From Streptomyces sannanensis (lineage in GTDB: Bacteria > Actinomycetota > Actinomycetes > Streptomycetales > Streptomycetaceae): 64,000 nucleotides of DNA. Shown here piece by piece: positions 1 through 64,000 of this stretch. The first letter of the stretch is position 1; each line of letters begins with the position of its first letter. The notes beneath the pieces are model-generated. The model was given only the letters and a program-made list of their open reading frames with translations, did no database searches and was not told where the DNA came from. The translations under genes were made by a program, and so were the position numbers. The stretch lies in NCBI RefSeq assembly GCF_039536205.1, contig NZ_BAAAYL010000001.1:5828001-5892000 (forward strand). The letters are read 5' to 3'.

Positions 1-1
1 G

Positions 2-520
2 GCCGGGCTCTCGGCGCGCTGGCCGCTGCTGCGCTGTCTTGCCGTGGCCGACCGTGAGTCCGCCCACCTCCCCCGTGCCGCCGACCGCTATGCCGAGGCC
101 TTCGACACGCTCTGCCGCGCAGTGTCGCCGTCCGACGAGGAGCCGGCATTCGCCGCTCTGGGGCGCGAGACCGTCGAGTGTCTGCTCGCGGCCGGACGTC
201 ACGCCGAGGCCCGTTCCGTGCTGGAGCGGCTGCCCGCAGGCGTCCGCGCGCGTGGACGCTTTCGCCTCCTGGAGGCCGGACTGCTGCTGGCCGAGGGCGA
301 CCCGGCGGCAGCCCGTGCCGTGTTCGACGCCGGATTCGAGGTGGCGGACCTGCGCGAGGGCGCGGAGATCCTGGGCGAGGTGTGGTCCATGCTCACGGAC
401 GAACCACTGCCCGACGCCTATGACTACCGGATGCGCCCGCAGCAGCGGTCACGCCCGGCCCCGGGGTCTGCCCCACGGGCCGGGCAAGGCGGAATACGTA
501 CCGGTCACTGTCCCGCGTAG
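2..520 (+). CDS. C-terminal part of a DUF5107/TPR-type protein (5' end off window)
   Basis: The frame is open from the left edge, so the gene starts upstream of the window. Residues visible are Ala/Leu/Arg-rich amphipathic helices of TPR type, with a pattern of RAADRYAEAF, FAALGRETVECLLAAGRH and RFRLLEAGLLLAEGDPAAA. This resembles the C-terminal repeats of actinobacterial DUF5107 proteins, whose biochemical role is not established. A conserved-looking end (EPLPDAYDYRMRPQ) is followed by about 30 low-complexity residues. The 3' end overlaps the convergent CBS gene by 16 bp. Only the family resemblance is inferred; a GTG at 44 is internal, not a start. Confidence 0.55.
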   Translation, partial: AGLSARWPLLRCLAVADRESAHLPRAADRYAEAFDTLCRAVSPSDEEPAFAALGRETVECLLAAGRHAEARSVLERLPAGVRARGRFRLLEAGLLLAEGDPAAARAVFDAGFEVADLREGAEILGEVWSMLTDEPLPDAYDYRMRPQQRSRPAPGSAPRAGQGGIRTGHCPA

Positions 521-924
521 ACACCCGCCGCGAACATCGCGAGATCGTGCTCGGACAGGTGCTGGGCCAGGTCGGCCTCGCTGATCATGCCGACCAGCCT
601 CTTGTTCTCGATCACCGGCAGCCGCCGGATCTGGTGGGACCGCATCTCGTCGAGGACCTCGCTCACGTCCGCGCCCGAATCGATCCAGCGCGGGGTTCCT
701 TCGCACAGCTCGGCGCAGGTCACTCTGGACGGGTCCTTGCCGAGGGCGACGCACTTGAGGACGATGTCGCGGTCGGTGATGATGCCGCAGAGACGCTCGG
801 TCTCGTCACTGACCGGCAGGGCGCCCACATGGAGCCGGAGCATCAGCTGGGCGGCCCGGTCCAGGGTTTCCGACCTCGGGATCCACTGGGCTCCCGGGTG
901 CATGATCTCTCCAGCCGTGGTCAT
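505..924 (-). CDS. Tandem CBS-domain protein
   Basis: A 139-residue protein made of two CBS domains (about residues 8-60 and 74-130), with the typical pattern ALPV..ETERLCGIITDRDI in the first and RRLPVIENKRLVGMISEADLA in the second. Stand-alone CBS pairs bind adenine nucleotides and act as small energy or ligand sensors in the cytoplasm. AGGAGG lies six bases before the ATG. The start codon overlaps the stop of the upstream methyltransferase as ATGA, so the two are translationally coupled. Partner protein unknown. Confidence 0.9.
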   Translation of the reverse strand: MTTAGEIMHPGAQWIPRSETLDRAAQLMLRLHVGALPVSDETERLCGIITDRDIVLKCVALGKDPSRVTCAELCEGTPRWIDSGADVSEVLDEMRSHQIRRLPVIENKRLVGMISEADLAQHLSEHDLAMFAAGVYAGQ

Positions 925-1814
925 GATGTACCTCCTGACTGACTAGCCCTCCATCCATCGTGTGCGCGTTCGGCGCAACCCGCGACTGCTGGGTTGCGCC
1001 GCGCACGGACGCGGCAGAGGATCTCGCCGTGCGGGACCATGAACCAGGCGTCGTCCTGACGGCCCCACTTCCGCCATGCCTCCGCGACGGCGGACAGCCG
1101 CTCCGGAGTGGTGTGACCGCCGGACACCGCCAGCTGCGCGTAGACGGAGCTCGTCGTACGGTCCGCCCACAGGCCGCTCCACCAGCCCCGCTCCTCGGGG
1201 GCGGCGAAACACCAGGTGGCGGCGGTGGCCCTGATGTCGGTGAAACCCGCCTTACGGGCCCAGGACAGCAGCCGCCGTCCGGCGTCCGGTTCGCCGCCGT
1301 TGCCGCGAGCCACCCGGCCGTACAGCTCCCGCCATTCGTTCATGACCGGCAGTTCGGGGAACCAGGCCATCGCGGCGTAGTCGCTGTCGCGCGCCGCGAC
1401 GATCCCGCCCGGCCGGCACACCCGCCGCATCTCGCGCAGCGCCTGCACCGGGTCGCCCACGTGCTGCAGCACCTGGTGGGCGTGGACGATGTCGAAGGAG
1501 TCGTCGGGGAAGGCCAGCGCGTGGACATCGGCGACGGCGAACTCGACGTTGTCCAGCCCGCGCTCGCCGGCGACAGCGCGCGCCTGGTCCAGTACGTCCG
1601 CGGCCGCGTCGACGGCGGTCACCTTCCCGGGAGCCACCAGATCGGCCAGATCGGCCGTGATGGTGCCGGGGCCGCAGCCGACGTCCAGCACGTCCAGTCC
1701 GGGCCGCAGTTCGCCGAGGAGGTACGCCGCGGAGTTGGCGGCGGTGCGCCAGCGGTGCGAGCGCAGCACGGACTCATGGTGTCCGTGGGTGTAGACGGCG
1801 GTCTCCTTCGGCAT
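921..1814 (-). CDS. Class I SAM-dependent methyltransferase (UbiE/Methyltransf_11 type)
   Basis: A 297-residue protein with the SAM-binding motif I VLDVGCGPGT at residues 42-51, followed by the acidic end of strand 2 (VTAVD) and the motif region FDIVHAHQVLQHV. This is the pattern of small-molecule methyltransferases; the substrate cannot be read from sequence. The reading frame extends upstream to 1886, but ATG at 1814 is chosen because AGGAG sits seven bases before it. It is the first gene of a two-gene unit with the CBS protein, which starts inside its stop codon. Confidence 0.85.
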   Translation of the reverse strand: MPKETAVYTHGHHESVLRSHRWRTAANSAAYLLGELRPGLDVLDVGCGPGTITADLADLVAPGKVTAVDAAADVLDQARAVAGERGLDNVEFAVADVHALAFPDDSFDIVHAHQVLQHVGDPVQALREMRRVCRPGGIVAARDSDYAAMAWFPELPVMNEWRELYGRVARGNGGEPDAGRRLLSWARKAGFTDIRATAATWCFAAPEERGWWSGLWADRTTSSVYAQLAVSGGHTTPERLSAVAEAWRKWGRQDDAWFMVPHGEILCRVRARRNPAVAGCAERAHDGWRASQSGGTS

Positions 1815-2296
1815 GGCCGAACTCCTTCTTTTTTGGCTCGATTTCCCCCCGGACTTCGTCCGGGGGACCCCCACGGGGATGCTCAAGGCTGTGTCGACGG
1901 TCGACCACGCGGCGGAGCCGCATATCGATGCAGCCTCGGGCCCCTCCTTCGTCGGGACCCTGCGCGCTCCCCCAGCTGACCTCCCCCGGCTACCTCCCCC
2001 AGCTACCGCTGGGGGTGCCCCCAGGGGACCCCCAGAGGCGCCCCCTCCCTTTCACAGTGCCGATATGCGCCTCCGGCGCGTGGAGCCGCACCCCCTTCGG
2101 CTCACTCGCCGGGTGGACAGCGGCATCCCAGGCGTACCCGACACCTCCGGGGACGCTCAAGGTTGTGTCGACGGCGCGTGGCGCCGCGCCCCTTCGGCTC
2201 AGTCGCCAGGTTCTCCAGGACTGTTGCGGTGAAGCGGTCCGGCAACAGTACGCCGCGATGTCGCATAATGAGACCCCCCGTCTCGCCATGCGGACG
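1815..2296. repeat. Gene-free stretch built of degenerate repeats
   Basis: No credible gene is seen. The stretch contains a near-perfect 20-bp direct repeat (1881-1900 and 2155-2174, GCTCAAGGYTGTGTCGACGG), a second imperfect direct repeat (2075-2110 and 2173-2207, around GCGTGG.GCCGC...CCTTCGGCTCA), one copy of the GGCGGAGCCGCATATCGAT-type dispersed repeat (1911-1935) and the CCCCCAGC/GCTGGGGG hairpin (1996-2015). It lies upstream of the methyltransferase and beyond the 3' end of the PAP2-kinase gene. Confidence 0.7.
1996..2015. repeat. Dispersed hairpin repeat, copy 1 (CCCCCAGC-TACC-GCTGGGGG)
   Basis: A perfect 8-bp stem with a 4-base loop, followed by TGCCCCCAG which can pair again with the stem. 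The same 20-mer occurs at 20690-20709 and, with one change, at 34161-34180. It has no U-tract. It may act as a transcription terminator or as an RNA-stability hairpin; function is inferred only from its shape. Confidence 0.75.
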
Positions 2297-3817
2297 TCAG
2301 CGGCTGCCGCCCGGGCAGTACACGGTCAGGGCTTCCGCCGCCTTGTCGACGGTCAACTCACCACTGATGGAGGTGACTTCACCGTCGTACGCCAGCAACG
2401 TCCCAGGCGCGAGCCCGGACACCCGCAGCCTCAACAGCCGGGCCGCCGCATGCACGGGGGAACGGGTCAGCGGCCCGGCCAGTGCCGCGACAAGCAGCCG
2501 CAGGCCCGGCGCCCGGCCGCCGTGCACCACTCGGACGTCCAGCTGCCCGTCGGCGAGGTCGTGCCGGCGGGTCGGTGCGGCCGTGCTGCGCTGGTACAGG
2601 CAGTTCCCGGCGAACAGCAGCCATACGGCCCGGCGCCGCCCGTGCACACATGCCTCCAACGGCCGCTCCTCGCGCAGCACCTCCAGGGCGGCGAGCACTC
2701 CGGCGAGCCAGTCGCCGACGCGGGGCGCCCAATGCTCACGGATGCGGACCAGCTCGGGGTACGCACCCAAACCGAGCGTGTTGAGGAAGTAGCCGTGCCC
2801 GTCGCTAGACGGACCCGGAGTGAACCGGCCCAGGTCCACCCGGACCGCGTCGCCCGCGGCGAGCGCGCGGCAGGTGTCCTGGGCGTCTTCGACGCCCAGG
2901 TCGTAAGCGAAGTGATTCAGCGTTCCGCCGGGGAACACGGCCAGCGGCACCCCGTGCCGCGCCGCCACCGCGGCGGCACCGTTGACGGTGCCGTCCCCGC
3001 CGCACACCCCGAGCACCCGGCACCCCTGGACGGCCTCCTCCAGGGCGGCCGTCAGTCCCTCGGGATCGCACTCGACGATCTCGGCCAGCGGCAGCGCGTC
3101 CCGTACCAGGTCCGCCGCGGCGCGTGCCGAGGCCGCCGCCCGGTTGACCACGACCGCCAGACCCCGCCCCCCGGGCAGGGCGGGGGCGTCCAGGTGCGGC
3201 CGCCCGGGCACCGGCAGCGCGGCCCGCGTCGGTACGAGCAGCCGTACTGCCAACGCCACGCCGGCACCGAGCGCCGCACCGACCAGTACATCGCTCGGAT
3301 AGTGCGCCCCGGTGTACACCCGGGACGCGGCCACCGCCGCAGCGACCGGTGCCACCACCGCGCCCAGCACGGGCGATTCCAGGGCGACCCCGGTGGCGAA
3401 TGCCGCGGCCGAGGCGGAGTGCCCCGAGGGGAAGGACGTGGTGATGGGCTGCCGCTTCAGCTGCCGGATCACCGGCACCGCGTCGAGGACCGGCCGGGCA
3501 CGCCGCACCGAACGCTTGCCCACCGTGTTGATCGCCGCGGAGGCCACGGCCAGCGAGGCGACGCCCCGCGCCGCGGCCCGCCGCGCCCGGGCCGACCCGG
3601 AGCAGGCCATCGCGGCGGCCGCGACGAACCACAGCACCCCGTGGTTCGCGCTGCGGCTCAGCCGTGGCAGCAGTGGATCGGCCCCCGGCCAGTGCCGGCC
3701 GGCGACGCCCAGGAAGATCGCACGGTCCTTCGCGACCAGCCATTCCGCGCGCGCGGCGGGCACACCCAGCGCCCTGAGCACAGCCTCCTCGTCCCTAGGT
3801 CCTGTCCGGCCGATCAT
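2297..3817 (-). CDS. Bifunctional PAP2 phosphatase / diacylglycerol kinase fusion
   Basis: About 506 residues. The N-terminal PAP2 domain shows all three phosphatase motifs: K101 with RP at 108-109, PSGH at 130-133, and SR-x5-H-x3-D at 165-176. The C-terminal half is a DAGK_cat-type lipid kinase with GGDGTVN at 273-279 and PGGTLNHFA near 297. Such fusions are thought to act on membrane phosphatidate or undecaprenyl lipids. Hydrophobic segments are clear in the PAP2 half. The start is uncertain. The first in-frame ATG that leaves a normal length (3817) lies inside the inverted-repeat arm of the palindromic element at 3797-3958, without a good ribosome binding site. GTG at 3781 or 3763 is an alternative. 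Confidence 0.85.
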   Translation of the reverse strand: MIGRTGPRDEEAVLRALGVPAARAEWLVAKDRAIFLGVAGRHWPGADPLLPRLSRSANHGVLWFVAAAAMACSGSARARRAAARGVASLAVASAAINTVGKRSVRRARPVLDAVPVIRQLKRQPITTSFPSGHSASAAAFATGVALESPVLGAVVAPVAAAVAASRVYTGAHYPSDVLVGAALGAGVALAVRLLVPTRAALPVPGRPHLDAPALPGGRGLAVVVNRAAASARAAADLVRDALPLAEIVECDPEGLTAALEEAVQGCRVLGVCGGDGTVNGAAAVAARHGVPLAVFPGGTLNHFAYDLGVEDAQDTCRALAAGDAVRVDLGRFTPGPSSDGHGYFLNTLGLGAYPELVRIREHWAPRVGDWLAGVLAALEVLREERPLEACVHGRRRAVWLLFAGNCLYQRSTAAPTRRHDLADGQLDVRVVHGGRAPGLRLLVAALAGPLTRSPVHAAARLLRLRVSGLAPGTLLAYDGEVTSISGELTVDKAAEALTVYCPGGSR

Positions 3818-3958
3818 GCCGGGCTCGCGCCGTCTGGCACCGCACCTCGCTGCGTTGTCGTCGGTCGCCGATGCTCCGCATGGACTCCCTCCTCCGCCTT
3901 GCGATGCACGGCACCAGTCGCCGCTCCCTGATCCGGCCTGATCGACCGGACAGGACCT
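3797..3958. repeat. Palindromic MITE-like element A
   Basis: Its ends are a perfect 13-bp inverted repeat (AGGTCCTGTCCGG at 3797-3809 and its complement at 3946-3958), extending imperfectly inward. The core contains CTCGCTGCGTTG and CCGCCTTGCGAT, also found in the elements at 4643 and 20743. It carries no transposase. The element lies between the divergent PAP2-kinase and TIGR03086-type genes and provides the apparent ATG of the former, so it has probably replaced the native upstream region. Confidence 0.8.
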
Positions 3959-4061
3959 GGGCAGCCCGCTTTTCATGAACGCATGCCTACCCGCCCGGCA
4001 CGGGCCCGTACGGGTGAACAGTGAGTCGCGCCCCGGCCCGGGCGAGGGGAGAGTGACAGGC

Positions 4062-4646
4062 ATGGCAGCCATCGATCAGAACACACTCCTCGAACGTCTG
4101 CGCGCTTCACTCGATCTCTTCGGTGGATACGTCCACGCCGTCCGCCCCGATCAGTGGGGCGCGCCCACGCCCTGCGCCGAATGGTCGGTGCGCGATCTGG
4201 TCAACCACCTCACCGGGGAACAGCTGTGGGTGGTCCCCCTCGTGGGAGAAGGACGCACCATCGCGGACGTCGGCGACGCCTTCGACGGCGATGTGCTCGG
4301 CGACGACCCCGCCGCCGCCTGGGACGCGGCTGCCCGCGGCGCGCGGGACGCGTTCTCGGCCCCCGGCGCGCTGGACCGCACCGTGCGGCTGTCGTACGGG
4401 CCGAGCCCGGCCGTCGGCTACTGCTCGCAGATGGCCGCGGACGCGATCGTGCACAGCTGGGACCTCGCGCGAGCCATCGGCGCCGACGACCGGCTCCCGG
4501 CGGAACTCGTCGACTTCGCCGAGCGCGAGTACGCCCCGTACGTGGCGGACCTGGCCAAGAGCGGGGTGTTCGGCCCCCCGGTCGAACCCCCGCCCGGGGC
4601 CGACGCCCAGACCAGGCTGCTCTCCGTCCTCGGCCGGCGCGTCTAG
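4062..4646 (+). CDS. TIGR03086-type metal-binding protein (mycothiol-dependent isomerase/DinB fold)
   Basis: A 194-residue protein of the maleylpyruvate-isomerase N-terminal fold. The signatures are WGAPTPCAEWSVRDLVNHL at residues 29-47 and ADAIVHSWDLARAIG in the third quarter. His48-type, Glu and the His of VHSWD are the usual metal ligands in this four-helix family. Members bind a divalent metal and are often thiol-dependent; the substrate is unknown. ATG at 4062 has GGGGAG upstream; earlier starts lack one. The TAG stop lies in the left end of repeat element B. Confidence 0.85.
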   Translation: MAAIDQNTLLERLRASLDLFGGYVHAVRPDQWGAPTPCAEWSVRDLVNHLTGEQLWVVPLVGEGRTIADVGDAFDGDVLGDDPAAAWDAAARGARDAFSAPGALDRTVRLSYGPSPAVGYCSQMAADAIVHSWDLARAIGADDRLPAELVDFAEREYAPYVADLAKSGVFGPPVEPPPGADAQTRLLSVLGRRV

Positions 4647-4810
4647 TGCCCCTCCCGGCAAACGTTTGCCCCGTCGCGACGTCCGACACGCACGCTCGCT
4701 GCGTTGGCCGAAAACCCAGGTAACGCTGCTCCGAGGTCTTCGGCCGCCTTGCGATCGCACGCACCGGACGCCGCTCCTTGCCGGGCAGACGTTGCCGGTC
4801 GCGGCACTAG
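4643..4810. repeat. Palindromic MITE-like element B
   Basis: Bounded by CTAGTGCC (4643-4650) and its complement GGCACTAG (4803-4810). Inner arms CCGGCAAACGTTTGCCC and GGGCAGACGTTGCCGG form an imperfect inverted repeat, and the core CGCTCGCTGCGTTGGCCG...CCGCCTTGCGATC is shared with copies A and C. The CTAG at each end provides the TAG stop of both convergent neighbours (4644-4646 on plus, 4807-4809 on minus). The element thus sits exactly between two genes and may also act as a bidirectional terminator. Confidence 0.85.
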
Positions 4811-5202
4811 AACGGCCCGCCGGGCTCGCGGGACACCGCGCGTGTCACGTCCGCGACCGTGCTGTACCTGCCGTCCGCCGGCAGCCGGGCCTCCACCTGC
4901 TCCACCAGCCGGTCGGGGGCGTGCCGTTCGCGCAGTGTGCGCACCACGTCATTGCTGCGCGCGGGGAAGGGGGTACGCCCCAGATGCCTGCCCAGCTCGG
5001 AGCGCAACTGTTCGAACGCACCGCTGCCGGCACCACGCGGTGGCGCCGAACGGTTCGCCGGTTCCGGGTCATCGTCTGCGGGGGGCTCCGGGTCGTACCA
5101 CTCCGCGTCCCTGGTGGGATGGCCGGCGTGCAGCAGAGCCTGCAGTTCGTGCTTTCTCGCTTCGTCCTTGTAGCGGCTGAGCCGGTCGCTGCCTCGTTGC
5201 AT
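4807..5202 (-). CDS. DUF2795-domain protein
   Basis: A 131-residue soluble protein. The N-terminal half is charged and Pro/Asp-rich; the C-terminal 65 residues carry the DUF2795 pattern (SELGRHLGRTPFPARSNDVV, then LRERHAPDRLVEQVEARL and DGRYSTVADVTRAV). Function of the domain is unknown. ATG at 5202 is preceded by GGAGG at a five-base spacing, so longer upstream starts are rejected. Its stop codon is supplied by repeat element B. It is divergent from the sulfite oxidase-like gene. Confidence 0.85.
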   Translation of the reverse strand: MQRGSDRLSRYKDEARKHELQALLHAGHPTRDAEWYDPEPPADDDPEPANRSAPPRGAGSGAFEQLRSELGRHLGRTPFPARSNDVVRTLRERHAPDRLVEQVEARLPADGRYSTVADVTRAVSREPGGPF

Positions 5203-5314
5203 GGCTGCCTCCGGAATGTCCGGGAAGGGACTGTCCTCCCAGCGTAAGTGTGCTGCTGTTGCTCTTGACGCTCTCTTCCCACCTTCCACATTCTGTTGTC
5301 CGAGGAGTCGTGCC

Positions 5315-6535
5315 ATGACGATGTCGCCCGCACGTACGCAGGAGCTCCGGGCCCACCCCTGGCTCCGCGCTCCGGTCCGGCGTGACCTGCTGAGAATGCT
5401 CGCCTCCGTACCGCCGGACCCCGACCTGGCCGGCGCCTCCCTGTCCGTCGCCGCACAACCCGGCATCGTCAAGCCGCTGCCGACCGAGCTCTTCACCGTC
5501 CGCGGCACCAACGCCGAGACCAACTTCCACGCTCTGCGCGGCACCGGGCCGATCACCCCCGTCGACCGCTTCTTCGTCCGCAATCACACCTCCACGCCGC
5601 GGATCGACGAGAGGACCTGGAAGCTGACGATCTGGGGCGACGGCCTGAGCGGCGGTCCCGTCGACTTCGGCTACGACGAACTGCGTGCCCTGCCGTCCAC
5701 GACGCGGACCGTCGTCCTGGAGTGCGCCGGCAACGGCCGAAGCCACTACACGAGCCAGCAGGGCGACCGGGTCACCGGCACCCCCTGGACGCTCGGCGCG
5801 ATCGGCGCCGCCGCATGGCGCGGGGTGCCGCTGGCCGAGGTCCTGCGACGTGCCGGGATCACACGCGACGCCGTCGACGTCATGCCGCGGGGACTCGACG
5901 ACGAATGGATGTGCGGAGGGGTGAATTTCGGCCGAGTACGCCGGCCGATGCCGGTGGCCAAGGCCCTGGACGACGTCCTGCTCGCGTATGAGATGAACGG
6001 CGAGCCCCTTCCTTACGACCACGGCTTCCCGGTACGCGTGATCGTCCCCTCCTGGGCCGGCATCGCCTCCGTCAAATGGGTCGGCGACATCCAGGTCGGC
6101 GTGGAACCGCTGCACTCGCCATGGAACACGGAGTACTACCGCCTCTTCGGGCCGGCGTATCCGCCGGAGGGCGGGCCCGTCGTGAACCGGCAGACCATCA
6201 AGAGCGCCTTCGAGCTCCCCTTCGGCGCCACGCTGGGCGCGGACCGGAGCCACCGCCTCACCGGCCGCGCCTGGTCCGCGGCCGCGCCGGTGCGCGGGGT
6301 CGACATCAGCACGGACGGGGGCACCCACTGGCGCCCCGCGCAGCTGCACGACACGCCGCGGCGCGACGGCTGGGTCCGCTGGTCGGCCGACTGGCGGCCG
6401 CCCCGCCCGGGCCCGGCGGTCCTTATGGCCCGCGCCACGGACGAGGCGGGCAACACGCAGCCTCTGCGCTCGGTGCCGAACACGCAGGGCTACCTCTTCG
6501 ACGCGGTGGTGCGCCACCCGGTGACGATCACCTGA
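5315..6535 (+). CDS. Sulfite oxidase-family molybdopterin enzyme
   Basis: A 406-residue protein with the molybdopterin domain (about residues 60-265) and a C-terminal Mo-co dimerisation domain. The molybdenum-ligating cysteine is Cys137 in VVLECAGNGR, and DRFFVRNH and GTPWTLGAIG are family signatures. Enzymes of this type oxidise sulfite or related sulfur substrates. No Tat or Sec signal is visible, so it is probably cytoplasmic, unlike SoxC-type periplasmic members. ATG 5315 follows GAGGAG at seven bases. No heme domain or partner cytochrome is encoded nearby, so the electron acceptor is unknown. Confidence 0.9.
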   Translation: MTMSPARTQELRAHPWLRAPVRRDLLRMLASVPPDPDLAGASLSVAAQPGIVKPLPTELFTVRGTNAETNFHALRGTGPITPVDRFFVRNHTSTPRIDERTWKLTIWGDGLSGGPVDFGYDELRALPSTTRTVVLECAGNGRSHYTSQQGDRVTGTPWTLGAIGAAAWRGVPLAEVLRRAGITRDAVDVMPRGLDDEWMCGGVNFGRVRRPMPVAKALDDVLLAYEMNGEPLPYDHGFPVRVIVPSWAGIASVKWVGDIQVGVEPLHSPWNTEYYRLFGPAYPPEGGPVVNRQTIKSAFELPFGATLGADRSHRLTGRAWSAAAPVRGVDISTDGGTHWRPAQLHDTPRRDGWVRWSADWRPPRPGPAVLMARATDEAGNTQPLRSVPNTQGYLFDAVVRHPVTIT

Positions 6536-6655
6536 CGCGCCGGTCGACCTGGACGGAGACCGGCACAACCGGAGCGCCCCGGGACTGAAAATCGCGGAGC
6601 ACCGGAAATCTTCGTATAAAGGGCTCAATGGGTCTCGTCTCCCGGAGGTGGCGGC

Positions 6656-7888
6656 ATGCGGCGGACGGTTCCGGAGGGGCACGGGCCGGTCCGGTATGGG
6701 CCGCACGCGCCCGGGCCGGGGCTGCCCGTGCTGCCGGAGCTCGCCGGCGTGCTGGCCGCCGCGGCGGGGCGTACCGAGCCCGAGCCGCCCGGCGGCGGCC
6801 GGACACTGCGGGAGGCGGCGTGCGGCTACTGGGAGCGCCGCGGCCTGCACGGTGACGCCGACCGCATCGCGGCCGCCCCCGGCGTGCAGCCGCTGCTGTG
6901 CGCGCTGCTCGGCGCGCACGGCGGGGACGTGCTGATGCCCCGGCCCTGCCCCGCCTGGTGGACCCCGCAGGCCCGGCTGCTCGGCGTGCCCGCCTACCAC
7001 GTGCCGACCCCGGCGGAGTGCGGCGGCGTACCGGACCCGTACGCCTTGCTGGAGACGATCCGGCGGGTACGGGCCGAGGGCGGCACCCCGCGGCTGCTGC
7101 TGCTCTCCGTCGCCGACGATCCGACGGCCACCGTCGCCCCGCCGGAGGTGGTGCGGGAGGCCTGTGAGGCCGCTGTGACGGAGGGGCTGCACATCGTCAG
7201 CGACGAGACCTGGCGGGACACGCTGCACAGCCCGCACGACACGGTGCTGCTCAGTCCGGCGGAGATGTGGCCCGACGACGTGACGGTGCTGGCGGACCTG
7301 GCCGGGGGACTGACGCCCGAAGGGTGGCCGTGCGCGGTCGCGCGGTTCCCGGCCACGGTGGAGGGCGTGGCCCGGCGGGCCAGGACACTGGACATTCTGA
7401 CCGCGTTGGGGGCCGTGGTGGCGGGCCCGGTCGCGGCGGCGGCGGCCCACGCGCTCGGCGAGCCGCAGCCGGTCGTGGCCCGGACCCGGCAGGCGGCCGT
7501 GCTGTACGCGCGCGTGGCGGCCGCGGCGTATCGCGCGGTGCTCGCCTCGGGTGTGCTGGCCCGCCCTCCCCAGGCGGGCCGTCATCTGTACGCCGACCTC
7601 GGTGAGCTGCGCGAGCGCCTCGCCGAGCGAGGTGTCAACGATTCGATGGAACTGGAGGAGCATCTCAGTGCACGTCTGGGCGCGTCGGCCCCCGGCGGAC
7701 ACCGGTTCGGCGACGAGCTGGGCGCGCTGCGTGTGCGGCTCGCGACCGGACCGCTGCTCGGCTCAACCGAACAACAGCGACTGGAGTCTCTGAACGCGGT
7801 GGATCCGCTGGAACTGCCTCATGTGGCCGAGGCATTGAGGAATTTCGGGTCGGTCTTCGACGAACTGCACCGAAGGGAGCCCCCGTGA
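6656..7888 (+). CDS. Aminotransferase class I/II-fold protein lacking the PLP lysine
   Basis: A 410-residue protein with the layout of fold-type I aminotransferases: a glycine-rich start to the large domain (AAPGVQPLLCALLG), the cofactor-Asp region as SDETW at 182-186, and a normal C-terminal small domain. The usual SxSKxxxxPGxRxG lysine region reads LADLAGGLTPEGW at 212-224, with no lysine, and the NPTG motif is replaced by DDPTA. It is therefore unlikely to be a normal transaminase. GGAGG lies seven bases before the ATG. The stop overlaps the next gene (TGATG), so the two are coupled. Confidence 0.75.
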   Translation: MRRTVPEGHGPVRYGPHAPGPGLPVLPELAGVLAAAAGRTEPEPPGGGRTLREAACGYWERRGLHGDADRIAAAPGVQPLLCALLGAHGGDVLMPRPCPAWWTPQARLLGVPAYHVPTPAECGGVPDPYALLETIRRVRAEGGTPRLLLLSVADDPTATVAPPEVVREACEAAVTEGLHIVSDETWRDTLHSPHDTVLLSPAEMWPDDVTVLADLAGGLTPEGWPCAVARFPATVEGVARRARTLDILTALGAVVAGPVAAAAAHALGEPQPVVARTRQAAVLYARVAAAAYRAVLASGVLARPPQAGRHLYADLGELRERLAERGVNDSMELEEHLSARLGASAPGGHRFGDELGALRVRLATGPLLGSTEQQRLESLNAVDPLELPHVAEALRNFGSVFDELHRREPP

Positions 7889-8940
7889 TGACGGATCAGG
7901 CGGAACGAACCGGGCGCCCCCCGTCCGTCGAGGTGGCGCCGCGCCCGCTCGGCGAGTACCGGATCTGGCCCAGGTCCTTCCGGGACCGCCTCACCGCCCC
8001 GCTGCCGGGCATGCGCTCTCTGGTCAGGCTGGCCCGTGAAGGCGCGGTGCGTCCCGATGCCGAGGGACTGCGTGACGTACCGAGGCTGCCCTTCCGGTCC
8101 GGCCCGGTGCCGACGGTGGACGCCTCCACCGTAGCCGTCACCTGGGCGGGGCACGCGAGCTGGGTGGTGCGCATCGGCGGGCTCACCGTGCTCACCGATC
8201 CCGTCTGGTCCCGCCGGATCCTCGGTATCCCGGCCAGGATCACCCCGGTGGGGGTGCCCTGGGAGAGCCTGCCGCCGGTGGACGCCGTGGTGATCAGCCA
8301 CAACCACTACGACCATCTGGACTCCCCCACGCTGAAGAGGCTGCCGCGGGACACTGCGCTGTTCGTCCCGGCAGGGCTGGCCCGCTGGTGCAGGCGCCGC
8401 AGCTTCACGAACGTCACCGAGCTGGACTGGTGGGAGAGCGCCGAACTGCGTGGTCTGCGCTTCGGTTTCGTACCGTCCCACCACTGGTCCAGGCGCTCCC
8501 TTCTCGACACCTGCCGCTCGCTGTGGGGTGGCTGGGTGCTCACCGGCACGGACGGGCAGCGGGTGTATTTCGCCGGGGACAGCGGCTACGGCCACCGGTT
8601 CAAGGAGATCGGGCGCCGACACCCGGGGATCGGGCTGGCGCTGCTGCCGATCGGGGCGTACGCACCGCGCTGGTGGCTGGGCGATGTGCACATGGAACCC
8701 GAGGAGGCCGTGCGGGCCTTCCGGGACCTGGGCGCGCGGAACATGGCGCCGATGCACTGGGGGGCGTTTCTGCTGTCCGCGGAGCCGGTGCTGGAGCCGC
8801 TCATCCGGGTGCGAGCCGCCTGGGAGGAGGAAGGCCTGGCACGCGAACGGCTGTGGGACCTCCCGGTCGGCGGGTCCCGGGTGCTCGAGGACGTTCCTAG
8901 CCGTGACGCAGCCGGCGCCACACCGTCGGGGTGGCGCTGA
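7888..8940 (+). CDS. MBL-fold metallohydrolase (NAPE-PLD/UlaG-like)
   Basis: A 350-residue metallo-beta-lactamase-fold protein. The metal motif HxHxDH is SHNHYDHLD with His138, His140, Asp142 and His143; further ligands are the His of PSHHW, the Asp of YFAGDSGYG and a C-terminal MHWGAF. The pattern TWAGHASWVVRIGGLTVLTDP is typical of the N-acylphosphatidylethanolamine phospholipase D-like group, suggesting a lipid or phosphodiester substrate. ATG 7888 is preferred over the overlapping GTG 7885 because GGGAG is eight bases before it. Its last 44 bp overlap the convergent DedA gene. Confidence 0.85.
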   Translation: MTDQAERTGRPPSVEVAPRPLGEYRIWPRSFRDRLTAPLPGMRSLVRLAREGAVRPDAEGLRDVPRLPFRSGPVPTVDASTVAVTWAGHASWVVRIGGLTVLTDPVWSRRILGIPARITPVGVPWESLPPVDAVVISHNHYDHLDSPTLKRLPRDTALFVPAGLARWCRRRSFTNVTELDWWESAELRGLRFGFVPSHHWSRRSLLDTCRSLWGGWVLTGTDGQRVYFAGDSGYGHRFKEIGRRHPGIGLALLPIGAYAPRWWLGDVHMEPEEAVRAFRDLGARNMAPMHWGAFLLSAEPVLEPLIRVRAAWEEEGLARERLWDLPVGGSRVLEDVPSRDAAGATPSGWR

Positions 8941-9508
8941 TGAGGAGCGTCAGCGCCACCGCCGCGACCACGCCCTGCCAGGGCTTGCTGAAGAGCGAGC
9001 CGCCCAGGATGCCGATCAGCCCGTATGTCGCGGCCCATGCCACACAGGCCGGCGCGTCCCCGCGTACGAACCGTCGCAGCGGCATCGAGCCGAGCAGGCA
9101 GGCCAGCATCACGGGTATGCGGCCGGCCGGGATCAGCCGGGAGACCACCAGCACCGGCACCTCGTGCTCGCGCAGCTTGCGCTGTGCCTGCGCCAGCCGG
9201 TCGGGTGCGACACCCTCGCGCAGTGACTTCAGCCGGCGCGAGCCGGTCCTGGACCGCATTCCGCGCCGGCCGAGCCCGTACAGGCTGATGTCCCCGAGGA
9301 AGGCGGCCAGTGCGGCCACCGCGAAGACCATCGCCGGCGCGAACGGCGCGGTCTGATGGAAGGCCACCACCGCGGCCGAGCTGACCAGCGCCCCCGTCGG
9401 CACCACGGGCACCAGCGACCCCAGGACCACGAGCAGGAAGAGGGAGGGATAGCCCACGGCGGTCTGAGTGGATTCCGGTGGCACCTGCCCCAGGAGCTCG
9501 GGAATCAA
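8897..9508 (-). CDS. DedA-family (SNARE-associated) membrane protein
   Basis: A 203-residue integral membrane protein with hydrophobic helices at about residues 20-45, 55-77, 120-140, 150-172 and 177-195. The DedA signature appears as the Gly-rich FLGDISLYGLGRR and the conserved arginine in VVSRLIPAGRIPVMLACLLG. DedA proteins move lipids such as undecaprenyl phosphate or phosphatidylethanolamine across the membrane. The start is TTG, with GGAGG seven bases before it and a TTGA overlap with the preceding MBL gene, so the two are coupled. Confidence 0.85.
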   Translation of the reverse strand: MIPELLGQVPPESTQTAVGYPSLFLLVVLGSLVPVVPTGALVSSAAVVAFHQTAPFAPAMVFAVAALAAFLGDISLYGLGRRGMRSRTGSRRLKSLREGVAPDRLAQAQRKLREHEVPVLVVSRLIPAGRIPVMLACLLGSMPLRRFVRGDAPACVAWAATYGLIGILGGSLFSKPWQGVVAAVALTLLISATPTVWRRLRHG

Positions 9509-10287
9509 CGGCTGACCTCCGGCCGGACGCTCTCGCCGTGTCCCAGCCGGTGCACCGCCACCTGGGGTGCCAGCCGTGCCGCCTTCCGTTCGAACTCGTC
9601 GCCGGGGGAGTGGAACTCGTGCGGCCGGACCGCGTCCATTCCGATCGGCCAGTAGGTGCCGTAGTGCACCGGTACGGCGGCCCGTGGCGCCAGCCGGGCC
9701 AGCGCCTGGGCCGCCCGTCCCGCGTCGAGGTGTCCGTGGCCGAGGTACGGGCCCCAGCCGCCGACCGGCAGGAGCGCGAGGTCGACCGGACCCACCGCCT
9801 CGGCCATCTCGTCGAACAGCCCGGTGTCCCCGGCGAAGTACGTCCGCGCCTCACCGCTGATCACATAGCCGAGCGCGGGTGAGCGATGCGGCCCCACGGG
9901 CAGCCGCCGCCCGTCGTGCAGCGCGGGCACGGCACGCACCCGCAGCCCCTCGATCTTCATGTCGTCGCCCGGTGCCACTTCGGTGATCCGCAGACCGAGT
10001 TCCGCGGCCAGACGCCGCAGCCCCGGCACGGCCCGGCCGGCGCCGTGGGGCACGACCAGCAGAGTGCCCGGTCCCAGCCGCGCCAGCGACGGCAGATGCA
10101 GATGGTCGGAGTGCAGATGGGAGACCAGCACGACCTCGGCGACGGCGGCCTCGGGCGGCGGCAGTTCGCCGCGCCGGCGCCGCAGATGGGCCAGCCTGCG
10201 GGCGAACAGAGGGTCGGTCAGTACACGCACCCCGGAGTCCTCGACCGTGCAGGTGGCATGACCCCACCAGGTGACCTCCACCGGCAC
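9505..10287 (-). CDS. MBL-fold metallohydrolase (UlaG/NAPE-PLD-like)
   Basis: A 260-residue metallo-beta-lactamase-fold protein with SHLHSDHL (His57, His59, Asp61, His62), the later His of VPALHDGR, Asp in YFAGDTGLF and PVHYGTYWPIG near the C-terminus. It is a second member of the same broad family as the gene at 7888. The GTG start at 10287 has AGGAGG five bases before it; the frame continues upstream without a better site. It is coupled to the DedA gene by a TTGA overlap, which suggests a common role at the membrane, possibly in lipid turnover (inference). Confidence 0.85.
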   Translation of the reverse strand: MPVEVTWWGHATCTVEDSGVRVLTDPLFARRLAHLRRRRGELPPPEAAVAEVVLVSHLHSDHLHLPSLARLGPGTLLVVPHGAGRAVPGLRRLAAELGLRITEVAPGDDMKIEGLRVRAVPALHDGRRLPVGPHRSPALGYVISGEARTYFAGDTGLFDEMAEAVGPVDLALLPVGGWGPYLGHGHLDAGRAAQALARLAPRAAVPVHYGTYWPIGMDAVRPHEFHSPGDEFERKAARLAPQVAVHRLGHGESVRPEVSR

Positions 10288-10403
10288 CGCCGCCTCCTCG
10301 TTCCGTTTCCCTGGACCACCCAATCGTGCGACGGATGCCCGGCCGGCGACCAGCCCGACCCTCCGGCCGCCCACGGTTGCCACGCTGTGCCACGCTGGGA
10401 GGC

Positions 10404-12521
10404 GTGGTCGGAGAGCGGTGGCGCAAGGCCGGCAGGGCAGCGGTGAGGGTCGTCGTGGTGTGGGCGGTGTCCACGCTGACGCTGTTGGTGCTTGCTGCGA
10501 TCCTGCCAGACTTCCGGCTCACGTCCGAGAGCGGGAACAGCCTCACCGACATCGCGCTCACCGCGGCCTGGGGCGCGGCCGCCTTCGGTCTGCTGAGCGC
10601 TCTGGTCTGGCCGATCGTGGTACGGGCGTTCCTGCTGGTGCCCGCGCTGGTACTGGGCCTGCTGGTGTTCTTCCTCAACGGCTCACTGCTGCTGATCGCG
10701 CTCAGTCTGATCCCGTCCGGCGGTGGTGAGGCCCAGCCGGAGACCGCGGTGGTGGTCGCCGCCGCGATGTCCGCCGTGGCGTCCGCGACCTCCACGGCGC
10801 TCGCCGTCCGCGACGACGACGCGTACCGGCGCAGGCTCTCCAGGCTCGCGGTGCGCCGCCGTGGGGGCGAGCCCGCCCCGGAGACCCCCGGCACGGTCTT
10901 CCTCCAGCTCGACGGGGTCGGCCACGACGTACTGCGGTATGCCGTCGACTCCGGGCTGATGCCGACCGTCGCCGGCTGGCTGGGCGGTGAGCAGCCGACG
11001 CACCGGCTCACTCCCTGGCGCACCGACTGGTCCAGCCAGACCGGTGCCAGCCAGCTCGGCATCCTGCACGGCTCGAACCATGACGTTCCGGCGTTCCGCT
11101 GGTACGAGAAGGACGCCGGCAGGCTGATGGTCTGCAACCGGCCGGCCGGCGCCGCGGAACTCCAGCGCCGGGCCGTCGAGCGCACCGGCCACGACGGGCT
11201 GCTCACCCTCGACGGCGCCGGCCGCGGCAATCTCTTCAGCGGAGGCGCCGAACAGGTGGCCCTGGTGTTGTCCGTCGCCGCGCGCCGGGGGAAGAACAAC
11301 CGCTCCCGGGCCGGCTACTTCGCCTACTTCTCCGACGCGGCCAACGCGGTGCGTACCGCCGTCTCCTTCGTCGACGAAGTGTGCCGGGAGATCACCCAGT
11401 CGACCCGCGCACGGATGCGCAAGGTGACGCCGCGGGTCAAGCGCGGCGGTCTGTATCCCCTCATCCGCGCGTTCGCGACCGTCGTGGAGCGGGACGTGGT
11501 CGTCGCCGCGGTGATGGGGGACGTCCTGGCGGGCCGTACCGCCGTCTTCGCCGATCTTGTCGCGTACGACGAAGTGGCACACCACTCCGGGCCGCGCAGC
11601 CGGGACGCGGAACAGGTGCTCGCACGGCTCGACCGGTCGATCGCCCTGATCGCCAAAGCCGCCGCGCACGCCCCGCGCCCGTACCGGATCGTGCTGCTCT
11701 CCGATCATGGACAGAGCCCGGGGGAGACGTTCCAGGGCGCCTACGGAGTGACACTCAAGGACCTGGTGAGGGCCGGCTGCCGGTTGCCCCGGGCGCGCCG
11801 TGCCGAGCGCCCCGTGCGCGGCGCGGAGGCCAGGGACGCGGCGAAGATCGCCCTGCACGTACCCGTCGGGGACGGTGACGGGGAGCGTCCCGGGCGTCGT
11901 TCGGAGCCGGTCGTCCTGGCCTCGGGGAACCTGGGGCTGGTCTCCTTCCCCGATGTGCCGGGACGGATGACCCGCGAGCAGATCGAACGCCGTCACCCCG
12001 CGTTGCTGAGCACCCTCGCCGAGCACCCGGGCATCGGCTTCCTCCTCGTGCAGAGCGAGGAGCACGGTGCGCTGGTACTCGGCGCGGACGGGGCGGAAGT
12101 GCGGCTGGACGAGGAGAGCGACGAGGCCACGGAGGCCGCGCGGCCGCTCGCCGTCTTCGGGCGGGGGGCCGCCGCCGCGGTGCGGCGCACCGACGGCTTC
12201 CCCCATGTCGCCGACATCATGGTCAACTCCGCCTACGACCCGGCCACCGGCCGGGTGCACGCCTTCGAGGAGCAGATCGGTTCGCATGGCGGGCTGGGCG
12301 GGGAGCAGTCGCGCCCCTTCCTTCTGTCACCGCTCGAGTTCTCCCCGCCGCTGGCGGACGGCCGTGAGCTGGTGGGCGCGGAACAGGTCCACGAGGTGCT
12401 GCGGCGCTGGCTGGGGGAGTGCGAGGGTCCGCAGGTGCCGGTGGAGATTTCGCGGCCGGAAGGCACTTCCGGAGCAGGTATTCCGATTATCGAACACTCC
12501 TGGCAGGATGATTCCTCGTGA
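10404..12521 (+). CDS. Fusion of holin-like four-helix membrane domain and alkaline phosphatase-superfamily domain
   Basis: About 705 residues. Residues 1-150 hold four hydrophobic helices arranged like the actinobacterial four-TM 'phage holin family' domain. The remainder is a type I phosphodiesterase/alkaline phosphatase-superfamily domain: FLQLDGVGHDVL carries the first metal Asp, SSQTGASQLGILHG the nucleophile region, and YRIVLLSDHGQS and EEQIGSHGG further metal ligands. Substrate unknown; a membrane-tethered phosphodiesterase acting on phospholipid or teichoic-acid-like material is plausible. GTG 10404 is the best start, though its ribosome site is too close; GTG further in is possible. 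Confidence 0.8.
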   Translation: MVGERWRKAGRAAVRVVVVWAVSTLTLLVLAAILPDFRLTSESGNSLTDIALTAAWGAAAFGLLSALVWPIVVRAFLLVPALVLGLLVFFLNGSLLLIALSLIPSGGGEAQPETAVVVAAAMSAVASATSTALAVRDDDAYRRRLSRLAVRRRGGEPAPETPGTVFLQLDGVGHDVLRYAVDSGLMPTVAGWLGGEQPTHRLTPWRTDWSSQTGASQLGILHGSNHDVPAFRWYEKDAGRLMVCNRPAGAAELQRRAVERTGHDGLLTLDGAGRGNLFSGGAEQVALVLSVAARRGKNNRSRAGYFAYFSDAANAVRTAVSFVDEVCREITQSTRARMRKVTPRVKRGGLYPLIRAFATVVERDVVVAAVMGDVLAGRTAVFADLVAYDEVAHHSGPRSRDAEQVLARLDRSIALIAKAAAHAPRPYRIVLLSDHGQSPGETFQGAYGVTLKDLVRAGCRLPRARRAERPVRGAEARDAAKIALHVPVGDGDGERPGRRSEPVVLASGNLGLVSFPDVPGRMTREQIERRHPALLSTLAEHPGIGFLLVQSEEHGALVLGADGAEVRLDEESDEATEAARPLAVFGRGAAAAVRRTDGFPHVADIMVNSAYDPATGRVHAFEEQIGSHGGLGGEQSRPFLLSPLEFSPPLADGRELVGAEQVHEVLRRWLGECEGPQVPVEISRPEGTSGAGIPIIEHSWQDDSS

Positions 12522-12584
12522 TTTGGTGCGACGAAATCCGTACCTCACCATGTTCCGGACGTACGGAGAAAGGCGCATTGAACT

Positions 12585-13961
12585 GTGGCGAAGCAGGACG
12601 AAGAGAGCAGACACGCCCGCCGTTTCGGGCTTCCGGTCGCGACCGCTCTGGTCATGGGCAACATCATCGGCGGCGGGATCTTCCTTCTCCCGGCGTCCGT
12701 CGCGCCCTTCGGCACGATCAGCCTGCTCGCCTTCGGCGTGCTGACCGTGGGCGCCATCGCGCTGGCCCTGGTCTTCGGCCGGCTCGCGAAGCGGCTCCCG
12801 CACACCGGTGGCCCGTATGTCTACGCACGCGCGGCCTTCGGTGACTTCGCGGGCTTCCTGGCCGCCTGGTCCTACTGGATCACCGCCTGGGTGTCGAACG
12901 CGGCGCTCGCCGTGGCCGCGGTCGGCTACCTCGACGTCCTGATACCCCTGCACGACAACAAGGCCGTGACGCTGGCCGCAGCCCTGATCATCCAGTGGCT
13001 CCCGGCGCTCGCCAACTTCGCGGGCACCCGCTATGTCGGCGCGGTCCAGCTCGTCGCGACCGTGCTGAAGTTCGCGCCGCTGCTGCTGGTCGCGGTGGGC
13101 GGTCTCTTCTTCTTCGACGCGGACAACCTCGGTCCGTTCCAGGCGTCCGACCAGTCGGCGATCGGCGCGGTCTCCGCCTCCGCGGCGATTCTGCTCTTCA
13201 GCTACCTGGGCGTGGAGTCGGCCGCGGTGAGCGCGGGCGAGGTGCGCGATCCCGCGCGCAATGTCGGCCGGGCCACCGTCCTCGGCACCATCGGCGCCGC
13301 GGTCGTCTATCTGCTCGGCACGCTCGCGGTGTTCGGCACCGTTCCGCACGACAAGCTCGTCGATTCCGGAGCCCCCTTCACGGACGCGGTGAACGCCATG
13401 TTCGGCGGCACGTGGGGCGGCTCCCTCGTCGCCTGCGCCGCGTTGATCTCCATGCTCGGAGCGCTCAACGGCTGGACCCTGCTGAGCGCCCAGACGCCCT
13501 ATGCGGCGGCCCGGGACGGACTGTTCCCTGCCGTGTTCGCACGGAAGCGGCGAGGCGTTCCGACGGTGGGTGTCGCCGTCACCGTGGTTCTCGCCTCGCT
13601 GCTGACCGTCTACAACTACACGGCCGGCTCGAAGGGCGTCTTCGAGGCCCTGGTCCTGATCACCACCTTCACCGCGACCGTTCCGTATCTGCTGGCCACC
13701 GCGGCCCAGATCTACTTCCTGGCCTCCGGCCGCTCCGAACTGGTCAGCCGCGCCCGGCTGGCGCGCGACGGAGTGCTGGCCGTGCTCGCCTTCGGCTTCT
13801 CCATGTGGCTGGTCGCAGGCTCCGGCTATGCGGCGGTCTACCAGGGTGTGCTGTTCCTGTTCGCGGGTGTGCTGGTGTACGCGTTCATGGCCGCGCGGCG
13901 CAAGGCTCGCCAAGCGGAGGCGGAGGCGGAGGCGGCGCTCGCCGAGCCTGTGAGTGCCTGA
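12585..13961 (+). CDS. APC-family amino acid/polyamine permease
   Basis: A 458-residue membrane protein with about 12 hydrophobic helices. The first helix has the APC unwound motif (MGNIIGGGIFLLPA), followed by HTGGPYVYARAAFGDFAGFLAAWSYW in pieces typical of antiporters such as AdiC and PotE. Members exchange or import amino acids or amines; the substrate is not readable. The GTG start has GAAAGG about 11 bases before it. It ends in a charged Ala/Glu-rich cytoplasmic tail. The gene stands alone between the phosphodiesterase fusion and the lipoprotein gene. Confidence 0.88.
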   Translation: MAKQDEESRHARRFGLPVATALVMGNIIGGGIFLLPASVAPFGTISLLAFGVLTVGAIALALVFGRLAKRLPHTGGPYVYARAAFGDFAGFLAAWSYWITAWVSNAALAVAAVGYLDVLIPLHDNKAVTLAAALIIQWLPALANFAGTRYVGAVQLVATVLKFAPLLLVAVGGLFFFDADNLGPFQASDQSAIGAVSASAAILLFSYLGVESAAVSAGEVRDPARNVGRATVLGTIGAAVVYLLGTLAVFGTVPHDKLVDSGAPFTDAVNAMFGGTWGGSLVACAALISMLGALNGWTLLSAQTPYAAARDGLFPAVFARKRRGVPTVGVAVTVVLASLLTVYNYTAGSKGVFEALVLITTFTATVPYLLATAAQIYFLASGRSELVSRARLARDGVLAVLAFGFSMWLVAGSGYAAVYQGVLFLFAGVLVYAFMAARRKARQAEAEAEAALAEPVSA

Positions 13962-14026
13962 GGACAACCTTCCACTCCCCTCAGCAGTCTGAACGCGTGA
14001 AGCGGCGGAGGGGAGAAGCACGTTCC

Positions 14027-14692
14027 ATGCGTGACCATCGGAGAAGAACGACCCTGGTGATGGCGGGCGTTGTGGCGCTCGCCGCACTTGTTGGCGGCTG
14101 CACCACGGCCGGGGCCGACACCAGGGGGTACAAGCTGGCTCCGCCGCGGTCGGTCGGCGAATACGAGAAGCGGTCGGGGGACTTCCGCTATGTGGGGAAA
14201 ATAGACTGTGCGGGCCAGCCCTCCGACGCCGACTGCTACCAGGGCGCGACCGAAGTGATCGGCATCGGCATCTCACCGCGGGACGCCAACCGCATTGTCA
14301 GGAACGCGTCCGGCACGGGCGCCTACTACCGGTCGGGACCGCCGGAGGGCGCGGCCGACACCAAGTGGCTGGCGTTCAGAGGGCTCCAGGGCGACATCCC
14401 CGAGCCGGACCAGGCGGTCGACCGCTTCTTCCGGTCCATCGCGAAGCGTGAGCAGGTACCGTTCCGGGGAATCAAGCTTGTCCGTGGCACAGTAGAGGAC
14501 TTCGGCATCGGCGGCTACGACGGTGCGGTGATGCGGTGCCGGAAGGCCAAGGGCACCTACAACGGAGCACCGGAGGCGGTCTGCGTCTGGGCTGACCACA
14601 GCACCGTGGCCGCCGTCAATGCCCCTCTGTCCATGTCGGAGCTTGCGGACCTCACCAGGCAGCTCTACAAGACCTCGCGCAAGAAGAAGTGA
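14027..14692 (+). CDS. Putative lipoprotein
   Basis: A 221-residue protein starting with a signal sequence (RHRRR-like charged N-terminus, hydrophobic core, lipobox LVGGC with the cysteine near residue 25), so it should be lipid-anchored outside the membrane. The mature part has four further cysteines (KIDCAG, DADCYQG, VMRCRK, EAVCVW), consistent with two disulfides, and no recognised domain. GGAGGGGAG lies upstream of ATG. Its TGA stop directly abuts the stop of the convergent SIS gene, forming TGATCA. Confidence 0.8.
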   Translation: MRDHRRRTTLVMAGVVALAALVGGCTTAGADTRGYKLAPPRSVGEYEKRSGDFRYVGKIDCAGQPSDADCYQGATEVIGIGISPRDANRIVRNASGTGAYYRSGPPEGAADTKWLAFRGLQGDIPEPDQAVDRFFRSIAKREQVPFRGIKLVRGTVEDFGIGGYDGAVMRCRKAKGTYNGAPEAVCVWADHSTVAAVNAPLSMSELADLTRQLYKTSRKKK

Positions 14693-15577
14693 TCACGCCG
14701 GGCTGAGGATCACCGACCGGCTCAGATGGCGCGGACGGTCCGGGTCGAGCCTGCGTGCCTCGGCGATGGCGAGGGCGAGGCGCTGGATCCGTACCAGCTC
14801 CGCCAGCGGGTCGAGACCGCCGGTCACCCAGAGACCGCCGGTCGAGTGCACCTCCTCCTCCAGTCCGGGCGGGGAGGCGCCCAGCATCCAGGTCGCCGTG
14901 CCCTTGGTGGTGATGGAGATCGGGCCGTGCCGGTACTCCATGGCGGGGTAGGCCTCGGTCCACGCCAGTGAGGCCTCGCGCATCTTGAGTGCGCCCTCGC
15001 TGGCCAGGCCCACCGTCCAGCCCCGGCCGAGGAAGGTGAACTGGGAACAGGTCACCAGCCCCTCGGGCAGCGGCTCCTCGAGGGCGACCTCGGCGTCCTC
15101 GACGACCGACTCACTGTGCAGACCCAGATGGGCGCGCAGCAGGGTGAGCGCGGTGGTCGCGAAACGGGTCTGCACGACCGACTTCTCGTCGGCGAAGTCG
15201 AGCACCACGACGTCGTCGGCCGCGGTCATCACCGGGGTCGACGGGTCCGCGGTGATCGCGGTCGTCCGGGCCGTACCGCGGGCCTGCGCGAGCAGCTGGA
15301 GCACCTCGGTCGTGGTGCCGGAGCGGGTGAGGGCCAGGATCCGGTCGTAACGGCGTCCGACGGGGAACTCCGAGGCCGCGAAGGCGTCCGACTCGCCCTG
15401 ACCGGAGCTCTCCCGGAGCGCGGCGTAGGCCTGGGCCATGAACAGCGAGGTGCCGCAGCCGACCACGGCGATCCGTTCGCCGGGGAGCGGCAGGCCGCCC
15501 TGTCCGGTCGCGGCGAGCTCCGTCGCCCGTCGCCAGCACTCCGGCTGACTGGCCATCTCTGACGCTACATGAGTCAT
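14693..15577 (-). CDS. SIS-domain sugar isomerase (AgaS/GlmS isomerase-like)
   Basis: A 294-residue protein with two SIS sugar-phosphate-binding domains. The first has the phosphate loop VVGCGTSLFMAQAYAAL and the serine/threonine motif LTRSGTTTEVLQLL. The second has FLGRGWTVGLASEGALKMRE, as in the isomerase half of GlmS and in AgaS ketose-amine isomerases. It probably converts or deaminates an amino-sugar phosphate in the cytoplasm. ATG 15577 has GGAGAG upstream. It is divergent from the DeoR-type regulator at 15699, the usual arrangement for a regulator and its target. Confidence 0.85.
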   Translation of the reverse strand: MTHVASEMASQPECWRRATELAATGQGGLPLPGERIAVVGCGTSLFMAQAYAALRESSGQGESDAFAASEFPVGRRYDRILALTRSGTTTEVLQLLAQARGTARTTAITADPSTPVMTAADDVVVLDFADEKSVVQTRFATTALTLLRAHLGLHSESVVEDAEVALEEPLPEGLVTCSQFTFLGRGWTVGLASEGALKMREASLAWTEAYPAMEYRHGPISITTKGTATWMLGASPPGLEEEVHSTGGLWVTGGLDPLAELVRIQRLALAIAEARRLDPDRPRHLSRSVILSPA

Positions 15578-15602
15578 CCGCGCTCTCCACTCCTGTGAGG
15601 AT

Positions 15603-15647
15603 GTTCAATCATGCATGCTAGGTGATGGTTTCGAGCAGTTTCAAGCA
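15603..15647. promoter_or_regulatory. Candidate DeoR operator: direct repeats between SIS and DeoR genes
   Basis: Two adjacent 10-bp direct repeats, GTTTCGAGCA (15628-15637) and GTTTCAAGCA (15638-15647), differ at one position. A third related decamer, GTTCAATCAT, starts at 15603. DeoR/AgaR-type repressors commonly bind short direct repeats with a TTTC core. The site lies in the intergenic region between the divergent isomerase and regulator genes and could control both. Confidence 0.5.
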
Positions 15648-15698
15648 TGCTCGTCGCGAGGTGCGATCCTGTTGGCCCGCAGTGGAGGGAGAGTTGCA

Positions 15699-16481
15699 GT
15701 GAACCGGTACGAGAGGCACAGCGCGTTGCTCAAACTGCTGGCCGAGCGGCGCCAGCTCGAGGTGGAGAGCGTGGCCGAGGAGCTGGACGTGTCGCCGGCG
15801 ACGATCCGCCGGGACCTCGACCATCTCGCCGAGCAGCAGCTACTGACCCGTACCCGGGGCGGTGCGGTGGCACACACGGTCTCCTACGACCTCCCCCTGC
15901 GCTACAAATCGGTACGCCAGTCCTCGGAGAAGGAGCGCATCGCGCGCGCCGCGGCAGCGATGGTGCGCCGGGGCATGGTGGTGGGGCTCAACGGGGGCAC
16001 CACCGCCACCGAGGTCGCCCGCGCACTGGCCACCCGGCCGGACTGGCCGGAGAAGGCCGACGAGCCGCTCCTGACCATCGTCACCAACGCACTGAACATC
16101 GCCAACGAGCTTGCGGTCCGCCCCCAGGTGAAGGTCGTGGCCACCGGCGGGGTCGCCATGCCGCTCTCCTTCGAGCTGGTCGGCCCACTGGCCGGCCTCA
16201 TCCTGCGCGAGGTCAGCCTCGACATCGCGTTCCTCGGTGTGGACGCGGTGGACGCCGAGAACGGCGCCAGCGCCCACAACGAGCACGAGGCCAACATCAA
16301 CGCCCTGCTCGCCGCCCGCGCTCGCAGGCTCGTGGTGGTGGCGGACAGCTCCAAGCTCGGCGGCCACGCCTTCACGCGCATCTGCGAGACGTCGGCCATC
16401 GACACGCTGATCACGGACTCGGGTGCGCCCGACGAGGTCAGGAAGTTCGAGGAGCGCGGGGTGACGGTCGTCCAGGCGTGA
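15699..16481 (+). CDS. DeoR/GlpR-family transcriptional regulator
   Basis: A 260-residue regulator. Residues 1-57 form the DeoR helix-turn-helix (VESVAEELDVSPATIRRDLD, then HLAEQQLLTRTRGGAV). The rest is the DeoRC sensor domain with GLNGGTTATEVARAL, VVATGGV and FLGVDAVDAENGASA, which binds a phosphorylated sugar. The GTG start at 15699 is preferred because GGAGGGAG lies seven bases upstream; the frame is open to 15615. It probably represses the divergent SIS isomerase gene and itself, with a sugar phosphate as inducer. Confidence 0.9.
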   Translation: MNRYERHSALLKLLAERRQLEVESVAEELDVSPATIRRDLDHLAEQQLLTRTRGGAVAHTVSYDLPLRYKSVRQSSEKERIARAAAAMVRRGMVVGLNGGTTATEVARALATRPDWPEKADEPLLTIVTNALNIANELAVRPQVKVVATGGVAMPLSFELVGPLAGLILREVSLDIAFLGVDAVDAENGASAHNEHEANINALLAARARRLVVVADSSKLGGHAFTRICETSAIDTLITDSGAPDEVRKFEERGVTVVQA

Positions 16482-16505
16482 GCGAGCTCGCTGCACGGTG
16501 TTGTC

Positions 16506-16533
16506 TGTAAATGCAAAATTAAGCGCGTTTACA
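16506..16533. promoter_or_regulatory. Inverted repeat TGTAAA-N16-TTTACA
   Basis: A perfect 6-bp inverted repeat around an AT-rich centre, unusual for this GC-rich DNA, just after the DeoR gene and before the oxidoreductase pseudogene. It may be a leftover operator of the decayed gene. There is no direct evidence of protein binding. Confidence 0.3.
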
Positions 16534-16534
16534 A

Positions 16535-17057
16535 GCGTGACTGGACGAGAAGCCGCTCGGGATCACCGTGGAGCAGTACGACACCATCCTGCGCACCGCG
16601 TACGAGACCGGCACCCGGCTGTACGTCGGGCACAACATGCGTCACACGGGTGTCGTACGGCTGATGCTTCAGCCCCGACTACTTCCGCAACTACGCCGTC
16701 ATCGGTACCGAGGGCCGGCTGGAGAACTTCGGCAACCGCCCCGGCGACGAGGTGCGGGTCTGGAACACCGGCCCCACCGACTACCGTCCCGGCGCCGACG
16801 CCGTCCTCGAGGTCCCCGAGGCCGAGGGCTCGCACGGCGGCGCGGACGGACGGATCATCGAGGAGTTCCGCCGGTTCGCCCGGGTGTGCGGCCCCACCGA
16901 CACCTCACCGGTCGCCGCCCGAATGAGTGCCGCCGCCGGTGTCCTGGCGACCCGCTCACTGCGCGAGGGCGGTGTGCCGTACGACGTGACGCCGCCGGAT
17001 CCGGCGCTGGTCGCGTACTTCGAGGGCGGCCGGCGGAGGGTGGCCAGAGGGGCGTGA
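16535..17057 (+). pseudogene. Internally deleted Gfo/Idh/MocA oxidoreductase
   Basis: The first fragment reads LDEKPLGITVEQYDTILRTA and then TRLYVGHNMRHTGVVRLM, containing the family's conserved EKP motif. After base 16665 the frame changes, and a second fragment (FSPDYFRNYAVIGTEGRLEN to FRRFARVC and [13 protein letters not shown]) matches the family's C-terminus. The N-terminal Rossmann domain with its GxGxxG loop and roughly 100-130 middle residues are missing. It is a dead remnant of a sugar oxidoreductase. It sits next to the SIS/DeoR genes, so it may once have been part of the same sugar pathway. Confidence 0.8.
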
Positions 17058-17071
17058 AGGACAGCTGAGGC

Positions 17072-17090
17072 CGAGGTTAAGAAAACCTCG
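17072..17090. promoter_or_regulatory. Inverted repeat upstream of tdh (CGAGGTT-N5-AACCTCG)
   Basis: A perfect 7-bp inverted repeat with a 5-base centre, about 110 bases before the tdh start. It is a candidate operator for control of threonine catabolism, or the terminator hairpin of the preceding pseudogene. No U-tract follows. Confidence 0.4.
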
Positions 17091-17202
17091 ATGGACCGGG
17101 AGGCCGGAGTGCGGCAGATTTCTTCCGGAATCCCCTCCTCACCCGCCCGCCTGCCGTGATCCGGTGCGCACGGGCGCCTCACCCTGTACAGGAGCCGCCG
17201 CA

Positions 17203-18231
17203 ATGAAGGCCCTCGTGAAGCACAAGGCAGAGCCTGGACTCTGGCTGACAGACGTCCCGGAGCCGGAGATCGGCCCCGGGGACGTACTGATCAAGGTGCT
17301 CCGCACCGGCATCTGCGGCACCGACCTCCACATCCGCAAGTGGGACGGCTGGGCACAGCAGACCATCAAGACTCCGCTGGTGCTGGGTCATGAGTTCGTC
17401 GGTGAGGTCGTGGAGATCGGTGCCGCCGTCAAGGACGTGAAGGTCGGCGACCGGGTCAGCGGCGAGGGCCACCTGGTGTGCGGAAAGTGCCGCAACTGCC
17501 TGGCCGGCCGCCGTCACCTGTGCCGTAACACCATCGGTCTGGGCGTCGGCCGGGACGGTGCGTTCGCCGAGTATGTGGCGCTGCCCGAGTCCAATGTGTG
17601 GGTGCACCGGGTCCCCGTGGACCTCGACATAGCGGCGATCTTCGACCCGTTCGGCAACGCCGTGCACACCGCGCTGTCCTTCCCGCTCGTCGGTGAGGAC
17701 GTGCTGATCACCGGGGCCGGTCCGATCGGCATCATGGCCGCGGCCGTCGCCCGGCACGCGGGTGCGCGCAATGTCGTGATCACCGATGTGAGCGAGGAGC
17801 GGCTGGAGCTCGCCCGCAAGGTCGGGGTCAGCCTCGCCCTGAACGTCGCCGAGACCACCATCGCGGACGGTCAGCGCGACCTCGGCCTGCGCGAGGGCTT
17901 CGACGTCGGCCTGGAGATGTCCGGCCGGCCCGAGGCGCTGCGCGACATGATCGCCAACATGACCAATGGCGGCAAGATCGCGATGCTGGGCCTGCCGTCC
18001 GACGAGTTCGCCGTCGACTGGTCCCGGATCGTCACCTCCATGATCACGATCAAGGGCATCTACGGCCGGGAGATGTTCGAGACCTGGTACTCCATGTCGG
18101 TCCTGCTGGAGGGCGGCCTCGACCTCGCCCCCGTCATCACCGGCCGCTACCCGCACCAGGAGTTCGACGCGGCCTTCGACGAGGCGGCGGGCGGCCGCGG
18201 CGGCAAGGTCATTCTCGACTGGACCGTCTGA
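17203..18231 (+). CDS. tdh: L-threonine 3-dehydrogenase
   Basis: A 342-residue zinc-dependent medium-chain dehydrogenase. Catalytic zinc ligands are in [10 protein letters not shown] and [12 protein letters not shown]. The structural zinc site is [15 protein letters not shown] and the NAD-binding loop is [16 protein letters not shown]. It oxidises L-threonine to 2-amino-3-ketobutyrate with NAD. ATG 17203 has GGAG eight bases before it. The next enzyme of the pathway, kbl, follows on the same strand, which supports Tdh rather than a generic sorbitol or alcohol dehydrogenase. Confidence 0.93.
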
Positions 18232-18555
18232 TCACGCCTGCGGCGAGGCTCCCCGACCCCTGCCGAATCAGGGGCTCTGCCCCCTGGGTGCCGATTCCGG
18301 GGCGTCGCTGCAGGCCTCGGGACCGCCCTTCGGGTGATGTCCTCAATCGCCGGACGGGCTCGATTTTCCCAGCCCGCCCGGGGCAGCTTCATGCCTGACT
18401 CGGGCAACGTTCAGCCAGTCCGGCGATCGAGGACCGGGTCCCGGACCCCCGCGCGGCGGAGCCGCACATCGATACAGCCGGAAAGGGGCGGGAAGATGCC
18501 CGCCCCCAGCAGCACTCGCCCGTACCGCATCCACCCCACGCCCCAGGAGATCCTC
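18232..18555. repeat. tdh-kbl intergenic region with palindromic repeats
   Basis: No gene is seen. A long imperfect inverted repeat has arms 18339-18355 (GTCCTCAATCGCCGGAC) and 18418-18434, matching at 16 of 17 positions. A second dispersed repeat, GGCGGAGCCGCACATCGATA, lies at 18455-18480 and resembles copies at 1911 and 51569. It separates tdh from kbl, so the two may rely partly on read-through. Confidence 0.75.
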
Positions 18556-19749
<1,194 letters not shown>

Positions 19750-19753
19750 CCGC

Positions 19754-20683
19754 ATGATTGACGCGCGGCGGCTGCACATCTTCCGGGCGGTTGCCGACCA
19801 CCGCACGGTCACGGCCGCGGCCGCCGCGCTCTATCTCACCCCGTCCGCCGTCTCGCAGCAGCTGGCCGCCCTGGAACAGGAGACCGGCCACCGCCTGCTG
19901 GAGCGCAGCGCCAGGGGCATGCGGCTGACCGCCGTGGGGGAGATCCTGCTGGGCCACGCCAACGAGGTACTGGCCCAGCTCGACCGCGCCGAGGCGGAAC
20001 TCGCCGCATACAGCTCCGGGGCCGCCGGCCAGGTCACCGTGGCTTCCTTCGCCACTGGCATCGGCCAGGTGGTGGCACCGGCCATCGTCGAGCTCGCGTC
20101 CACGGCGGGCGGCATCCGGGTCCGGGTCCACGACGCAGAGGGCGACGAGAGCCTGCCGATGGTGCTGGACGGCCGGATCGACCTGGCCGTCGCGGTGGAG
20201 TACCGGGGCGCGCCCCGCGAGGACGATCTGCGGATCACCCGTGTGCCGCTGTACGCGGAGCCGTTCGACGCCGTGCTGCCCCTGGGCCACCGGCTCGCGG
20301 ACGCCGGGCGGGTCTCCGTCGCCGAGCTGGCGAAGGACCCGTGGATCGGCCCGTACCCCGGCAATCCCTGCTACGACGTGGTGGTGCTGGCCTGCGAGTA
20401 CGCCGGCTTCCAGCCCGTGATGGAGCACTCGTCCGACGACTTCCGTGCCGTGGTCGCGCTCGCGGGCGCCGACGCGGGCGTGGCGCTGGTGCCGCGCTCC
20501 GCGCTGCGTGGCATGAACCTCTCCGGTGTGGTGGTGCACCCCGTTGACGGCAACGTCCCCACGCGCAAGGTCTTCGCTGCGGTGCGTCGCGGCTCCGAGC
20601 AGCACCCGCTGCTGACACCGGTGCTGGAGGCCCTCCGGACGGCCGCTGCGCGGATCGGGCGCGATTCGGCATTCATGGCCTGA
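19754..20683 (+). CDS. LysR-family transcriptional regulator next to tdh-kbl
   Basis: A 309-residue LysR regulator with the N-terminal winged helix (AAAALYLTPSAVSQQLAALE) and a C-terminal effector-binding domain (VTVASFATGIGQVVAPAIV onward). The ATG is four bases after the kbl stop and its ribosome site (AGGA) lies in the kbl end, so it is co-transcribed with kbl. It probably regulates the threonine-glycine pathway, though no T-N11-A operator could be assigned with confidence. Confidence 0.88.
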   Translation: MIDARRLHIFRAVADHRTVTAAAAALYLTPSAVSQQLAALEQETGHRLLERSARGMRLTAVGEILLGHANEVLAQLDRAEAELAAYSSGAAGQVTVASFATGIGQVVAPAIVELASTAGGIRVRVHDAEGDESLPMVLDGRIDLAVAVEYRGAPREDDLRITRVPLYAEPFDAVLPLGHRLADAGRVSVAELAKDPWIGPYPGNPCYDVVVLACEYAGFQPVMEHSSDDFRAVVALAGADAGVALVPRSALRGMNLSGVVVHPVDGNVPTRKVFAAVRRGSEQHPLLTPVLEALRTAAARIGRDSAFMA

Positions 20684-20689
20684 CCTGCA

Positions 20690-20709
20690 CCCCCAGCTAC
20701 CGCTGGGGG
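20690..20709. repeat. Dispersed hairpin repeat, copy 2
   Basis: The 20-mer CCCCCAGCTACCGCTGGGGG is identical to 1996-2015. It begins seven bases after the LysR stop codon and may serve as its terminator. Confidence 0.75.
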
Positions 20710-20742
20710 TGCCCCCAGGGTGCCCACAGGGGTGCTCCCAGG

Positions 20743-20860
20743 CACGCACGCTCGCTGCGTTGGCCGAAAACCCGAGTAACGCTGCTCCGAGGACCTTCGG
20801 CCGCCTTGCGATCACACGCACCGGACGCCGCTCCTTGCCGGGCAAACGTTGCCGGTCCTA
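20743..20860. repeat. Palindromic MITE-like element C (left arm missing)
   Basis: Nearly identical to 4687-4810 of element B (CGCTCGCTGCGTTGGCCG, GTAACGCTGCTCCGAGG, CCGCCTTGCGATC, CTCCTTGCCGGGCA). The left terminal arm is absent, replaced by the hairpin repeat. The right end, CCGGTCCTAG, supplies the TAG stop of the flavohemoglobin gene on the minus strand, just as element B does for its neighbours. Confidence 0.8.
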
Positions 20861-22069
20861 GTCCAGGTCCGCCTGCCAGAGGTCGGGGCCGAACACCTCG
20901 TACTGGATGTCCTGGGGCGTGACGCCCCGCTCGAGCAACCTGCTGCGCACACCTTGCATGAACGGCAGCGGGCCGCACAGGTAGTACAGGGCGCGGTCGG
21001 GCAGATCGACCGCTGCGGGGTTCATCAGTCCCTGGAAGACCCCGTTCAGCGGCTCCATGCTCTCCACGCCCTTCTCGTACCAGGCGTACAGCTCCGCCTG
21101 CCGCAACTCCAGGACGTCGCTCACGACCTGGCGGCGCAGGGGAAACGAGGGTTCGTCGAGATCGGCGTGGAGGAGTGTGATGTGCAGCCCGGACCCGGCC
21201 TTGGCGAGGTGCGAGAGCATCCCGGCCACCGGGGCGATCCCGATACCCGCGGTGGCGAACACCACTGGCCGTCCCGAGTCGTCGAGCACGACGTCGCCGT
21301 ACGGCAGCGACAGTGTCAGGATGTCGCCCACGTCCACCGAGTCGTGCAGGAGCGTCGACATCTCCCCGTCGGGCTCGTCGCCGACGCCACGGACCCGCTT
21401 GACCGAGAACTGGCGGTGTTCCCCGTCGTCGGCCCGGGTCAGGCTGTACTGGCGCGGCTGGAGTACCCCGTCCGGCATCGTCATCCGCACAGTCACGTAC
21501 TGGCCGGGCAGCGAGGTCTTGACCAGGCGGTGGTCGATCCGCTTGACCACGAAGGTCACCACGTCGTGGGTCTCCCGGATCTTCTTCTCGACCTTCCACT
21601 GCCGCCATACCGTCTCCGGTCTGACCCCACGCGCGCTGTAGAGGCCGCGTTCCTGGTTGATCAGAGCATTGGCCATCAGCCAGTAGACCTCGTCCCAGGC
21701 GGCGGCGACCTCTGGAGTGACCGCGTCGCCCAGGACGTCGGCGATCGACCACATCAGGTTGTCGTGGACGATCTGGTACTGATCGGGACGGATGCCGAGG
21801 GACGCGTGCTTGTGCGCGATCCGCGAGAGCAGGTGCTCGGGGATGTGCTCCGGTGATTCCACCAGTCCGCTCGCGAACGCCGCCACCGATCCGGCCAGCG
21901 CCCTCTGCTGATCTCCGTGGGCCTGGTTGCCGCGGTTGAAGACGCCGTTCAGGAGTTCCGGATGCTCGGCGAACATGTGCCTGTAGAAGCGCTGGGCGAT
22001 TTCTCCGATGTGCTCGGCGACGACTGGCAGTGTTGCTGCAACGACAGGCCGAGAGGTGTCTGAGAGCAT
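20858..22069 (-). CDS. hmp: Flavohemoglobin (nitric oxide dioxygenase)
   Basis: A 403-residue protein in the usual order: globin domain (residues 1-140, with the proximal histidine region IAHKHASLGI), then an FAD-binding domain (QPRQYSLTR) and an NAD-binding domain (VFATAGIGIAPVAGML, YYLCGPLPFMQGV). It converts nitric oxide to nitrate with oxygen and NAD(P)H. ATG 22069 has GGAGG eight bases upstream. The stop codon comes from repeat element C. No NsrR-like palindrome was recognised in the upstream region. Confidence 0.93.
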   Translation of the reverse strand: MLSDTSRPVVAATLPVVAEHIGEIAQRFYRHMFAEHPELLNGVFNRGNQAHGDQQRALAGSVAAFASGLVESPEHIPEHLLSRIAHKHASLGIRPDQYQIVHDNLMWSIADVLGDAVTPEVAAAWDEVYWLMANALINQERGLYSARGVRPETVWRQWKVEKKIRETHDVVTFVVKRIDHRLVKTSLPGQYVTVRMTMPDGVLQPRQYSLTRADDGEHRQFSVKRVRGVGDEPDGEMSTLLHDSVDVGDILTLSLPYGDVVLDDSGRPVVFATAGIGIAPVAGMLSHLAKAGSGLHITLLHADLDEPSFPLRRQVVSDVLELRQAELYAWYEKGVESMEPLNGVFQGLMNPAAVDLPDRALYYLCGPLPFMQGVRSRLLERGVTPQDIQYEVFGPDLWQADLD

Positions 22070-22775
22070 GGGAGGTTCCTCCAGCGAGGACGTGTGGATC
22101 CCGGCCGTGGGCCCTGAACCGCAGCGGTCACACGAGGGCATCGAAGCGGGCCGGCCGAAGCCCGGCAGCGGCTGGGCCGCAGCCGGACAGGTGCTGACGA
22201 CTGATGGAGGGAGACCCTTGGCGGCGACGCGGCCGATCCGCGACGGGCGGCCGCCTGCCGGGAGGCGGCCTGATGCCGCGGCCAGGATTGGATTTGTCCC
22301 CCCAGGCTATGACGCGCACCAGGGCCGGGCGAGTCGGCCCAGGCCTGTGCGACTGACATTGATCGCACACACAGGGGGCGCACGCGATGGGCGAGATCTT
22401 CGGCATGTCCGAGACTCCGCTGGGCAATTCCCGGGTGGTTCCGACGCGCGGACCGCGACCTGCGACAACGAGGCCGTCGGCGCTGCCCTCGTAGCCGGTC
22501 TCTGCTGCTCAGCCGAATTGCGCAGCAGAATCGTCCGAGCCCCCAAAGCACTGAATCCAAGCTGCTGGCCTCGCGTGGCTCCCTCCCAGTCCAACGGTCC
22601 CCGCGCACGGCCTCCTGACCTGCTCGGAGGCCATGACACCGGTATTACCTCAGCGGTAATCGACCCTCCGTGTGGAACCGGGCAAGGTGGGAGTCACCGG
22701 GGCCCGGGCGGCGCACTCCGCCCGGTCCACGGCCCCTCTGACCAGTTTTTTCGACCTCGACGGAGGCTGATCGGC
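22070..22775. other. 706-bp intergenic region without a recognised gene
   Basis: It separates hmp from the divergent membrane-protein gene. Short open frames on both strands have no recognisable protein features or good start sites, for example a 35-codon frame starting at 22387. The one clear signal is the inverted repeat at 22644-22660. Confidence 0.5.
22644..22660. promoter_or_regulatory. Inverted repeat ATTACC-N5-GGTAAT
   Basis: A perfect 6-bp inverted repeat with a 5-base spacer, about 115 bases upstream of the gene at 22776. Its shape and size fit an operator for a dimeric repressor. The adjacent regulator is unknown. Confidence 0.4.
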
Positions 22776-23195
22776 ATGTCCGCCACCACCCTGCTCGGCA
22801 CCCTCTCCCGCACCGACCGCCCGCAGACCATGCTGCGCCGCTTCCTCGCCCTCGACGCCATCGTCACCGGTGCCAACGGACTGGTCTACCTGATCGACTC
22901 GAAGCCGGTCGGCAACCTGCTCGGCATCGGGTCCGGTGTGCTGTTCGAACTCGGCATCGTCCTGATGGTGTACGGCGCGGGAGTCGGCTACCTCGCCACG
23001 CGGAAGCAGCCGCCGGCCCTCGCCGTGAAGGCGGTCATCGACATCAATGTGCTGTGGGCCGTGCTCAGCATCGTCGCGATGGTCGCCTGGTTCTCGCCGA
23101 CGACCGCGGGTGCCGTCTGGATCCCCATGCAGGCCATGACCGTCGGGGGTTTCGCCGTGCTCCAGTTCCTGTCGCTGCGTGCCACTACGGCCTGA
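22776..23195 (+). CDS. Small four-helix membrane protein of unknown function
   Basis: A 139-residue integral membrane protein with hydrophobic helices at about residues 24-44, 51-73, 83-105 and 111-133, separated by short basic loops. It resembles uncharacterised actinobacterial membrane proteins with a LALDAIVTGANGLVYL-type first helix. ATG 22776 has GGAGG nine bases upstream. The end overlaps the convergent regulator gene by 11 bp. No function can be assigned. Confidence 0.8.
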   Translation: MSATTLLGTLSRTDRPQTMLRRFLALDAIVTGANGLVYLIDSKPVGNLLGIGSGVLFELGIVLMVYGAGVGYLATRKQPPALAVKAVIDINVLWAVLSIVAMVAWFSPTTAGAVWIPMQAMTVGGFAVLQFLSLRATTA

Positions 23196-23988
23196 GGGAC
23201 TGCAGATACTCGACTGTCGCCGAGTCGGCCGGGAGAAACGTCTCGATGGCCAGCTCGGCGACTGTCACGTCCATCGGGGTGTTGAAGGTCGAGATGGACG
23301 AGATGAAGGACAGGGTCCGGCCGTTGTGCTCGAGCTGGAGCGGCAGGGCGAAGTACGGAACGGGCTCCTCCGGGTGACTGCTGTGGTCCCCGGTCTCCGG
23401 CAGCGGATAGGCGGCCACCTCGTCGTACAGCGCGCGCACCGCCTCGGACCTGGCCAGCGCGATCTGACGCTCCATCTGGGCCAGCAGATGTCCGCGCCAT
23501 TCCCGCAGATTGCGGATGTGCGGCGCCATTCCCTGCGGGTGAAGTGTGAGCCGCATGGCGTTCAGCGGCGGGGCGAGCAGATGCTCCGCCACCCCGTCCA
23601 GCATCATCATGATGCCCCGGTTGGCGGCGACGACGTTGTACGTCCTGTCGACGACCAGCGCCGGATACGGTTCGTAGCCTTGCAGCAGTCGCTCGATGCC
23701 CTCGCGCAGTGTGCCGAGCGCCGGATCGTGCAGCGGGGTCTCGGCGTAACGCGGGGCGTAACCGGCCGCCAGCAGCAGGACGTTGCGCTCCCGGACCGGG
23801 ACGTCGAGATGTTCGGCCAGCCGCAGGATCATCTCCTCGCTCGGACGGGACCGGCCCGTCTCGATGAAGCTGATGTGCCGGGCGGAGGAGTCGGCGCGCA
23901 GCGCCAGCTCCAGCTGGCTGAGCCTGCGCTGCTCCCGCCAGTCACGGAGCAGCGGGCCGATTGACGTGTCCAGTACGGCAGTTGACAT
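23185..23988 (-). CDS. XRE-family regulator with MmyB-like ligand-binding domain
   Basis: A 267-residue protein. Residues 10-70 form the helix-turn-helix (RRLSQLELALRADSSARHIS followed by FIETGRSRPS). The rest matches the MmyB-like PAS-type domain with YNVVAANRG and the C-terminal YFALPLQLEHNGRTLSFIS region. These regulators are common in actinobacteria and often act on an adjacent gene. ATG 23988 has no clear ribosome binding site, so the mRNA may be leaderless. It is divergent from phhB. Confidence 0.87.
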   Translation of the reverse strand: MSTAVLDTSIGPLLRDWREQRRLSQLELALRADSSARHISFIETGRSRPSEEMILRLAEHLDVPVRERNVLLLAAGYAPRYAETPLHDPALGTLREGIERLLQGYEPYPALVVDRTYNVVAANRGIMMMLDGVAEHLLAPPLNAMRLTLHPQGMAPHIRNLREWRGHLLAQMERQIALARSEAVRALYDEVAAYPLPETGDHSSHPEEPVPYFALPLQLEHNGRTLSFISSISTFNTPMDVTVAELAIETFLPADSATVEYLQSLRP

Positions 23989-24088
23989 GCAATGAAGGTA
24001 ACTCACACGGATGCGCGGAAACGACGGCGTCGCAGCGGCATCGAAGGGTCTCGGGCGGGTCATACTTCGATTCCCGGCCGTCATGTTC

Positions 24089-24112
24089 GAAGCCGTATCG
24101 GAAGCCGTATCC
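24089..24112. repeat. Tandem 12-bp repeat upstream of phhB
   Basis: GAAGCCGTATCG (24089-24100) is followed directly by GAAGCCGTATCC (24101-24112), within 15 bases of the phhB start. It lies between phhB and the divergent XRE regulator and could be a binding site. Function is not shown. Confidence 0.45.
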
Positions 24113-24126
24113 GAAAGGGGTCTGCC

Positions 24127-24432
24127 ATGCCCGTGGAGCCGCTGTCGCAGAAGGACGTCGAGGACCGCCTGCGCGAACTGCCCGGATGGTCCCTCGAGGG
24201 GGACCGTATCGCCCGTGAGTACCGACTGGGCACGCACTTCGCGGCGACCGCGCTGGTCGTGCACATCGCGCAGATCCAGGAGGAGCTGAACCACCACTCG
24301 GATCTCACCCTGGGCTACAACACCGTGGCGCTTTCCGTGAACACGCACACCGCGGGAGGTGCGGTCACCGAGATGGACTTCGAACTCGCACACCGGGTGG
24401 AGAAGATCGCGCCGGGCCACGGAGCCGGCTGA
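24127..24432 (+). CDS. phhB: 4a-hydroxytetrahydrobiopterin dehydratase (pterin-4a-carbinolamine dehydratase)
   Basis: A 101-residue protein with the family signature ELNHHSDL followed by YNTVALSVNTHTAGGAVTEMD, containing the two active-site histidines and the third in VNTHTAGG. It dehydrates the 4a-carbinolamine formed by pterin-dependent aromatic hydroxylases. ATG 24127 has AAAGGGG six bases upstream. No phenylalanine hydroxylase gene is in the window, so its partner lies elsewhere. Confidence 0.92.
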   Translation: MPVEPLSQKDVEDRLRELPGWSLEGDRIAREYRLGTHFAATALVVHIAQIQEELNHHSDLTLGYNTVALSVNTHTAGGAVTEMDFELAHRVEKIAPGHGAG

Positions 24433-24478
24433 ACCGCGAGGGAGTTGCCGGAAAGCCGTCTCGGTGCGCCCCGCGACC

Positions 24479-24514
24479 CGGGCGTCGGCCCTGCGCAGGC
24501 AGGGCCGACGCCCG
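24479..24514. terminator. Perfect 16-bp stem hairpin between phhB and bL37 genes
   Basis: Arms CGGGCGTCGGCCCTGC (24479-24494) and its exact complement (24499-24514) enclose the loop GCAG. There is no U-tract, as is common in high-GC actinomycetes. It lies between two convergent genes, so it can terminate both. Confidence 0.8.
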
Positions 24515-24528
24515 GGAGTGCGTGCCTG

Positions 24529-24603
24529 TCAGGCGTTGGGGCGCTTGCCGTGGTTGGCCTTCTTCTTCTTGCGGCCGCGGCGCTTGTTGCCTCGCTTCGA
24601 CAT
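24529..24603 (-). CDS. Ribosomal protein bL37-type mini protein (24 aa)
   Basis: A 24-residue, extremely basic peptide: MSKRGNKRRGRKKKKANH followed by GKRPNA. This matches the actinobacterial bL37 (small large-subunit protein known from mycobacterial ribosome structures), with its conserved ANHGKRPN end. AAGGAGA lies seven bases before the ATG. It sits opposite phhB with a shared hairpin terminator. It is too short for most gene callers, and the assignment rests on this C-terminal signature and composition. Confidence 0.88.
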   Translation of the reverse strand: MSKRGNKRRGRKKKKANHGKRPNA

Positions 24604-24635
24604 GGGAAAGTCTCCTTATGTCTGGAATATCCATT

Positions 24636-24760
24636 CCCGTGTCAGTGTAGTTTGCCGACCCCGTTCGCGCGGGTCGCGAGAACTCCATGAGCCAGTCGGT
24701 CGCCCAGGTCCGCTCGCCGTCCATCGAGAATGCCTGCTCCCAGCGGGCGATCGGCCGGCG
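24636..24760 (-). pseudogene. Fragment of an uncharacterised protein, C-terminal motif only
   Basis: On the minus strand a short frame reads RRPIARWEQAFSMDGERTW and then ATDWLMEFSRPA. The pattern W-x2-x-FS-x-DGG-x-TW-x2-xW-x-M-x-F is that of the C-terminal end of a family of small hypothetical enzymes (DUF1579-like, uncertain). No start or N-terminal part is present. It is joined back-to-back with the methyltransferase scrap. Confidence 0.5.
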
Positions 24761-24880
24761 CCCGAGGACGTTGCCGTACTCGACCGCCTCCTCGACCCCG
24801 ACGACCCGGAAGGCCTGCACCACCGCCAGGACGTCTACCTGCTCCTGGCCCGCACGGTCCACACGGCCTGCTGCGCGTGA
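24743..24880 (+). pseudogene. C-terminal scrap of a SAM-dependent methyltransferase
   Basis: The plus strand encodes PEDVAVLDRLLDPDDPEGLH followed by HRQDVYLLLARTVHTA and a stop at 24878-24880. The pattern LLDPDDPxxLxHRxDVYLxxARTVHT is the usual end of a group of Streptomyces class I methyltransferases. The SAM-binding part is absent. It abuts an unrelated fragment on the other strand, which suggests a deletion joint. Confidence 0.5.
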
Positions 24881-24890
24881 CCGCGGGAGC

Positions 24891-25262
24891 TCAGGGTTTG
24901 CCGATGTCGACTGCCCACACCCCCGTGCCGTCGTATGCCTCAGGCGTTGCGGTCAGGATGTGGCCGTCCACCGGGCCTGAGACAGCGGCGTACACCGCAT
25001 GCGCGTAGGTCCAGTCGATGCCCGCCGAAACCGCCTGCTCCACGGCCGCCGCCCCGGCGAAGTCGAGGGGGAGGAACTCCAGGCCCGGTAGCGCGCCGAC
25101 GTGACCGGCAGCACCCGGGAGCTCCAGGCCCGCGGCGACCAGGCAGAGCGCAGGGACATGGGCGCGCTGCGCCAGTTCCTCCACTCCGACAACTGCGAGG
25201 CCGGACAGCAGACGATGACCGCGACAGAGGGCGACGACCGCCGTGTGGTCGAGAACGATCAC
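24891..25262 (-). CDS. PIN-like toxin of a VapBC-type module
   Basis: A 123-residue protein starting MIVLDHTAVVALC, as in PIN-domain ribonucleases where the Asp near residue 5 is a metal ligand. Further acidic candidates are Glu in VAAGLEL and Asp in GIDWTYAHAVYAA, and the end ILTATPEAYDGTGVWAVDIG is like the last strands of PIN toxins. It would cleave RNA unless bound by the antitoxin. The GTG start overlaps the antitoxin stop as GTGA. Divergent enough that activity is uncertain. Confidence 0.65.
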   Translation of the reverse strand: MIVLDHTAVVALCRGHRLLSGLAVVGVEELAQRAHVPALCLVAAGLELPGAAGHVGALPGLEFLPLDFAGAAAVEQAVSAGIDWTYAHAVYAAVSGPVDGHILTATPEAYDGTGVWAVDIGKP

Positions 25263-25522
25263 CTACGACTCCCCACTCGGCCTGCGACGATCGCCGCCCT
25301 CCACTCCTGGGCCTCTTCCACGTCACGATCGGTGAGGTCCACGCCCAGGTTGGCGCGTACGTAGGCCACTCCCCGGGCCGTACGCTCGGCCCGCTCGGCT
25401 TCAGTGGGCATGGAGACAGCGAGGCGTTCGACGAACGCCCGAGTGCTGAGCCCCCGCTCTTCGGCCAGCAGTCGCAGACGGTCGCGAACCTCTTCGGTGA
25501 TCTTTATCGTTGTGTCAGCCAC
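25259..25522 (-). CDS. Ribbon-helix-helix antitoxin (VapB-like)
   Basis: An 87-residue protein with an N-terminal ribbon-helix-helix (DTTIKITEEVRDRLRLLAEE, then RGLSTRAFVERL) and a charged C-terminal part that should wrap the toxin (TDRDVEEAQEWRAAIVAGR). It would autoregulate the operon and neutralise the PIN-like protein encoded immediately downstream with a 4-bp overlap. The GTG start at 25522 has little ribosome-site signal, so initiation may be leaderless. Confidence 0.75.
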   Translation of the reverse strand: MADTTIKITEEVRDRLRLLAEERGLSTRAFVERLAVSMPTEAERAERTARGVAYVRANLGVDLTDRDVEEAQEWRAAIVAGRVGSRR

Positions 25523-25559
25523 GCCTGGAGAATACGCCTGAATACCAGTCGATGTGCAG

Positions 25560-25800
25560 ACGTCCGACTGACCAGGACCTTTGCCCAGGTTGTTTGCCGA
25601 TGCCCGCGCCGATGCAGCCGTGTTCGCCAGTGGAGTACTCGTCGACACCGGCCACCCGCGGCGCGGGCATCTCCGGCTCGGGCAGCGCGTCGACCAGGTG
25701 CAGGACCGTGCTCCGGCTGACGTAGATCCCGAACGCTTCCCGGACCGGGTCTTCGCCTTCGACGAGTTCGGGCTTCTCGGGATCAGGCCCACCGGCGCAC
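25560..25800 (-). pseudogene. ISL3-family transposase fragment
   Basis: Minus-strand translation gives ...YVSRSTVLHLVDALPEPEMP and APRVAGVDEY, matching the ISL3-type transposase region just before and including the first catalytic aspartate (VVGVDE[YW]). The helix-turn-helix upstream and the rest of the catalytic domain are missing, and no inverted repeats were seen. It marks a past IS insertion just upstream of the toxin-antitoxin operon. Confidence 0.65.
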
Positions 25801-25918
25801 GTCGCTGACCGTCGCGTGTACGACCGTTGCGGGTACGCCGATGGTGATGCGCTCCCGCACGTCGGCCGACGCAGCGAACCCGACCGGCCGGTCCCGGCAG
25901 GGTCCGGCCGAGCCCCGG

Positions 25919-26371
25919 TCAGCGCCAGAACTCATCGACGGCGCGCTGGTCGGCGTTGAAGATCGCGATCGCCGTGACACGGTTCTCCTCGACGGTGACC
26001 AGGTGCATCGTGTGGTTGGTCAGGGGCCGGCGGCCGGGGCGGCCGGCACGGGAGACGCCGTACACAGCCACGTACCGTTCGCCGGCCATGATGTCGATGA
26101 CGTCGGTGTGCGTGCCGCCGGGTGCGATATCGGCGGCCGCCCGGGTGAACCGGGCCAGGCCGGTGGTGCCGTGATACGCGCCGGACAGCGGGTTGGCGCC
26201 CGGTACCCACAGGTCCGCGTCCGGGTGGATGAGTGTGTTGATGGTCGCGGTGTCGCCGCGGGAGATGGCGGCGTACAGCCTGGCCACCACCTCACGCGGC
26301 GTGACGCCGCCGGGCCTGGTGCTGGGAACGTTGTCCACGACTGTCCTCGGGCTTTCTTCGGCGCCGGTCAC
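25919..26371 (-). CDS. SnoaL/NTF2-like protein
   Basis: A 150-residue protein of the NTF2 fold. Key pattern: VVARLYAAISRGDTATINTL, then HPDADLWVPG, YHGTTGLARF and the C-terminal strands VTAIAIFNADQRAVDEFW. Such proteins bind small hydrophobic molecules or act as cyclases or isomerases; the substrate is unknown. The GTG start overlaps the stop of the preceding 47-residue membrane peptide as GTGA. It is the last gene of the ABC-TetR operon. Confidence 0.8.
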   Translation of the reverse strand: MTGAEESPRTVVDNVPSTRPGGVTPREVVARLYAAISRGDTATINTLIHPDADLWVPGANPLSGAYHGTTGLARFTRAAADIAPGGTHTDVIDIMAGERYVAVYGVSRAGRPGRRPLTNHTMHLVTVEENRVTAIAIFNADQRAVDEFWR

Positions 26372-26511
26372 TCAGGTGGTAGTACGCCGGCCACATGCAG
26401 GGTCAGGCCGATGGCCACCACGACAACGGCGGTTATCACGATCAGCACGATGCGGCGCCGGCTCATCCGGCGGTTGGCCCGGTACGGGGTGGGCTCTGAG
26501 GGCGTGTTCAT
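26368..26511 (-). CDS. Small single-pass membrane peptide (47 aa)
   Basis: A 47-residue peptide with a basic N-terminal half (PYRANRRMSRRR) and one transmembrane helix (IVLIVITAVVVVAIGLTLHV), predicted with its N-terminus in the cytoplasm. AAGGGG lies six bases before the ATG. It sits between the TetR gene and the NTF2-like gene in an operon with tight overlaps, which supports it being real. It may be an accessory subunit of the ABC exporter (inference). Confidence 0.65.
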   Translation of the reverse strand: MNTPSEPTPYRANRRMSRRRIVLIVITAVVVVAIGLTLHVAGVLPPE

Positions 26512-26531
26512 CGGTTTCCCCTTCATCGGCG

Positions 26532-27140
26532 TCAGCGCGCGACGGCGATCGCCGCGGCGGTGGCGGTGAGGATCTGTTCCAGTTCGGGGCGGGCGGGTCG
26601 TGGCCATGCCTCGCCGGCGACCAGCAGGTTGTGCAGCGCACCGGCGATCAGGAATCCGAAGGCGTGTTCGTCGATATGGGGTGCGACGCGGTCGGCTTGC
26701 TTCTCCGCGGCGAGATAGCGCGACAGGACGACAGGCAGGGCGCCCGGGCTCATACCGGCGTCGTGGGCGGTGGCGGTGACCGATTGCCGCAGCGCCTTGT
26801 CGGAGAGCAGTTCTTCGGTGAGCGCAACCGCCGGCGAGTCCAGGAAGGCCTCGGCGAACCACATGAGGTTACCGGCGACGGTCGCGGTGCCGGCCCGCTC
26901 GACCAGTTCGTCGCAGGTCGCTCGCAGCTTCTCCACTTCGATGTGGACGATCGCGGCGACGATTTCGCGTCGATCGGTGAAGATCTTGTAGGGCAGGCCG
27001 ACGGAGTAGCCTGCCTCGGTGGCCAGCGCCCGCATGGTCAGGGCGGCTGCCCCGTCGCGGGCGATCAGCCGACGGGCGTGCTCGATGAGCGAGGACCGTA
27101 GCTGCAGGGTCGTTTCGGTACTGCGCTTAGCCGGTGACAT
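26532..27140 (-). CDS. TetR/AcrR-family regulator
   Basis: A 202-residue TetR protein. The N-terminal helix-turn-helix region is ALTMRALATEAGYSVGLPYK followed by IFTDRREIVAAIV, and the C-terminal ligand-binding helices are unconserved. ATG 27140 has GGTGGAG upstream and lies inside the end of the ABC permease gene (overlap of 14 bp). It is the third gene of the operon and is the best candidate for the protein binding the double palindrome in the operon promoter at 28793-28833. Confidence 0.88.
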   Translation of the reverse strand: MSPAKRSTETTLQLRSSLIEHARRLIARDGAAALTMRALATEAGYSVGLPYKIFTDRREIVAAIVHIEVEKLRATCDELVERAGTATVAGNLMWFAEAFLDSPAVALTEELLSDKALRQSVTATAHDAGMSPGALPVVLSRYLAAEKQADRVAPHIDEHAFGFLIAGALHNLLVAGEAWPRPARPELEQILTATAAAIAVAR

Positions 27141-27867
27141 CGTCACGCTCCACCAGACGTACCCCGGCGGCCAGGGCGACGGCGATGACCCCGAGCAGGA
27201 CAGCGGTGGCGGCACCCGCCGGCAGCAGATGCTCGGCGGGCTGGCGGCGCAGGCTCAGCGACGCGATCCCCGGCAGCCACCGGAAGACCTTCGGTGCCGC
27301 GGCGAACAGCGCCGGCTCGACCAGGACCGTCCAGGCCAGGGCGCCGACGATGGCCGGGACCGGCCGTCGGACGATCGCCCCGACCGCCACACCGAGGACT
27401 CCGAACAGAGCGGCGACCACGACACACCCGATCAGGGTCAGCCACACCGCGGATCGGTCGAACGGCAACGTGAGGCCTTTGGTCCGGTACCAGCCCCAGG
27501 CGGTCGCGGTCGCCGCCACGGCGGCGGCCGTCCCGTAGACCGTCCCGATCCCCAGGTGGACGACCGTCTTGACAGTCACCACGCGCCACCGACGCGGCGT
27601 GCTCAGGAAGGCCTGGCTGATCTGCCCGAAACGCCACTCGCCGGCCATGCCGATGATTCCGGCCACCAGCACGAGGACCGCGCCGCCGGCCGCACCGTGC
27701 AGCGCCGCCCGGATCTGGTGATCGTCGAGCAGGTCGACCGGCTTCCCGTCGACGGCGATCAGCGGCGCGAGGGTACCCAGAACCCCGATGGCGACGGTAC
27801 TCATCAGCAACCACCACGTCACAGGCGTGGAGCGCACCTTGCGCAGTTCGGCTCGGAAGAGATTCAT
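27127..27867 (-). CDS. ABC-2 type permease
   Basis: A 246-residue membrane protein with six hydrophobic helices, the first after an N-terminal FRAELRKVRSTPVTWWL segment typical of ABC-2 exporters that partner with a separate ATPase. It forms the transport channel with the ATPase encoded just upstream, whose stop overlaps this start as ATGA. Substrate unknown; drug or antimicrobial peptide export is common for this arrangement. Confidence 0.87.
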   Translation of the reverse strand: MNLFRAELRKVRSTPVTWWLLMSTVAIGVLGTLAPLIAVDGKPVDLLDDHQIRAALHGAAGGAVLVLVAGIIGMAGEWRFGQISQAFLSTPRRWRVVTVKTVVHLGIGTVYGTAAAVAATATAWGWYRTKGLTLPFDRSAVWLTLIGCVVVAALFGVLGVAVGAIVRRPVPAIVGALAWTVLVEPALFAAAPKVFRWLPGIASLSLRRQPAEHLLPAGAATAVLLGVIAVALAAGVRLVERDDVTG

Positions 27868-28802
27868 GACCCCGCACCATTCGACTCGTCGTACGCCCGG
27901 TCCGTCATCGATCCCGCCAGCCCGAAGTACACATCTTCGAAACTGCTGGACCGCTGGGTCAGCCAATGGACCGGACCGGCACCGACGGCGGCCGCGATCT
28001 CGCCCACCTCGCGGGTCCCGATGCCCTCGACGAGCAGGGTGTCGCCCTCTGCAACGATCTTCAGCTGACGGGCCCGCAACTCTCGCACCAGCGGCGCCGG
28101 GTCGGCGCAGCGCACCTCCACCACGGGTGCTTGTTCGGCCAACAGGTCGTCGAGTGTGGTGTCGGCGACCAGCCGACCCCGGTCGATGATCACGACCCGG
28201 TGGGCGACCTCCGCCAGCTCGGACAGCAGGTGGCTGGAGACCAGCAGCGCCCTGCCCTCCTCGGCCAGTCGGCGCAGCAGATCGCGAACCCACAGGATGC
28301 CGGGCGGATCAAGGCCGTTGACCGGTTCGTCGAGAATCAGGAATCCGGGGTCCCCCAGCAGCGCCCCGGCCAGAGCCAGCCGTTGCAGCATTCCCATCGA
28401 GAAACCGTCCACCCTTCGGTGGGCTTGCTCGGTCAACTCCACCAGGTCCAGGACCTCTTCGACCCGCCGACGCGGCAGACCGCCGGCTGTTGCCATGATC
28501 GTCAGATGGGTACGGGCCGAGTGTCCCGGGTGGGCGCCGGGCCCGTCGACGACCGCACCGACCTCCCGGCGCGGCTGCGTCAGTTCCCGGTACGGTCGCC
28601 CGTTCACCCAGGCCGTGCCGGCCGACGGCGCGACCAGACCGAGCAGCATCCGCATCGTCGTCGTCTTACCGGCACCGTTGGCTCCCACGAACCCGGTGAT
28701 CGTGCCCGCCGGGACCTCGAAGGAGACGTCATCGACGACTGTCCGTTGATCAAAAACCTTGGACAGGGAGCGGCAGGTAATCGCTCCTGTTCGTGAACCC
28801 AT
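27864..28802 (-). CDS. ABC transporter ATP-binding protein
   Basis: A 312-residue ATPase with Walker A GANGAGKTT, a signature loop FSMGMLQRLALAGALLG in place of the canonical LSGGQ, Walker B FLILDEPVNGLD and the switch histidine in LLVSSHLL. It belongs to the drug/bacteriocin exporter type with a C-terminal domain of about 90 residues. ATG 28802 is chosen because the promoter at 28810-28838 puts transcription start at about this base, making the mRNA leaderless; GTG 28808 is in the same frame. It heads a five-gene operon. Confidence 0.88.
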   Translation of the reverse strand: MGSRTGAITCRSLSKVFDQRTVVDDVSFEVPAGTITGFVGANGAGKTTTMRMLLGLVAPSAGTAWVNGRPYRELTQPRREVGAVVDGPGAHPGHSARTHLTIMATAGGLPRRRVEEVLDLVELTEQAHRRVDGFSMGMLQRLALAGALLGDPGFLILDEPVNGLDPPGILWVRDLLRRLAEEGRALLVSSHLLSELAEVAHRVVIIDRGRLVADTTLDDLLAEQAPVVEVRCADPAPLVRELRARQLKIVAEGDTLLVEGIGTREVGEIAAAVGAGPVHWLTQRSSSFEDVYFGLAGSMTDRAYDESNGAGS

Positions 28803-28838
28803 GTTCACGAAAGTAGCGTGAACATGGGTTCACGACAA
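28793..28838 (-). promoter_or_regulatory. Promoter with paired palindromic operators for the ABC-TetR operon
   Basis: Two 16-bp palindromes, GTGAACCCATGTTCAC (28793-28808) and GTGAACATGGGTTCAC (28818-28833), are exact reverse complements of each other, nine bases apart. Each is itself GTGAAC-N4-GTTCAC. On the minus strand a -35 like TTGTCG (28838-28833) and a -10 like TACTTT (28815-28810) have a 17-bp spacer. One palindrome fills that spacer and the other covers the start site and start codon. Binding by the operon's TetR would block transcription. Confidence 0.8.
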
Positions 28839-29145
28839 GGGTGCAAGCGTCATTTCTGTACGAGCCACGTGCCCGCCCGACCATCGGCTGGCATCGTCTG
28901 TCTCGCGTACCGCCGCGACCGGCTCGACCCGCCCGCCGCGCTCGTTGTCAATGCCTTCGCTGTGCCGCCCCTGACCGGGAACTCAGCAGCGCCTGACGCT
29001 CACGCAGGAACGGTCGCATGCGCACTGCCGGCGGCTGCCGCGATGCATCCTGGACCGCCTGGCCGACGTCACCGGCCCTGGGTACCTGGTGCCCGACAGG
29101 CCGGTGGTCGGGATCGTCAGCAGCAGCCGACAGGAACGGAAGCGG
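28839..29145. other. 307-bp region without a convincing gene
   Basis: Open frames exist on both strands but none has a good start site or recognised family. A short plus-strand stretch near 29040-29140 (RCILDRLADVTGPGYLVPDR) looks protein-like and could be a worn gene remnant; this is uncertain. Confidence 0.4.
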
Positions 29146-29616
29146 TCAGTGGGACACCGGATCCAACTGCCACCACTGGCCGGGGGAGTCGGTGTCCTCC
29201 CACTGCCGGACGTTCGCGCCGTCGGCCGTGCTGCCGTCCGCGACCTCCAGCAGCAGGCCGCTGACATGGCTGACCAGCGACACCCGGCCCGGTGCGTCCA
29301 GGTGCCGCTCGATCAGCCACTCCTGGGCGCCGAAGTTGTTGGCCTTCCACTGCTGGACGTTCGCACCGTTCTCGGTCGACGCGCCCGTCACGTCCAGCCG
29401 TTTGCCGCTGTTCGCGTTCACCAGGTGGTACAGGCCGGCGCCGGGGTGGACCGGGGAGACGTGCCACTGCTGGGCGCGGGAGCCGGTGTCCTTGCCCTGC
29501 TGGACGTTGGCGCCGCTGCCCTTCTTTTCGCCGTACACCTCGAGGAGGAGCCCGCTGCCGACGTTGCGCAGCAGATAGAGCCCCTCCTCGACAGGTGTCG
29601 TTGCCCCCTCGGTCAT
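29146..29616 (-). CDS. Ricin B-type beta-trefoil lectin protein
   Basis: A 156-residue protein made of three beta-trefoil repeats, each ending in a QxW-like motif (RAQQWHV, GAQEWLI, GQWWQL) and each with an LEV or LDV strand and a GANVQQW/GANVRQW turn. Such modules bind galactose-type sugars. No signal peptide is seen, so as annotated it would be cytoplasmic, which is unusual for a lectin. ATG follows the AKR stop by three bases; the two are co-transcribed and the lectin lacks its own strong ribosome site. Confidence 0.82.
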   Translation of the reverse strand: MTEGATTPVEEGLYLLRNVGSGLLLEVYGEKKGSGANVQQGKDTGSRAQQWHVSPVHPGAGLYHLVNANSGKRLDVTGASTENGANVQQWKANNFGAQEWLIERHLDAPGRVSLVSHVSGLLLEVADGSTADGANVRQWEDTDSPGQWWQLDPVSH

Positions 29617-29619
29617 GTG

Positions 29620-30450
29620 TCAGGCGCCGAAGACGGCCGGGTCCGGGCCGAGGCGGCGGCCCTCGTCGAGGGCGGCGAAGGCGGCCAGGTCGTCGGCGTC
29701 CAGCTCGAAGTCGAAGACGTCGATGTTCTCCTTGATCCGGGACGGGGTCACGGACTTGGGGATCACCACATTCCCGGTCTGGATGTGCCAGCGCAGCACG
29801 ACCTGCGCGGGGGTCCTGTCGTGCTTACGGGCGACGGCGACGATCGTCGGCACCTCCAGCAGGCCCCGGCCCTGGCCGAGCGGGGACCAGGCCTCGGTCG
29901 CGATGCCGTGCGCGGCGTGGAACTCACGGGCGGCGGACTGCTGGAGCTGCGGGTGCAGCTCGATCTGGTTGACGGCGGGGACCACGGAGGTCTCGCCGAT
30001 CAGCCGCTCCAGGTGCGGGGTCAGGAAGTTGGAGACGCCGATCGCCTTGGCGCGGCCGTCCGCGTGGATCTTCTCAAGGGCCTTGTACGTGTCCACGTAC
30101 GTGCCCTTGGCGGGCACCGGCCAGTGGATCAGGTACAGGTCGACGTAGTCGAGGCCCAGCTTCTCCAGCGAGGCGTCGAAGGCGCGCAGCGTGGAGTCGT
30201 ACCCCTGATCGCTGTTCCACAGCTTGGTGGTGACGAACAGCTCCTCGCGGGGGAGGCCCGAGGCGGCGATGGCCTTCCCTGTGCCTGTTTCGTTCTCGTA
30301 GATCGCCGCGGTGTCGATGCTGCGGTACCCGGCCTCCAGGGCGGTGCCGACCGCCTTCGCCGCCTCGTTGTCCGGCACCTGCCAGACGCCGAATCCGAGC
30401 TGCGGCATCTCGACGCCGTTGTTCAGGGTGATGGAGGGAACCTTGCTCAC
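29620..30450 (-). CDS. Aldo/keto reductase (2,5-diketo-gluconate reductase-like)
   Basis: A 276-residue TIM-barrel NADPH oxidoreductase. The catalytic tetrad is visible as SIDTAAIYENE (Asp, Tyr), VTTKLWN (Lys) and LIHWPVP (His). The cofactor region is VIPKSVTPSRIKEN. It reduces aldehydes, ketones or keto-sugars. The start is GTG with AAGGA about 11 bases before it. It sits downstream of the MFS exporter on the same strand, with the lectin gene following it. Confidence 0.92.
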   Translation of the reverse strand: MSKVPSITLNNGVEMPQLGFGVWQVPDNEAAKAVGTALEAGYRSIDTAAIYENETGTGKAIAASGLPREELFVTTKLWNSDQGYDSTLRAFDASLEKLGLDYVDLYLIHWPVPAKGTYVDTYKALEKIHADGRAKAIGVSNFLTPHLERLIGETSVVPAVNQIELHPQLQQSAAREFHAAHGIATEAWSPLGQGRGLLEVPTIVAVARKHDRTPAQVVLRWHIQTGNVVIPKSVTPSRIKENIDVFDFELDADDLAAFAALDEGRRLGPDPAVFGA

Positions 30451-30465
30451 GAGCAGTCGAGTCCT

Positions 30466-32004
30466 TCACTTGGTTGGTCGGTCGCGTTCGCCAACATCAA
30501 CGATCAGGCCTCCGGACGCATTCCCGAGGTGAGCGTTCCCGGCCGCCAGGTCGGCGCGGGCCGACGTGCGGACGAAGGCCAGCACCGCCAGCCCGGCCAG
30601 CACCCCCGTGACCCCCGCGGCCAGCGCGGCGGCGTTCAGCCCCGAGGCGAACGCCGTGTGCAGTGTCCCGTCCGGAACCCGGCCGGCCAGCTGCCGCGCC
30701 GCACCTCCCGCGAGCGCCCGCGCGGCCGCTGCGGGGGCGTCGGTGGAGCCGACGAGCGAGTGCTCCATCCGTGAGGTGGCGACGGCCCCGAAGACCGCGA
30801 CGCCCAGTGCGAACCCGAGCTGACGGAACGTACCGACCGCACCGCCCGCCATGCCGGCGTTCCGCGGCGGCACGCACGCCAGGGCCGCCGCGGAGATGCC
30901 CTGCGACACCAGCCCCACGCCCGCACCGGTCACCAGGAGCCCCGGCACCAGGGCCGGCCATCCCGAGTCCGGGCCCAGTGCCCCCTGCGCCAGCACCCCG
31001 CCCCCGACGAGCAGCAGCCCTCCGCCGATCACCAGCCGCGGCGGGGCGTCGTGCAGCAGCCGGCCCGAGACGGCCGCCACCACGAACGACGTCGCCGCGA
31101 GCGGCAGCAGGGCCAGCCCCGCCCCCACCGGGCTCAGCCCGAGCAGTGTCTGCAGCCAGATCGACGTGTACGGGAGCACCCCGAAGGCGGCCGCGTTGAA
31201 CGCCAGTGCCCCGGCCATGACGGAGACGAAGGAACGGCGCCGGAACAGTGAGAGATCGATCAGCGGATGCACGGCCCGCCGCTCGGCCACCACGAAGGCG
31301 CACAGTGCCGCGGCCGAGACCGCGAAGGCCGCGGCGGTCTGCGCCGACTCCCACCCCACGACGCCCACCCGGACCACCGCGAACGTCGCCGCCCCCGCGC
31401 ACACCGCGAACGCCGCCATGCCCGCCCAGTCGATGCGCCGGGCACCCCGATGCGCGGACTCGGTCACCGTCCGAAGCGTGATCCACAGGGCTACAGCGCT
31501 CACCGGCAGATTGGCGAAGAAGATCCACCGCCAGTCCAGATGCTCGGTCAGCACACCGCCCAGCACCGGACCGAGCGCCGCGGACGCCCCCGCGACGGCA
31601 CCCCACACGCCGAACGCCAGCGACCGGTCCCGCCCCCGATAGGCCGCACCGAGCAGCGACAGCGACGTCGCGAACATCGCGGCCCCGCCGACTCCTTGTA
31701 CGGCCCGCATCGTGTTGAGCACCGCCGGGCCGGTCGCCAGTCCGCAGGCCAGTGATGCCGTCGCGAACAACCCGGTGCCCGCCAGATACAGCCTGCGCCG
31801 GCCGACCACATCGGCCGCGGCGCCCGCCCCCAGCAGCAGGGCGGCCATCGCCAGCGCATAGGCGTCGATCACCCACTGCATGTCGGAGAGCGAGGCCCCC
31901 AGCGCGCCCCCGATCTCCGGCAGCGCGACCACCACGATCGTCACGTCGACCAGCAGCATGAAGGTCCCCAGACACACCGCGACCAGCGGTCCCCACTTGC
32001 GCAT
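30466..32004 (-). CDS. MFS drug efflux transporter (DHA2/EmrB-QacA type)
   Basis: A 512-residue membrane protein with about 14 hydrophobic helices. The first has the DHA2 pattern FMLLVDVTIVVVALPEIG, followed by LQWVIDAY-like MQWVIDAYALAMAALLL, the loop GRRRLYLAG, and motif C AALGPVLGGVLTEHLDWRWI. It exports drugs with proton antiport. ATG 32004 has GAGGAGG five bases upstream; earlier starts in frame lack this. It is divergent from the region leading to the LysR gene end and followed by the AKR gene. Confidence 0.92.
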   Translation of the reverse strand: MRKWGPLVAVCLGTFMLLVDVTIVVVALPEIGGALGASLSDMQWVIDAYALAMAALLLGAGAAADVVGRRRLYLAGTGLFATASLACGLATGPAVLNTMRAVQGVGGAAMFATSLSLLGAAYRGRDRSLAFGVWGAVAGASAALGPVLGGVLTEHLDWRWIFFANLPVSAVALWITLRTVTESAHRGARRIDWAGMAAFAVCAGAATFAVVRVGVVGWESAQTAAAFAVSAAALCAFVVAERRAVHPLIDLSLFRRRSFVSVMAGALAFNAAAFGVLPYTSIWLQTLLGLSPVGAGLALLPLAATSFVVAAVSGRLLHDAPPRLVIGGGLLLVGGGVLAQGALGPDSGWPALVPGLLVTGAGVGLVSQGISAAALACVPPRNAGMAGGAVGTFRQLGFALGVAVFGAVATSRMEHSLVGSTDAPAAAARALAGGAARQLAGRVPDGTLHTAFASGLNAAALAAGVTGVLAGLAVLAFVRTSARADLAAGNAHLGNASGGLIVDVGERDRPTK

Positions 32005-32136
32005 CGCATCCTCCTCGGCAGCGTTTCCACGGCCTCCGTACGGCATCGGTGAGCCGATCATCGGCTGCCGTGCGCTCCGGGGACCGACGGCCGCGCCTCC
32101 TTCAGCCGGATGGCCGCGGCCGGTACGCCGCCGGCG

Positions 32137-33012
32137 TCAGCCGTCGTGCCGGGGCTGCAGGCCGTCGCCCGCCGAAAGGATTGCCGCCGCCAGGGCGTCC
32201 GCCGCGTCCTGGACCGCGGCGCTGCGCGTCCGGCCATGGAGGAGGACGAAGTCCACGCTGCCCAGCTCCGGCAGGCCCGTCCGGGCAGGGACCGGGGACA
32301 GGCCCGGCGGGATCAGTCCGCGTGTGTGGGCCATGACGCCCAGTCCCGCCCGGGCCGCCGCGATCAGGCCGCTGAGGCTGCCGCTGGTGCAGGCGATCCG
32401 CCACGGCCGGCCGTGCTCCTCCAGTACCTCCAGGGCGCGGGCGCGGGTGATCGCGGGCGGCGGGAAGAGGATCAGCGGCACCGGGCGGTCCGGATCGAGC
32501 CGCAATTGCGGGGCGCCGATCCAGGTGAGGGCGTCCCGCCAGACCAGCTCGCCATGGGTGCTGCCCGGCGGCCGCTTGGCGAGGACCAGATCGAACCGGC
32601 CCGACTCCAGCCGCCGGTGCAGGATGCCGGAGAGCTCGACGTTCAGCTCCAGATCCACCTCGGGGTGCTCGCGGCGGAACGCCTGGAGGATCTCCGGCAG
32701 CCGGGTCAGTACGAAGTCCTCGGACGCGCCGAAGCGCAGCCGTCCGCGCAGCCGGGTGCCGGTGAAGTAGGCGGCCGCGCGCTCGTGCGCGGCCAGGATC
32801 GTACGGGCGAAGCCCAGCATCGCCTCGCCGTCCTCGGTCAGCTCCACGCTGTGCGTGTCACGGCTGAACAGCCGCCGGCCCGTCGCGTCCTCCAGGCGCC
32901 GCACATGCTGGCTGACCGTGGACTGGCGCAGGCCCAGCCGTCGGGCTGCGCGCGTGAAGCTCAGCGTCTGGGCGACGGCGAGGAAGGTGCGCAGCTGAGC
33001 CGGGTCGTACAC
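32137..33012 (-). CDS. LysR-family transcriptional regulator
   Basis: A 291-residue regulator with helix-turn-helix ARRLGLRQSTVSQHVRRLED and a C-terminal effector domain beginning RLRFGASEDFVLTRLPEIL. The start is GTG with only weak ribosome-site signal. It is divergent from the bile-acid-symporter-type gene at 33106 and close to the MFS gene on the same strand. By LysR convention the divergent transporter is its likeliest target. Confidence 0.88.
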   Translation of the reverse strand: MYDPAQLRTFLAVAQTLSFTRAARRLGLRQSTVSQHVRRLEDATGRRLFSRDTHSVELTEDGEAMLGFARTILAAHERAAAYFTGTRLRGRLRFGASEDFVLTRLPEILQAFRREHPEVDLELNVELSGILHRRLESGRFDLVLAKRPPGSTHGELVWRDALTWIGAPQLRLDPDRPVPLILFPPPAITRARALEVLEEHGRPWRIACTSGSLSGLIAAARAGLGVMAHTRGLIPPGLSPVPARTGLPELGSVDFVLLHGRTRSAAVQDAADALAAAILSAGDGLQPRHDG

Positions 33013-33105
33013 GACATCCAGGCTATCGCCTATCGCCGATCGTGATGACAGTCAGAACGGTATACGCGTTTCCCGATGGCTGTGCCGCGGCGGAGGATGA
33101 GGCAC

Positions 33106-34131
33106 ATGAGCACCCGTACTCCCCGCTTGCCCTCCTGGCTGCCGGTCGACCCATACATCCTGGCCCTGATCGGCACGGTGGTCCTCGCGGCCGTGCTCCC
33201 GGCCTCGGGAGGGGCCGCGCGGGGTGTCGAGAGGGCGGCGACGGGTGCCGTCGCCCTGCTGTTCTTCCTCTACGGGGCGCGTATGTCGACCCGGGAGGCG
33301 CTCGACGGACTACGCCACTGGCGGCTCCACCTCACCGTGCTGGCCTGCACCTTCGTGGTCTTCCCGCTGCTCGGCCTGGCCGCACGTGGGCTCGTCCCGT
33401 ACGTCCTGACTCCCCAGCTCTACAGCGGTTTCCTCTTCCTCTGCCTGGTGCCGTCGACGATCCAGTCCTCGATCGCCTTCACCTCGATCGCCCGGGGCAA
33501 TGTGCCGGCCGCGATCTGCGCCGGGTCCTTCTCCAGCCTCGCGGGCATCGTCCTCACGCCGCTGCTGGCCGCGCTGCTCCTCGGCGACAGCGCGGGCGGC
33601 TTCTCGGCGGACTCGCTGCTGAAGATCGTGGTGCAGCTGCTGGTGCCGTTCCTGGCGGGGCAGCTGCTGCGCCGCCGGCTTTCCGGCGCCCTGTCCCGGC
33701 ACAGGAAGGCCCTCGGCTACGTGGACCGGGGCTCGATCCTGCTCGTGGTCTACGCCGCCTTCAGCGAGGGCATGGTCCAGGGCGTCTGGCACCGGGTGAG
33801 CCCGGCCCGCCTCGGCGCGCTGCTCGGCGTCGAGGCGGTGCTGCTGGCCGCCATGATGACGCTGACCTGGTACGGAGCCGGGCGGCTGGGCTTCGCCAGG
33901 GAGGACCGGATCGCGATCCAGTTCGCCGGTTCGAAGAAGGGCCTGGCGGCCGGGCTGCCCATGGCGACGGTGCTCTTCGGCGCGCAGGCGAGCCTCGCGG
34001 TACTTCCGCTGATGCTGTTCCACCAGATGCAGCTGATGGTGTGCGCGGTCATCGCGAGGCGTCGCGCGGCCGATCCCCCGGCGCCGGTGAAGGAGAAGAA
34101 GATCACCGGGGTCGATAGCGTGTCGCGGTGA
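33106..34131 (+). CDS. SBF-like (bile acid:sodium symporter-type) transporter
   Basis: A 341-residue membrane protein with about ten hydrophobic helices. Family features include VALLFFLYGARMS, the conserved CLVPSTIQSSIAFTSIARGN crossover region and the second crossover AGSKKGLAAGLPMATVLFG. Related proteins carry organic anions; the substrate is unknown. ATG 33106 has GGAGG nine bases upstream. Its stop overlaps the next gene as GTGA. Confidence 0.88.
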   Translation: MSTRTPRLPSWLPVDPYILALIGTVVLAAVLPASGGAARGVERAATGAVALLFFLYGARMSTREALDGLRHWRLHLTVLACTFVVFPLLGLAARGLVPYVLTPQLYSGFLFLCLVPSTIQSSIAFTSIARGNVPAAICAGSFSSLAGIVLTPLLAALLLGDSAGGFSADSLLKIVVQLLVPFLAGQLLRRRLSGALSRHRKALGYVDRGSILLVVYAAFSEGMVQGVWHRVSPARLGALLGVEAVLLAAMMTLTWYGAGRLGFAREDRIAIQFAGSKKGLAAGLPMATVLFGAQASLAVLPLMLFHQMQLMVCAVIARRRAADPPAPVKEKKITGVDSVSR

Positions 34132-34586
34132 CCTCGTCCCGGATACTCCCTCAGCTACCTCCCCCAGCTACCGCTAGGGGTACCCCCAGCGGTGCCCCCA
34201 CCACCGCGCCACGCCCCTGCACCCTGGTCGTCTGCCGAGGCTGCTGCTGCGGAAACGCCCGCAAGAACCCCGGCACCGATCACCAGTGGCAGCTGGAACG
34301 GCTCCGGGCGGCCGCAGCGGCGTCCGGTGGCCGGCTCGCCGTCCGTACCACCGACTGCCTCGGGCCGTGCGGACAGGCGAACGTGATCGTGGTCCAGCCC
34401 TCCATGGAGGGCCGCCGCCGGGGCGGCAGGCCTGTCTGGATCGGCTGGGCACTGGACGACGACGCCACGGACGACATCCTGGCCTGGGCCGAGGCAGGCG
34501 GGCCGGGCATGGCGAAGCCCTCGGCAACCCTGGAACTCCAGCTGATCCCGCCACCGTCGGACGCCCGTCGCCGCGCGCGCCGCTGA
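34128..34586 (+). CDS. Thioredoxin-like [2Fe-2S] ferredoxin
   Basis: A 152-residue protein with the cysteine pattern of thioredoxin-like ferredoxins: CTLVVCRGCCCGNARKNPG, then RTTDCLGPCGQANVIVVQP. The core starts about 30 residues in. The only in-frame start is GTG 34128, overlapping the previous stop, so the first 30 residues (Pro-rich, low complexity) are encoded partly by the hairpin repeat at 34161-34180. It would carry electrons for an unidentified partner. Confidence 0.82.
   Translation: MTSSRILPQLPPPATARGTPSGAPTTAPRPCTLVVCRGCCCGNARKNPGTDHQWQLERLRAAAAASGGRLAVRTTDCLGPCGQANVIVVQPSMEGRRRGGRPVWIGWALDDDATDDILAWAEAGGPGMAKPSATLELQLIPPPSDARRRARR
34161..34180. repeat. Dispersed hairpin repeat, copy 3, inside a coding region
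   Basis: CCCCCAGCTACCGCTAGGGG differs by one base from copies 1 and 2, and its flanks (CAGCTACCT before it) also match copy 1. It lies within the first 20 codons of the ferredoxin gene, in frame. Confidence 0.75.
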
Positions 34587-34639
34587 GGTGACGGGCGGCG
34601 GCGGGGATCAGGAGCGAAGCTCCTCGAGTTCGGGAGCGG

Positions 34640-35488
34640 TCAGTCCTGGGGGGCCGGGCTCGGGACGGCTATGCGGTGCTCGCCCGCGTACACGTTCATC
34701 GAGGTGCCGCGCAGGAAGCCGACCAGGGTCAGGCCCGTCTCGGCGGCCAGGTCGACGGCGAGCGAGGAGGGGGCCGAGACCGCGGCCAGCACCGGGATAC
34801 CGGCCATCACCGCCTTCTGGGCCAGCTCGAACGAGGCCCGGCCCGAGACCAGCAGGACCGCGCGCGACAGCGGCAGCCGGTCGTCGCGCAGGGCGCGGCC
34901 GATCAGTTTGTCGACGGCGTTGTGGCGGCCGACGTCCTCCCGGACGTCGAGCAGTTCGCCGGTCTCCGAGAACAGCGCGGCGGCGTGCAGGCCGCCGGTG
35001 CGGTCGAAGACGCGCTGGGCGGCGCGCAGCCGGTCGGGGAGCTCCGCGAGGAATTCCGGGGCGACGCGGACCGGAGGGGTGTCCGTGATCGGGAAGCGGG
35101 CGGTGGTACGGACGGCGTCCAGGCTCGCCTTGCCGCACAGCCCGCAGGACGAGGTGGTGTAGACGTTCCGTTCGAGGGTGATGTCGGGGACCGGCACGCC
35201 GGGCGCGAGCCTCACGTCCACCACGTTGTAGGTGTTCGAGCCGTCGTCGGTGGCGCCCGCGCAGTACACGATGTTCTGCACCTCGGCCGCCGCCCCGATC
35301 ACGCCCTCGCTGACGAGAAAGCCCGTGGCGAGCGCGAAGTCGTCGCCCGGCGTACGCATGGTGATCGCGAGCGGCTTGCCGTTCAGCCGGATCTCCAGGG
35401 GTTCCTCGGCGACCAGGGTGTCCGGGCGACTGGACACCGCCCCGTCCCGGATGCGGATGACGCGGCGGCGCTCGGTGACCCGTCCCAT
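34640..35488 (-). CDS. fdhD: Formate dehydrogenase accessory sulfurtransferase FdhD
   Basis: A 282-residue protein with the FdhD signatures: [33 protein letters not shown], the sulfur-carrying cysteines in [14 protein letters not shown], and [15 protein letters not shown]. It transfers sulfur from IscS-type desulfurase to the molybdenum cofactor for formate dehydrogenase. The ribosome site before ATG 35488 is weak (GGGA). No formate dehydrogenase gene is in the window. Confidence 0.93.
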
Positions 35489-35663
35489 GGTGATCAGTCC
35501 CGGTTTTCGGTGAGTGATGGAAGGTCTCATTGTCCTGTACGAGCGCGGTGAGGTTGAAAGCCACAAAGACCGGGGGCCGAATCCTGTCGGTTCGCCTGCC
35601 CGGTTACCGGTGAGTCGCGGACAAGACTGGTGAGTTCGTACGGCCTGCAACAAGGAGAGACCC

Positions 35664-36602
35664 ATGACCGGCTCACGTGTCGTCGCGCTCGGGCACTACC
35701 AGCCCGCGAAGGTGCTTACCAACGACGACCTGGCGGCCATGGTGGACACCAGCGACGAGTGGATCAGCACCCGCGTCGGCATCAGGACCCGCCATGTCGC
35801 GGGCCCCGAAGAGCCGGTCGACGAGCTGGCCGCGTACGCCGCCGGAAAGGCGCTCGCCGCCGCCGGTCTCACCCCCGCCGACATCGATCTCGTGCTGGTG
35901 GCCACCTCCACGGCCATCGACCGTTCCCCGAACACCGCGGCCCGGGTCGCGGCCCGGCTCGGCATGGCCTCGCCCGCCACCCTGGACATCAACGTCGTCT
36001 GCGCGGGCTTCACCCATGCCCTCGCCACCGCCGACCATGCGGTACGGGCCGGATCGGCCACCCGCGCGCTGGTGATCGGCGCGGACAAGATGACCGGGAT
36101 CACCGACTGGACCGACCGCACCACCTGCGTCCTGGTCGGGGACGGCGCCGGCGCGGCCGTCATAGAGGCATCCGACGAGCCCGGCATCGGCCCGGTGCTG
36201 TGGGGCTCGGTCCCGGAGATGGGCCACGCCGTCCGGATCGAGGGCACCCCGCCCGTCTTCGCCCAGGAGGGCCAGACCGTCTACCGCTGGGCCACGACCC
36301 AGCTGCCGCCGATCGCCCGCCAGGTCTGCGAACGGGCCGGGTACGCGCCCGAGGATCTGGCGGCGGTCGTCACCCACCAGGCGAACCTGCGGATCATCGA
36401 GCCGCTCGTGAAGAAGCTCGGCGCGGTGAACGCCGTCGTCGCGAAGGACGTGGTGGACTCCGGCAACACCTCGGCCGCCAGCATCCCGATGGCCCTGTCC
36501 AAGTTGGTCGAGCGTGGCGAGATCGAGCCGGGAGCCCCGGTGCTGCTGTTCGGCTTCGGCGGCAACCTCTCCTACGCGGGCCAGGTCATCCGCTGCCCCT
36601 GA
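35664..36602 (+). CDS. Beta-ketoacyl-ACP synthase III (KAS III)
   Basis: A 312-residue thiolase-fold enzyme. The catalytic triad is Cys113 ([11 protein letters not shown]), His in [10 protein letters not shown] and Asn in [11 protein letters not shown], with the C-terminal [13 protein letters not shown] glycine loop. KAS III primes fatty-acid or polyketide chains with acyl-CoA. It stands apart from any fab operon, so it may serve a specialised pathway. AAGGAGAG lies upstream of the ATG. It is divergent from fdhD. Confidence 0.92.
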
Positions 36603-36760
36603 CCGCGCTCGTCAGAACGGCGCACTGCGCACCGGGCCGGGTGACGGCACCCGGTACCGGCCGCCGGTGAGCCGGTCGTTCTCCCGTAGAGGCGACGAAG
36701 CCGGTCAGCGTCTCGTCCGGATCCGCGGGGTCTGCCCGCTCCCGGCCGGCGGGCCTGCCG

Positions 36761-37957
36761 CTACGGGCGCAGGCGGCGTCTGAACCTGCTCAGGCGCGGG
36801 TACCTGATCTGCTGCTCGCGGGAGTGACGGTCGAGCTCCTCCACCAGCCGCTCGGAGCGCTTTTCGATGTCCAGTTCGTCCAGAACGCGGTCCGCCTCGG
36901 CCAGCAGTGCCCCGTGGAGCTGCCACTGTGCGGAGTGGGCACGCACCTGGTCGAGCAGGAGGTGGGCGACGAGGTCGCGGCTCTCGCGTCCTGCGGCCAG
37001 TTCCGCGGTGAGGCGGGCCTCCGCTCCCTCGGCGTTCGTGCTGACCTCGGTGGTGATCAGCTCGGCGAAGCTCTCGATCGCGTTGGCCATGTGGCGGAAC
37101 AGGCTTTGCCAGGCGGTGGTGACGTGGGGCGGGAAGAGCGGCTCGTGGGCTGCCCGGGTCTTGGCGAGGTCGGTCAGCGTCCGGCAGGCCACGCGGAGCA
37201 CCACCGCGCAGATCTCCAGGGTGTCCAGCCCGGTGCGCAGTACGAGCCGGTGGAGCAGCCCCTCCTTGACCCGCGGGTTCATCCGCAGGCTGTCCTCGGC
37301 CTGCCGGAGGGCGGCGTCCACCTGGACGATGTCGTGGTCCAGCCGACGCGCCTCGTGGAGCCGGGCCGCGGCCTCCTGCCACGGGGTGGGGCCGGAGAGT
37401 TCCTCGCCGATGTGCGCCAGGAGTCCGTGCATCCGCGCGGCGAGGTCCGCGATGGCCTCATTGGCGGACCTCACCCACACCGGTGGCACGAGCACGGTGT
37501 TGAACAGCAGTCCCACGACAGCGCCGATCAGGGTCTCCAGCACCCTGTCCCAGGCCGTCGCCGCCACCCGGGTGACACCCAGGACGAGCATGGCGCTGAT
37601 CGCCACTTCGGGCACGAATTCGTCGACCCGTACGAAGTGTCCGATGACGAGCGACGCCAGAATGACCAGCCCGAGGCTCCACCAGCTCAGGCCGACGAGG
37701 GCGCTGAAGCCGATGGCGATGACGACCCCGGCCACCACCGAGTTCACCCTGCGGATGCTGGTGGTGAGCGTGGTGTACAAGGTGACCTGGACGACGAGCA
37801 GGGCGGTCAGCGGGGCGGTGAGGGGCGCGGGCTCGCTGCTCAGCTGGAGGGCGACCACGTACGAAAGGACGGCGGCGCCGGTGGAACGCACCGTCTGTAC
37901 GACGACGGGTTCTCTCTGGAGCCGACGAAGGTCGCGCAGGACAGTGACTTCAGGCAC
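36761..37957 (-). CDS. FUSC/aromatic acid exporter-family membrane protein
   Basis: A 398-residue protein. The N-terminal 160 residues hold six hydrophobic helices of the FUSC/ArAE type (RSTGAAVLSYVVALQL, APLTALLVVQVTLYTTLTTS). The C-terminal half is a long soluble helical region rich in Glu, Arg and Leu, probably coiled coil. Relatives export aromatic acids. GTG 37957 has GAGGGGG upstream. It ends near the convergent KAS III gene. Confidence 0.82.
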   Translation of the reverse strand: MPEVTVLRDLRRLQREPVVVQTVRSTGAAVLSYVVALQLSSEPAPLTAPLTALLVVQVTLYTTLTTSIRRVNSVVAGVVIAIGFSALVGLSWWSLGLVILASLVIGHFVRVDEFVPEVAISAMLVLGVTRVAATAWDRVLETLIGAVVGLLFNTVLVPPVWVRSANEAIADLAARMHGLLAHIGEELSGPTPWQEAAARLHEARRLDHDIVQVDAALRQAEDSLRMNPRVKEGLLHRLVLRTGLDTLEICAVVLRVACRTLTDLAKTRAAHEPLFPPHVTTAWQSLFRHMANAIESFAELITTEVSTNAEGAEARLTAELAAGRESRDLVAHLLLDQVRAHSAQWQLHGALLAEADRVLDELDIEKRSERLVEELDRHSREQQIRYPRLSRFRRRLRP

Positions 37958-38298
37958 GCTGTCCCCCTCTTCCCGTCGCCGCGGTCGCCGTCACCCTTGG
38001 AAGCCTGCCACCCGACCATCGTCGTCCCGGTGCGGCAGTCCACGCACCTCGGCCGGGTGAAGCCGCGGGGGCGGCGGCCACGGAGAGCTGATGGACACGA
38101 CGAGTGCGCGCTGCGTTCCGGGCCGAGGTCATCCGCTGCCCTTACCGTACGTGAGGGTCGTCGGATCGCCCAGGACCCAGCGTGCTGACGTCGGCCGTCA
38201 GCTGGTGCGGGAGCGGTCCAGCAGGTGGCGTGCTCACGGAGAACCTGGCCCGGCGCCTGCTCGCGCAGGGCGCCGACCTGCTCCGGGTCGAGCTCGCC
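37958..38298. other. 341-bp intergenic region
   Basis: No recognisable gene. It contains a 16-base match (38126-38141, AGGTCATCCGCTGCCC) to the end of the KAS III gene at 36583-36598, which may be chance or a small duplication. A short plus-strand frame near 38220 (GVLTENLARRLLAQGADLLR) looks protein-like but has no start or family. Confidence 0.4.
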
Positions 38299-38700
38299 CT
38301 AATTTCGCCGGGGGCCCAGCACGGCCTGTGTCTGGGTCGTCTGGCCCACCGGTCGGCCGTCCGCGTCATGCACCTCGGTCTGCACCACGACGAAGCTGCT
38401 CCCGATGTGCAGCGGCCGGGCGGTCGCGCGGACGGTGCCGCCCCGTACGGCGCGGAAGAAGTTAGTCTTCGACTCCACCGTCGAAGTGGCCGCTCCCGGC
38501 GGCAGGTTGAGGAACGCGCACACCGCGCCGACCGTGTCGGCCAGCGTCATGAGGGCACCGCCGTGCAGGACGTCGCCCACCGTGCACAGCTTGGCCGACC
38601 AGTCCAGGGTGCCGACGGTGCGCTCCGGCGCCGCCTCTTCGAGAACGATGTCCAGGTGGGCGGCGAACGGCACCGCGGCAAGGATGTCAGCTGGGGTCAT
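38299..38700 (-). CDS. PaaI-type hotdog thioesterase
   Basis: A 133-residue hotdog-fold protein with the family motif VGDVLHGGALMTLADTVGAV, in which the HGG segment and the Asp of LAD are the active-site region, and KTNFFRAVRGGTVRATARPL on the central strands. It would hydrolyse acyl-CoA thioesters. ATG follows AAGGA. It is divergent from the ROK regulator but separated by that gene's promoter. Confidence 0.9.
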   Translation of the reverse strand: MTPADILAAVPFAAHLDIVLEEAAPERTVGTLDWSAKLCTVGDVLHGGALMTLADTVGAVCAFLNLPPGAATSTVESKTNFFRAVRGGTVRATARPLHIGSSFVVVQTEVHDADGRPVGQTTQTQAVLGPRRN

Positions 38701-38800
38701 GACGGAGATCCTTTCCTGAGCGCGGCGGTGGCAACACGGTGATTCAGGCCGCAGGACACTCGGGATGAGGAGCGCGGGCGACTTTGTCCTGTCGGAGGAA

Positions 38801-38858
38801 AAAGTTGAAGTGGATTGCTGCGCAACTTCTTCCCACTCAGGTCAAGCGCTGCTACGTT
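38801..38858 (+). promoter_or_regulatory. ROK regulator promoter and candidate operator
   Basis: The palindrome AAGTTG (38802-38807) and CAACTT (38823-38828) flanks GGATTGCTGCG. It is followed by a -35 like TTCCCA (38830-38835), a 17-bp spacer and a -10 like TACGTT (38853-38858). The whole arrangement, including AAGTT.AA, TTGCTGC.CAA and GCTACG.TCC, recurs at 46361-46422 before the 1006-residue secreted protein. Transcription should start near 38865. Confidence 0.7.
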
Positions 38859-38902
38859 CCCTCGAAAGCCCGGCAGACAGCCGAAGAGGCGGGGAGGGAT
38901 TC

Positions 38903-40093
38903 GTGAGGCGCATGACAGCTCGGCCCGCGAACGCGCACCAGGCACGGCTGCTCCGGCTGCTCCGTGACGGTGGCCCCAACTCCCGTGCCCAGCTCGGCGA
39001 TCAGATCGACCTCTCGCGGTCCAAGCTCGCCGTCGAGGTGGACCGGCTGCTGGAGACGGGGCTGATCGTCGCGGACGGCTTCGCCGCGTCCCGTGGCGGC
39101 CGGCGCTCGCACAACATCCGCCTCGCGCCGGAACTCCGCTTCCTCGGGGTCGACATCGGCGCCACCAGCATCGATGTCGCCGTCACCAACCCCGAGTTGG
39201 AAGTCCTGGGCCACCTCAACCAGCCCATGGACGTCCGTGAGGGCCCGGTTGCCGTCTTCGAGCAGGTGCTGGCGATGGCCGCCAAGCTCAAGGCGTCCGG
39301 TATCGCCGAGGGTTTCGACGGTGCCGGGATCGGCGTACCGGGGCCGGTCCGCTTCCCCGAGGGCATCCCGGTCGCCCCGCCGATCATGCCCGGCTGGGAC
39401 GGCTTCCCGGTGCGCGAGGCACTCAGCCAGGAGCTTGGCTGCCCCGTCATGGTCGACAACGACGTCAATCTGATGGCGATGGGGGAACAGCACGCGGGCG
39501 TCGCCCGCTCGGTCGGCGACTTCCTCTGCGTCAAGATCGGTACGGGCATCGGCTGCGGCATCGTCGTCGGCGGCCATGTCTACCGGGGGACGACCGGAAG
39601 CGCCGGCGACATCGGCCATATCCAGGTCGACCCGGACGGCCGCGCCTGCGCCTGCGGCAACCGGGGCTGCCTGGAGGCCCACTTCAGCGGGGCGGCCCTC
39701 GCCCGCGACGCCGAGGACGCGGCGCGCACCGGCCGCTCGCAGGAGCTGGCCGCGAAGCTGGAGGCCTCGGGCCGGCTCACCGCCGTCGACGTCGCGGCGG
39801 CGGCAGCCGCCGGGGACGCCACCTCGCTCCAGCTGATCCGCGAGGGCGGCAACCGGGTCGGCCAGGTCATCGCCGGTCTCGTCAGCTTCTTCAACCCGGG
39901 TCTGGTCGTGATCGGCGGCGGGGTCACCGGCCTCGGCCACAATCTGCTCGCCGCCGTCCGCACCCAGGTCTACCGTCAGTCGCTGCCGCTGGCCACCGGC
40001 AACCTGCCCATCGTGCTGGGAGAGTTGGGGCCGGTCGCCGGGGTCATCGGGGCCGCCCGGCTCATCAGCGACCACCTCTTCTCACCCGCCTGA
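38903..40093 (+). CDS. ROK-family transcriptional repressor
   Basis: A 396-residue protein: an N-terminal winged helix (SRAQLGDQIDLSRSKLAVEV) followed by a ROK sugar-kinase fold with FLGVDIGATSIDVAV, the catalytic-type Asp in MVDNDVNLMAMGE, and the zinc motif CACGNRGCLEAHF. It should bind a sugar and control the downstream genes. GTG 38903 has GGGAGG five bases upstream. It heads the cluster of sugar ABC importer and oxidoreductase genes, with a candidate operator in its own promoter, so autoregulation is likely. Confidence 0.92.
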   Translation: MRRMTARPANAHQARLLRLLRDGGPNSRAQLGDQIDLSRSKLAVEVDRLLETGLIVADGFAASRGGRRSHNIRLAPELRFLGVDIGATSIDVAVTNPELEVLGHLNQPMDVREGPVAVFEQVLAMAAKLKASGIAEGFDGAGIGVPGPVRFPEGIPVAPPIMPGWDGFPVREALSQELGCPVMVDNDVNLMAMGEQHAGVARSVGDFLCVKIGTGIGCGIVVGGHVYRGTTGSAGDIGHIQVDPDGRACACGNRGCLEAHFSGAALARDAEDAARTGRSQELAAKLEASGRLTAVDVAAAAAAGDATSLQLIREGGNRVGQVIAGLVSFFNPGLVVIGGGVTGLGHNLLAAVRTQVYRQSLPLATGNLPIVLGELGPVAGVIGAARLISDHLFSPA

Positions 40094-40182
40094 TCCCGGG
40101 CCCTCCGGGCCCGTACGACCGCATCGCCGCACCTGGTTCTGCCCTGCCCGCTCACCGGCCGCACCCGCCGAGGGGAACCGTC

Positions 40183-41766
40183 ATGGCACCAGCGCAACCA
40201 CCCCTGCTCACCATGTCCGGCATCACCAAGTCCTTCCCCGGCGTACGTGCCCTCGACGGCGTCGACCTGGAGGTCCAGGCCGGCGAAGTGCACTGTCTGC
40301 TCGGGCAGAACGGCGCCGGCAAGTCGACCCTCATCAAGGTGCTCGCCGGGGCCCATCAGCCCGACGACGGAACGATCACCTGGCACGGCGAGCAGGTGGC
40401 CCTGAAGTCGCCCATCGCCGCCATGCGCCGCGGCATCGCCACCATCTACCAGGAACTCGACCTGGTGGAGGGGCTCTCGGTCGCCGAGAACGTCTTCCTC
40501 GGCCATGAGCCGACCACCGCCGGCTTCGTCGTGAACGGGCGGGAGGCGCGTACCACCACAGGCGCGCTGCTCCACAGGCTCGGCCATCCCGAGATCGATC
40601 CCGGCCGGCTCGTCGGATCGCTCTCCGCCGCGCAGCAGCAGATCGTCTCCATGGCCCGCGCACTCTCCCATGACGTCCGGCTGATCGTGATGGACGAGCC
40701 GTCGGCCGCGCTCGACCCCGACGAGACCGCCAACCTCTTCCGTATCGTCGCGGACCTGACCGCCGAGGGTGTCGCGGTCGTCTACATCTCCCACCGGCTG
40801 GAGGAGATCCGGCGCATCGGCGACCGGGTGACCGTCCTCAAGGACGGCCGTGCGGTGGCTGTGGGGCTCCCGGCGAAGGACACGCCCACCCGCGAGGTGG
40901 TCGCCCTGATGACCGGCCGTAATGTCGAGTACGTCTTCCCGGAGAGGCCCGTCCGGCCGCCGGACGGCGAACCGGTGCTGCGGACCGAAGGGCTCGCCAG
41001 GGAGGGCGAGTTCGCCCCGCTCGACCTCGAGGTGCGCCCGGGCGAGATCGTCGGCCTCGCCGGTCTGGTCGGCTCGGGCCGCTCCGAGATCCTGGAGACC
41101 GTCTACGGCGCGCGCCGCCCCGGCGCGGGACGCGTGTACGTCGACGGGCGCCCCCTCAGGCCGGGCAGCGTCCGGGCCGCGGTGCGCGCCGGGCTCGGGC
41201 TGGCCCCCGAGGAGCGCAAGGCCCAGGGCCTGCTGATGCTCGAATCCGTCACCCGCAATGTGTCGGTGTCGTCGCTGTCCCGCTTCTCGCGAGCCGGCTG
41301 GCTCAACCGTACGGGTGAACGCGACGCCGCCCGGCAGGCCACCCGCAAGCTGTCCCTGCGGCCCGACAACCCCGACGCCCCCATCCGCACCCTGTCCGGC
41401 GGCAACCAGCAGAAGGCCGTACTGGCGCGGTGGCTGCTGCGCGGCTGCCGGGTGCTCCTGCTCGACGAACCGACGCGCGGCGTGGACGTGGGCGCTCGCG
41501 CCGAGCTCTACGCCGTGATCAGACGGCTGGCCGACGAGGGCCTTGCCGTGCTGCTCGTGTCCAGCGAGGTGCCGGAGGTGCTGGGCCTCGCCGACCGGGT
41601 GCTGGTGCTCCGCGAGGGACGGGTGGTGCACACCGCGCCGGCCCGTGAACTGGACGAGCACCGCGTACTCGACCTCGTGCTGGAAGGGAGCCCCGACGGT
41701 TCCGCCGGAACCGCGGGGCGGAGCGCCGGCCGGGCCGCCACATCGACGCGAAAGGAGTCCCGGTGA
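40183..41766 (+). CDS. Sugar ABC transporter ATP-binding protein (CUT2, RbsA-type)
   Basis: A 527-residue tandem ATPase. The first half has Walker A GQNGAGKST, signature LSAAQQQIV and Walker B LIVMDEPSAALD. The second has a degenerate Walker A GLVGSGRSE, signature LSGGNQQKAVLARWL and LLLDEPTRGVDVG, the normal CUT2 pattern. It powers uptake of a monosaccharide or cyclitol. GAGGGG is seven bases upstream of ATG. The permease start overlaps its stop (GTGA). Confidence 0.93.
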   Translation: MAPAQPPLLTMSGITKSFPGVRALDGVDLEVQAGEVHCLLGQNGAGKSTLIKVLAGAHQPDDGTITWHGEQVALKSPIAAMRRGIATIYQELDLVEGLSVAENVFLGHEPTTAGFVVNGREARTTTGALLHRLGHPEIDPGRLVGSLSAAQQQIVSMARALSHDVRLIVMDEPSAALDPDETANLFRIVADLTAEGVAVVYISHRLEEIRRIGDRVTVLKDGRAVAVGLPAKDTPTREVVALMTGRNVEYVFPERPVRPPDGEPVLRTEGLAREGEFAPLDLEVRPGEIVGLAGLVGSGRSEILETVYGARRPGAGRVYVDGRPLRPGSVRAAVRAGLGLAPEERKAQGLLMLESVTRNVSVSSLSRFSRAGWLNRTGERDAARQATRKLSLRPDNPDAPIRTLSGGNQQKAVLARWLLRGCRVLLLDEPTRGVDVGARAELYAVIRRLADEGLAVLLVSSEVPEVLGLADRVLVLREGRVVHTAPARELDEHRVLDLVLEGSPDGSAGTAGRSAGRAATSTRKESR

Positions 41767-42815
41767 CACAGCAGCCAGTCTCGCCGGCCCAGCAGGACGG
41801 GGCCGACGCCGGAACCGTCTCCGCGACGTCTCCCGAGTCCGCAGCCAGGCACGGGGGACCGCGGTCACTGGGGCTGCGCCTCGACGTCCGCAATCTGTCG
41901 CTGCTCGGCGTACTCGCCGTGCTCGTCGCGGTCGGCGGCTTCACCAAGCCCGACCAGTTCCTCGACACGAGCAACCTCCAGCTCGTCCTCACCCAGGCCT
42001 CGGTGATCGGCGTCGTCACCGTCGGCATGACCTTCGTCATCATCAGCGGCGGCATCGATCTGTCGGTCGGGGCGATCGTCGCACTCGCCTCGGTGTGGGC
42101 GACGACGGTGGCCACACAGGAGTACGGCTTCGTGGGCATCCTCTTCACCGCGGTGGTCGTGGGGCTGGGCTGCGGCCTGGTGAACGGGCTGCTCGTGGCG
42201 TACGGCGGCATTGTGCCGTTCATCGCCACACTGGCCATGCTCGCCTCGGCGCGCGGCCTCGCCCTGCAGATCACCGACGGCAGGACGCAGATCGTGAGCG
42301 TCCAGTCCGTCCTCGACCTGGGCATCCCGGACTCGTACATCCTCGGCATACCGCCGCTGGTGCTGGTCTTCGCGGCCGTCACCGTCATCGGCTGGCTGGT
42401 GCTGAACCGTACGACCTTCGGGCGGCGCACGGTCGCGGTCGGCGGCAACGCGGAAGCCGCCCGGCTGGCGGGGATCGACGTGCGCAGGCAGCGCCTCTTC
42501 CTCTATCTGCTCTCCGGGCTGTGCTGCGGCATCGCGGCCTTCCTGCTGATCATCCTGTCCGGCTCCGGCCAGAACACCAACGGCAATCTGTACGAACTCG
42601 ACGCCATCGCCGCCGCCATCATCGGCGGAACGCTGCTGAGCGGCGGCCGCGGAACCATCGTCGGCTCGGTGCTCGGCGTACTCGTCTTCACCACCATCAC
42701 CAACATCTTCGTGCTCAACAACCTGCAGAGCGACGTCCAGCAGATCGCCAAGGGCGCGATCATCGTCGCCGCCGTCCTGGTCCAGCGCCGCACGCTGCGC
42801 AACGGCGAGGTCTGA
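41763..42815 (+). CDS. Sugar ABC transporter permease (CUT2, RbsC-type)
   Basis: A 350-residue membrane protein with an N-terminal 40-residue soluble tail and about ten hydrophobic helices. Family features are GMTFVIISGGIDLSVGAIVA and VGGNAEAARLAGIDVRRQRL. GTG 41763 has AAGGAG five bases upstream and overlaps the ATPase stop. It forms the channel for the substrate delivered by the lipoprotein at 42875. Confidence 0.93.
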   Translation: MTQQPVSPAQQDGADAGTVSATSPESAARHGGPRSLGLRLDVRNLSLLGVLAVLVAVGGFTKPDQFLDTSNLQLVLTQASVIGVVTVGMTFVIISGGIDLSVGAIVALASVWATTVATQEYGFVGILFTAVVVGLGCGLVNGLLVAYGGIVPFIATLAMLASARGLALQITDGRTQIVSVQSVLDLGIPDSYILGIPPLVLVFAAVTVIGWLVLNRTTFGRRTVAVGGNAEAARLAGIDVRRQRLFLYLLSGLCCGIAAFLLIILSGSGQNTNGNLYELDAIAAAIIGGTLLSGGRGTIVGSVLGVLVFTTITNIFVLNNLQSDVQQIAKGAIIVAAVLVQRRTLRNGEV

Positions 42816-42874
42816 ACGTCGGGCCTCGCAACCGCCCCACCCCGCGTACGAATTGAACGAAGGGTCCAGCAGCC

Positions 42875-43912
42875 ATGCCAGAAACCAGCCGCAGAGGACT
42901 GCTCTTCGGCACCGCGGCCGTCTCCGCGGGCGCCCTCCTCACCGCCTGCACCAGCAACGAGCCCAAGAAGGAGACCCCCGCCGCCGACAGCCGGCCGGCC
43001 GCGGACGACAAGCCCGGCAAGCACGTCACCATCGGTTTCGCCGGCCCCAAGGCCGACCACGGCTGGCTCAACGCCATCAACGAGAACGCGAAGGCGCGGG
43101 CCGGGAAGTACTCGGACGTGACCCTGGAGATCACCGGGGGGTCCAACGACATCGCCGCGCAGATCGGCCAGATCGACACGCTGATCAACAAGAAGGTCGA
43201 TGTGCTGGTGATCCTGCCGGCCGACGGAAAGGCGCTCACCCAGGTCGGGCTGAAGGCGATGAAGGCCGGCATCCCCGTCGTCAACCTGGACCGTGTCTTC
43301 GCCTCGCCGCAGGCCTACCGCTGCTGGATCGGCGGCGACAACTACGGCATGGGCCTCAACGCCGGACGGTTCATCGGCGAGCGGCTGAAGGACAAGCCCG
43401 ACGCCAAGGTCGTCGAACTGGCGGGCATGGACAACCTGGAACTGACCAAGCAGCGCACCCAGGGCTTCGACGACGCCCTGAAGAACTACCCCAACATCAA
43501 GAAGGTGGCGCGGCAGGCCGCCGATTTCACGGTGGAGACGGGCCAGGCCAAGATGGCCCAACTGCTTCAGGCCCAGAAGCAGTTCGACGCACTGTGGAAC
43601 CACGACGACGACCAGGGCGTGGGCGCGCTGCGTGCCATCCAGCAGGCGGGCCGGGACGACTTCCTGATGGTCGGCGGCGCCGGCGCCAAGTCCGCGATGG
43701 ACGCGATCAAGGCCGACGACTCCGTGCTCAAGGCCACGGTGCTCTATCCGCCGACCATGGCAGCCTCCGCCATCGACCTGGCCCGGGCGCTGGGCCAGGG
43801 CAAGGGCGTCGGCGGCCTCTCCGAGCTGGAGATCCCGGCCTCGCTCACCCTCTACTCGGCCGTGGTCACCAAGGACAACGTCGACGAATACCTGCCCACC
43901 GGCTTCAGGTGA
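42875..43912 (+). CDS. Sugar ABC transporter substrate-binding lipoprotein
   Basis: A 345-residue protein with a twin-arginine start (ETSRRGLLFG) and lipobox LLTAC, so probably Tat-exported and lipid-anchored. The mature part is a periplasmic-binding-protein type I fold: VTIGFAGPKADHGWLNAINE, VDVLVILPADGKAL and IPVVNLDRVF. It captures the sugar for the CUT2 importer. GAAGGG lies upstream of the ATG. Its substrate is probably a glycoside, sugar or cyclitol, judged by the downstream enzymes. Confidence 0.92.
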   Translation: MPETSRRGLLFGTAAVSAGALLTACTSNEPKKETPAADSRPAADDKPGKHVTIGFAGPKADHGWLNAINENAKARAGKYSDVTLEITGGSNDIAAQIGQIDTLINKKVDVLVILPADGKALTQVGLKAMKAGIPVVNLDRVFASPQAYRCWIGGDNYGMGLNAGRFIGERLKDKPDAKVVELAGMDNLELTKQRTQGFDDALKNYPNIKKVARQAADFTVETGQAKMAQLLQAQKQFDALWNHDDDQGVGALRAIQQAGRDDFLMVGGAGAKSAMDAIKADDSVLKATVLYPPTMAASAIDLARALGQGKGVGGLSELEIPASLTLYSAVVTKDNVDEYLPTGFR

Positions 43913-43961
43913 CCCGCGCTTTCACACGCCGGATTCCAGTGACCGTGGAGGAGGATCACAT

Positions 43962-45128
43962 ATGGCCCGTACCGAACAGACAACGCTTGGCATCGGCATG
44001 GTGGGTTACGCATTCATGGGTGCCGCCCACTCCCAGGGGTGGCGCACCGTGGGACGCGTCTTCGACCTGCCGATGCGGCCGGTCCTCGCGGCCGTCTGCG
44101 GCCGTGACCGGGCCGCCGTACGGGCCGCGGCGGACAAGCATGGCTGGGCGGACGCGGAGACCGACTGGCGCGACCTCGTCGCCCGCGACGACGTCCAGGT
44201 CGTCGACATCTGCACACCGGGGGACAGCCACGCGGAGATCGCGATCGCCGCACTGGAGGCGGGCAAGCACGTGCTGTGCGAGAAGCCGCTCGCCAATTCG
44301 GTCGAGGAGGCCGAAGCCATGGCCTCGGCTGCCCGGCGAGCCCGCGAGCAGGGCGTCGTGGCGATGGTCGGCTTCAACTACCGTCGAACGCCCGCGATGG
44401 CCTTCGCCCGCCGCATGGTCGAGGAGGGCAGGATCGGCGCGTTTCGGCACGTACGCATCAGCTACCTCCAGGACTGGCTCGTCGACCCGGAGTTCCCGCT
44501 CACCTGGCGGCTGGAGCGCGAACACGCCGGCTCGGGGGCGCTCGGCGACCTGGGGGCGCACATCGTGGACCTCGCGCAGTATCTGTCGGGGGAGACCCTG
44601 GTGGGGGTGTCGGCCATTGCCGAGACCTTCGTACGGGAGCGGCCGCTGCCCGGCGGCGGCTCCCGCGGGACCGTCACCGTCGACGACGCGGTGCTGTTCA
44701 CCGGGCGGCTCGCCTCGGGTGCGCTGGCGTTCTTCGAGGCCACCCGCATGGCGGCGGGCCGCAAGAACTCGCTGCGTCTGGAGCTCAACGGAGAGCGCGG
44801 CTCGCTCGCCTTCGACCTGGAACGGCTCAACGAGCTGTCCTTCCACGACCACACCGAGCCCGTCGCCTCGGCCGGCTTCCGGCGGATCCTGGTCACCGAG
44901 CCCGACCACCCCTATCTGGAGGCGTGGTGGCCGCCGGGCCATGCCCTCGGCTACGAGCACACCTTCGTCCACCAGGCGCGCGATCTGGTCGAGGCGATCG
45001 CCACCGGCTCGGACCCCTCGCCGTCCTTCGCGGACGGCCTCCAGGTACAGCGGGTCCTGGCAGCCGTGGAGGAGAGCGCCGAGAAGAACGCGGTCTACAC
45101 GCCCGTACCCGCACAGGAGGTGCCGTAA
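43962..45128 (+). CDS. Gfo/Idh/MocA oxidoreductase
   Basis: A 388-residue NAD(P)-dependent sugar dehydrogenase. The Rossmann loop is GIGMVGYAFMGAAHSQGW, the catalytic-lysine motif is VLCEKPLANSVEEAE, and GALGDLGAHIVDLAQYL contains the conserved Asp and His. Enzymes of this type oxidise a sugar or inositol hydroxyl, often C3 of a glycoside or C2 of inositol. It is followed without a gap by a TIM-barrel isomerase, a common pair in glycoside 3-oxidation pathways. Confidence 0.92.
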   Translation: MARTEQTTLGIGMVGYAFMGAAHSQGWRTVGRVFDLPMRPVLAAVCGRDRAAVRAAADKHGWADAETDWRDLVARDDVQVVDICTPGDSHAEIAIAALEAGKHVLCEKPLANSVEEAEAMASAARRAREQGVVAMVGFNYRRTPAMAFARRMVEEGRIGAFRHVRISYLQDWLVDPEFPLTWRLEREHAGSGALGDLGAHIVDLAQYLSGETLVGVSAIAETFVRERPLPGGGSRGTVTVDDAVLFTGRLASGALAFFEATRMAAGRKNSLRLELNGERGSLAFDLERLNELSFHDHTEPVASAGFRRILVTEPDHPYLEAWWPPGHALGYEHTFVHQARDLVEAIATGSDPSPSFADGLQVQRVLAAVEESAEKNAVYTPVPAQEVP

Positions 45129-46130
45129 ATGCCCCGCCCCTTCACGCTCTTCACCGGTCAGTGGGCCGACCTGCCACTGGAGGAGGTCTGCCGGTACGCC
45201 CGTGACTTCGGCTACGACGGACTCGAACTCGCCTGCTGGGGCGACCACTTCGAGGTCGACAAGGCTCTCACGGACCCCGGCTACCTCGACTCGCGTCGGC
45301 AACTCCTCGACAAGTACGGGCTGAAGTGCTGGACGATCTCCAACCATCTGGTCGGCCAAGCCGTCTGCGACAACCCGATCGACGAGCGCCACCAGGCGAT
45401 CCTGCCCGCCAGGATCTGGGGCGACGGCGACCCAGAGGGCGTGCGGCAGCGGGCGGCCGCGGAGATGAAGGACACCGCCCGGGCGGCGGCAGCCTTCGGC
45501 GTGCGAACCGTCGTCGGCTTCACCGGCTCGTCCATCTGGCATCTGGTCGCGATGTTCCCGCCGGCCCCGCCGCGGATGGTCGAGCGCGGCTACGAGGACT
45601 TCGCCGAGCGCTGGAACCCCGTTCTCGACGTCTTCGACGCGGAGGGCGTGCGCTTCGCCCATGAGGTGCACCCGGGCGAGATCGCGTACGACTACTGGAC
45701 CACCCAGCGCGCACTGGAGGCGATCGGCCGGCGGCCGGCCTTCGGGCTCAACTTCGATCCCAGCCATTTCGTGTGGCAGGACCTGGACCCGGTGGGCTTC
45801 CTGTGGGACTTCCGGGACCGGATTTACCACGTGGACTGCAAGGAGGCACGGAAGCGCCTCGACGGGCGCAACGGCCGGCTCGGCTCCCATCTGCCCTGGG
45901 GCGACCCGCGGCGTGGCTGGGACTTCGTTTCCGCGGGCCATGGCGATGTGCCATGGGAGGACGTCTTCAGGATGTTCCGTTCGATCGGCTACGAGGGGCC
46001 CGTGTCGGTGGAGTGGGAGGACGCCGGAATGAACCGCCTGGCGGGCGCACGCGAGGCGCTGGCCACGCTGAAGCGGTACGACTTCGACCCGCCGAACGCG
46101 GCGTTCGACGCGGCGTTCGGGGGTGCGTAG
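45129..46130 (+). CDS. Sugar phosphate isomerase/epimerase-type TIM barrel (AP-endonuclease 2 superfamily)
   Basis: A 333-residue xylose-isomerase-like barrel. Metal ligands are visible as Glu in [12 protein letters not shown], Asp/His in [13 protein letters not shown], His in YHVDCKEA and Glu in VSVEWEDAG. It isomerises or cleaves a keto-sugar. ATG follows the upstream stop TAA directly, with AGGAGG eight bases before. Relatives next to Gfo/Idh/MocA enzymes act on 3-keto-glycosides, which fits here but is inferred. Confidence 0.9.
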
Positions 46131-46360
46131 GCAACGGGGCTGCGCCCTCGGGACCGTCCTCCGTCAGGGCGACCGGTGTGTCCGTCCTCAATCGCCGCCA
46201 ACCCGCACGGGGACCGGCACCCGGCTCGGGCGTGGCGCGCGTCAGCGCCTCGCACCCGGCAAACGGGAGCCGCCCCCGGAAACCGGCAGCAACCACCGCT
46301 TCGGAACAAGCCCGCCGCCGGGCCGTTCGGTCTGCCCCGAAAGCCCTTTGTCCTGACCCG

Positions 46361-46422
46361 GGAAGAAGTTCAACTTATTTGCTGCACAAGGGCTTTCCAC
46401 CTCGGACGAACCCGGCTACGGT
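46361..46422 (+). promoter_or_regulatory. Promoter and candidate ROK operator of the 1006-aa secreted protein
   Basis: GGAAGAAGTTCAACTTATTT then GCTGCACAAG (46361-46390) aligns with the ROK promoter at 38801. The -35 is like TTTCCA (46394-46399), the spacer 17 bp and the -10 like TACGGT (46417-46422). The leader to the start codon is then about 165 nt and contains hairpin-forming segments near 46450-46490. The rest of 46131-46360 holds no gene. Confidence 0.7.
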
Positions 46423-46592
46423 CCTTGATGTGTACAGGACATAGGTGGTCCCCGGGGTGACGGCGCACCCCCTGTGCCACCACGGTTCGCCCCGGAGCGC
46501 GATGCCCGCGCCCGAAGAGCGCATGGGCATCGCCCCATGAGGCACGGCAATTCGCCCGTACGACCGTCCACTTCCCCTTCTGGAGGACACTC

Positions 46593-49500
46593 GTGCAACT
46601 CCTGCACAGAAGACGGCCCAGAACCCGGAACGCACTCGCACTCCTCGCCGGCGCCCTGCTCACCCTCGGGGTCCTGCCGGCCACGACATCCGCCGCCGAA
46701 CCCGCACCGGCCACCGCCGGGGCGACGGCGGCCGCCGAGAAGTTCGAGCAGGTCACGCTCGCCAAGGGAGCCGACGAGGTCGGCGAGCCCATGTCGCTGG
46801 CCGTGCTCCCCGACCGCAGCGTGCTGCACACCTCGCGCAACGGCGAGCTGCGCATCACCGACAGCGCGGGCAACACGCGCGTCGCCGGCACGATCCCCGT
46901 CTACACGCATGACGAGGAAGGCCTCCAGGGCATCGGCGTCGACCCGAAGTTCAACGAGAACCGCTTCATCTACCTCTACTACGCGCCCCCGCTGGACACC
47001 CCCGCCGGCGACGCGCCCGACCAGGGCACCGAAGCCGACTTCGCCAAGTTCGACGGCGTCAACCGGCTCTCGCGGTTCGTCCTCCGCCCGGACGGCACCC
47101 TCGACAACGCCAGCGAGAAGAAGATCCTCGACGTCCCCGCGACCCGCGGCATCTGCTGCCATGTCGGCGGCGACATCGACTTCGACGCGCAGGGCAATCT
47201 GTATCTGTCCACCGGCGACGACTCCAACCCCTTCGCCTCCGACGGCTACACGCCCATCGACGACCGGCCGGGCCGCAATCCCGCGTACGACGCCCGCCGA
47301 ACCTCGGGCAACACCAATGACCTGCGCGGCAAGATCCTCCGGATCAAGGTGAACGACGACGGCTCGTACTCCGTCCCGGCCGGCAACCTCTTCGCGCCGG
47401 GGACCGGGAAGACCCGGCCCGAGATCTATGCCATGGGCTTTCGCAACCCCTTCCGGTTCAGCGTCGACAAGCCCACCGGCATCCTCTACGTCGGTGACTA
47501 CGGGCCCGACGCGGGCGCGGCCGACCCCAAGCGGGGTCCGGCCGGGCAGGTCGAGTTCGCCCGGGTGACCAAGCCCGGCAACTACGGCTGGCCGTTCTGC
47601 ACCGGCAACAACGACCCCTACATCGACTACGACTTCGCGACGAAGGTGTCCGGCGACACCTACGACTGTGCCGCGCTCAAGAACGACTCGCCGTACAACA
47701 CCGGGCTCGTCGACCTGCCGCCCGCGCAGCCGGCCTGGATCCCCTACGACGGCGGATCCGTACCCGAGTTCGGTTCGGGGTCGGAGTCGCCCATGGGCGG
47801 ACCTGTCTACCGATATGACGCGAATTCGGCTTCCCCGGTGAAGTTCCCGGAATCGTACGACGGCGACTTCTTCGCGGGGGAGTTCGGCCGGCGCTGGATC
47901 AAGCGCATCGAGCAGTCGGCGGACGGCGCGGTGCAGTCCATCAATGCCTTCCCCTGGACCGGGACACAGGTGATGGACATGTCGTTCGGACCGGACGGGG
48001 CGCTGTACGTGCTCGACTACGGCACCGCCTGGTTCGGAGGCAACGAGGACTCCGCCCTCTACCGCATCGACAACGTCACCAGCGGGCGCTCCCCGGTCGC
48101 CGAGGCCTCCGCGGACAAGACCTCCGGCCAGGCCGGACTGCGTGTCCGGTTCTCGTCCAAGGGCACCAAGGACGCGGACGGCGACCCGCTCACGTACTCC
48201 TGGGACTTCGGTGACGGCGGCACGTCCACCCTGGCCGACCCCGCCCACACGTACAAGCAGAACGGCACCTACACCGCCACCCTCACCGCCAAGGACCCCT
48301 CGGGGCTTACCGGTTCGGCGAGCGTACGCATCGTCGTGGGCAACACCGCTCCCAAGGTGACCCTCCAACTCCCGGGCGACGGCCAGCTGTTCTCCTTCGG
48401 CGACGAGATCCCCTTCAAGGTCCGCGTCACGGACCCGGAGGACGGCGACGCCATCGACTGTGCCAAGGTCAAGGTGACGTACGTTCTCGGCCACGACAGC
48501 CATGGCCACCCGGTCACTTCCGCCAACGGCTGCACCGGCACCATCAAGACCTCCGCGGACGGCGGCCACGACCCCAACGCCAATATCTTCGGGGTCTTCA
48601 ACGCCGAGTACACGGACGGCGGAGGCGGCGGCCAGGCCACGCTCTCCGGCCATGACCACGCCGCGCTCCAGCCCAAGCAGCGCCAGGCCGAGCACTACAC
48701 CACGTCCTCCGGCGTCAATAAGATCGACAAGGCGGCGGCGCACGGCGGCAGGACAGTCGGCGACATCCACAACGGCGACTGGATCGCCTTCACGCCGTAC
48801 CGCATCGGCGACGCCAAGCTGCTGACCGCGCGCGTCTCCTCGGGCGGTGTCGGCGGCACCCTGGAGGTGCGGGCCGGGGCGCCGGACGGACAGCTCGTCG
48901 GCTCCGCGACCGTGCCGGTGACCGGCGGCTGGGAGAAATTCCAGGACGTCGCGGCCGGGATCAGCAAGCCGCCGACCGGGACCACCACCCTCTACCTCGT
49001 CTTCAAGGGGCCTGACACCGGGGCGCTCTACGACATCGACGACTTCACCTTCACCACTGGGCCGCGCAACAACGGCTACACCTCCCTCTTCGACGGGAAG
49101 ACGAAGGACGGCTGGAAGCAGGCCGGGCCCGGCTCCTTCACCGTCGCGGACGGGGCGCTGCACACCGAGGGCGGCATGGGAATGCTCTGGTACGAGAAGG
49201 AATTCGCCTCGTACTCGCTGAAGCTCGACTGGAAGGTCGCCGGCGACGACAACTCCGGCGTCTTCGTGGGCTTCCCGGCCTCCGACGACCCCTGGTCCGC
49301 GGTGAACAAGGGCTACGAGATCCAGATCGACGCCACGGACGCCCCGGACCGTACGACCGGAGCCGTCTACAGCTTCCAGTCCGCCGACATCAAGGCGCGG
49401 GACAAGGCCCTGCGGCCGCCGGGGGAGTGGAATTCGTACGAGATCCGGGTCGAGGGCGAGCGGCTGCGCGTCTACCTCAACGGCACGCTCATCAACGACT

Positions 49501-49613
49501 TCACCAACAGCGAACCGGTCCGCAGCCTGCGCCAGGGACACATCGGCCTGCAGAACCACGGACCGGGCGACGAGGTCTCCTTCCGCAACATCCGGATCAA
49601 GGAGCTTCCCTAG
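46593..49613 (+). CDS. Secreted multidomain PQQ-type sugar dehydrogenase / PKD / CBM / DUF1080 protein
   Basis: 1006 residues with a Sec-type signal (RRRPRTRNALALLAGALLTL, cleavage after TTSAAE). Order: soluble sugar-dehydrogenase-type beta-propeller (about 50-500, with LRGKILRIK and GDIDFDAQGNLYLSTGDDSN), a PKD domain (about 505-590, with YSWDFGDGGTS), a bridging region, a carbohydrate-binding module (about 695-820), and a DUF1080 domain (about 825-1005). DUF1080 includes 3-keto-disaccharide hydrolases. It probably oxidises or hydrolyses sugars outside the cell. GGAGG lies six bases before the GTG. Confidence 0.87.
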   Translation: MQLLHRRRPRTRNALALLAGALLTLGVLPATTSAAEPAPATAGATAAAEKFEQVTLAKGADEVGEPMSLAVLPDRSVLHTSRNGELRITDSAGNTRVAGTIPVYTHDEEGLQGIGVDPKFNENRFIYLYYAPPLDTPAGDAPDQGTEADFAKFDGVNRLSRFVLRPDGTLDNASEKKILDVPATRGICCHVGGDIDFDAQGNLYLSTGDDSNPFASDGYTPIDDRPGRNPAYDARRTSGNTNDLRGKILRIKVNDDGSYSVPAGNLFAPGTGKTRPEIYAMGFRNPFRFSVDKPTGILYVGDYGPDAGAADPKRGPAGQVEFARVTKPGNYGWPFCTGNNDPYIDYDFATKVSGDTYDCAALKNDSPYNTGLVDLPPAQPAWIPYDGGSVPEFGSGSESPMGGPVYRYDANSASPVKFPESYDGDFFAGEFGRRWIKRIEQSADGAVQSINAFPWTGTQVMDMSFGPDGALYVLDYGTAWFGGNEDSALYRIDNVTSGRSPVAEASADKTSGQAGLRVRFSSKGTKDADGDPLTYSWDFGDGGTSTLADPAHTYKQNGTYTATLTAKDPSGLTGSASVRIVVGNTAPKVTLQLPGDGQLFSFGDEIPFKVRVTDPEDGDAIDCAKVKVTYVLGHDSHGHPVTSANGCTGTIKTSADGGHDPNANIFGVFNAEYTDGGGGGQATLSGHDHAALQPKQRQAEHYTTSSGVNKIDKAAAHGGRTVGDIHNGDWIAFTPYRIGDAKLLTARVSSGGVGGTLEVRAGAPDGQLVGSATVPVTGGWEKFQDVAAGISKPPTGTTTLYLVFKGPDTGALYDIDDFTFTTGPRNNGYTSLFDGKTKDGWKQAGPGSFTVADGALHTEGGMGMLWYEKEFASYSLKLDWKVAGDDNSGVFVGFPASDDPWSAVNKGYEIQIDATDAPDRTTGAVYSFQSADIKARDKALRPPGEWNSYEIRVEGERLRVYLNGTLINDFTNSEPVRSLRQGHIGLQNHGPGDEVSFRNIRIKELP

Positions 49614-49687
49614 CCGACGGCGGGCGGGGCGAGGCCGGACCCCCGCCCGCCGTCCTTCACCACTCCACCCGGCGAGGAGGCAGCCCC

Positions 49688-50809
49688 GTGACGACCACCC
49701 ATCACGTACGCACCGGAGTCTGGTTCGTCGGAGCCCGCGGCTCCGTCGCCACCACGGCCGTCGCGGGGTGCGCGGCCCTCGCCGTGGGCCTCCACCCGGC
49801 GACCGGCCTGGTCACCGAGACCGCGCCGTTCGCGGACTGCGGGCTGCCTCCGCTCTCCTCCCTCGTCTTCGGCGGACACGACACCGCCGACTTCCCGCTC
49901 CCCAAACGGGCCGAGCAGCTGGCTTCGGGCGGCGTCCTGCCGCACGGACTGCCCTCCGCCGTCGCCGCGGAACTCGCGGCCGCGGACGCCGAGATCCGCG
50001 CCGGGGGCCCGCTCCCCGGGGACACCCGTGACGACGAATCCCTCATCGACGCCTTCGCCGCCGACATCTCCGATTTCGTACACCGTCTCGGTCTGGCCCG
50101 GGCCGTCGTCGTCAACGTCGCATCGACGGAACCCCTGCCCGGACCGGACGACCCCCGTCTCCCCGCCAGCTCCCTCTACGCCGCCGCCGCGCTCCGGGCC
50201 GGCTGCTCGTACGTCAACTTCACCCCCTCCACCGGGCTGCGCACCCCGGCCCTCGAGGCCGCCACCGAGGCCGCCGGACTTCCCCACGCCGGCCGCGACG
50301 GCAAGACGGGACAGACACTGCTTCGTTCCGTGCTCGCCCCGATGTTCGTGCAGCGCGCGCTGGACGTACGGGCATGGTCGGGTTCGAACGTCCTGGGGGG
50401 CGGCGACGGGGCGGCGCTCGCCGACCCGGCCGCGGCGGCGGCCAAGAACGCCGGCAAGAACCGCGTCCTCGCCGACACCCTGGGCACCGTGCCCGAGGGC
50501 GAGGTCCACATCGACGACGTGCCGGCGCTGGGAGACTGGAAGACGGCCTGGGACCACATCGCGTTCGACGGCTTCCTCGGCACGCGCATGGTCCTCCAGA
50601 CGATCTGGCAGGGCTGCGATTCGGCCCTGGCGGCACCCCTGGTCCTGGACCTTGCCCGGCTCATCGCCCGCGCCCACGAGGCGGGCCTCTCCGGCCCCCT
50701 CCCCGAACTCGGCTTCTACTTCAAGGACCCCGACGCGGGACCCGCGTCCCTGGCCGACCAGCACACCGCCCTGCTCGCCTTCGCCGCACGCCTGCGGGGC
50801 ATACGGTGA
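49688..50809 (+). CDS. Inositol-3-phosphate synthase (MIPS)
   Basis: A 373-residue NAD-dependent sugar-phosphate cyclase. Features: GVWFVGARGSVATTAVAGCA (NAD loop), NFTPSTGLRTPAL, GRDGKTGQTLLRSVLAPMF (phosphate and lysine region), GSNVLGGGDGAAL and GDWKTAWDHIAFDGFLG. It converts glucose-6-phosphate to inositol-3-phosphate. GTG 49688 has GAGGAGG upstream. It starts a coupled unit with the UbiA prenyltransferase (GTGA overlap) and the ebo-like genes, suggesting that its cyclitol product feeds that pathway rather than general inositol supply. Confidence 0.88.
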   Translation: MTTTHHVRTGVWFVGARGSVATTAVAGCAALAVGLHPATGLVTETAPFADCGLPPLSSLVFGGHDTADFPLPKRAEQLASGGVLPHGLPSAVAAELAAADAEIRAGGPLPGDTRDDESLIDAFAADISDFVHRLGLARAVVVNVASTEPLPGPDDPRLPASSLYAAAALRAGCSYVNFTPSTGLRTPALEAATEAAGLPHAGRDGKTGQTLLRSVLAPMFVQRALDVRAWSGSNVLGGGDGAALADPAAAAAKNAGKNRVLADTLGTVPEGEVHIDDVPALGDWKTAWDHIAFDGFLGTRMVLQTIWQGCDSALAAPLVLDLARLIARAHEAGLSGPLPELGFYFKDPDAGPASLADQHTALLAFAARLRGIR

Positions 50810-51933
50810 GCGCCCTCGCGGCCTGGGCCGAGCTCCTGCGGGTCTCCGCCCTGGTCACCGTGCCCGGCGACGCCCTGGCCGGCGCCGCCTCGGTGGGCCT
50901 GCGCCCGAACCGCCGCACCGCGCTCGCCGTCGGCGCCTCGCTCTGCCTGTACGAGGTGGGCATGGCCCTCAACGACTGGGCCGACCGCGACGAGGACGCC
51001 CTGGACCGTCCGCACCGTCCGATCCCCTCCGGCCGCATCGCCCCGGGCGCAGCCCTGGCCGCGGCGGGCACCCTGACCGCGGCGGGCCTCACGCTGGCCG
51101 CCCGCGCCGGCCGCCCGGCCCTGGCGACGGCAACGGCCCTGGCGGCGACGGTCTGGGCGTACGACCTGCACCTCAAGCACACCGGTCTCGGACCGCCCAC
51201 CATGGCCGCGGCCCGCGCCCTGGACCTCTTGCTGGGCGCAGCTGCCACCGCGTACCGCGCCCCCGGGGCCGCCACGGGGCCCGCAGGGACTGCCGGGCGG
51301 CCCATGCGGCAAGCGCTGCCGCACGCCGCGTTACTCGGTGCGCACACGTATGCGGTCACCACGATCTCGCGCCACGAGGCACACGGCGGCCCATCCGCAG
51401 TGCCTCTGGCAGCCCTGGCAGCCACCTCGGCACTCGGGGCGATCGCCGCCCGCACGCGCGCGGCGCGGAACCGGCCGTCTGCCGTCCTCGCCCGCCCGGG
51501 CAGGGGCCGGGGGACGCAGTCCCCGTCGGGCCCACGCACCGTCGGCCCTGGGGCGCAGCCCCTCACGTGGCGGAGCTGCATATCGACACTGCCGAGAAGG
51601 GGAGGGACCGGGGAACTCCTCCGCCCGCCACCCGCACCGCCGGCCTCGCACAACCCAGCACTCCGCACCGCCCACTGGGCCGCCGAACAGTTCGCCACCC
51701 CGGCCGGCATCGCCGCCGCCGCTTACCTGCACACCGCCGCCAAGCCGTACCTCCACGCCGCCCTCAACCCCTCGCCGCCCCTCACCCAGCGCGCCGTGGG
51801 CAGCGGGATCAAGGCCATGATCCCGCTCCAGGCGGCCCTGGCCGCCCGCGCCGGGGCGGCCGGAACCGGCGCCGTGCTCCTGGCACTCGCCCCGCTCGCC
51901 CGCCGCCTCGCCCGGAAGGTGAGCCCCACATGA
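50806..51933 (+). CDS. eboC: UbiA-family prenyltransferase (SCO3242/EboC-type)
   Basis: A 375-residue membrane enzyme with the UbiA Asp-rich motif NDWADRDEDALDRPHRP and the second motif YDLHLKHTGLGPP. It joins a prenyl chain to an acceptor. Its GTG overlaps the MIPS stop and its stop overlaps the next ATG, so it is co-translated. Between helices near residues 228-275 a low-complexity stretch (RPGRGRGTQSPSGPRTVG onward) is encoded by dispersed-repeat DNA inserted in frame. The natural acceptor may be a cyclitol from the preceding enzyme (inference). Confidence 0.85.
   Translation: MSALAAWAELLRVSALVTVPGDALAGAASVGLRPNRRTALAVGASLCLYEVGMALNDWADRDEDALDRPHRPIPSGRIAPGAALAAAGTLTAAGLTLAARAGRPALATATALAATVWAYDLHLKHTGLGPPTMAAARALDLLLGAAATAYRAPGAATGPAGTAGRPMRQALPHAALLGAHTYAVTTISRHEAHGGPSAVPLAALAATSALGAIAARTRAARNRPSAVLARPGRGRGTQSPSGPRTVGPGAQPLTWRSCISTLPRRGGTGELLRPPPAPPASHNPALRTAHWAAEQFATPAGIAAAAYLHTAAKPYLHAALNPSPPLTQRAVGSGIKAMIPLQAALAARAGAAGTGAVLLALAPLARRLARKVSPT
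51486..51620. repeat. Dispersed repeat inserted in frame within the UbiA gene
   Basis: GGGGGACGCAGTCCCC-type hairpins and GGCGGAGCTGCATATCGACA (51569-51588) match the intergenic repeat copies at 1911-1935 and 18455-18480. Here the repeat is translated without stop codons, adding roughly 45 residues to a loop of the prenyltransferase. The exact ends were judged by eye. Confidence 0.65.
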
Positions 51934-52787
51934 ACACACCCCGCTACGGCTACGGCACCAACGGCCTCACCGACCTCCGACTCGACGACGCCCTCGTCCT
52001 CCTCGCCGACCTCGGCTACGACGGAGTCGGGCTGACCCTCGACCACATGCATCTCGACCCGCTCGCCCCGGACCTTCCCACCCGCACCCGTGCACTCGCC
52101 CGCCGGCTGGACCGACTGGGTCTCGGCGTCACCGTCGAGACGGGCGCGCGCTATGTACTCGACCCGCGCCGCAAGCACGGCCCCTCCCTCCTGGACGCCG
52201 ACCCGGACGCCCGTGCCGCCCGCGTCCGCCTCCTGATCCGCGCCGTAGAGGTCGCCGCGGACCTGGGCGCCCACGCCGTCCACTGCTTCAGCGGCATCAC
52301 CCCCGAGGCCACCACACCCGACACCGCCTGGAAACGCCTCGCCGAGGCCCTCGCCCCGGTCCTTGCCGCGGCCCGGGCCCACGGCATTCCGCTCGCCGTC
52401 GAACCGGAACCGGGCCATCTCCTCGCCACCCTCTCCGACTTCCACCACCTCCGCTCCCTCCTCGGCGATCCCGAACACCTCGGGCTCACCCTCGACATCG
52501 GTCACTGCCAGTGCCTGGAGCCGGAGCCGCCCGCCGCGTGCGTGCGCGCGGCGGCGCCCTGGCTGCGGCATGTCCAGATCGAGGACATGCGCCGCGGGGT
52601 GCACGAACACCTCCCGTTCGGGGAGGGGGAAATCGACTTCCCGCCCGTACTGCGGGCACTGGCCGACACCGGCTACCAGGGCCTGACCGTCGTCGAACTG
52701 CCCCGCCACTCCCACGCGGGACCCGAACTCGCCGAGCGCTCCCTGCGCTTTCTGCGCGCCGCACAAGCTGCTGGAGGTGCCACATGA
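51930..52787 (+). CDS. Sugar phosphate isomerase/epimerase-type TIM barrel of the ebo-like unit
   Basis: A 285-residue AP-endonuclease-2-type barrel. Glu in LAVEPEPGHLL, Asp/His in LTLDIGHCQCLE, His in RHVQIEDMRRG and Glu in TVVELPRHSH are the metal-ligand positions. It would isomerise or epimerise a sugar or cyclitol. ATG overlaps the prenyltransferase stop and has AAGGTGAG upstream. Its product overlaps EboA by an ATGA, making this the third gene of a tightly coupled unit. Confidence 0.88.
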   Translation: MNTPRYGYGTNGLTDLRLDDALVLLADLGYDGVGLTLDHMHLDPLAPDLPTRTRALARRLDRLGLGVTVETGARYVLDPRRKHGPSLLDADPDARAARVRLLIRAVEVAADLGAHAVHCFSGITPEATTPDTAWKRLAEALAPVLAAARAHGIPLAVEPEPGHLLATLSDFHHLRSLLGDPEHLGLTLDIGHCQCLEPEPPAACVRAAAPWLRHVQIEDMRRGVHEHLPFGEGEIDFPPVLRALADTGYQGLTVVELPRHSHAGPELAERSLRFLRAAQAAGGAT

Positions 52788-53395
52788 CCACCGCCGACGC
52801 ACAGATGTCCGCCCTGCACGACCGCCTGACGGCACACCTCCCGGCCGCCGCCCGCGCCTGGCTCGGCCATGCCCTGGCGGAGGCCGAAGCCGGAACCCCT
52901 GCCTGGGAGGCGCGCTTCGCCGAAGCCGGCCGCCGATGCGGGTCGGACGACGCCGCGGAGGCGGCCCGCGTCCTGCTCCTCCACACGGCGCGCCCCGACG
53001 CGGCCACCACGACCCGGCTCTACACCCGCGGCACCGCCGACGAACGCCGCGCCGTACTGAACGCCCTGCCCCATGTCGCCCTCGCCCCGTATACCGGGGT
53101 CGCGCTGCTCGAGGACGCCCTGCGCACCAACGACACCCGGCTGGTCGCCGCGGCCGTCGGCCCGTACGCCGCCACCCACCTGGACCCGCACGGCTGGCGG
53201 CACGCCGTCCTCAAGTGCCTGTTCACCGGGGTTCCGGCAGGCGCCGTCGAGGGGCTGGCGCGCCGTGCCCGGGGAGACGCCGAGCTGGCCCGGATGCTCA
53301 CCGACTACGCGGCCGAACGCACCGCCGCCGACCGCCCCGTCCCCGAAGACCTGCACCGCGTACTGGCCCTGACCGGCGAGGCAGAGGAGTCCTGA
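52784..53395 (+). CDS. eboA: EboA-type protein
   Basis: A 203-residue soluble helical protein. The recognisable EboA pattern includes ARLLLLHTA-like ARVLLLHTARP, DERRAVLNALPHVAL, VALLEDALRTNDTRLVAAAV and HGWRHAVLKCLFTGVPAGAV. The biochemical role of EboA is unknown; the ebo genes are linked to transport of metabolites or precursors. GGAGG is six bases before the ATG, which overlaps the previous stop. The stop overlaps the TatD-type gene (TGATG). Confidence 0.82.
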   Translation: MTTADAQMSALHDRLTAHLPAAARAWLGHALAEAEAGTPAWEARFAEAGRRCGSDDAAEAARVLLLHTARPDAATTTRLYTRGTADERRAVLNALPHVALAPYTGVALLEDALRTNDTRLVAAAVGPYAATHLDPHGWRHAVLKCLFTGVPAGAVEGLARRARGDAELARMLTDYAAERTAADRPVPEDLHRVLALTGEAEES

Positions 53396-54243
53396 TGCGC
53401 ATCTTCGACCCCCACATCCATATGACCTCCCGTACCACCGACGACTACGAGGCGATGTACGCCGCGGGGGTGCGCGCCCTCGTCGAGCCCTCCTTCTGGC
53501 TGGGCCAGCCCCGCACGTCGCCCGCCGCCTTCCTCGACTACTTCGACTCCCTCCTCGGCTGGGAGCCCTTCCGGGCCGCCCAGTACGGCATCGCGCACCA
53601 CTGCACGATCGCCCTCAACCCCAAGGAGGCCAACGATCCCCGCTGCACCCCCGTCCTGGACGAACTGCCCCGCTATCTCGTCAAGGACAACGTCGTCGCC
53701 GTCGGCGAGATCGGCTACGACTCCATGACCCCGGCGGAGGACACCGCGCTCGCCGCCCAGCTCCAGCTCGCCGCCGACCACGGCCTGCCGGCCCTCGTCC
53801 ACACCCCGCACCGGGACAAGCTCGCCGGTCTGCGCCGCACCCTCGACGTGGTCCGTGAATCCGCGCTGCCCCCCGACCGGGTCCTGCTCGACCACCTCAA
53901 CGAGACGACCGTGAAGGAAGCGGCCGCGAGCGGCTGCTGGCTCGGCTTCTCCATCTATCCCGACACCAAGATGGACGAGGAACGCATGGTCGCCGTCCTC
54001 AAGGCGCACGGCACCGAGAAGGTCCTGGTCAACTCGGCCGCGGACTGGGGAAGGAGCGACCCCCTCAAGACCCGCAAGGTCGGCGACGCGATGCTGAGGG
54101 CAGGTTTCACCGAGGACGACGTCGACCAGGTGCTGTGGCGCAACCCGGTCGCCTTCTACGGCATCGGCGGCCGACTGCGCCTCGACATCACCGACCCGGG
54201 CGCCACCCACGAGGGCAACTCGATCCTCCGCGGCGGGGCATGA
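53395..54243 (+). CDS. TatD-family metal-dependent hydrolase (EboB-type)
   Basis: A 282-residue amidohydrolase-fold enzyme. Metal ligands: FDPHIHMTSR (HxH), Glu in VVAVGEIGYDSM, His in PALVHTPHRDK, His in LDHLNETTV and Asp in NSAADWGRSD. Relatives are TatD nucleases and the ebo TatD-like protein, whose substrate is unknown. AGGAG lies upstream of ATG. It is fully coupled to EboA and followed three bases later by the EboE-type gene. Confidence 0.87.
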   Translation: MRIFDPHIHMTSRTTDDYEAMYAAGVRALVEPSFWLGQPRTSPAAFLDYFDSLLGWEPFRAAQYGIAHHCTIALNPKEANDPRCTPVLDELPRYLVKDNVVAVGEIGYDSMTPAEDTALAAQLQLAADHGLPALVHTPHRDKLAGLRRTLDVVRESALPPDRVLLDHLNETTVKEAAASGCWLGFSIYPDTKMDEERMVAVLKAHGTEKVLVNSAADWGRSDPLKTRKVGDAMLRAGFTEDDVDQVLWRNPVAFYGIGGRLRLDITDPGATHEGNSILRGGA

Positions 54244-54246
54244 GCC

Positions 54247-55416
54247 ATGCGCTTCCGCCACCCGGACGGCTCCACCGTCCATCTCGCGTACTGCACCAAT
54301 GTGCACCCGGCCGAGACCCTCGACGGTGTACTCGCCCAGCTGCGCGACCACTGCGAGCCGGTCCGCAGACGCCTCGGCCGGGACAGGCTCGGTATCGGCC
54401 TCTGGCTGGCCAAGGACGCCGCACGGGCCCTGACCGACGACCCGGCGTCCCTGCGGGGCCTCCGCGCCGAACTCGACCGCCGTGGCCTCGAAGTCGTCAC
54501 CCTCAACGGCTTCCCGTACGAGGGGTTCGGCGCCGAACAGGTCAAGTACCGCGTGTACAAGCCGGACTGGACCGACCCGGAACGGCTCACGTACACCGCG
54601 GACCTGGCCCGGCTGCTGGCCGCGCTGCTCCCCGACGACGCCACCGAGGGCAGCGTCTCCACCCTGCCGCTGGCCTGGCGCACCGGCTATGACGACGCGG
54701 CGGCCGTCACCGCCCACGCCGCACTCACCACCCTGGCCGAACGCCTCGACGCGCTGGAGGAACTCACCGGGAAATCCATCCGCGTCGGCCTGGAGCCCGA
54801 ACCCGGCTGCATCGTCGAGACCGTCGCCGACGCCCTCGGCCCGCTGGCCGCCCTCGCTTCCCCGCGCCTCGGCGTCTGTGTGGACACCTGCCATCTCGCC
54901 ACCTCCTTCGAAGACCCCGCGACCGCGTTCGCCGCGCTCGCCACCGCCCGTGTCCCCGTCGTCAAGGCACAGCTGTCCGCCGCCCTGCACGCCGAACACC
55001 CCCACCTGCCGGAGGTGCGCGAGGCCCTGACGGCGTTCGCCGAGCCCCGTTTCCTCCATCAGACCCGCACCTCCACCGCCGCCGGGCCGCGCGGCACCGA
55101 CGACCTCGGCGAAGCGCTCTCCGGTGAGACACTGCCCGACGCCTCACCCTGGCGCGCCCACTTCCATGTCCCCCTGCACGCCCCGCCCGCCCCGCCGCTC
55201 ACCTCCACCCTCGACGTGCTCCGGGAGGCCCTGACCCGTCTCGTCGGCGGACCGGCCCCGCGCACCCGCCACCTCGAGGTCGAGACCTACACCTGGCAGG
55301 CCCTCCCGCCCGAGCTGCGCCCCCGCACCAGGGACCAGCTCGCCGACGGCATCGCCGCGGAACTCACCCTCGCCCGTGACCTCCTGACCGACCTCGGCCT
55401 CAAGGAACTCCCATGA
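54247..55416 (+). CDS. eboE: EboE-type metabolite traffic protein (TIM barrel)
   Basis: A 389-residue xylose-isomerase-like protein with the EboE pattern VHLAYCTNVHPAETLDGVLA at the N-terminus, VTLNGFPYEGFGAEQVKYRV, Glu in VGLEPEPGCIVE and His in VCVDTCHLATSF, and a C-terminal RTRHLEVETYTWQALP. The ebo proteins are implicated in moving precursors across the membrane. The ribosome site is weak, and translation may be coupled to the gene before. Its stop overlaps the next ATG. Confidence 0.87.
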   Translation: MRFRHPDGSTVHLAYCTNVHPAETLDGVLAQLRDHCEPVRRRLGRDRLGIGLWLAKDAARALTDDPASLRGLRAELDRRGLEVVTLNGFPYEGFGAEQVKYRVYKPDWTDPERLTYTADLARLLAALLPDDATEGSVSTLPLAWRTGYDDAAAVTAHAALTTLAERLDALEELTGKSIRVGLEPEPGCIVETVADALGPLAALASPRLGVCVDTCHLATSFEDPATAFAALATARVPVVKAQLSAALHAEHPHLPEVREALTAFAEPRFLHQTRTSTAAGPRGTDDLGEALSGETLPDASPWRAHFHVPLHAPPAPPLTSTLDVLREALTRLVGGPAPRTRHLEVETYTWQALPPELRPRTRDQLADGIAAELTLARDLLTDLGLKELP

Positions 55417-56858
55417 ACCAGTACCGGGCCCGGACCGAGGACCACCCGAAGGACGGGCCCGACAGCCGTCCCGGGCACCCCACCCCGCTGCTCGTCATCG
55501 ATGTCGTCGGCCTCACCCCCCGGCTCCTCGACCACATGCCCCGCCTCAGGGCACTCGGCGTGTCGGGCTCCCGCGCCCCGCTCGGCACCGTGCTGCCCGC
55601 CGTCACCTGCGCCGCCCAGTCCACCTTCCTCACCGGTGCCCTGCCCGCCGAGCACGGCATCGTCGGCAACGGCTGGTACTTCCGCGAACTCGGCGAGGTC
55701 CTGCTGTGGCGCCAGCACAACGGACTCGTCTCCGGCGACAAGATCTGGGACGCCGCCCGCAGGGCCCATCCCGGCTACACCGTCGCGAATATCTGCTGGT
55801 GGTACGCCATGGGCGCGGACACCGACATCACCGTCACCCCCCGTCCCGTCTACTACGCCGACGGCCGCAAGGAACCCGACTGCTACACCCGGCCGCCCGC
55901 CCTCCACGACGAACTCACCGAGAAGTTCGGCACCTTCCCCCTGTTCCACTTCTGGGGCCCGGGCGCCGACATCGTCTCCTCACGCTGGATCGTCGACGCG
56001 ACCCGCCACATCAACCGCACCCGCCGGCCCGATCTGACTCTCTGCTACCTCCCGCACCTCGACTACGACCTCCAGCGTCACGGCCCCGACGACCCCCGCT
56101 CCCACCGGGCCGCCGCCGACCTCGACGCCGTCCTCGCCCCACTCCTCGACGACGCCCGAGCCGAGGGCCGTACCGTCGTCGCGCTGTCCGAGTACGGCAT
56201 CACCCGCGTGTCCCGTCCCGTCGACATCAACCGCGCCCTGCGCCGCGCCGGCCTGCTGGAGGTCCACACCCAGGACGGCATGGAGTATCTCGACCCCATG
56301 GCCTCCCGCGCCTTCGCCGTCGCCGACCACCAGCTCGCCCATGTCTATGTACGCCGTACCGAGGACCTCGCCGCCACCCGCGAAGCCCTCGCCGGCCTCC
56401 CCGGCATCGCCGAACTCCTCGACGACGAGGGCAAGAAGAACCACGGGCTCGACCACCCCCGCTCCGGCGAACTCGTCGCCGTGGCCGAGCCCGACGCCTG
56501 GTTCACGTACTACTACTGGCTCGACGACGACCGAGCCCCCGACTTCGCGCAGCTCGTCGAGATCCACCGCAAACCCGGCTACGACCCCGTCGAGCTGTTC
56601 ATGGACCCCCTCGACCCGTACGTACGCCTGAAGGCAGCCGCCGCGCTCGCCCGCAAGAAGCTCGGCATGCGCTACCGCATGGCGGTCGTCCCCCTCGACC
56701 CCTCGCCTGTGCGCGGCAGCCACGGCCGCCTCCCCGAGAGCGACGACGAAGGTCCGCTCATCCTGTGCTCCACCCCCCACGCCGTGTCCGGCCGCGTCGC
56801 GGCCACCGAAGTGAAGTCCCTGCTTCTGCACCTCGCCGGAATCTCCGGAATCCACTGA
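55413..56858 (+). CDS. eboF: Type I phosphodiesterase / nucleotide pyrophosphatase-family protein (EboF-type)
   Basis: A 481-residue alkaline-phosphatase-superfamily enzyme. The first metal Asp is in LLVIDVVGLTPRLLD, the Thr nucleophile in AVTCAAQSTFLTG, and Asp/His ligands in LPHLDYDLQRHG, ALSEYGI and VADHQLAHVYV. It would hydrolyse a phosphodiester or pyrophosphate. No signal peptide is visible. It is the last gene of the coupled unit; ebo clusters end with a gene of this type. Confidence 0.85.
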   Translation: MNQYRARTEDHPKDGPDSRPGHPTPLLVIDVVGLTPRLLDHMPRLRALGVSGSRAPLGTVLPAVTCAAQSTFLTGALPAEHGIVGNGWYFRELGEVLLWRQHNGLVSGDKIWDAARRAHPGYTVANICWWYAMGADTDITVTPRPVYYADGRKEPDCYTRPPALHDELTEKFGTFPLFHFWGPGADIVSSRWIVDATRHINRTRRPDLTLCYLPHLDYDLQRHGPDDPRSHRAAADLDAVLAPLLDDARAEGRTVVALSEYGITRVSRPVDINRALRRAGLLEVHTQDGMEYLDPMASRAFAVADHQLAHVYVRRTEDLAATREALAGLPGIAELLDDEGKKNHGLDHPRSGELVAVAEPDAWFTYYYWLDDDRAPDFAQLVEIHRKPGYDPVELFMDPLDPYVRLKAAAALARKKLGMRYRMAVVPLDPSPVRGSHGRLPESDDEGPLILCSTPHAVSGRVAATEVKSLLLHLAGISGIH

Positions 56859-56904
56859 AGCAGACGCCACTGACAATCCGGTCCCCGAACCCAGGAGTCC
56901 CCCT

Positions 56905-57939
56905 GTGAAGCACACGTCCACCGACCCCGAACTCGCCCACCGCCTCACCAGACGCTCCATGCTCGGCGTCGCCGCGGGCGCCACCGCCGCCGCCCTCCTC
57001 GGCACCACGGCCGCCGCCCCGGCCGCCGCCACCGAACTCCCCGGCCAAGGCCTCGGCCGCCCCGTCCTGCCCCCCGGCCGCCTGGGAATCCAGCTCTACT
57101 CCCTCCGCGACAAGGTCGCGACCCTCGGCTTCGCCCAGGTCTTCGCCGAGCTCCAGCGCTACGGCTACGACGAGGTCGAGTACGCCGGCTACACCCAGGG
57201 CTCCGCGGGCCCCCTCACCCTCGCCCAGCTCAAGCAGCTGACCCACGACCACGGCCTGCGCGCCATAGGCAGCCACGTCGGCTACTACTCCGACAACCCC
57301 ACCGCCTACACCTTCGCCCAGAACCTCACCCGGGTCCTCGACGACGCCGAGGCCCTCGGCCTCAAGCACATCGGCACGGCATCGGGACCCTGGCGCTACG
57401 GCGCCACCGTCGACGGCTGGAAGCGCTGCGCCGAGGAGTTCAACCGGTTCGGCGCCGAGGCGAAGAAGCGCGGCATGAAGTTCTACCAGCACAACCACTC
57501 GGAGGAGTTCTCCTTCGCCACCGACCGCCCCGACGTACGCCTCTACGACGTGCTGCTCGCCGAGACCGACCCCTCCCTCGTCCATCTGGAGATGGACATC
57601 TTCTGGGCGTACGTCGGCCAGTACCGCTACTCCAGGCGCGTCGACGGCACCCCCGCCCCCTTCGACCCGCTCGACTACGTCCTCGCCCAGCCCGACCGCT
57701 ATCCGCTCTTCCACGTCAAGGACGGCACCCGCGACGGCTCCGCCCCTTACGGCTACCAGATGACGGACGTGGGGGACGGGGACATCGACTACCGGCGCTT
57801 CATCGCCGAGGTGACCAGGATCAGCGGCGGCCGCCCCGCCCACCACTGGCAGGCCGAGCGCGACAACCCCACCGACTCGCTCTCGTTCGCGCGCCGTTCC
57901 GGCGACCACCTCCACTCGCTGCGCGAGAAGGCCGGCTGA
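56905..57939 (+). CDS. Tat-exported sugar phosphate isomerase/epimerase-type TIM barrel
   Basis: A 344-residue protein with a clear twin-arginine signal (RLTRRSMLGVAAGATAAALL, then APAAATE). The mature domain is an AP-endonuclease-2-type barrel: RLGIQLYSLRDK, QHNHSEEFSF, LEMDIFWAYVGQ, LFHVKDGTRDG and AHHWQAERDN carry the likely metal ligands. It acts outside the membrane, presumably on a keto-sugar or glycoside. GTG 56905 has AGGAG upstream. It follows the ebo-like unit by 46 bases and could share its function or that of the 3-keto-glycoside genes. Confidence 0.88.
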   Translation: MKHTSTDPELAHRLTRRSMLGVAAGATAAALLGTTAAAPAAATELPGQGLGRPVLPPGRLGIQLYSLRDKVATLGFAQVFAELQRYGYDEVEYAGYTQGSAGPLTLAQLKQLTHDHGLRAIGSHVGYYSDNPTAYTFAQNLTRVLDDAEALGLKHIGTASGPWRYGATVDGWKRCAEEFNRFGAEAKKRGMKFYQHNHSEEFSFATDRPDVRLYDVLLAETDPSLVHLEMDIFWAYVGQYRYSRRVDGTPAPFDPLDYVLAQPDRYPLFHVKDGTRDGSAPYGYQMTDVGDGDIDYRRFIAEVTRISGGRPAHHWQAERDNPTDSLSFARRSGDHLHSLREKAG

Positions 57940-57959
57940 CCGCCGCACCCACGGCCCAT

Positions 57960-58087
57960 CCCGTGACCGTGCAGGTCCTGACATCGAAGGTCTGCCCCGG
58001 GGAGTCGGTGGGCGTCACCGTCACCGAGGTGCCACCCACCGACACCTTCAGGAAGTGGTGGACCTGCGCGTCGTCCGCCGGGACCGG
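57960..58087 (-). pseudogene. C-terminal scrap of a metallophosphatase-type protein
   Basis: On the minus strand, VHHFLKVSVGGTSVTVTPTD followed by SPGQTFDVRT matches the C-terminal end of secreted metallophosphoesterases (VTVTPTN..GQTFDVQTY). No catalytic part remains. It is joined in frame to the glycosyltransferase scrap upstream, forming an accidental fusion. Confidence 0.5.
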
Positions 58088-58370
58088 CGCCCCGCCGGTC
58101 CCCGCGTACCGGGTGCCGATCGCGACATCGACCCCCTCGCACATCGCGGTACGGGCCGGCAGCGCCGCCGCCTCCGGTGGATGCTGCAGATCCGCGTCCA
58201 TGACGAGGCACCTGGCATTCCGCCGCCAGCGCCCGGATCTCCTGCACGGTTGCGTTGTCGCTGTCGTCGACGAAGAGGATCTCCGCGCCGAGCGGCGCGA
58301 CCGCGGACCCGAGCCGACCGAGCAGCAGGGGCACGTTCTCCTGCGTTTCGTGAACCTGTCCGGACAATAA
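58088..58370 (-). pseudogene. Internally deleted family 2 glycosyltransferase (DPM1-like)
   Basis: The minus strand reads VHETQENVPLLLGRLGSAVA and ILFVDDSDNATVQEIRALAA, the nucleotide-binding start of dolichyl-phosphate mannose synthase-like enzymes. After a frame change it reads VMDADLQHPPEAAALPA and VDVAIGTRYAGTGG, the DxD region. About 35-40 residues between them are missing and the C-terminal half is replaced by an unrelated scrap. It is not functional. Confidence 0.75.
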
Positions 58371-58424
58371 CGACCGGATCACCCCAAACGAGGCGCTGCG
58401 GGTCACTGACCACGGGAAATGGGG

Positions 58425-58454
58425 TTCGAGGGCACCTCAAACCCCTGGTAGAGT
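58425..58454 (+). promoter_or_regulatory. Candidate promoter of tRNA-Leu
   Basis: TTCGAG (58425-58430), an 18-bp spacer and TAGAGT (58449-58454) lie about 45 bases upstream of the tRNA. The elements are weak matches to a primary sigma-factor promoter, as usual in actinomycetes. Confidence 0.4.
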
Positions 58455-58498
58455 TATCCATGTCGCCGCGGGGGAAACCCCGAAGCGAAAAACACCTG

Positions 58499-58586
58499 GT
58501 CCGGGTGGCGGAATGGCAGACGCGCTAGCTTGAGGTGCTAGTGCCCTTTATCGGGCGTGGGGGTTCAAGTCCCCCCTCGGACACCA
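58499..58586 (+). tRNA. tRNA-Leu (anticodon GAG), CCA encoded
   Basis: A class II tRNA. Acceptor stem GUCCGGG/CUCGGAC closes; the D arm, anticodon stem CTAGC/GCTAG with loop TTGAGGT (anticodon GAG), a long variable arm around TGCCCTTTATCGGGCG and the T arm GGGGG-TTCAAGT-CCCCC follow. ACCA ends the gene at 58586. It reads CUC and CUU codons. Its last 17 bases are repeated at 60139-60155, and integrase relics follow, so it has served as an integration site. Confidence 0.95.
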
Positions 58587-59105
58587 GCTGAGACCCCACT
58601 TAACGTGGGGTTTTCTGCTTTTCTGGGCAGCGGCGTGATCAACCACGCAACCAACGGCAGCGAATCCCCAGGTCAGACCAGGGATGACAGGCCGAGTCGG
58701 CCCGCTCCGAAGGCGGCTCCGCGCTCCGTCTTTACGTGAGTGCCCGTACCGGGCCATCGTGTAGCCCGGCGAGTGGTGCCGGACGTTCGCAGAGACCTCT
58801 ACAGGGTTCTCCCCGGCCTCCAGGTCGTTCGTGACCTTGCTGTGGCGTCAGTCGTGGATGCGGAAATCCTCGGGCAGGTGCAGCCGGGTGCGCATGGTGC
58901 GCCACCGTGCCGAGACCCTCTCGGGGTCCGGTGGCCCGCCTGCCTCCCCTCGGTACAGCTCGAAGCCGTCGCGGGCGAACACCACGTCGTGATCAACCCC
59001 GCCATCCCCGAGCCGCTCCCGCTCCGCGTCCTGCCGCTGCTTCTGCCGCCCGGCCACAGCAATAGCCGTGCACGCGGCGGAACCCCCATCGTGGGTTCTC
59101 GGCAT
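58548..59105 (-). pseudogene. Tyrosine integrase (C-terminal catalytic part), broken
   Basis: Minus-strand frame: VFARDGFELYRGEAGGPPDP, then LHLPEDFRIHD, an in-frame TGA where Trp is expected, then RHSKVTNDLEAGENPVEVSA, and HSPGYTMARYGHSR with the catalytic tyrosine. These are the HxxR and Y motifs of actinomycete tyrosine integrases. The N-terminal half is missing. The frame runs into the tRNA-Leu, ending with the GDLNPHAR-type tail seen when int reads through the attachment site. It is the relic of an integrated element. Confidence 0.85.
58593..58620 (+). terminator. Intrinsic terminator after tRNA-Leu
   Basis: Stem ACCCCAC (58593-58599) with GTGGGGT (58605-58611), loop TTAAC, followed by a T-rich run. 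It directly follows the tRNA. Confidence 0.85.
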
Positions 59106-59321
59106 GGTCGGTGTCCCGTCCTACTGGGGGCGCAGCTGAGCTTGTTGTATCTCCAGCACGTTGTACAGGCCGATCAGTTCGCGCCCGTACTGCTCCGCCT
59201 TTCGCCATCACCCGCCGCCGGCCCGGGTGTCGGTTGTGCTGATGATGCCGCCGTGCCAACGGCTGCTGACCTTCCCTTCCTTCTCTGCTACGGCCGTCAG
59301 CGCCGCGGGCTCAGTGGCTTC

Positions 59322-59349
59322 TTGGAGCGGCACGCGGTCGACCTATAGT
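59322..59349 (+). promoter_or_regulatory. Promoter of the leaderless methyltransferase gene
   Basis: TTGGAG (59322-59327), 16-bp spacer and TATAGT (59344-59349), eight bases before the A of the ATG at 59357. Transcription should start at the start codon itself, and no ribosome binding site is present. Confidence 0.6.
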
Positions 59350-59356
59350 TGGCCTC

Positions 59357-59962
59357 ATGAGCCGTTGGAAGGAATTGACCGGAGAGACGTCCGGAGAGGA
59401 CTACGCCGCACGGTTCGCGGCCCTGGCCCGTAGCGGGAAGGACGTGCACGGTGAGGCGCGGCTCTGCGCAGCTCTCGTTCCTGCCGGAGCGCGGGTGCTG
59501 GACGCCGGGTGCGGTACCGGACGGGTCACGATCCGGCTTGCGGAGCTCGGGTACGACTGTGTCGGGGTGGATCTCGATGCGTCGATGCTGGCGGTGGCGC
59601 AGAAGCGGGCGCCGGGACTGCCCTGGTTCCAGCTCGATTTGGCCGGGTTCGAGCCGGACCTGCTCGGCATCGCAGCGGACTTCGATCTCGTGGTCGCTGC
59701 AGGCAATGTGTTCCCGTTGCTCGCGGCCGGCACCGAGGCCACGGTGGTCAAGCGCCTGGCTGCGGCCCTGCGTCCGGGTGGTCTGATGGTCGCCGGCTTC
59801 GGCCTGGACGAAGCCCATCTGCCCGTACCGCTCAGCATCACGCTGTCGGAGTACGACGACTGCTGCACTGCAGCCGGCTTCACCCTCGTTGACCGCTTCG
59901 CCACCTGGGACGCCGACCCTTATGACGGCGGCGGCTATGCCGTCAGCGTCCACCGACGGTGA
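59357..59962 (+). CDS. Class I SAM-dependent methyltransferase
   Basis: A 201-residue protein with SAM motif I VLDAGCGTGRVTIRLAE near residue 47, the acidic loop GVDLDASML and FDLVVAAGNVFPLLA in motif II. Its substrate is unknown. There is no ribosome binding site and the promoter predicts a leaderless mRNA. The gene lies within the tRNA-Leu element scar between the two copies of the tRNA end, so it is probably cargo of the lost element or a survivor of it. Confidence 0.88.
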   Translation: MSRWKELTGETSGEDYAARFAALARSGKDVHGEARLCAALVPAGARVLDAGCGTGRVTIRLAELGYDCVGVDLDASMLAVAQKRAPGLPWFQLDLAGFEPDLLGIAADFDLVVAAGNVFPLLAAGTEATVVKRLAAALRPGGLMVAGFGLDEAHLPVPLSITLSEYDDCCTAAGFTLVDRFATWDADPYDGGGYAVSVHRR

Positions 59963-60138
59963 GGATGTGCGGGACGTTTTGATCACCCGCGATCGCCAGG
60001 CGGCCAGCAGCTTCTCCGAGCAGTCCGCGAGCAGTTTCCCCGGGGTAACCAGTTCTCGCGAGGAGACGCCGGGAGCATCCCGCGGATCTTGCACCCTGAG
60101 GTGCTCGCGCCACGACGACCGTATCGTCGATGGTCGAA

Positions 60139-60155
60139 TCCCCCCTCGGACACCA
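60139..60155. repeat. Second copy of the tRNA-Leu 3' end (attachment-site repeat)
   Basis: TCCCCCCTCGGACACCA is identical to the last 17 bases of tRNA-Leu at 58570-58586, and flanking bases match partly (TCGAA for TTCAAG). It has the form of an att site created by integration into the tRNA, 1.6 kb from the original. Confidence 0.8.
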
Positions 60156-60159
60156 ACTG

Positions 60160-60419
60160 GTAGCCCACGGGGTGCCGCAGAGTGCTGGTTGAGATTCATC
60201 TCAACCAGCACTCTTTGCTTTCCTGGCTCGTAGGTGAGGGCGAGGCCGAGCCGGCGGTAGTCTCCGCCTTGTCCTCGGGCTCGGCCTGCCGTACGACGGA
60301 GGCAAGGTCGCTGCTCGAGCGGACGAGCCGGGCGATCTCGTCACGGGCGGCTCGCACCGGGGCACGCAGGGCCGCTGCGCGCACCCGGGCAGTCCGGACC
60401 GGACCGGTCCAGGTGGTGC
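60160..60419 (-). pseudogene. Frameshifted C-terminal tail of a serine recombinase
   Basis: Minus-strand frame one reads RDEIARLVRSSSDLASVVRQ followed by AEPEDKAE; the next frame continues DYRRLGLALTYEPGKQRVLV. This pair matches the end of large serine recombinases (xxLRxADPADKAEVYRxLGLRLTYxP). A frame change separates the two halves and the catalytic N-terminal domain is absent. The tail runs toward the att repeat at 60139. It begins directly after the livF stop. Confidence 0.65.
60179..60214. terminator. Perfect 16-bp hairpin terminator
   Basis: AGAGTGCTGGTTGAGA (60179-60194) and its exact complement (60199-60214) enclose TTCA, followed by TTGCTTT. It can terminate transcription in both directions and lies beyond the end of the liv operon and just downstream of the att repeat. 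Confidence 0.85.
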
Positions 60420-60421
60420 CA

Positions 60422-61132
60422 TCAGGCCGCCCCGCCCAGATACGCCTCGGCGACGCGGGAGTCGGCGGACAGTTCGGTCGCCGTCCCCTCCAGGACCGAT
60501 TCGCCGTTCTCGATCACGTATGCACGGTGCGCGATCTTCAGTGCCGCCTTGGCGTTCTGTTCGACCAGGAGCACGGCGGTGCCGCTGAGGTTGATGTCCT
60601 TGATCACCTCCATCACGGCTGCGACCATGAGCGGGGCCAGCCCCATCGACGGTTCGTCCAGCATCAGCAGCCGGGGGCGGGCGACCAGGGCCCTGCCCAT
60701 GGCGAGCATCTGCTGCTCACCGCCGGACAGCGTCCCGCCCTGCTGGGTCCGTCGTTCGGCCAGCCGGGGCAGCAGTTCGTACACCTCGTCGACCCGCCGG
60801 GTCAGTTCGGCGCCGTCGCGCACCAGATACCCGCCGATCAGCAGGTTCTCGTGCACGGTCAGTGTGCTGAAGATCCGTCGTCCCTCGGGGACGTGCACCA
60901 CCCCGCGGGCGACGATCTTCGGCGGAGCCGTCTTCGTGATGTCCTCACCCTCGTGCACGATTCGGCCCGCGGCCGGCTTGACCAGTCCGGACACCGCGGA
61001 CAGTGTCGTGGTCTTGCCGGCGCCGTTGTTGCCGAGCAGGGCGACGGTCTCCCCTTCGCACACGGTGAGGCCCAGACCCCGAAGCGCCTGCACTCCTCCG
61101 TAGTCGACATGGAGGTCGCGGATCTCAAGCAT
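60422..61132 (-). CDS. livF: Branched-chain amino acid ABC transporter ATP-binding protein
   Basis: A 236-residue ATPase: Walker A GNNGAGKTT, Q-loop region, signature LSGGEQQMLAMGRAL and Walker B LLMLDEPSMGLAPL, typical of LivF. It is one of two ATPases driving uptake of Leu, Ile and Val. ATG 61132 has AAGGA seven bases upstream and overlaps livG by 8 bp. The gene downstream has been replaced by the serine-recombinase relic. Confidence 0.93.
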   Translation of the reverse strand: MLEIRDLHVDYGGVQALRGLGLTVCEGETVALLGNNGAGKTTTLSAVSGLVKPAAGRIVHEGEDITKTAPPKIVARGVVHVPEGRRIFSTLTVHENLLIGGYLVRDGAELTRRVDEVYELLPRLAERRTQQGGTLSGGEQQMLAMGRALVARPRLLMLDEPSMGLAPLMVAAVMEVIKDINLSGTAVLLVEQNAKAALKIAHRAYVIENGESVLEGTATELSADSRVAEAYLGGAA

Positions 61133-61943
61133 GCTGCGTTCCTTCCCCCGCGAGTTCCGTACGAGCGGCATGGACCTCGTCGTCGTCGGTGTCACGGCCG
61201 AGGTAGGCCTCGATGACCGCAGGGTTCCGTCGCACGTCGTCCGGTCGACCGTCCGCGATCTCCTTGCCGAAGTTCAGGACGACCACCCTCTCCGACACCT
61301 CCATGACCAGGCCCATGTCGTGCTCGATCAGCGCGATCGCCACGCCCAGTTCCCGGATCCGGCGGATCAGGGTGAGCAGTTCGGCCTTCTCGCCGTGATT
61401 GAGCCCCGCGGCCGGCTCGTCGAGCAGCAGCAGCTTCGGCCGCCGGGCCAGGGCGCGGGCGATCTCCACGCGGCGCTGCTCGCCGTACGGCAGGTTGCGT
61501 ACGAGACCGGCACGGTCGCCGCGCAGCTCGACGAAGTCGAGCCACTTGTGGGCCTCGTCGGTGGCCTCGCGCTCGCTGCGGCGGTAGCGGGGGGTGTGCA
61601 GCAGCGCGTCGACGGCTCGCTGCTTCAGCCAGAGGTGGGTGCCCGCCCTTACGTTGTCCAGCACGGACAGTTCGCCGAACAGCCTCAGGTTCTGGAAGGT
61701 ACGGGCGAGGCCGCGGGCGGCGATCGCCGACGGGCGTCGGCCCGTCACGTCCTCCCCGGCCAGCCGGACCGTACCCCCGGTCGGCTGGTAGAAGCCGCTG
61801 ACGCAGTTGAACGCGGATGTCTTTCCCGCACCGTTGGGGCCGATGACCGAGACGATCTCACCCACGCCGACGGAGAAGCTGAGGCAGTCGACGGCGCGGA
61901 CTCCACCGAAGGCCAGGCGCAGATCCTTGACTTCGAGAATCAT
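61125..61943 (-). CDS. livG: Branched-chain amino acid ABC transporter ATP-binding protein
   Basis: A 272-residue ATPase: Walker A GPNGAGKTS, the LivG-specific ARTFQNLRLFGELSVLDNV, signature LPYGEQRRVEIARAL and Walker B LLLLDEPAAGLNHGE. ATG 61943 overlaps the livM stop (ATGA), and GGAGG lies five bases before it. The C-terminal 20 residues are acidic and variable. Confidence 0.93.
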   Translation of the reverse strand: MILEVKDLRLAFGGVRAVDCLSFSVGVGEIVSVIGPNGAGKTSAFNCVSGFYQPTGGTVRLAGEDVTGRRPSAIAARGLARTFQNLRLFGELSVLDNVRAGTHLWLKQRAVDALLHTPRYRRSEREATDEAHKWLDFVELRGDRAGLVRNLPYGEQRRVEIARALARRPKLLLLDEPAAGLNHGEKAELLTLIRRIRELGVAIALIEHDMGLVMEVSERVVVLNFGKEIADGRPDDVRRNPAVIEAYLGRDTDDDEVHAARTELAGEGTQHA

Positions 61944-62995
61944 TCGTCCTCCTTCGCCGCCAGAGCGGCCGCGGGCGCGGGTGCGCCGGGCGTGCTGCGG
62001 GCCGCCGTGTCGTCTGGCTCACGCCCGTGCTGCGGCCACAGGCCCTGGGGGCGGAGCAGCATGACGACGATGAGCAGCACGCCGAACACGAAGAACCGGT
62101 AGTCGGCCAGGTCCCGCAGCAGCTCGGGGAGCAGGCTGATGAAGACGGCGCCGACCACGACACCGCGGGTGGAGCCCATGCCGCCGAGCACGACCGCCAT
62201 CAGGACGAGGGCGGACTGCAGGAACGTGAAGCTGGCCGGGGAGACCGCCGAGAGCTGGGCGGCGAACAGCACCCCCGAGAGCCCTCCCCAGACCGCGCCC
62301 GCGACATAGGCGGCCAGCTTGACCCGGTACGTATTGATTCCGCTGGCTTCGGCCGCGTCCTCGTCCTCCCTGACGAACCGCCAGGCGCGCCCGATACGGG
62401 AGCGGCCGAGCCGGGCGGCGAACAGCACCGCGACCGAGACGATCACCACGGTGGTGTAGTAGAAGGTGACCGGATCCGAGAGCGTGTCGCCGAGCAGCCC
62501 CGGTATGCCGTAGATCCCCGAAGGGCCGCCGGTGATGTCCAGGTTGTTGGCGACGATCCGGATGATCTCCCCGAAGCCGAGGGTGACGATCGCCAGATAG
62601 TCGCTGCGCAGCCGTAGCGTCGGGCCTCCGATCACCACTCCGGCCACCACCGTCACCAGAACGACGACCGGCACGGTGGCCAGGAGCGGAACCTCCATCC
62701 GCGTGGCGAGTATCCCGCCGGTGTACGCGCCGACGGCGAGGAAGGCGGCGAAGCCCAGGTCGAGCAGGCCGCAGTAGCCGACGACGATGTTCAGACCGAC
62801 GGCGAGCATCACGAAGACGGCCGCGCTGGTCATCACGTTCAGGGCGTACGGGGTGGCAGTCACGAACGGGGCCAGCAGGCCGATCGCGAGCCCGCCCCAG
62901 CCGAGCCTCCGGTTCTCCAGCAGCCGTGTGACGACCGAGGGTCCGCGCCCCCTGACCGGCTTGACCGGTGGGTTCTGGTTCTGGACGGCCGTCAT
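61940..62995 (-). CDS. livM: Branched-chain amino acid ABC transporter permease
   Basis: A 351-residue permease with a 30-residue N-terminal soluble segment and about nine hydrophobic helices. LivM signatures are NIVVGYCGLLDLGFAAFLAV, RLRSDYLAIVTLGFGEIIRI and the EAA-like loop RFVREDEDAAEASGI. ATG 62995 overlaps the livH stop as TGATG; the longer upstream frame lies in livH and is rejected. Confidence 0.93.
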   Translation of the reverse strand: MTAVQNQNPPVKPVRGRGPSVVTRLLENRRLGWGGLAIGLLAPFVTATPYALNVMTSAAVFVMLAVGLNIVVGYCGLLDLGFAAFLAVGAYTGGILATRMEVPLLATVPVVVLVTVVAGVVIGGPTLRLRSDYLAIVTLGFGEIIRIVANNLDITGGPSGIYGIPGLLGDTLSDPVTFYYTTVVIVSVAVLFAARLGRSRIGRAWRFVREDEDAAEASGINTYRVKLAAYVAGAVWGGLSGVLFAAQLSAVSPASFTFLQSALVLMAVVLGGMGSTRGVVVGAVFISLLPELLRDLADYRFFVFGVLLIVVMLLRPQGLWPQHGREPDDTAARSTPGAPAPAAALAAKEDE

Positions 62996-63885
62996 CACAC
63001 GCGCTCCGTCACACGCTCGCCGAGCAGGCCGGTGGGCCGCACGGTCAGGAAGAGGATGAGGAAACCGAAGGCGAACACGTCGCGCCATTCGCCGCCGAAC
63101 CAATCGGTGCTGAAGGACTCCAGCAGACCGAGGACGATGCCGCCGAGCATGGTGCCCTTCATGTTGCCGATGCCGCCGATGACCGCAGCGGTGAACGCCT
63201 TGAGCCCGATGATGAAGCCCATCAGGAAGTCGATCTTCCCGTAGTACGCGCCCGCCATGACTCCGGCCGCTCCGGCCAGGGCCGAACCGATGAAGAACGT
63301 ACGGGAGATGACCGCGTCGACGTCGATGCCCATCATCAGACAGGCCTTCGGGTCCAGCGCGATGGCGCGCATCGCCCGGCCCTGGCGGCTGCGCATGACG
63401 AGGGCGTTGAGCGCCACCATCAGACCGACGGCGACCACCATGAGCACGAGCTGCTGAACGGTGATCTTGGCGCCGAGCACCGACAGGCCAGTACCGTCGA
63501 GGCGTACCGGATAGACCTGCGGGTTGGGTCCCGCGAAGATGCGGACCCCGTACTCCAGCGCGAACGACGCGCCCACCGCGGTGATGAGCAGCGACAGCCG
63601 CGGCGCACTGCGCAGCGGCCGGTAGGCGACCCGCTCCAGAGCGACGCCGCTCAGGCCGGTCACCAGCATCGTCAGCACGAGCACCACGAACAGGGCGATC
63701 AGCGAACCGCCAGGGATCTCGCCGAACGTGCCGAGCAGCGCGAATCCCGAGAACGCTCCGAGCATGTAGAGGTCGCCGTGGGCGAAGTTGAGCAGCTTGA
63801 TGACCCCGTAGACCATGCTGTAGCCGAGGGCGACCAGTGCGTAGAACGAGCCGACGAACAGCCCGTTCCAGATGAGCTGTGCCAT
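62995..63885 (-). CDS. livH: Branched-chain amino acid ABC transporter permease
   Basis: A 296-residue permease with eight or so hydrophobic helices. LivH signatures are ALGYSMVYGVIKLLNFAHGD near the N-terminus and RAMRAIALDPKACLMMGIDV in the coupling loop. GGAGG lies seven bases before ATG 63885. It forms a heterodimer with LivM. Confidence 0.93.
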   Translation of the reverse strand: MAQLIWNGLFVGSFYALVALGYSMVYGVIKLLNFAHGDLYMLGAFSGFALLGTFGEIPGGSLIALFVVLVLTMLVTGLSGVALERVAYRPLRSAPRLSLLITAVGASFALEYGVRIFAGPNPQVYPVRLDGTGLSVLGAKITVQQLVLMVVAVGLMVALNALVMRSRQGRAMRAIALDPKACLMMGIDVDAVISRTFFIGSALAGAAGVMAGAYYGKIDFLMGFIIGLKAFTAAVIGGIGNMKGTMLGGIVLGLLESFSTDWFGGEWRDVFAFGFLILFLTVRPTGLLGERVTERV

Positions 63886-63900
63886 GCGAACCCCTCCGGG

Positions 63901-64000
63901 TTACTTGAGGGAGTCCTGCAAGGCGAACTTGCCGTTCTTGACGGTGAGGATCACGAATCCGCCGTTGCTCAGCGTGTGGTCGGCGGTGAACTTGAGCGGA
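63901..64000 (-). CDS. livK: C-terminal end of a branched-chain amino acid ABC transporter substrate-binding protein
   Basis: Only the last 32 codons are in the window: PLKFTADHTLSNGGFVILTV then KNGKFALQDSLK and TAA. The rest lies beyond the right edge. Its position directly upstream of livH fits the periplasmic or lipid-anchored receptor LivK. Confidence 0.75.
   Translation of the reverse strand, partial: PLKFTADHTLSNGGFVILTVKNGKFALQDSLK

What the first reader, a model, noticed from the sequence alone, without database searches (positions are those of the whole stretch)
49688..56858. ebo-like metabolite-traffic unit with inositol-3-phosphate synthase in place of the EboD cyclase
Seven genes are linked by stop-start overlaps or gaps of three bases: MIPS, UbiA prenyltransferase, TIM-barrel isomerase, EboA, TatD-type hydrolase, EboE, type I phosphodiesterase. 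The described ebo clusters contain EboA, a TatD-like protein, a UbiA prenyltransferase, a dehydroquinate-synthase-like sugar-phosphate cyclase (EboD), EboE and a phosphodiesterase. Here the only sugar-phosphate cyclase is MIPS, from a different family. I infer that the common requirement is a cyclitol, and that UbiA prenylates a cyclitol or cyclitol phosphate to make a lipid-linked carrier. This would give a chemical role to a cluster of unknown mechanism.
Basis: partly seen in the sequence, partly recalled or inferred. Interest (0 to 1): 0.75.

Follow-up and report, generated by a model that had tools for sequence, protein, structure and literature searches.

The report
Inositol-synthase version of ebo operon
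Streptomyces and related bacteria carry a version of a widespread, poorly understood membrane-metabolite operon in which the usual ring-forming enzyme is replaced by a dedicated inositol-phosphate synthase, which suggests that what the operon needs is a ring-shaped sugar alcohol joined to a membrane lipid.

Summary
In detail: seven tightly packed genes (49688-56858), a Streptomyces ebo unit with myo-inositol-phosphate synthase (MIPS) and no EboD. It is a lineage-wide variant. Of 98 actinobacterial EboE loci examined, 84 had MIPS and none EboD; of 83 others, 70 had EboD, 1 MIPS, none both. From the MIPS side, among 345 genomes of the class, ebo-type MIPS occurred in 77, all with EboE plus other ebo genes; 1 of 78 such genomes lacked it. 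Three Gemmatimonadota genomes repeat the coupling. MIPS comes with an extra TIM-barrel isomerase, keeps the compared active-site residues in 86 of 87 copies (one gap), and the linked UbiA has its own TM1 signature. The host has a second MIPS; no EboD-type protein was found in it. The prenyl-cyclitol idea was published for EboD-type ebo in 2016 (PMC5133447); the MIPS/EboD exchange I found in no paper searched. It supports a cyclitol as the common requirement; prenylation of it is inferred. A GSDH-type beta-propeller lies near 52 of 84 actinobacterial MIPS units. New variant of a known kind.

The parts
49688..50809 (+). MIPS, archaeal-type myo-inositol-phosphate synthase dedicated to the ebo unit (replaces EboD)
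   Evidence: PF07994/PF01658; best solved relative Archaeoglobus fulgidus MIPS, 197.5 bits; active-site residues kept; only 34.6 bits to the mycothiol INO1 model, cut-off 638
50806..51933 (+). UbiA-superfamily prenyltransferase, SCO3242 family (EboC counterpart) with a variable loop insert
51930..52787 (+). xylose-isomerase-like TIM barrel ('I'), counted only in MIPS-type units and MIPS-less actinobacterial relatives
   Evidence: PF01261; weak PDB matches to ketose epimerases and IolE; distribution
52784..53395 (+). EboA-domain protein
   Evidence: NF035938 157.6 bits; ATG start
53395..54243 (+). TatD-like metal hydrolase (EboB)
   Evidence: PF01026; conserved in the units
54247..55416 (+). 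EboE, TIM barrel with ketose-3-epimerase-like predicted fold
55413..56858 (+). EboF-type phosphodiesterase / alkaline-phosphatase-like hydrolase
   Evidence: PF01663, E 1.2e-67
46593..49613 (+). frequent neighbour, not core: protein with GSDH beta-propeller, PKD, CBM6 and 3-keto-disaccharide hydrolase domains; leader peptide read by eye
   Evidence: Pfam; GSDH within 10.5 kb in 52 of 84 actinobacterial MIPS units
56905..57939 (+). neighbour, not core: TIM-barrel sugar isomerase-like protein with a Tat-like leader (read by eye)
   Evidence: PF01261; matches in 43 MIPS-type loci, of which 16 (window included) over 400 bits, the rest weaker TIM barrels
45129..46130 (+). neighbour, not core: TIM-barrel protein, weakly IolE-like
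   Evidence: PF01261; matches in 36 MIPS-type loci, window included

Best explanation
This is the actinobacterial form of the ebo unit. A dedicated MIPS has replaced the DHQS-type cyclase EboD, together with an added TIM-barrel isomerase and a co-diverged UbiA. Proposed working: MIPS makes inositol 3-phosphate (or a close cyclitol phosphate) from glucose 6-phosphate; the epimerase-type TIM barrels (I and/or EboE) adjust an oxidised form of the ring; UbiA attaches a prenyl chain to the cyclitol or its phosphate, much as DGGGP synthase prenylates a polyol phosphate; EboF and the TatD-like protein trim phosphate or ester groups. The prenyl-cyclitol serves at the membrane in moving or finishing a metabolite outside the cytoplasm, as the ebo genes do for scytonemin monomer in Nostoc. 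Shown here: gene content, exchange of cyclases, linkage, conserved active-site residues, UbiA divergence. Inferred: every reaction, their order, and the traffic role.
For: Exchange of cyclases: 84 MIPS/0 EboD in Actinomycetota, 70 EboD/1 MIPS elsewhere, 0 with both near one EboE, 181 loci in all. Ebo-type MIPS in 77 of 345 class genomes, all with EboE plus other ebo genes; 1 of 78 such genomes without it. Gemmatimonadota: EboE in 3 of 121 genomes, and the close ebo-type MIPS (626-966 bits) in the same 3 only. Residues aligned with the A. fulgidus MIPS active site kept in 86 of 87 copies, one gap. Dedicated: another MIPS exists besides. UbiA: MIPS-linked proteins separate from EboD-linked ones, with Ala/Gly/Asp against Asn in TM1; a review reports that UbiA clades follow the acceptor, not the donor (PMC9385802, passages). 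EboE has a ketose-3-epimerase-like predicted fold. Nostoc: the ebo deletions made (eboA, B, C, E, F and the cluster; eboD was not tested) keep scytonemin monomer in the cytoplasm; in a Pseudomonas, hits in eboA, eboD or eboE share one phenotype, so the cyclase belongs to the function (PMC6282210, passages).
Against: No Ebo enzyme has been shown to act on a cyclitol in any paper I saw; the EboC-type enzymes assayed there (Ubi-297 and homologues) farnesylate quinoline-type aromatics in vitro (PMC9235831, passages). MIPS-family enzymes can make other products: 6k96 is a five-membered-cyclitol-phosphate synthase, though distant (42.7 bits). One EboD-adjacent UbiA (L120) carries the MIPS-type TM1 signature; whatever lies on its other side is cut off by the contig end. 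That MAG (G571) holds both EboD and ebo-type MIPS on different contigs, with two different UbiA genes. Module transfer is not proved: AU tests do not reject the alternatives for UbiA (p 0.33) or EboE (p 0.21). The UbiA divergence is largely a phylum split. L019 and L054 are second units without MIPS in genomes that have a MIPS unit; L087 (G269) lacks a nearby MIPS. 8 of 98 actinobacterial loci have EboE alone.
Confidence: 0.5

Rival explanations
1. The ebo product is a redox-active prenylated ring lipid (aromatised or diketo-cyclitol, quinol-like) that takes electrons from secreted beta-propeller oxidoreductases (ScyE in cyanobacteria, GSDH proteins elsewhere). 'Traffic' would be the visible result of a periplasmic oxidation that cannot run.
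For: In 36 genomes that I picked, a GSDH propeller lies within 10.5 kb of 19 actinobacterial units against 0.72 expected from their genome-wide numbers; by genus 12 of 23 against 0.71. A GSDH or ScyE-type propeller in 55 of 84 actinobacterial MIPS and 16 of 69 EboD loci, 0 of 17 EboE-only or edge loci. A scyE deletion and the ebo deletions have the same product defect (PMC6282210, passages). UbiA enzymes commonly make quinones (recalled).
Against: Imaging and osmotic-shock release put scytonemin monomer in the periplasm of the scyE but not of the ebo mutants (PMC6282210), which favours transport. 29 of 84 actinobacterial MIPS units, 53 of 69 EboD loci and the Gemmatirosa unit showed no propeller in reach. 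A GSDH match does not prove PQQ or dehydrogenase activity.
Confidence: 0.12
2. MIPS supplies inositol phosphate for another use (inositol lipid, mycothiol or a linked secondary metabolite), and the UbiA prenylates an unrelated aromatic acceptor.
For: Ubi-297 accepts quinoline acids (PMC9235831, passages). In S. coelicolor the pair SCO3243 (MIPS) and SCO3242 is listed with the CDA cluster (PMC3610822, passages).
Against: Another MIPS is already present, and ebo-type MIPS (E <= 1e-60) was absent from every genome of the class sample without an EboE unit. MIPS takes the place of EboD in a unit otherwise the same.
Confidence: 0.2
3. The MIPS homologue makes a cyclitol phosphate other than inositol phosphate (as the five-membered-cyclitol enzyme does), so the common acceptor is a rarer ring.
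For: A MIPS-family member of that name has a solved structure (6k96); the paired isomerase could provide an unusual ketose phosphate.
Against: Sequence is far closer to true MIPS (197.5 against 42.7 bits), with the equivalents of D225, N255, K274, K278, K306, D332, K367 kept.
Confidence: 0.15
4. The unit is an accessory to the neighbouring 3-keto-glycan/anhydrosugar uptake genes and not a lipid pathway.
For: Upstream genes: ROK regulator, sugar ABC transporter, levoglucosan-dehydrogenase-like protein, GSDH/3-keto-disaccharide hydrolase; parts of this set recur.
Against: Parts of the set are missing from many units (TIM 45129 matched in 36 MIPS-type loci; GSDH in 52 of 84 actinobacterial ones), and MIPS, UbiA and EboA are biosynthetic or membrane-linked.
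Confidence: 0.06

Closest known systems
EboD-type ebo operon of Bacteroidota, Cyanobacteria, Pseudomonadota (eboABCDEF; PMC5133447, PMC6282210)
   Same: EboA, TatD-like EboB, UbiA, EboE and EboF homologues in one unit with one ring-forming cyclase
   Different: Cyclase is MIPS instead of the DHQS-type EboD; an extra TIM-barrel isomerase; the UbiA belongs to the SCO3242 family
S. coelicolor SCO3242/SCO3243 pair (PMC3610822; NCBIfam NF045897)
   Same: The protein that names the UbiA family, listed beside a myo-inositol phosphate synthase
   Different: Listed there only as genes of the CDA cluster; no link to ebo in the two passages seen. I did not look at the S. coelicolor locus itself
Archaeal DGGGP synthase (6m31; PMC9385802)
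   Same: UbiA fold, polyol-phosphate acceptor; best non-ebo NCBIfam match of the window UbiA is a geranylgeranylglycerol-phosphate transferase model, 51 bits
   Different: Acceptor in ebo unknown; far below that model's cut-off of 296
BE-40644 pathway (EEVS plus UbiA-type farnesyl transfer; as described in PMC5133447)
   Same: Cyclitol cyclase plus UbiA making a prenylated ring
   Different: DHQS-type cyclase; a UbiA other than EboC according to that paper

Membership tests
ebo unit | EboE (NF035939) over its cut-off | tested here: met
   426.6 bits against 250
ebo unit | EboA domain | tested here: met
   NF035938 157.6 against 50; the full EboA family model NF035937 is not reached, 61.1 against 320
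ebo unit | TatD-like EboB and phosphodiesterase EboF adjacent | tested here: met
ebo unit | UbiA assigned to EboC (NF035940) | tested here: not met
   112.6 bits against 250; NF045897 instead, 373.3 against 260
ebo unit | DHQS-type EboD | tested here: not met
   none in the unit; of three host matches to PF01761 the two full ones miss NF004852; the third, 22 bits (L004), was read by eye as glycerol-1-phosphate-dehydrogenase-like
EboD-type ebo operon | Required for export of scytonemin monomer or another metabolite | not testable with these tools
   needs mutants
myo-inositol-phosphate synthase | Two Pfam domains and active-site residues | tested here: met
   which residues are catalytic is recalled
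myo-inositol-phosphate synthase | Makes inositol phosphate from glucose 6-phosphate | not testable with these tools
   needs enzyme assay
mycothiol INO1 (TIGR03450) | Score over cut-off | tested here: not met
   34.6 bits against 638
UbiA prenyltransferases | NDxxDxxxD motif, second motif and fold | tested here: met
UbiA prenyltransferases | Transfers a prenyl group to a cyclitol | not testable with these tools
   needs enzyme assay

The most novel reading that the evidence does not exclude
The ebo unit makes a new membrane redox lipid from a cyclitol (inositol in Actinomycetota, a DHQS-type product elsewhere), used as electron acceptor by secreted beta-propeller oxidoreductases such as ScyE and the GSDH proteins beside the units; the cyclase can be exchanged because only the ring matters.
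Probability: 0.1. Interest if true: 0.88.

Novelty: new variant of a known kind. Interest (0 to 1): 0.55.

Why it matters
The chemistry of ebo, present in many phyla and needed for scytonemin export, is unknown. An either/or exchange of two unrelated cyclases narrows the common intermediate to a cyclitol and gives a practical route: MIPS has a known, easily assayed product, so the UbiA acceptor can be tested with inositol phosphates in Streptomyces. It also suggests that SCO3242/SCO3243, listed with the CDA cluster in S. coelicolor, are better read as ebo genes, and it points to secreted beta-propellers as partners.

Tried and rejected
A single module transfer (MIPS + UbiA + isomerase) into Gemmatimonadota was considered. 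The trees lean that way for UbiA (96/89) and TatD (alternative rejected, p 0.002, but on a long branch), while EboE sits with a Rokubacteria EboD-type protein. AU tests for UbiA, EboE and EboF do not reject the alternatives (p 0.33, 0.21, 0.12), and an earlier quick EboE tree even scored the MIPS grouping slightly better. I keep it as a lead only. An earlier UbiA tree used partial stretches for ten rows and was replaced.

Monophyly of ebo-type MIPS is not shown: the general MIPS taken from Gemmatimonadota, Acidobacteriota and Myxococcota genomes nests with it (p 0.11 against one clade).

G571 as a 'both' unit: I first read two contig ends as one broken UbiA gene; they share no end overlap and encode overlapping residues with different DNA, so they are two genes and perhaps two strains.

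Residue distances for the UbiA signature could not be measured: the models return no coordinates. The EboE profile has no PDB relative by sequence at E 0.01. The EboF and isomerase searches gave only weak matches. Many clusters in the neighbour survey are frame shadows of core genes and were not counted.

Not in print: the MIPS/EboD exchange was not found in searches (PMC open library only; most subscription papers are absent). 'inositol' occurs 0 times in PMC5133447, PMC6282210, PMC6092422 and PMC9235831.
Full report
What is there. The window lies in a Streptomyces-like genome of 7.8 Mb (the named close MIPS relatives are nearly all Streptomyces). Between 49688 and 56858 seven genes run on the + strand: MIPS, UbiA, a xylose-isomerase-like TIM barrel, EboA, a TatD-like protein, EboE and a type I phosphodiesterase. 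Stops and starts overlap by four bases or one base, with one 3-base gap. NCBI's own models place the UbiA in the 'SCO3242 family' (373 bits) and not in EboC (112.6 bits, cut-off 250), and the MIPS nowhere near the mycothiol INO1 model (34.6 bits, cut-off 638).

The rest of the genome. PF01658 finds two MIPS: the one here and one elsewhere, which in the tree lies in another clade with MIPS of a Terrabacter and two further genomes; I take it as the housekeeping copy (not scanned against TIGR03450). PF01761 finds three matches: an AroB, a protein that by eye resembles 2-deoxy-scyllo-inosose synthase, and a weak third match that by eye resembles a glycerol-1-phosphate dehydrogenase. The first two score 182.6 and 118.2 bits on the model that two EboD proteins match at 571 and 534 bits (NF004852, cut-off 333). 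So no EboD-type protein was found in the host.

Survey from the EboE side. EboE (NF035939) was found in 11 of 246 genomes drawn across the phylum and 90 of 345 drawn across the class, 83 over the cut-off. I fetched up to 20 kb around 11 phylum places (the twelfth is the window) and around all 79 further over-cut-off class places plus one sub-cut-off place; the other sub-cut-off places were left out of the count. I added nine plasmid loci of my choice, two of them without annotation, out of 48 plasmid records with a match, and 80 named loci from genome contigs, the best 80 of 567 confirmed, ranked by likeness to a Gemmatimonadota EboE and hence rich in EboD-type units. Profiles for each component gave, for 181 loci: Actinomycetota 84 with MIPS, 0 with EboD, 14 with neither; others 70 with EboD, 1 with MIPS, 12 with neither; none with both. 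Of the 14 actinobacterial loci with neither, three (L061, L092, L093) come from genomes whose ebo-type MIPS turned up on another contig (G534, G308, G442), L019 and L054 are second units, L087 has no MIPS in reach, and the other eight are EboE-only loci. L057, counted among the 84, holds a truncated MIPS; its genome (G416) has a full ebo-type copy elsewhere. Gene order MIPS-C-I-A-B-E-F was read in 60 of 84; 16 were read as C-MIPS-I-A-B-E-F, which I did not check one by one and which may partly come from overlapping open frames.

Survey from the MIPS side. Searching 345 genomes of the class with the window MIPS, 77 have an ebo-type match (I set E <= 1e-60); the other type gives E of about 1e-4 to 1e-14. 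All 77 have EboE with other ebo genes. Of 78 such genomes (83 over cut-off minus 5 with EboE alone) only G269 is without it; it has a divergent MIPS (9.6e-52) on another contig. The table 77/0/1/267 has Fisher p 4e-77, which ignores relatedness. Three genomes fall between the types and have no EboE match (G323, G556, G307). In Gemmatimonadota, EboE occurs in 3 of 121 genomes (one in two pieces below cut-off) and the close MIPS type (626-966 bits) in exactly those 3; 107 of the other 118 have only a different MIPS at 197 bits or less, 11 none.

The companion isomerase. The TIM barrel after UbiA accompanies MIPS in 80 of 84 actinobacterial MIPS loci and in the Gemmatimonadota loci, and was not counted in any EboD-type locus at the threshold used. 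Yurchenko et al. had noted that actinobacterial EboA can be fused to such a protein (PMC5133447). So one enzyme (EboD) is exchanged for two.

UbiA. Among extracted UbiA proteins of usable length (66 MIPS-linked actinobacterial, 61 EboD-linked; the rest, the window's own among them, were dropped for length), the residue three after an invariant TM1 Arg is Ala in 66 of 66 MIPS-linked and Asn in 61 of 61 EboD-linked; two neighbours follow (Gly-Asp, against Ala/Thr/Ser then Asn/Asp). The window protein reads Arg-Val-Ser-Ala and Gly-Asp there by eye. Gemmatimonadota proteins are MIPS-like in 3 of 3, but one of these (L120) lies beside an EboD, so with it the EboD-linked count is 61 of 62; a MIPS could lie beyond its contig end. 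Other positions (His/Tyr, Gln/Asp) are EboD-like in Gemmatimonadota, so part of the difference is phylum history. In the AfUbiA structure paper a basic residue, R22, binds the prenyl diphosphate (PMC4106721, passages); that it equals this TM1 Arg is my inference. The UbiA tree puts MIPS-type and Gemmatimonadota UbiA together (96/89), without rejecting the alternative.

Is the MIPS active? The best solved relative is A. fulgidus MIPS (197.5 bits). Equivalents of D225, N255, K274, K278, K306, D332 and K367 are present in 86 of 87 ebo-type copies, the one gap presumably being the truncated L057. The role of these residues is recalled; variants at two of the lysines are visible (3qvw, 3qvx). A five-membered-cyclitol enzyme (6k96) is a distant homologue, so the product is probable, not certain.

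Beta-propeller neighbour. The gene upstream (46593-49613) has GSDH, PKD, CBM6 and 3-keto-disaccharide hydrolase domains. A GSDH protein lies within 10.5 kb of the unit in 52 of 84 actinobacterial MIPS loci, and three more have only a ScyE-type propeller. For 36 actinobacterial genomes that I picked for spread, each genome's own number of GSDH genes predicts 0.72 units with one by chance; 19 have one; by genus 12 of 23 against 0.71. EboD-type loci have a GSDH or ScyE propeller in 16 of 69 (a locus showing only EboD and EboE was classed as edge), EboE-only or edge loci in 0 of 17, the Gemmatirosa unit none. In Nostoc ScyE is held to act after ebo (PMC6282210). I found no statement of this wider association in the passages read ('propeller' and 'PQQ' occur 0 times in that paper); I made no separate search for it.

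How it most likely works, and what is known. The unit probably makes a prenylated cyclitol at the membrane; the cyclase differs by lineage, the rest is constant. The isoprenoid-cyclitol proposal is from 2016 (PMC5133447) and the lipid-carrier proposal from 2018 (PMC6282210). What is added here is the exchange of cyclase families, the companion isomerase, the UbiA signature, and the propeller association. The main weakness is that no step is biochemically shown, and that the EboC-type enzymes assayed in the paper seen used aromatic acceptors (PMC9235831).

Verdict. Real, common in Streptomyces (24 of 33 genomes of the window's genus in the class sample had EboE), unusual in what it implies; a new variant of a known operon, useful because it makes the acceptor question testable.

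Noticed in passing
46593-49613 and homologues in L019-L118: A secreted-looking GSDH/PKD/CBM6/3-keto-disaccharide-hydrolase protein is a recurrent neighbour of MIPS-type ebo units; GSDH or ScyE-type propellers also occur near some EboD-type units.
   Followed up: partly
38765-46130: ROK regulator, sugar ABC transporter, levoglucosan-dehydrogenase-like oxidoreductase (353.5 bits, cut-off 650) and an IolE-like TIM barrel precede the unit; looks like 3-keto-sugar or anhydrosugar uptake.
   Followed up: partly
L158, L161, L075, L103, L106, L116: EboE without other ebo genes, with conserved neighbours that include an inosose-dehydrogenase-like protein and E1/transketolase-like proteins where scanned; may be a cyclitol breakdown pathway.
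   Followed up: partly
L003 (host genome C1:3275369-3278698): A second DHQS-type cyclase, by eye like 2-deoxy-scyllo-inosose synthase, away from the window.
   Followed up: no
L120 and L209 (MAG G571): One Gemmatimonadota MAG holds both EboD and ebo-type MIPS with two different UbiA genes; a possible transition state or a mixed bin.
   Followed up: partly
L057 and G416:C10:202504-203595: A unit with a truncated MIPS in a genome that has a full ebo-type MIPS elsewhere, as if the gene moved.
   Followed up: no
50806-51933: The UbiA has about 88 residues more than its family model; listed homologues vary from 290 to 487 residues, so a loop is variable in length.
   Followed up: no
L118, L218, L219: A shorter EboE-like family (matching the first 242 of 379 model positions) recurs in one actinobacterial family, f77; no other ebo genes were seen in the three stretches fetched.
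   Followed up: no
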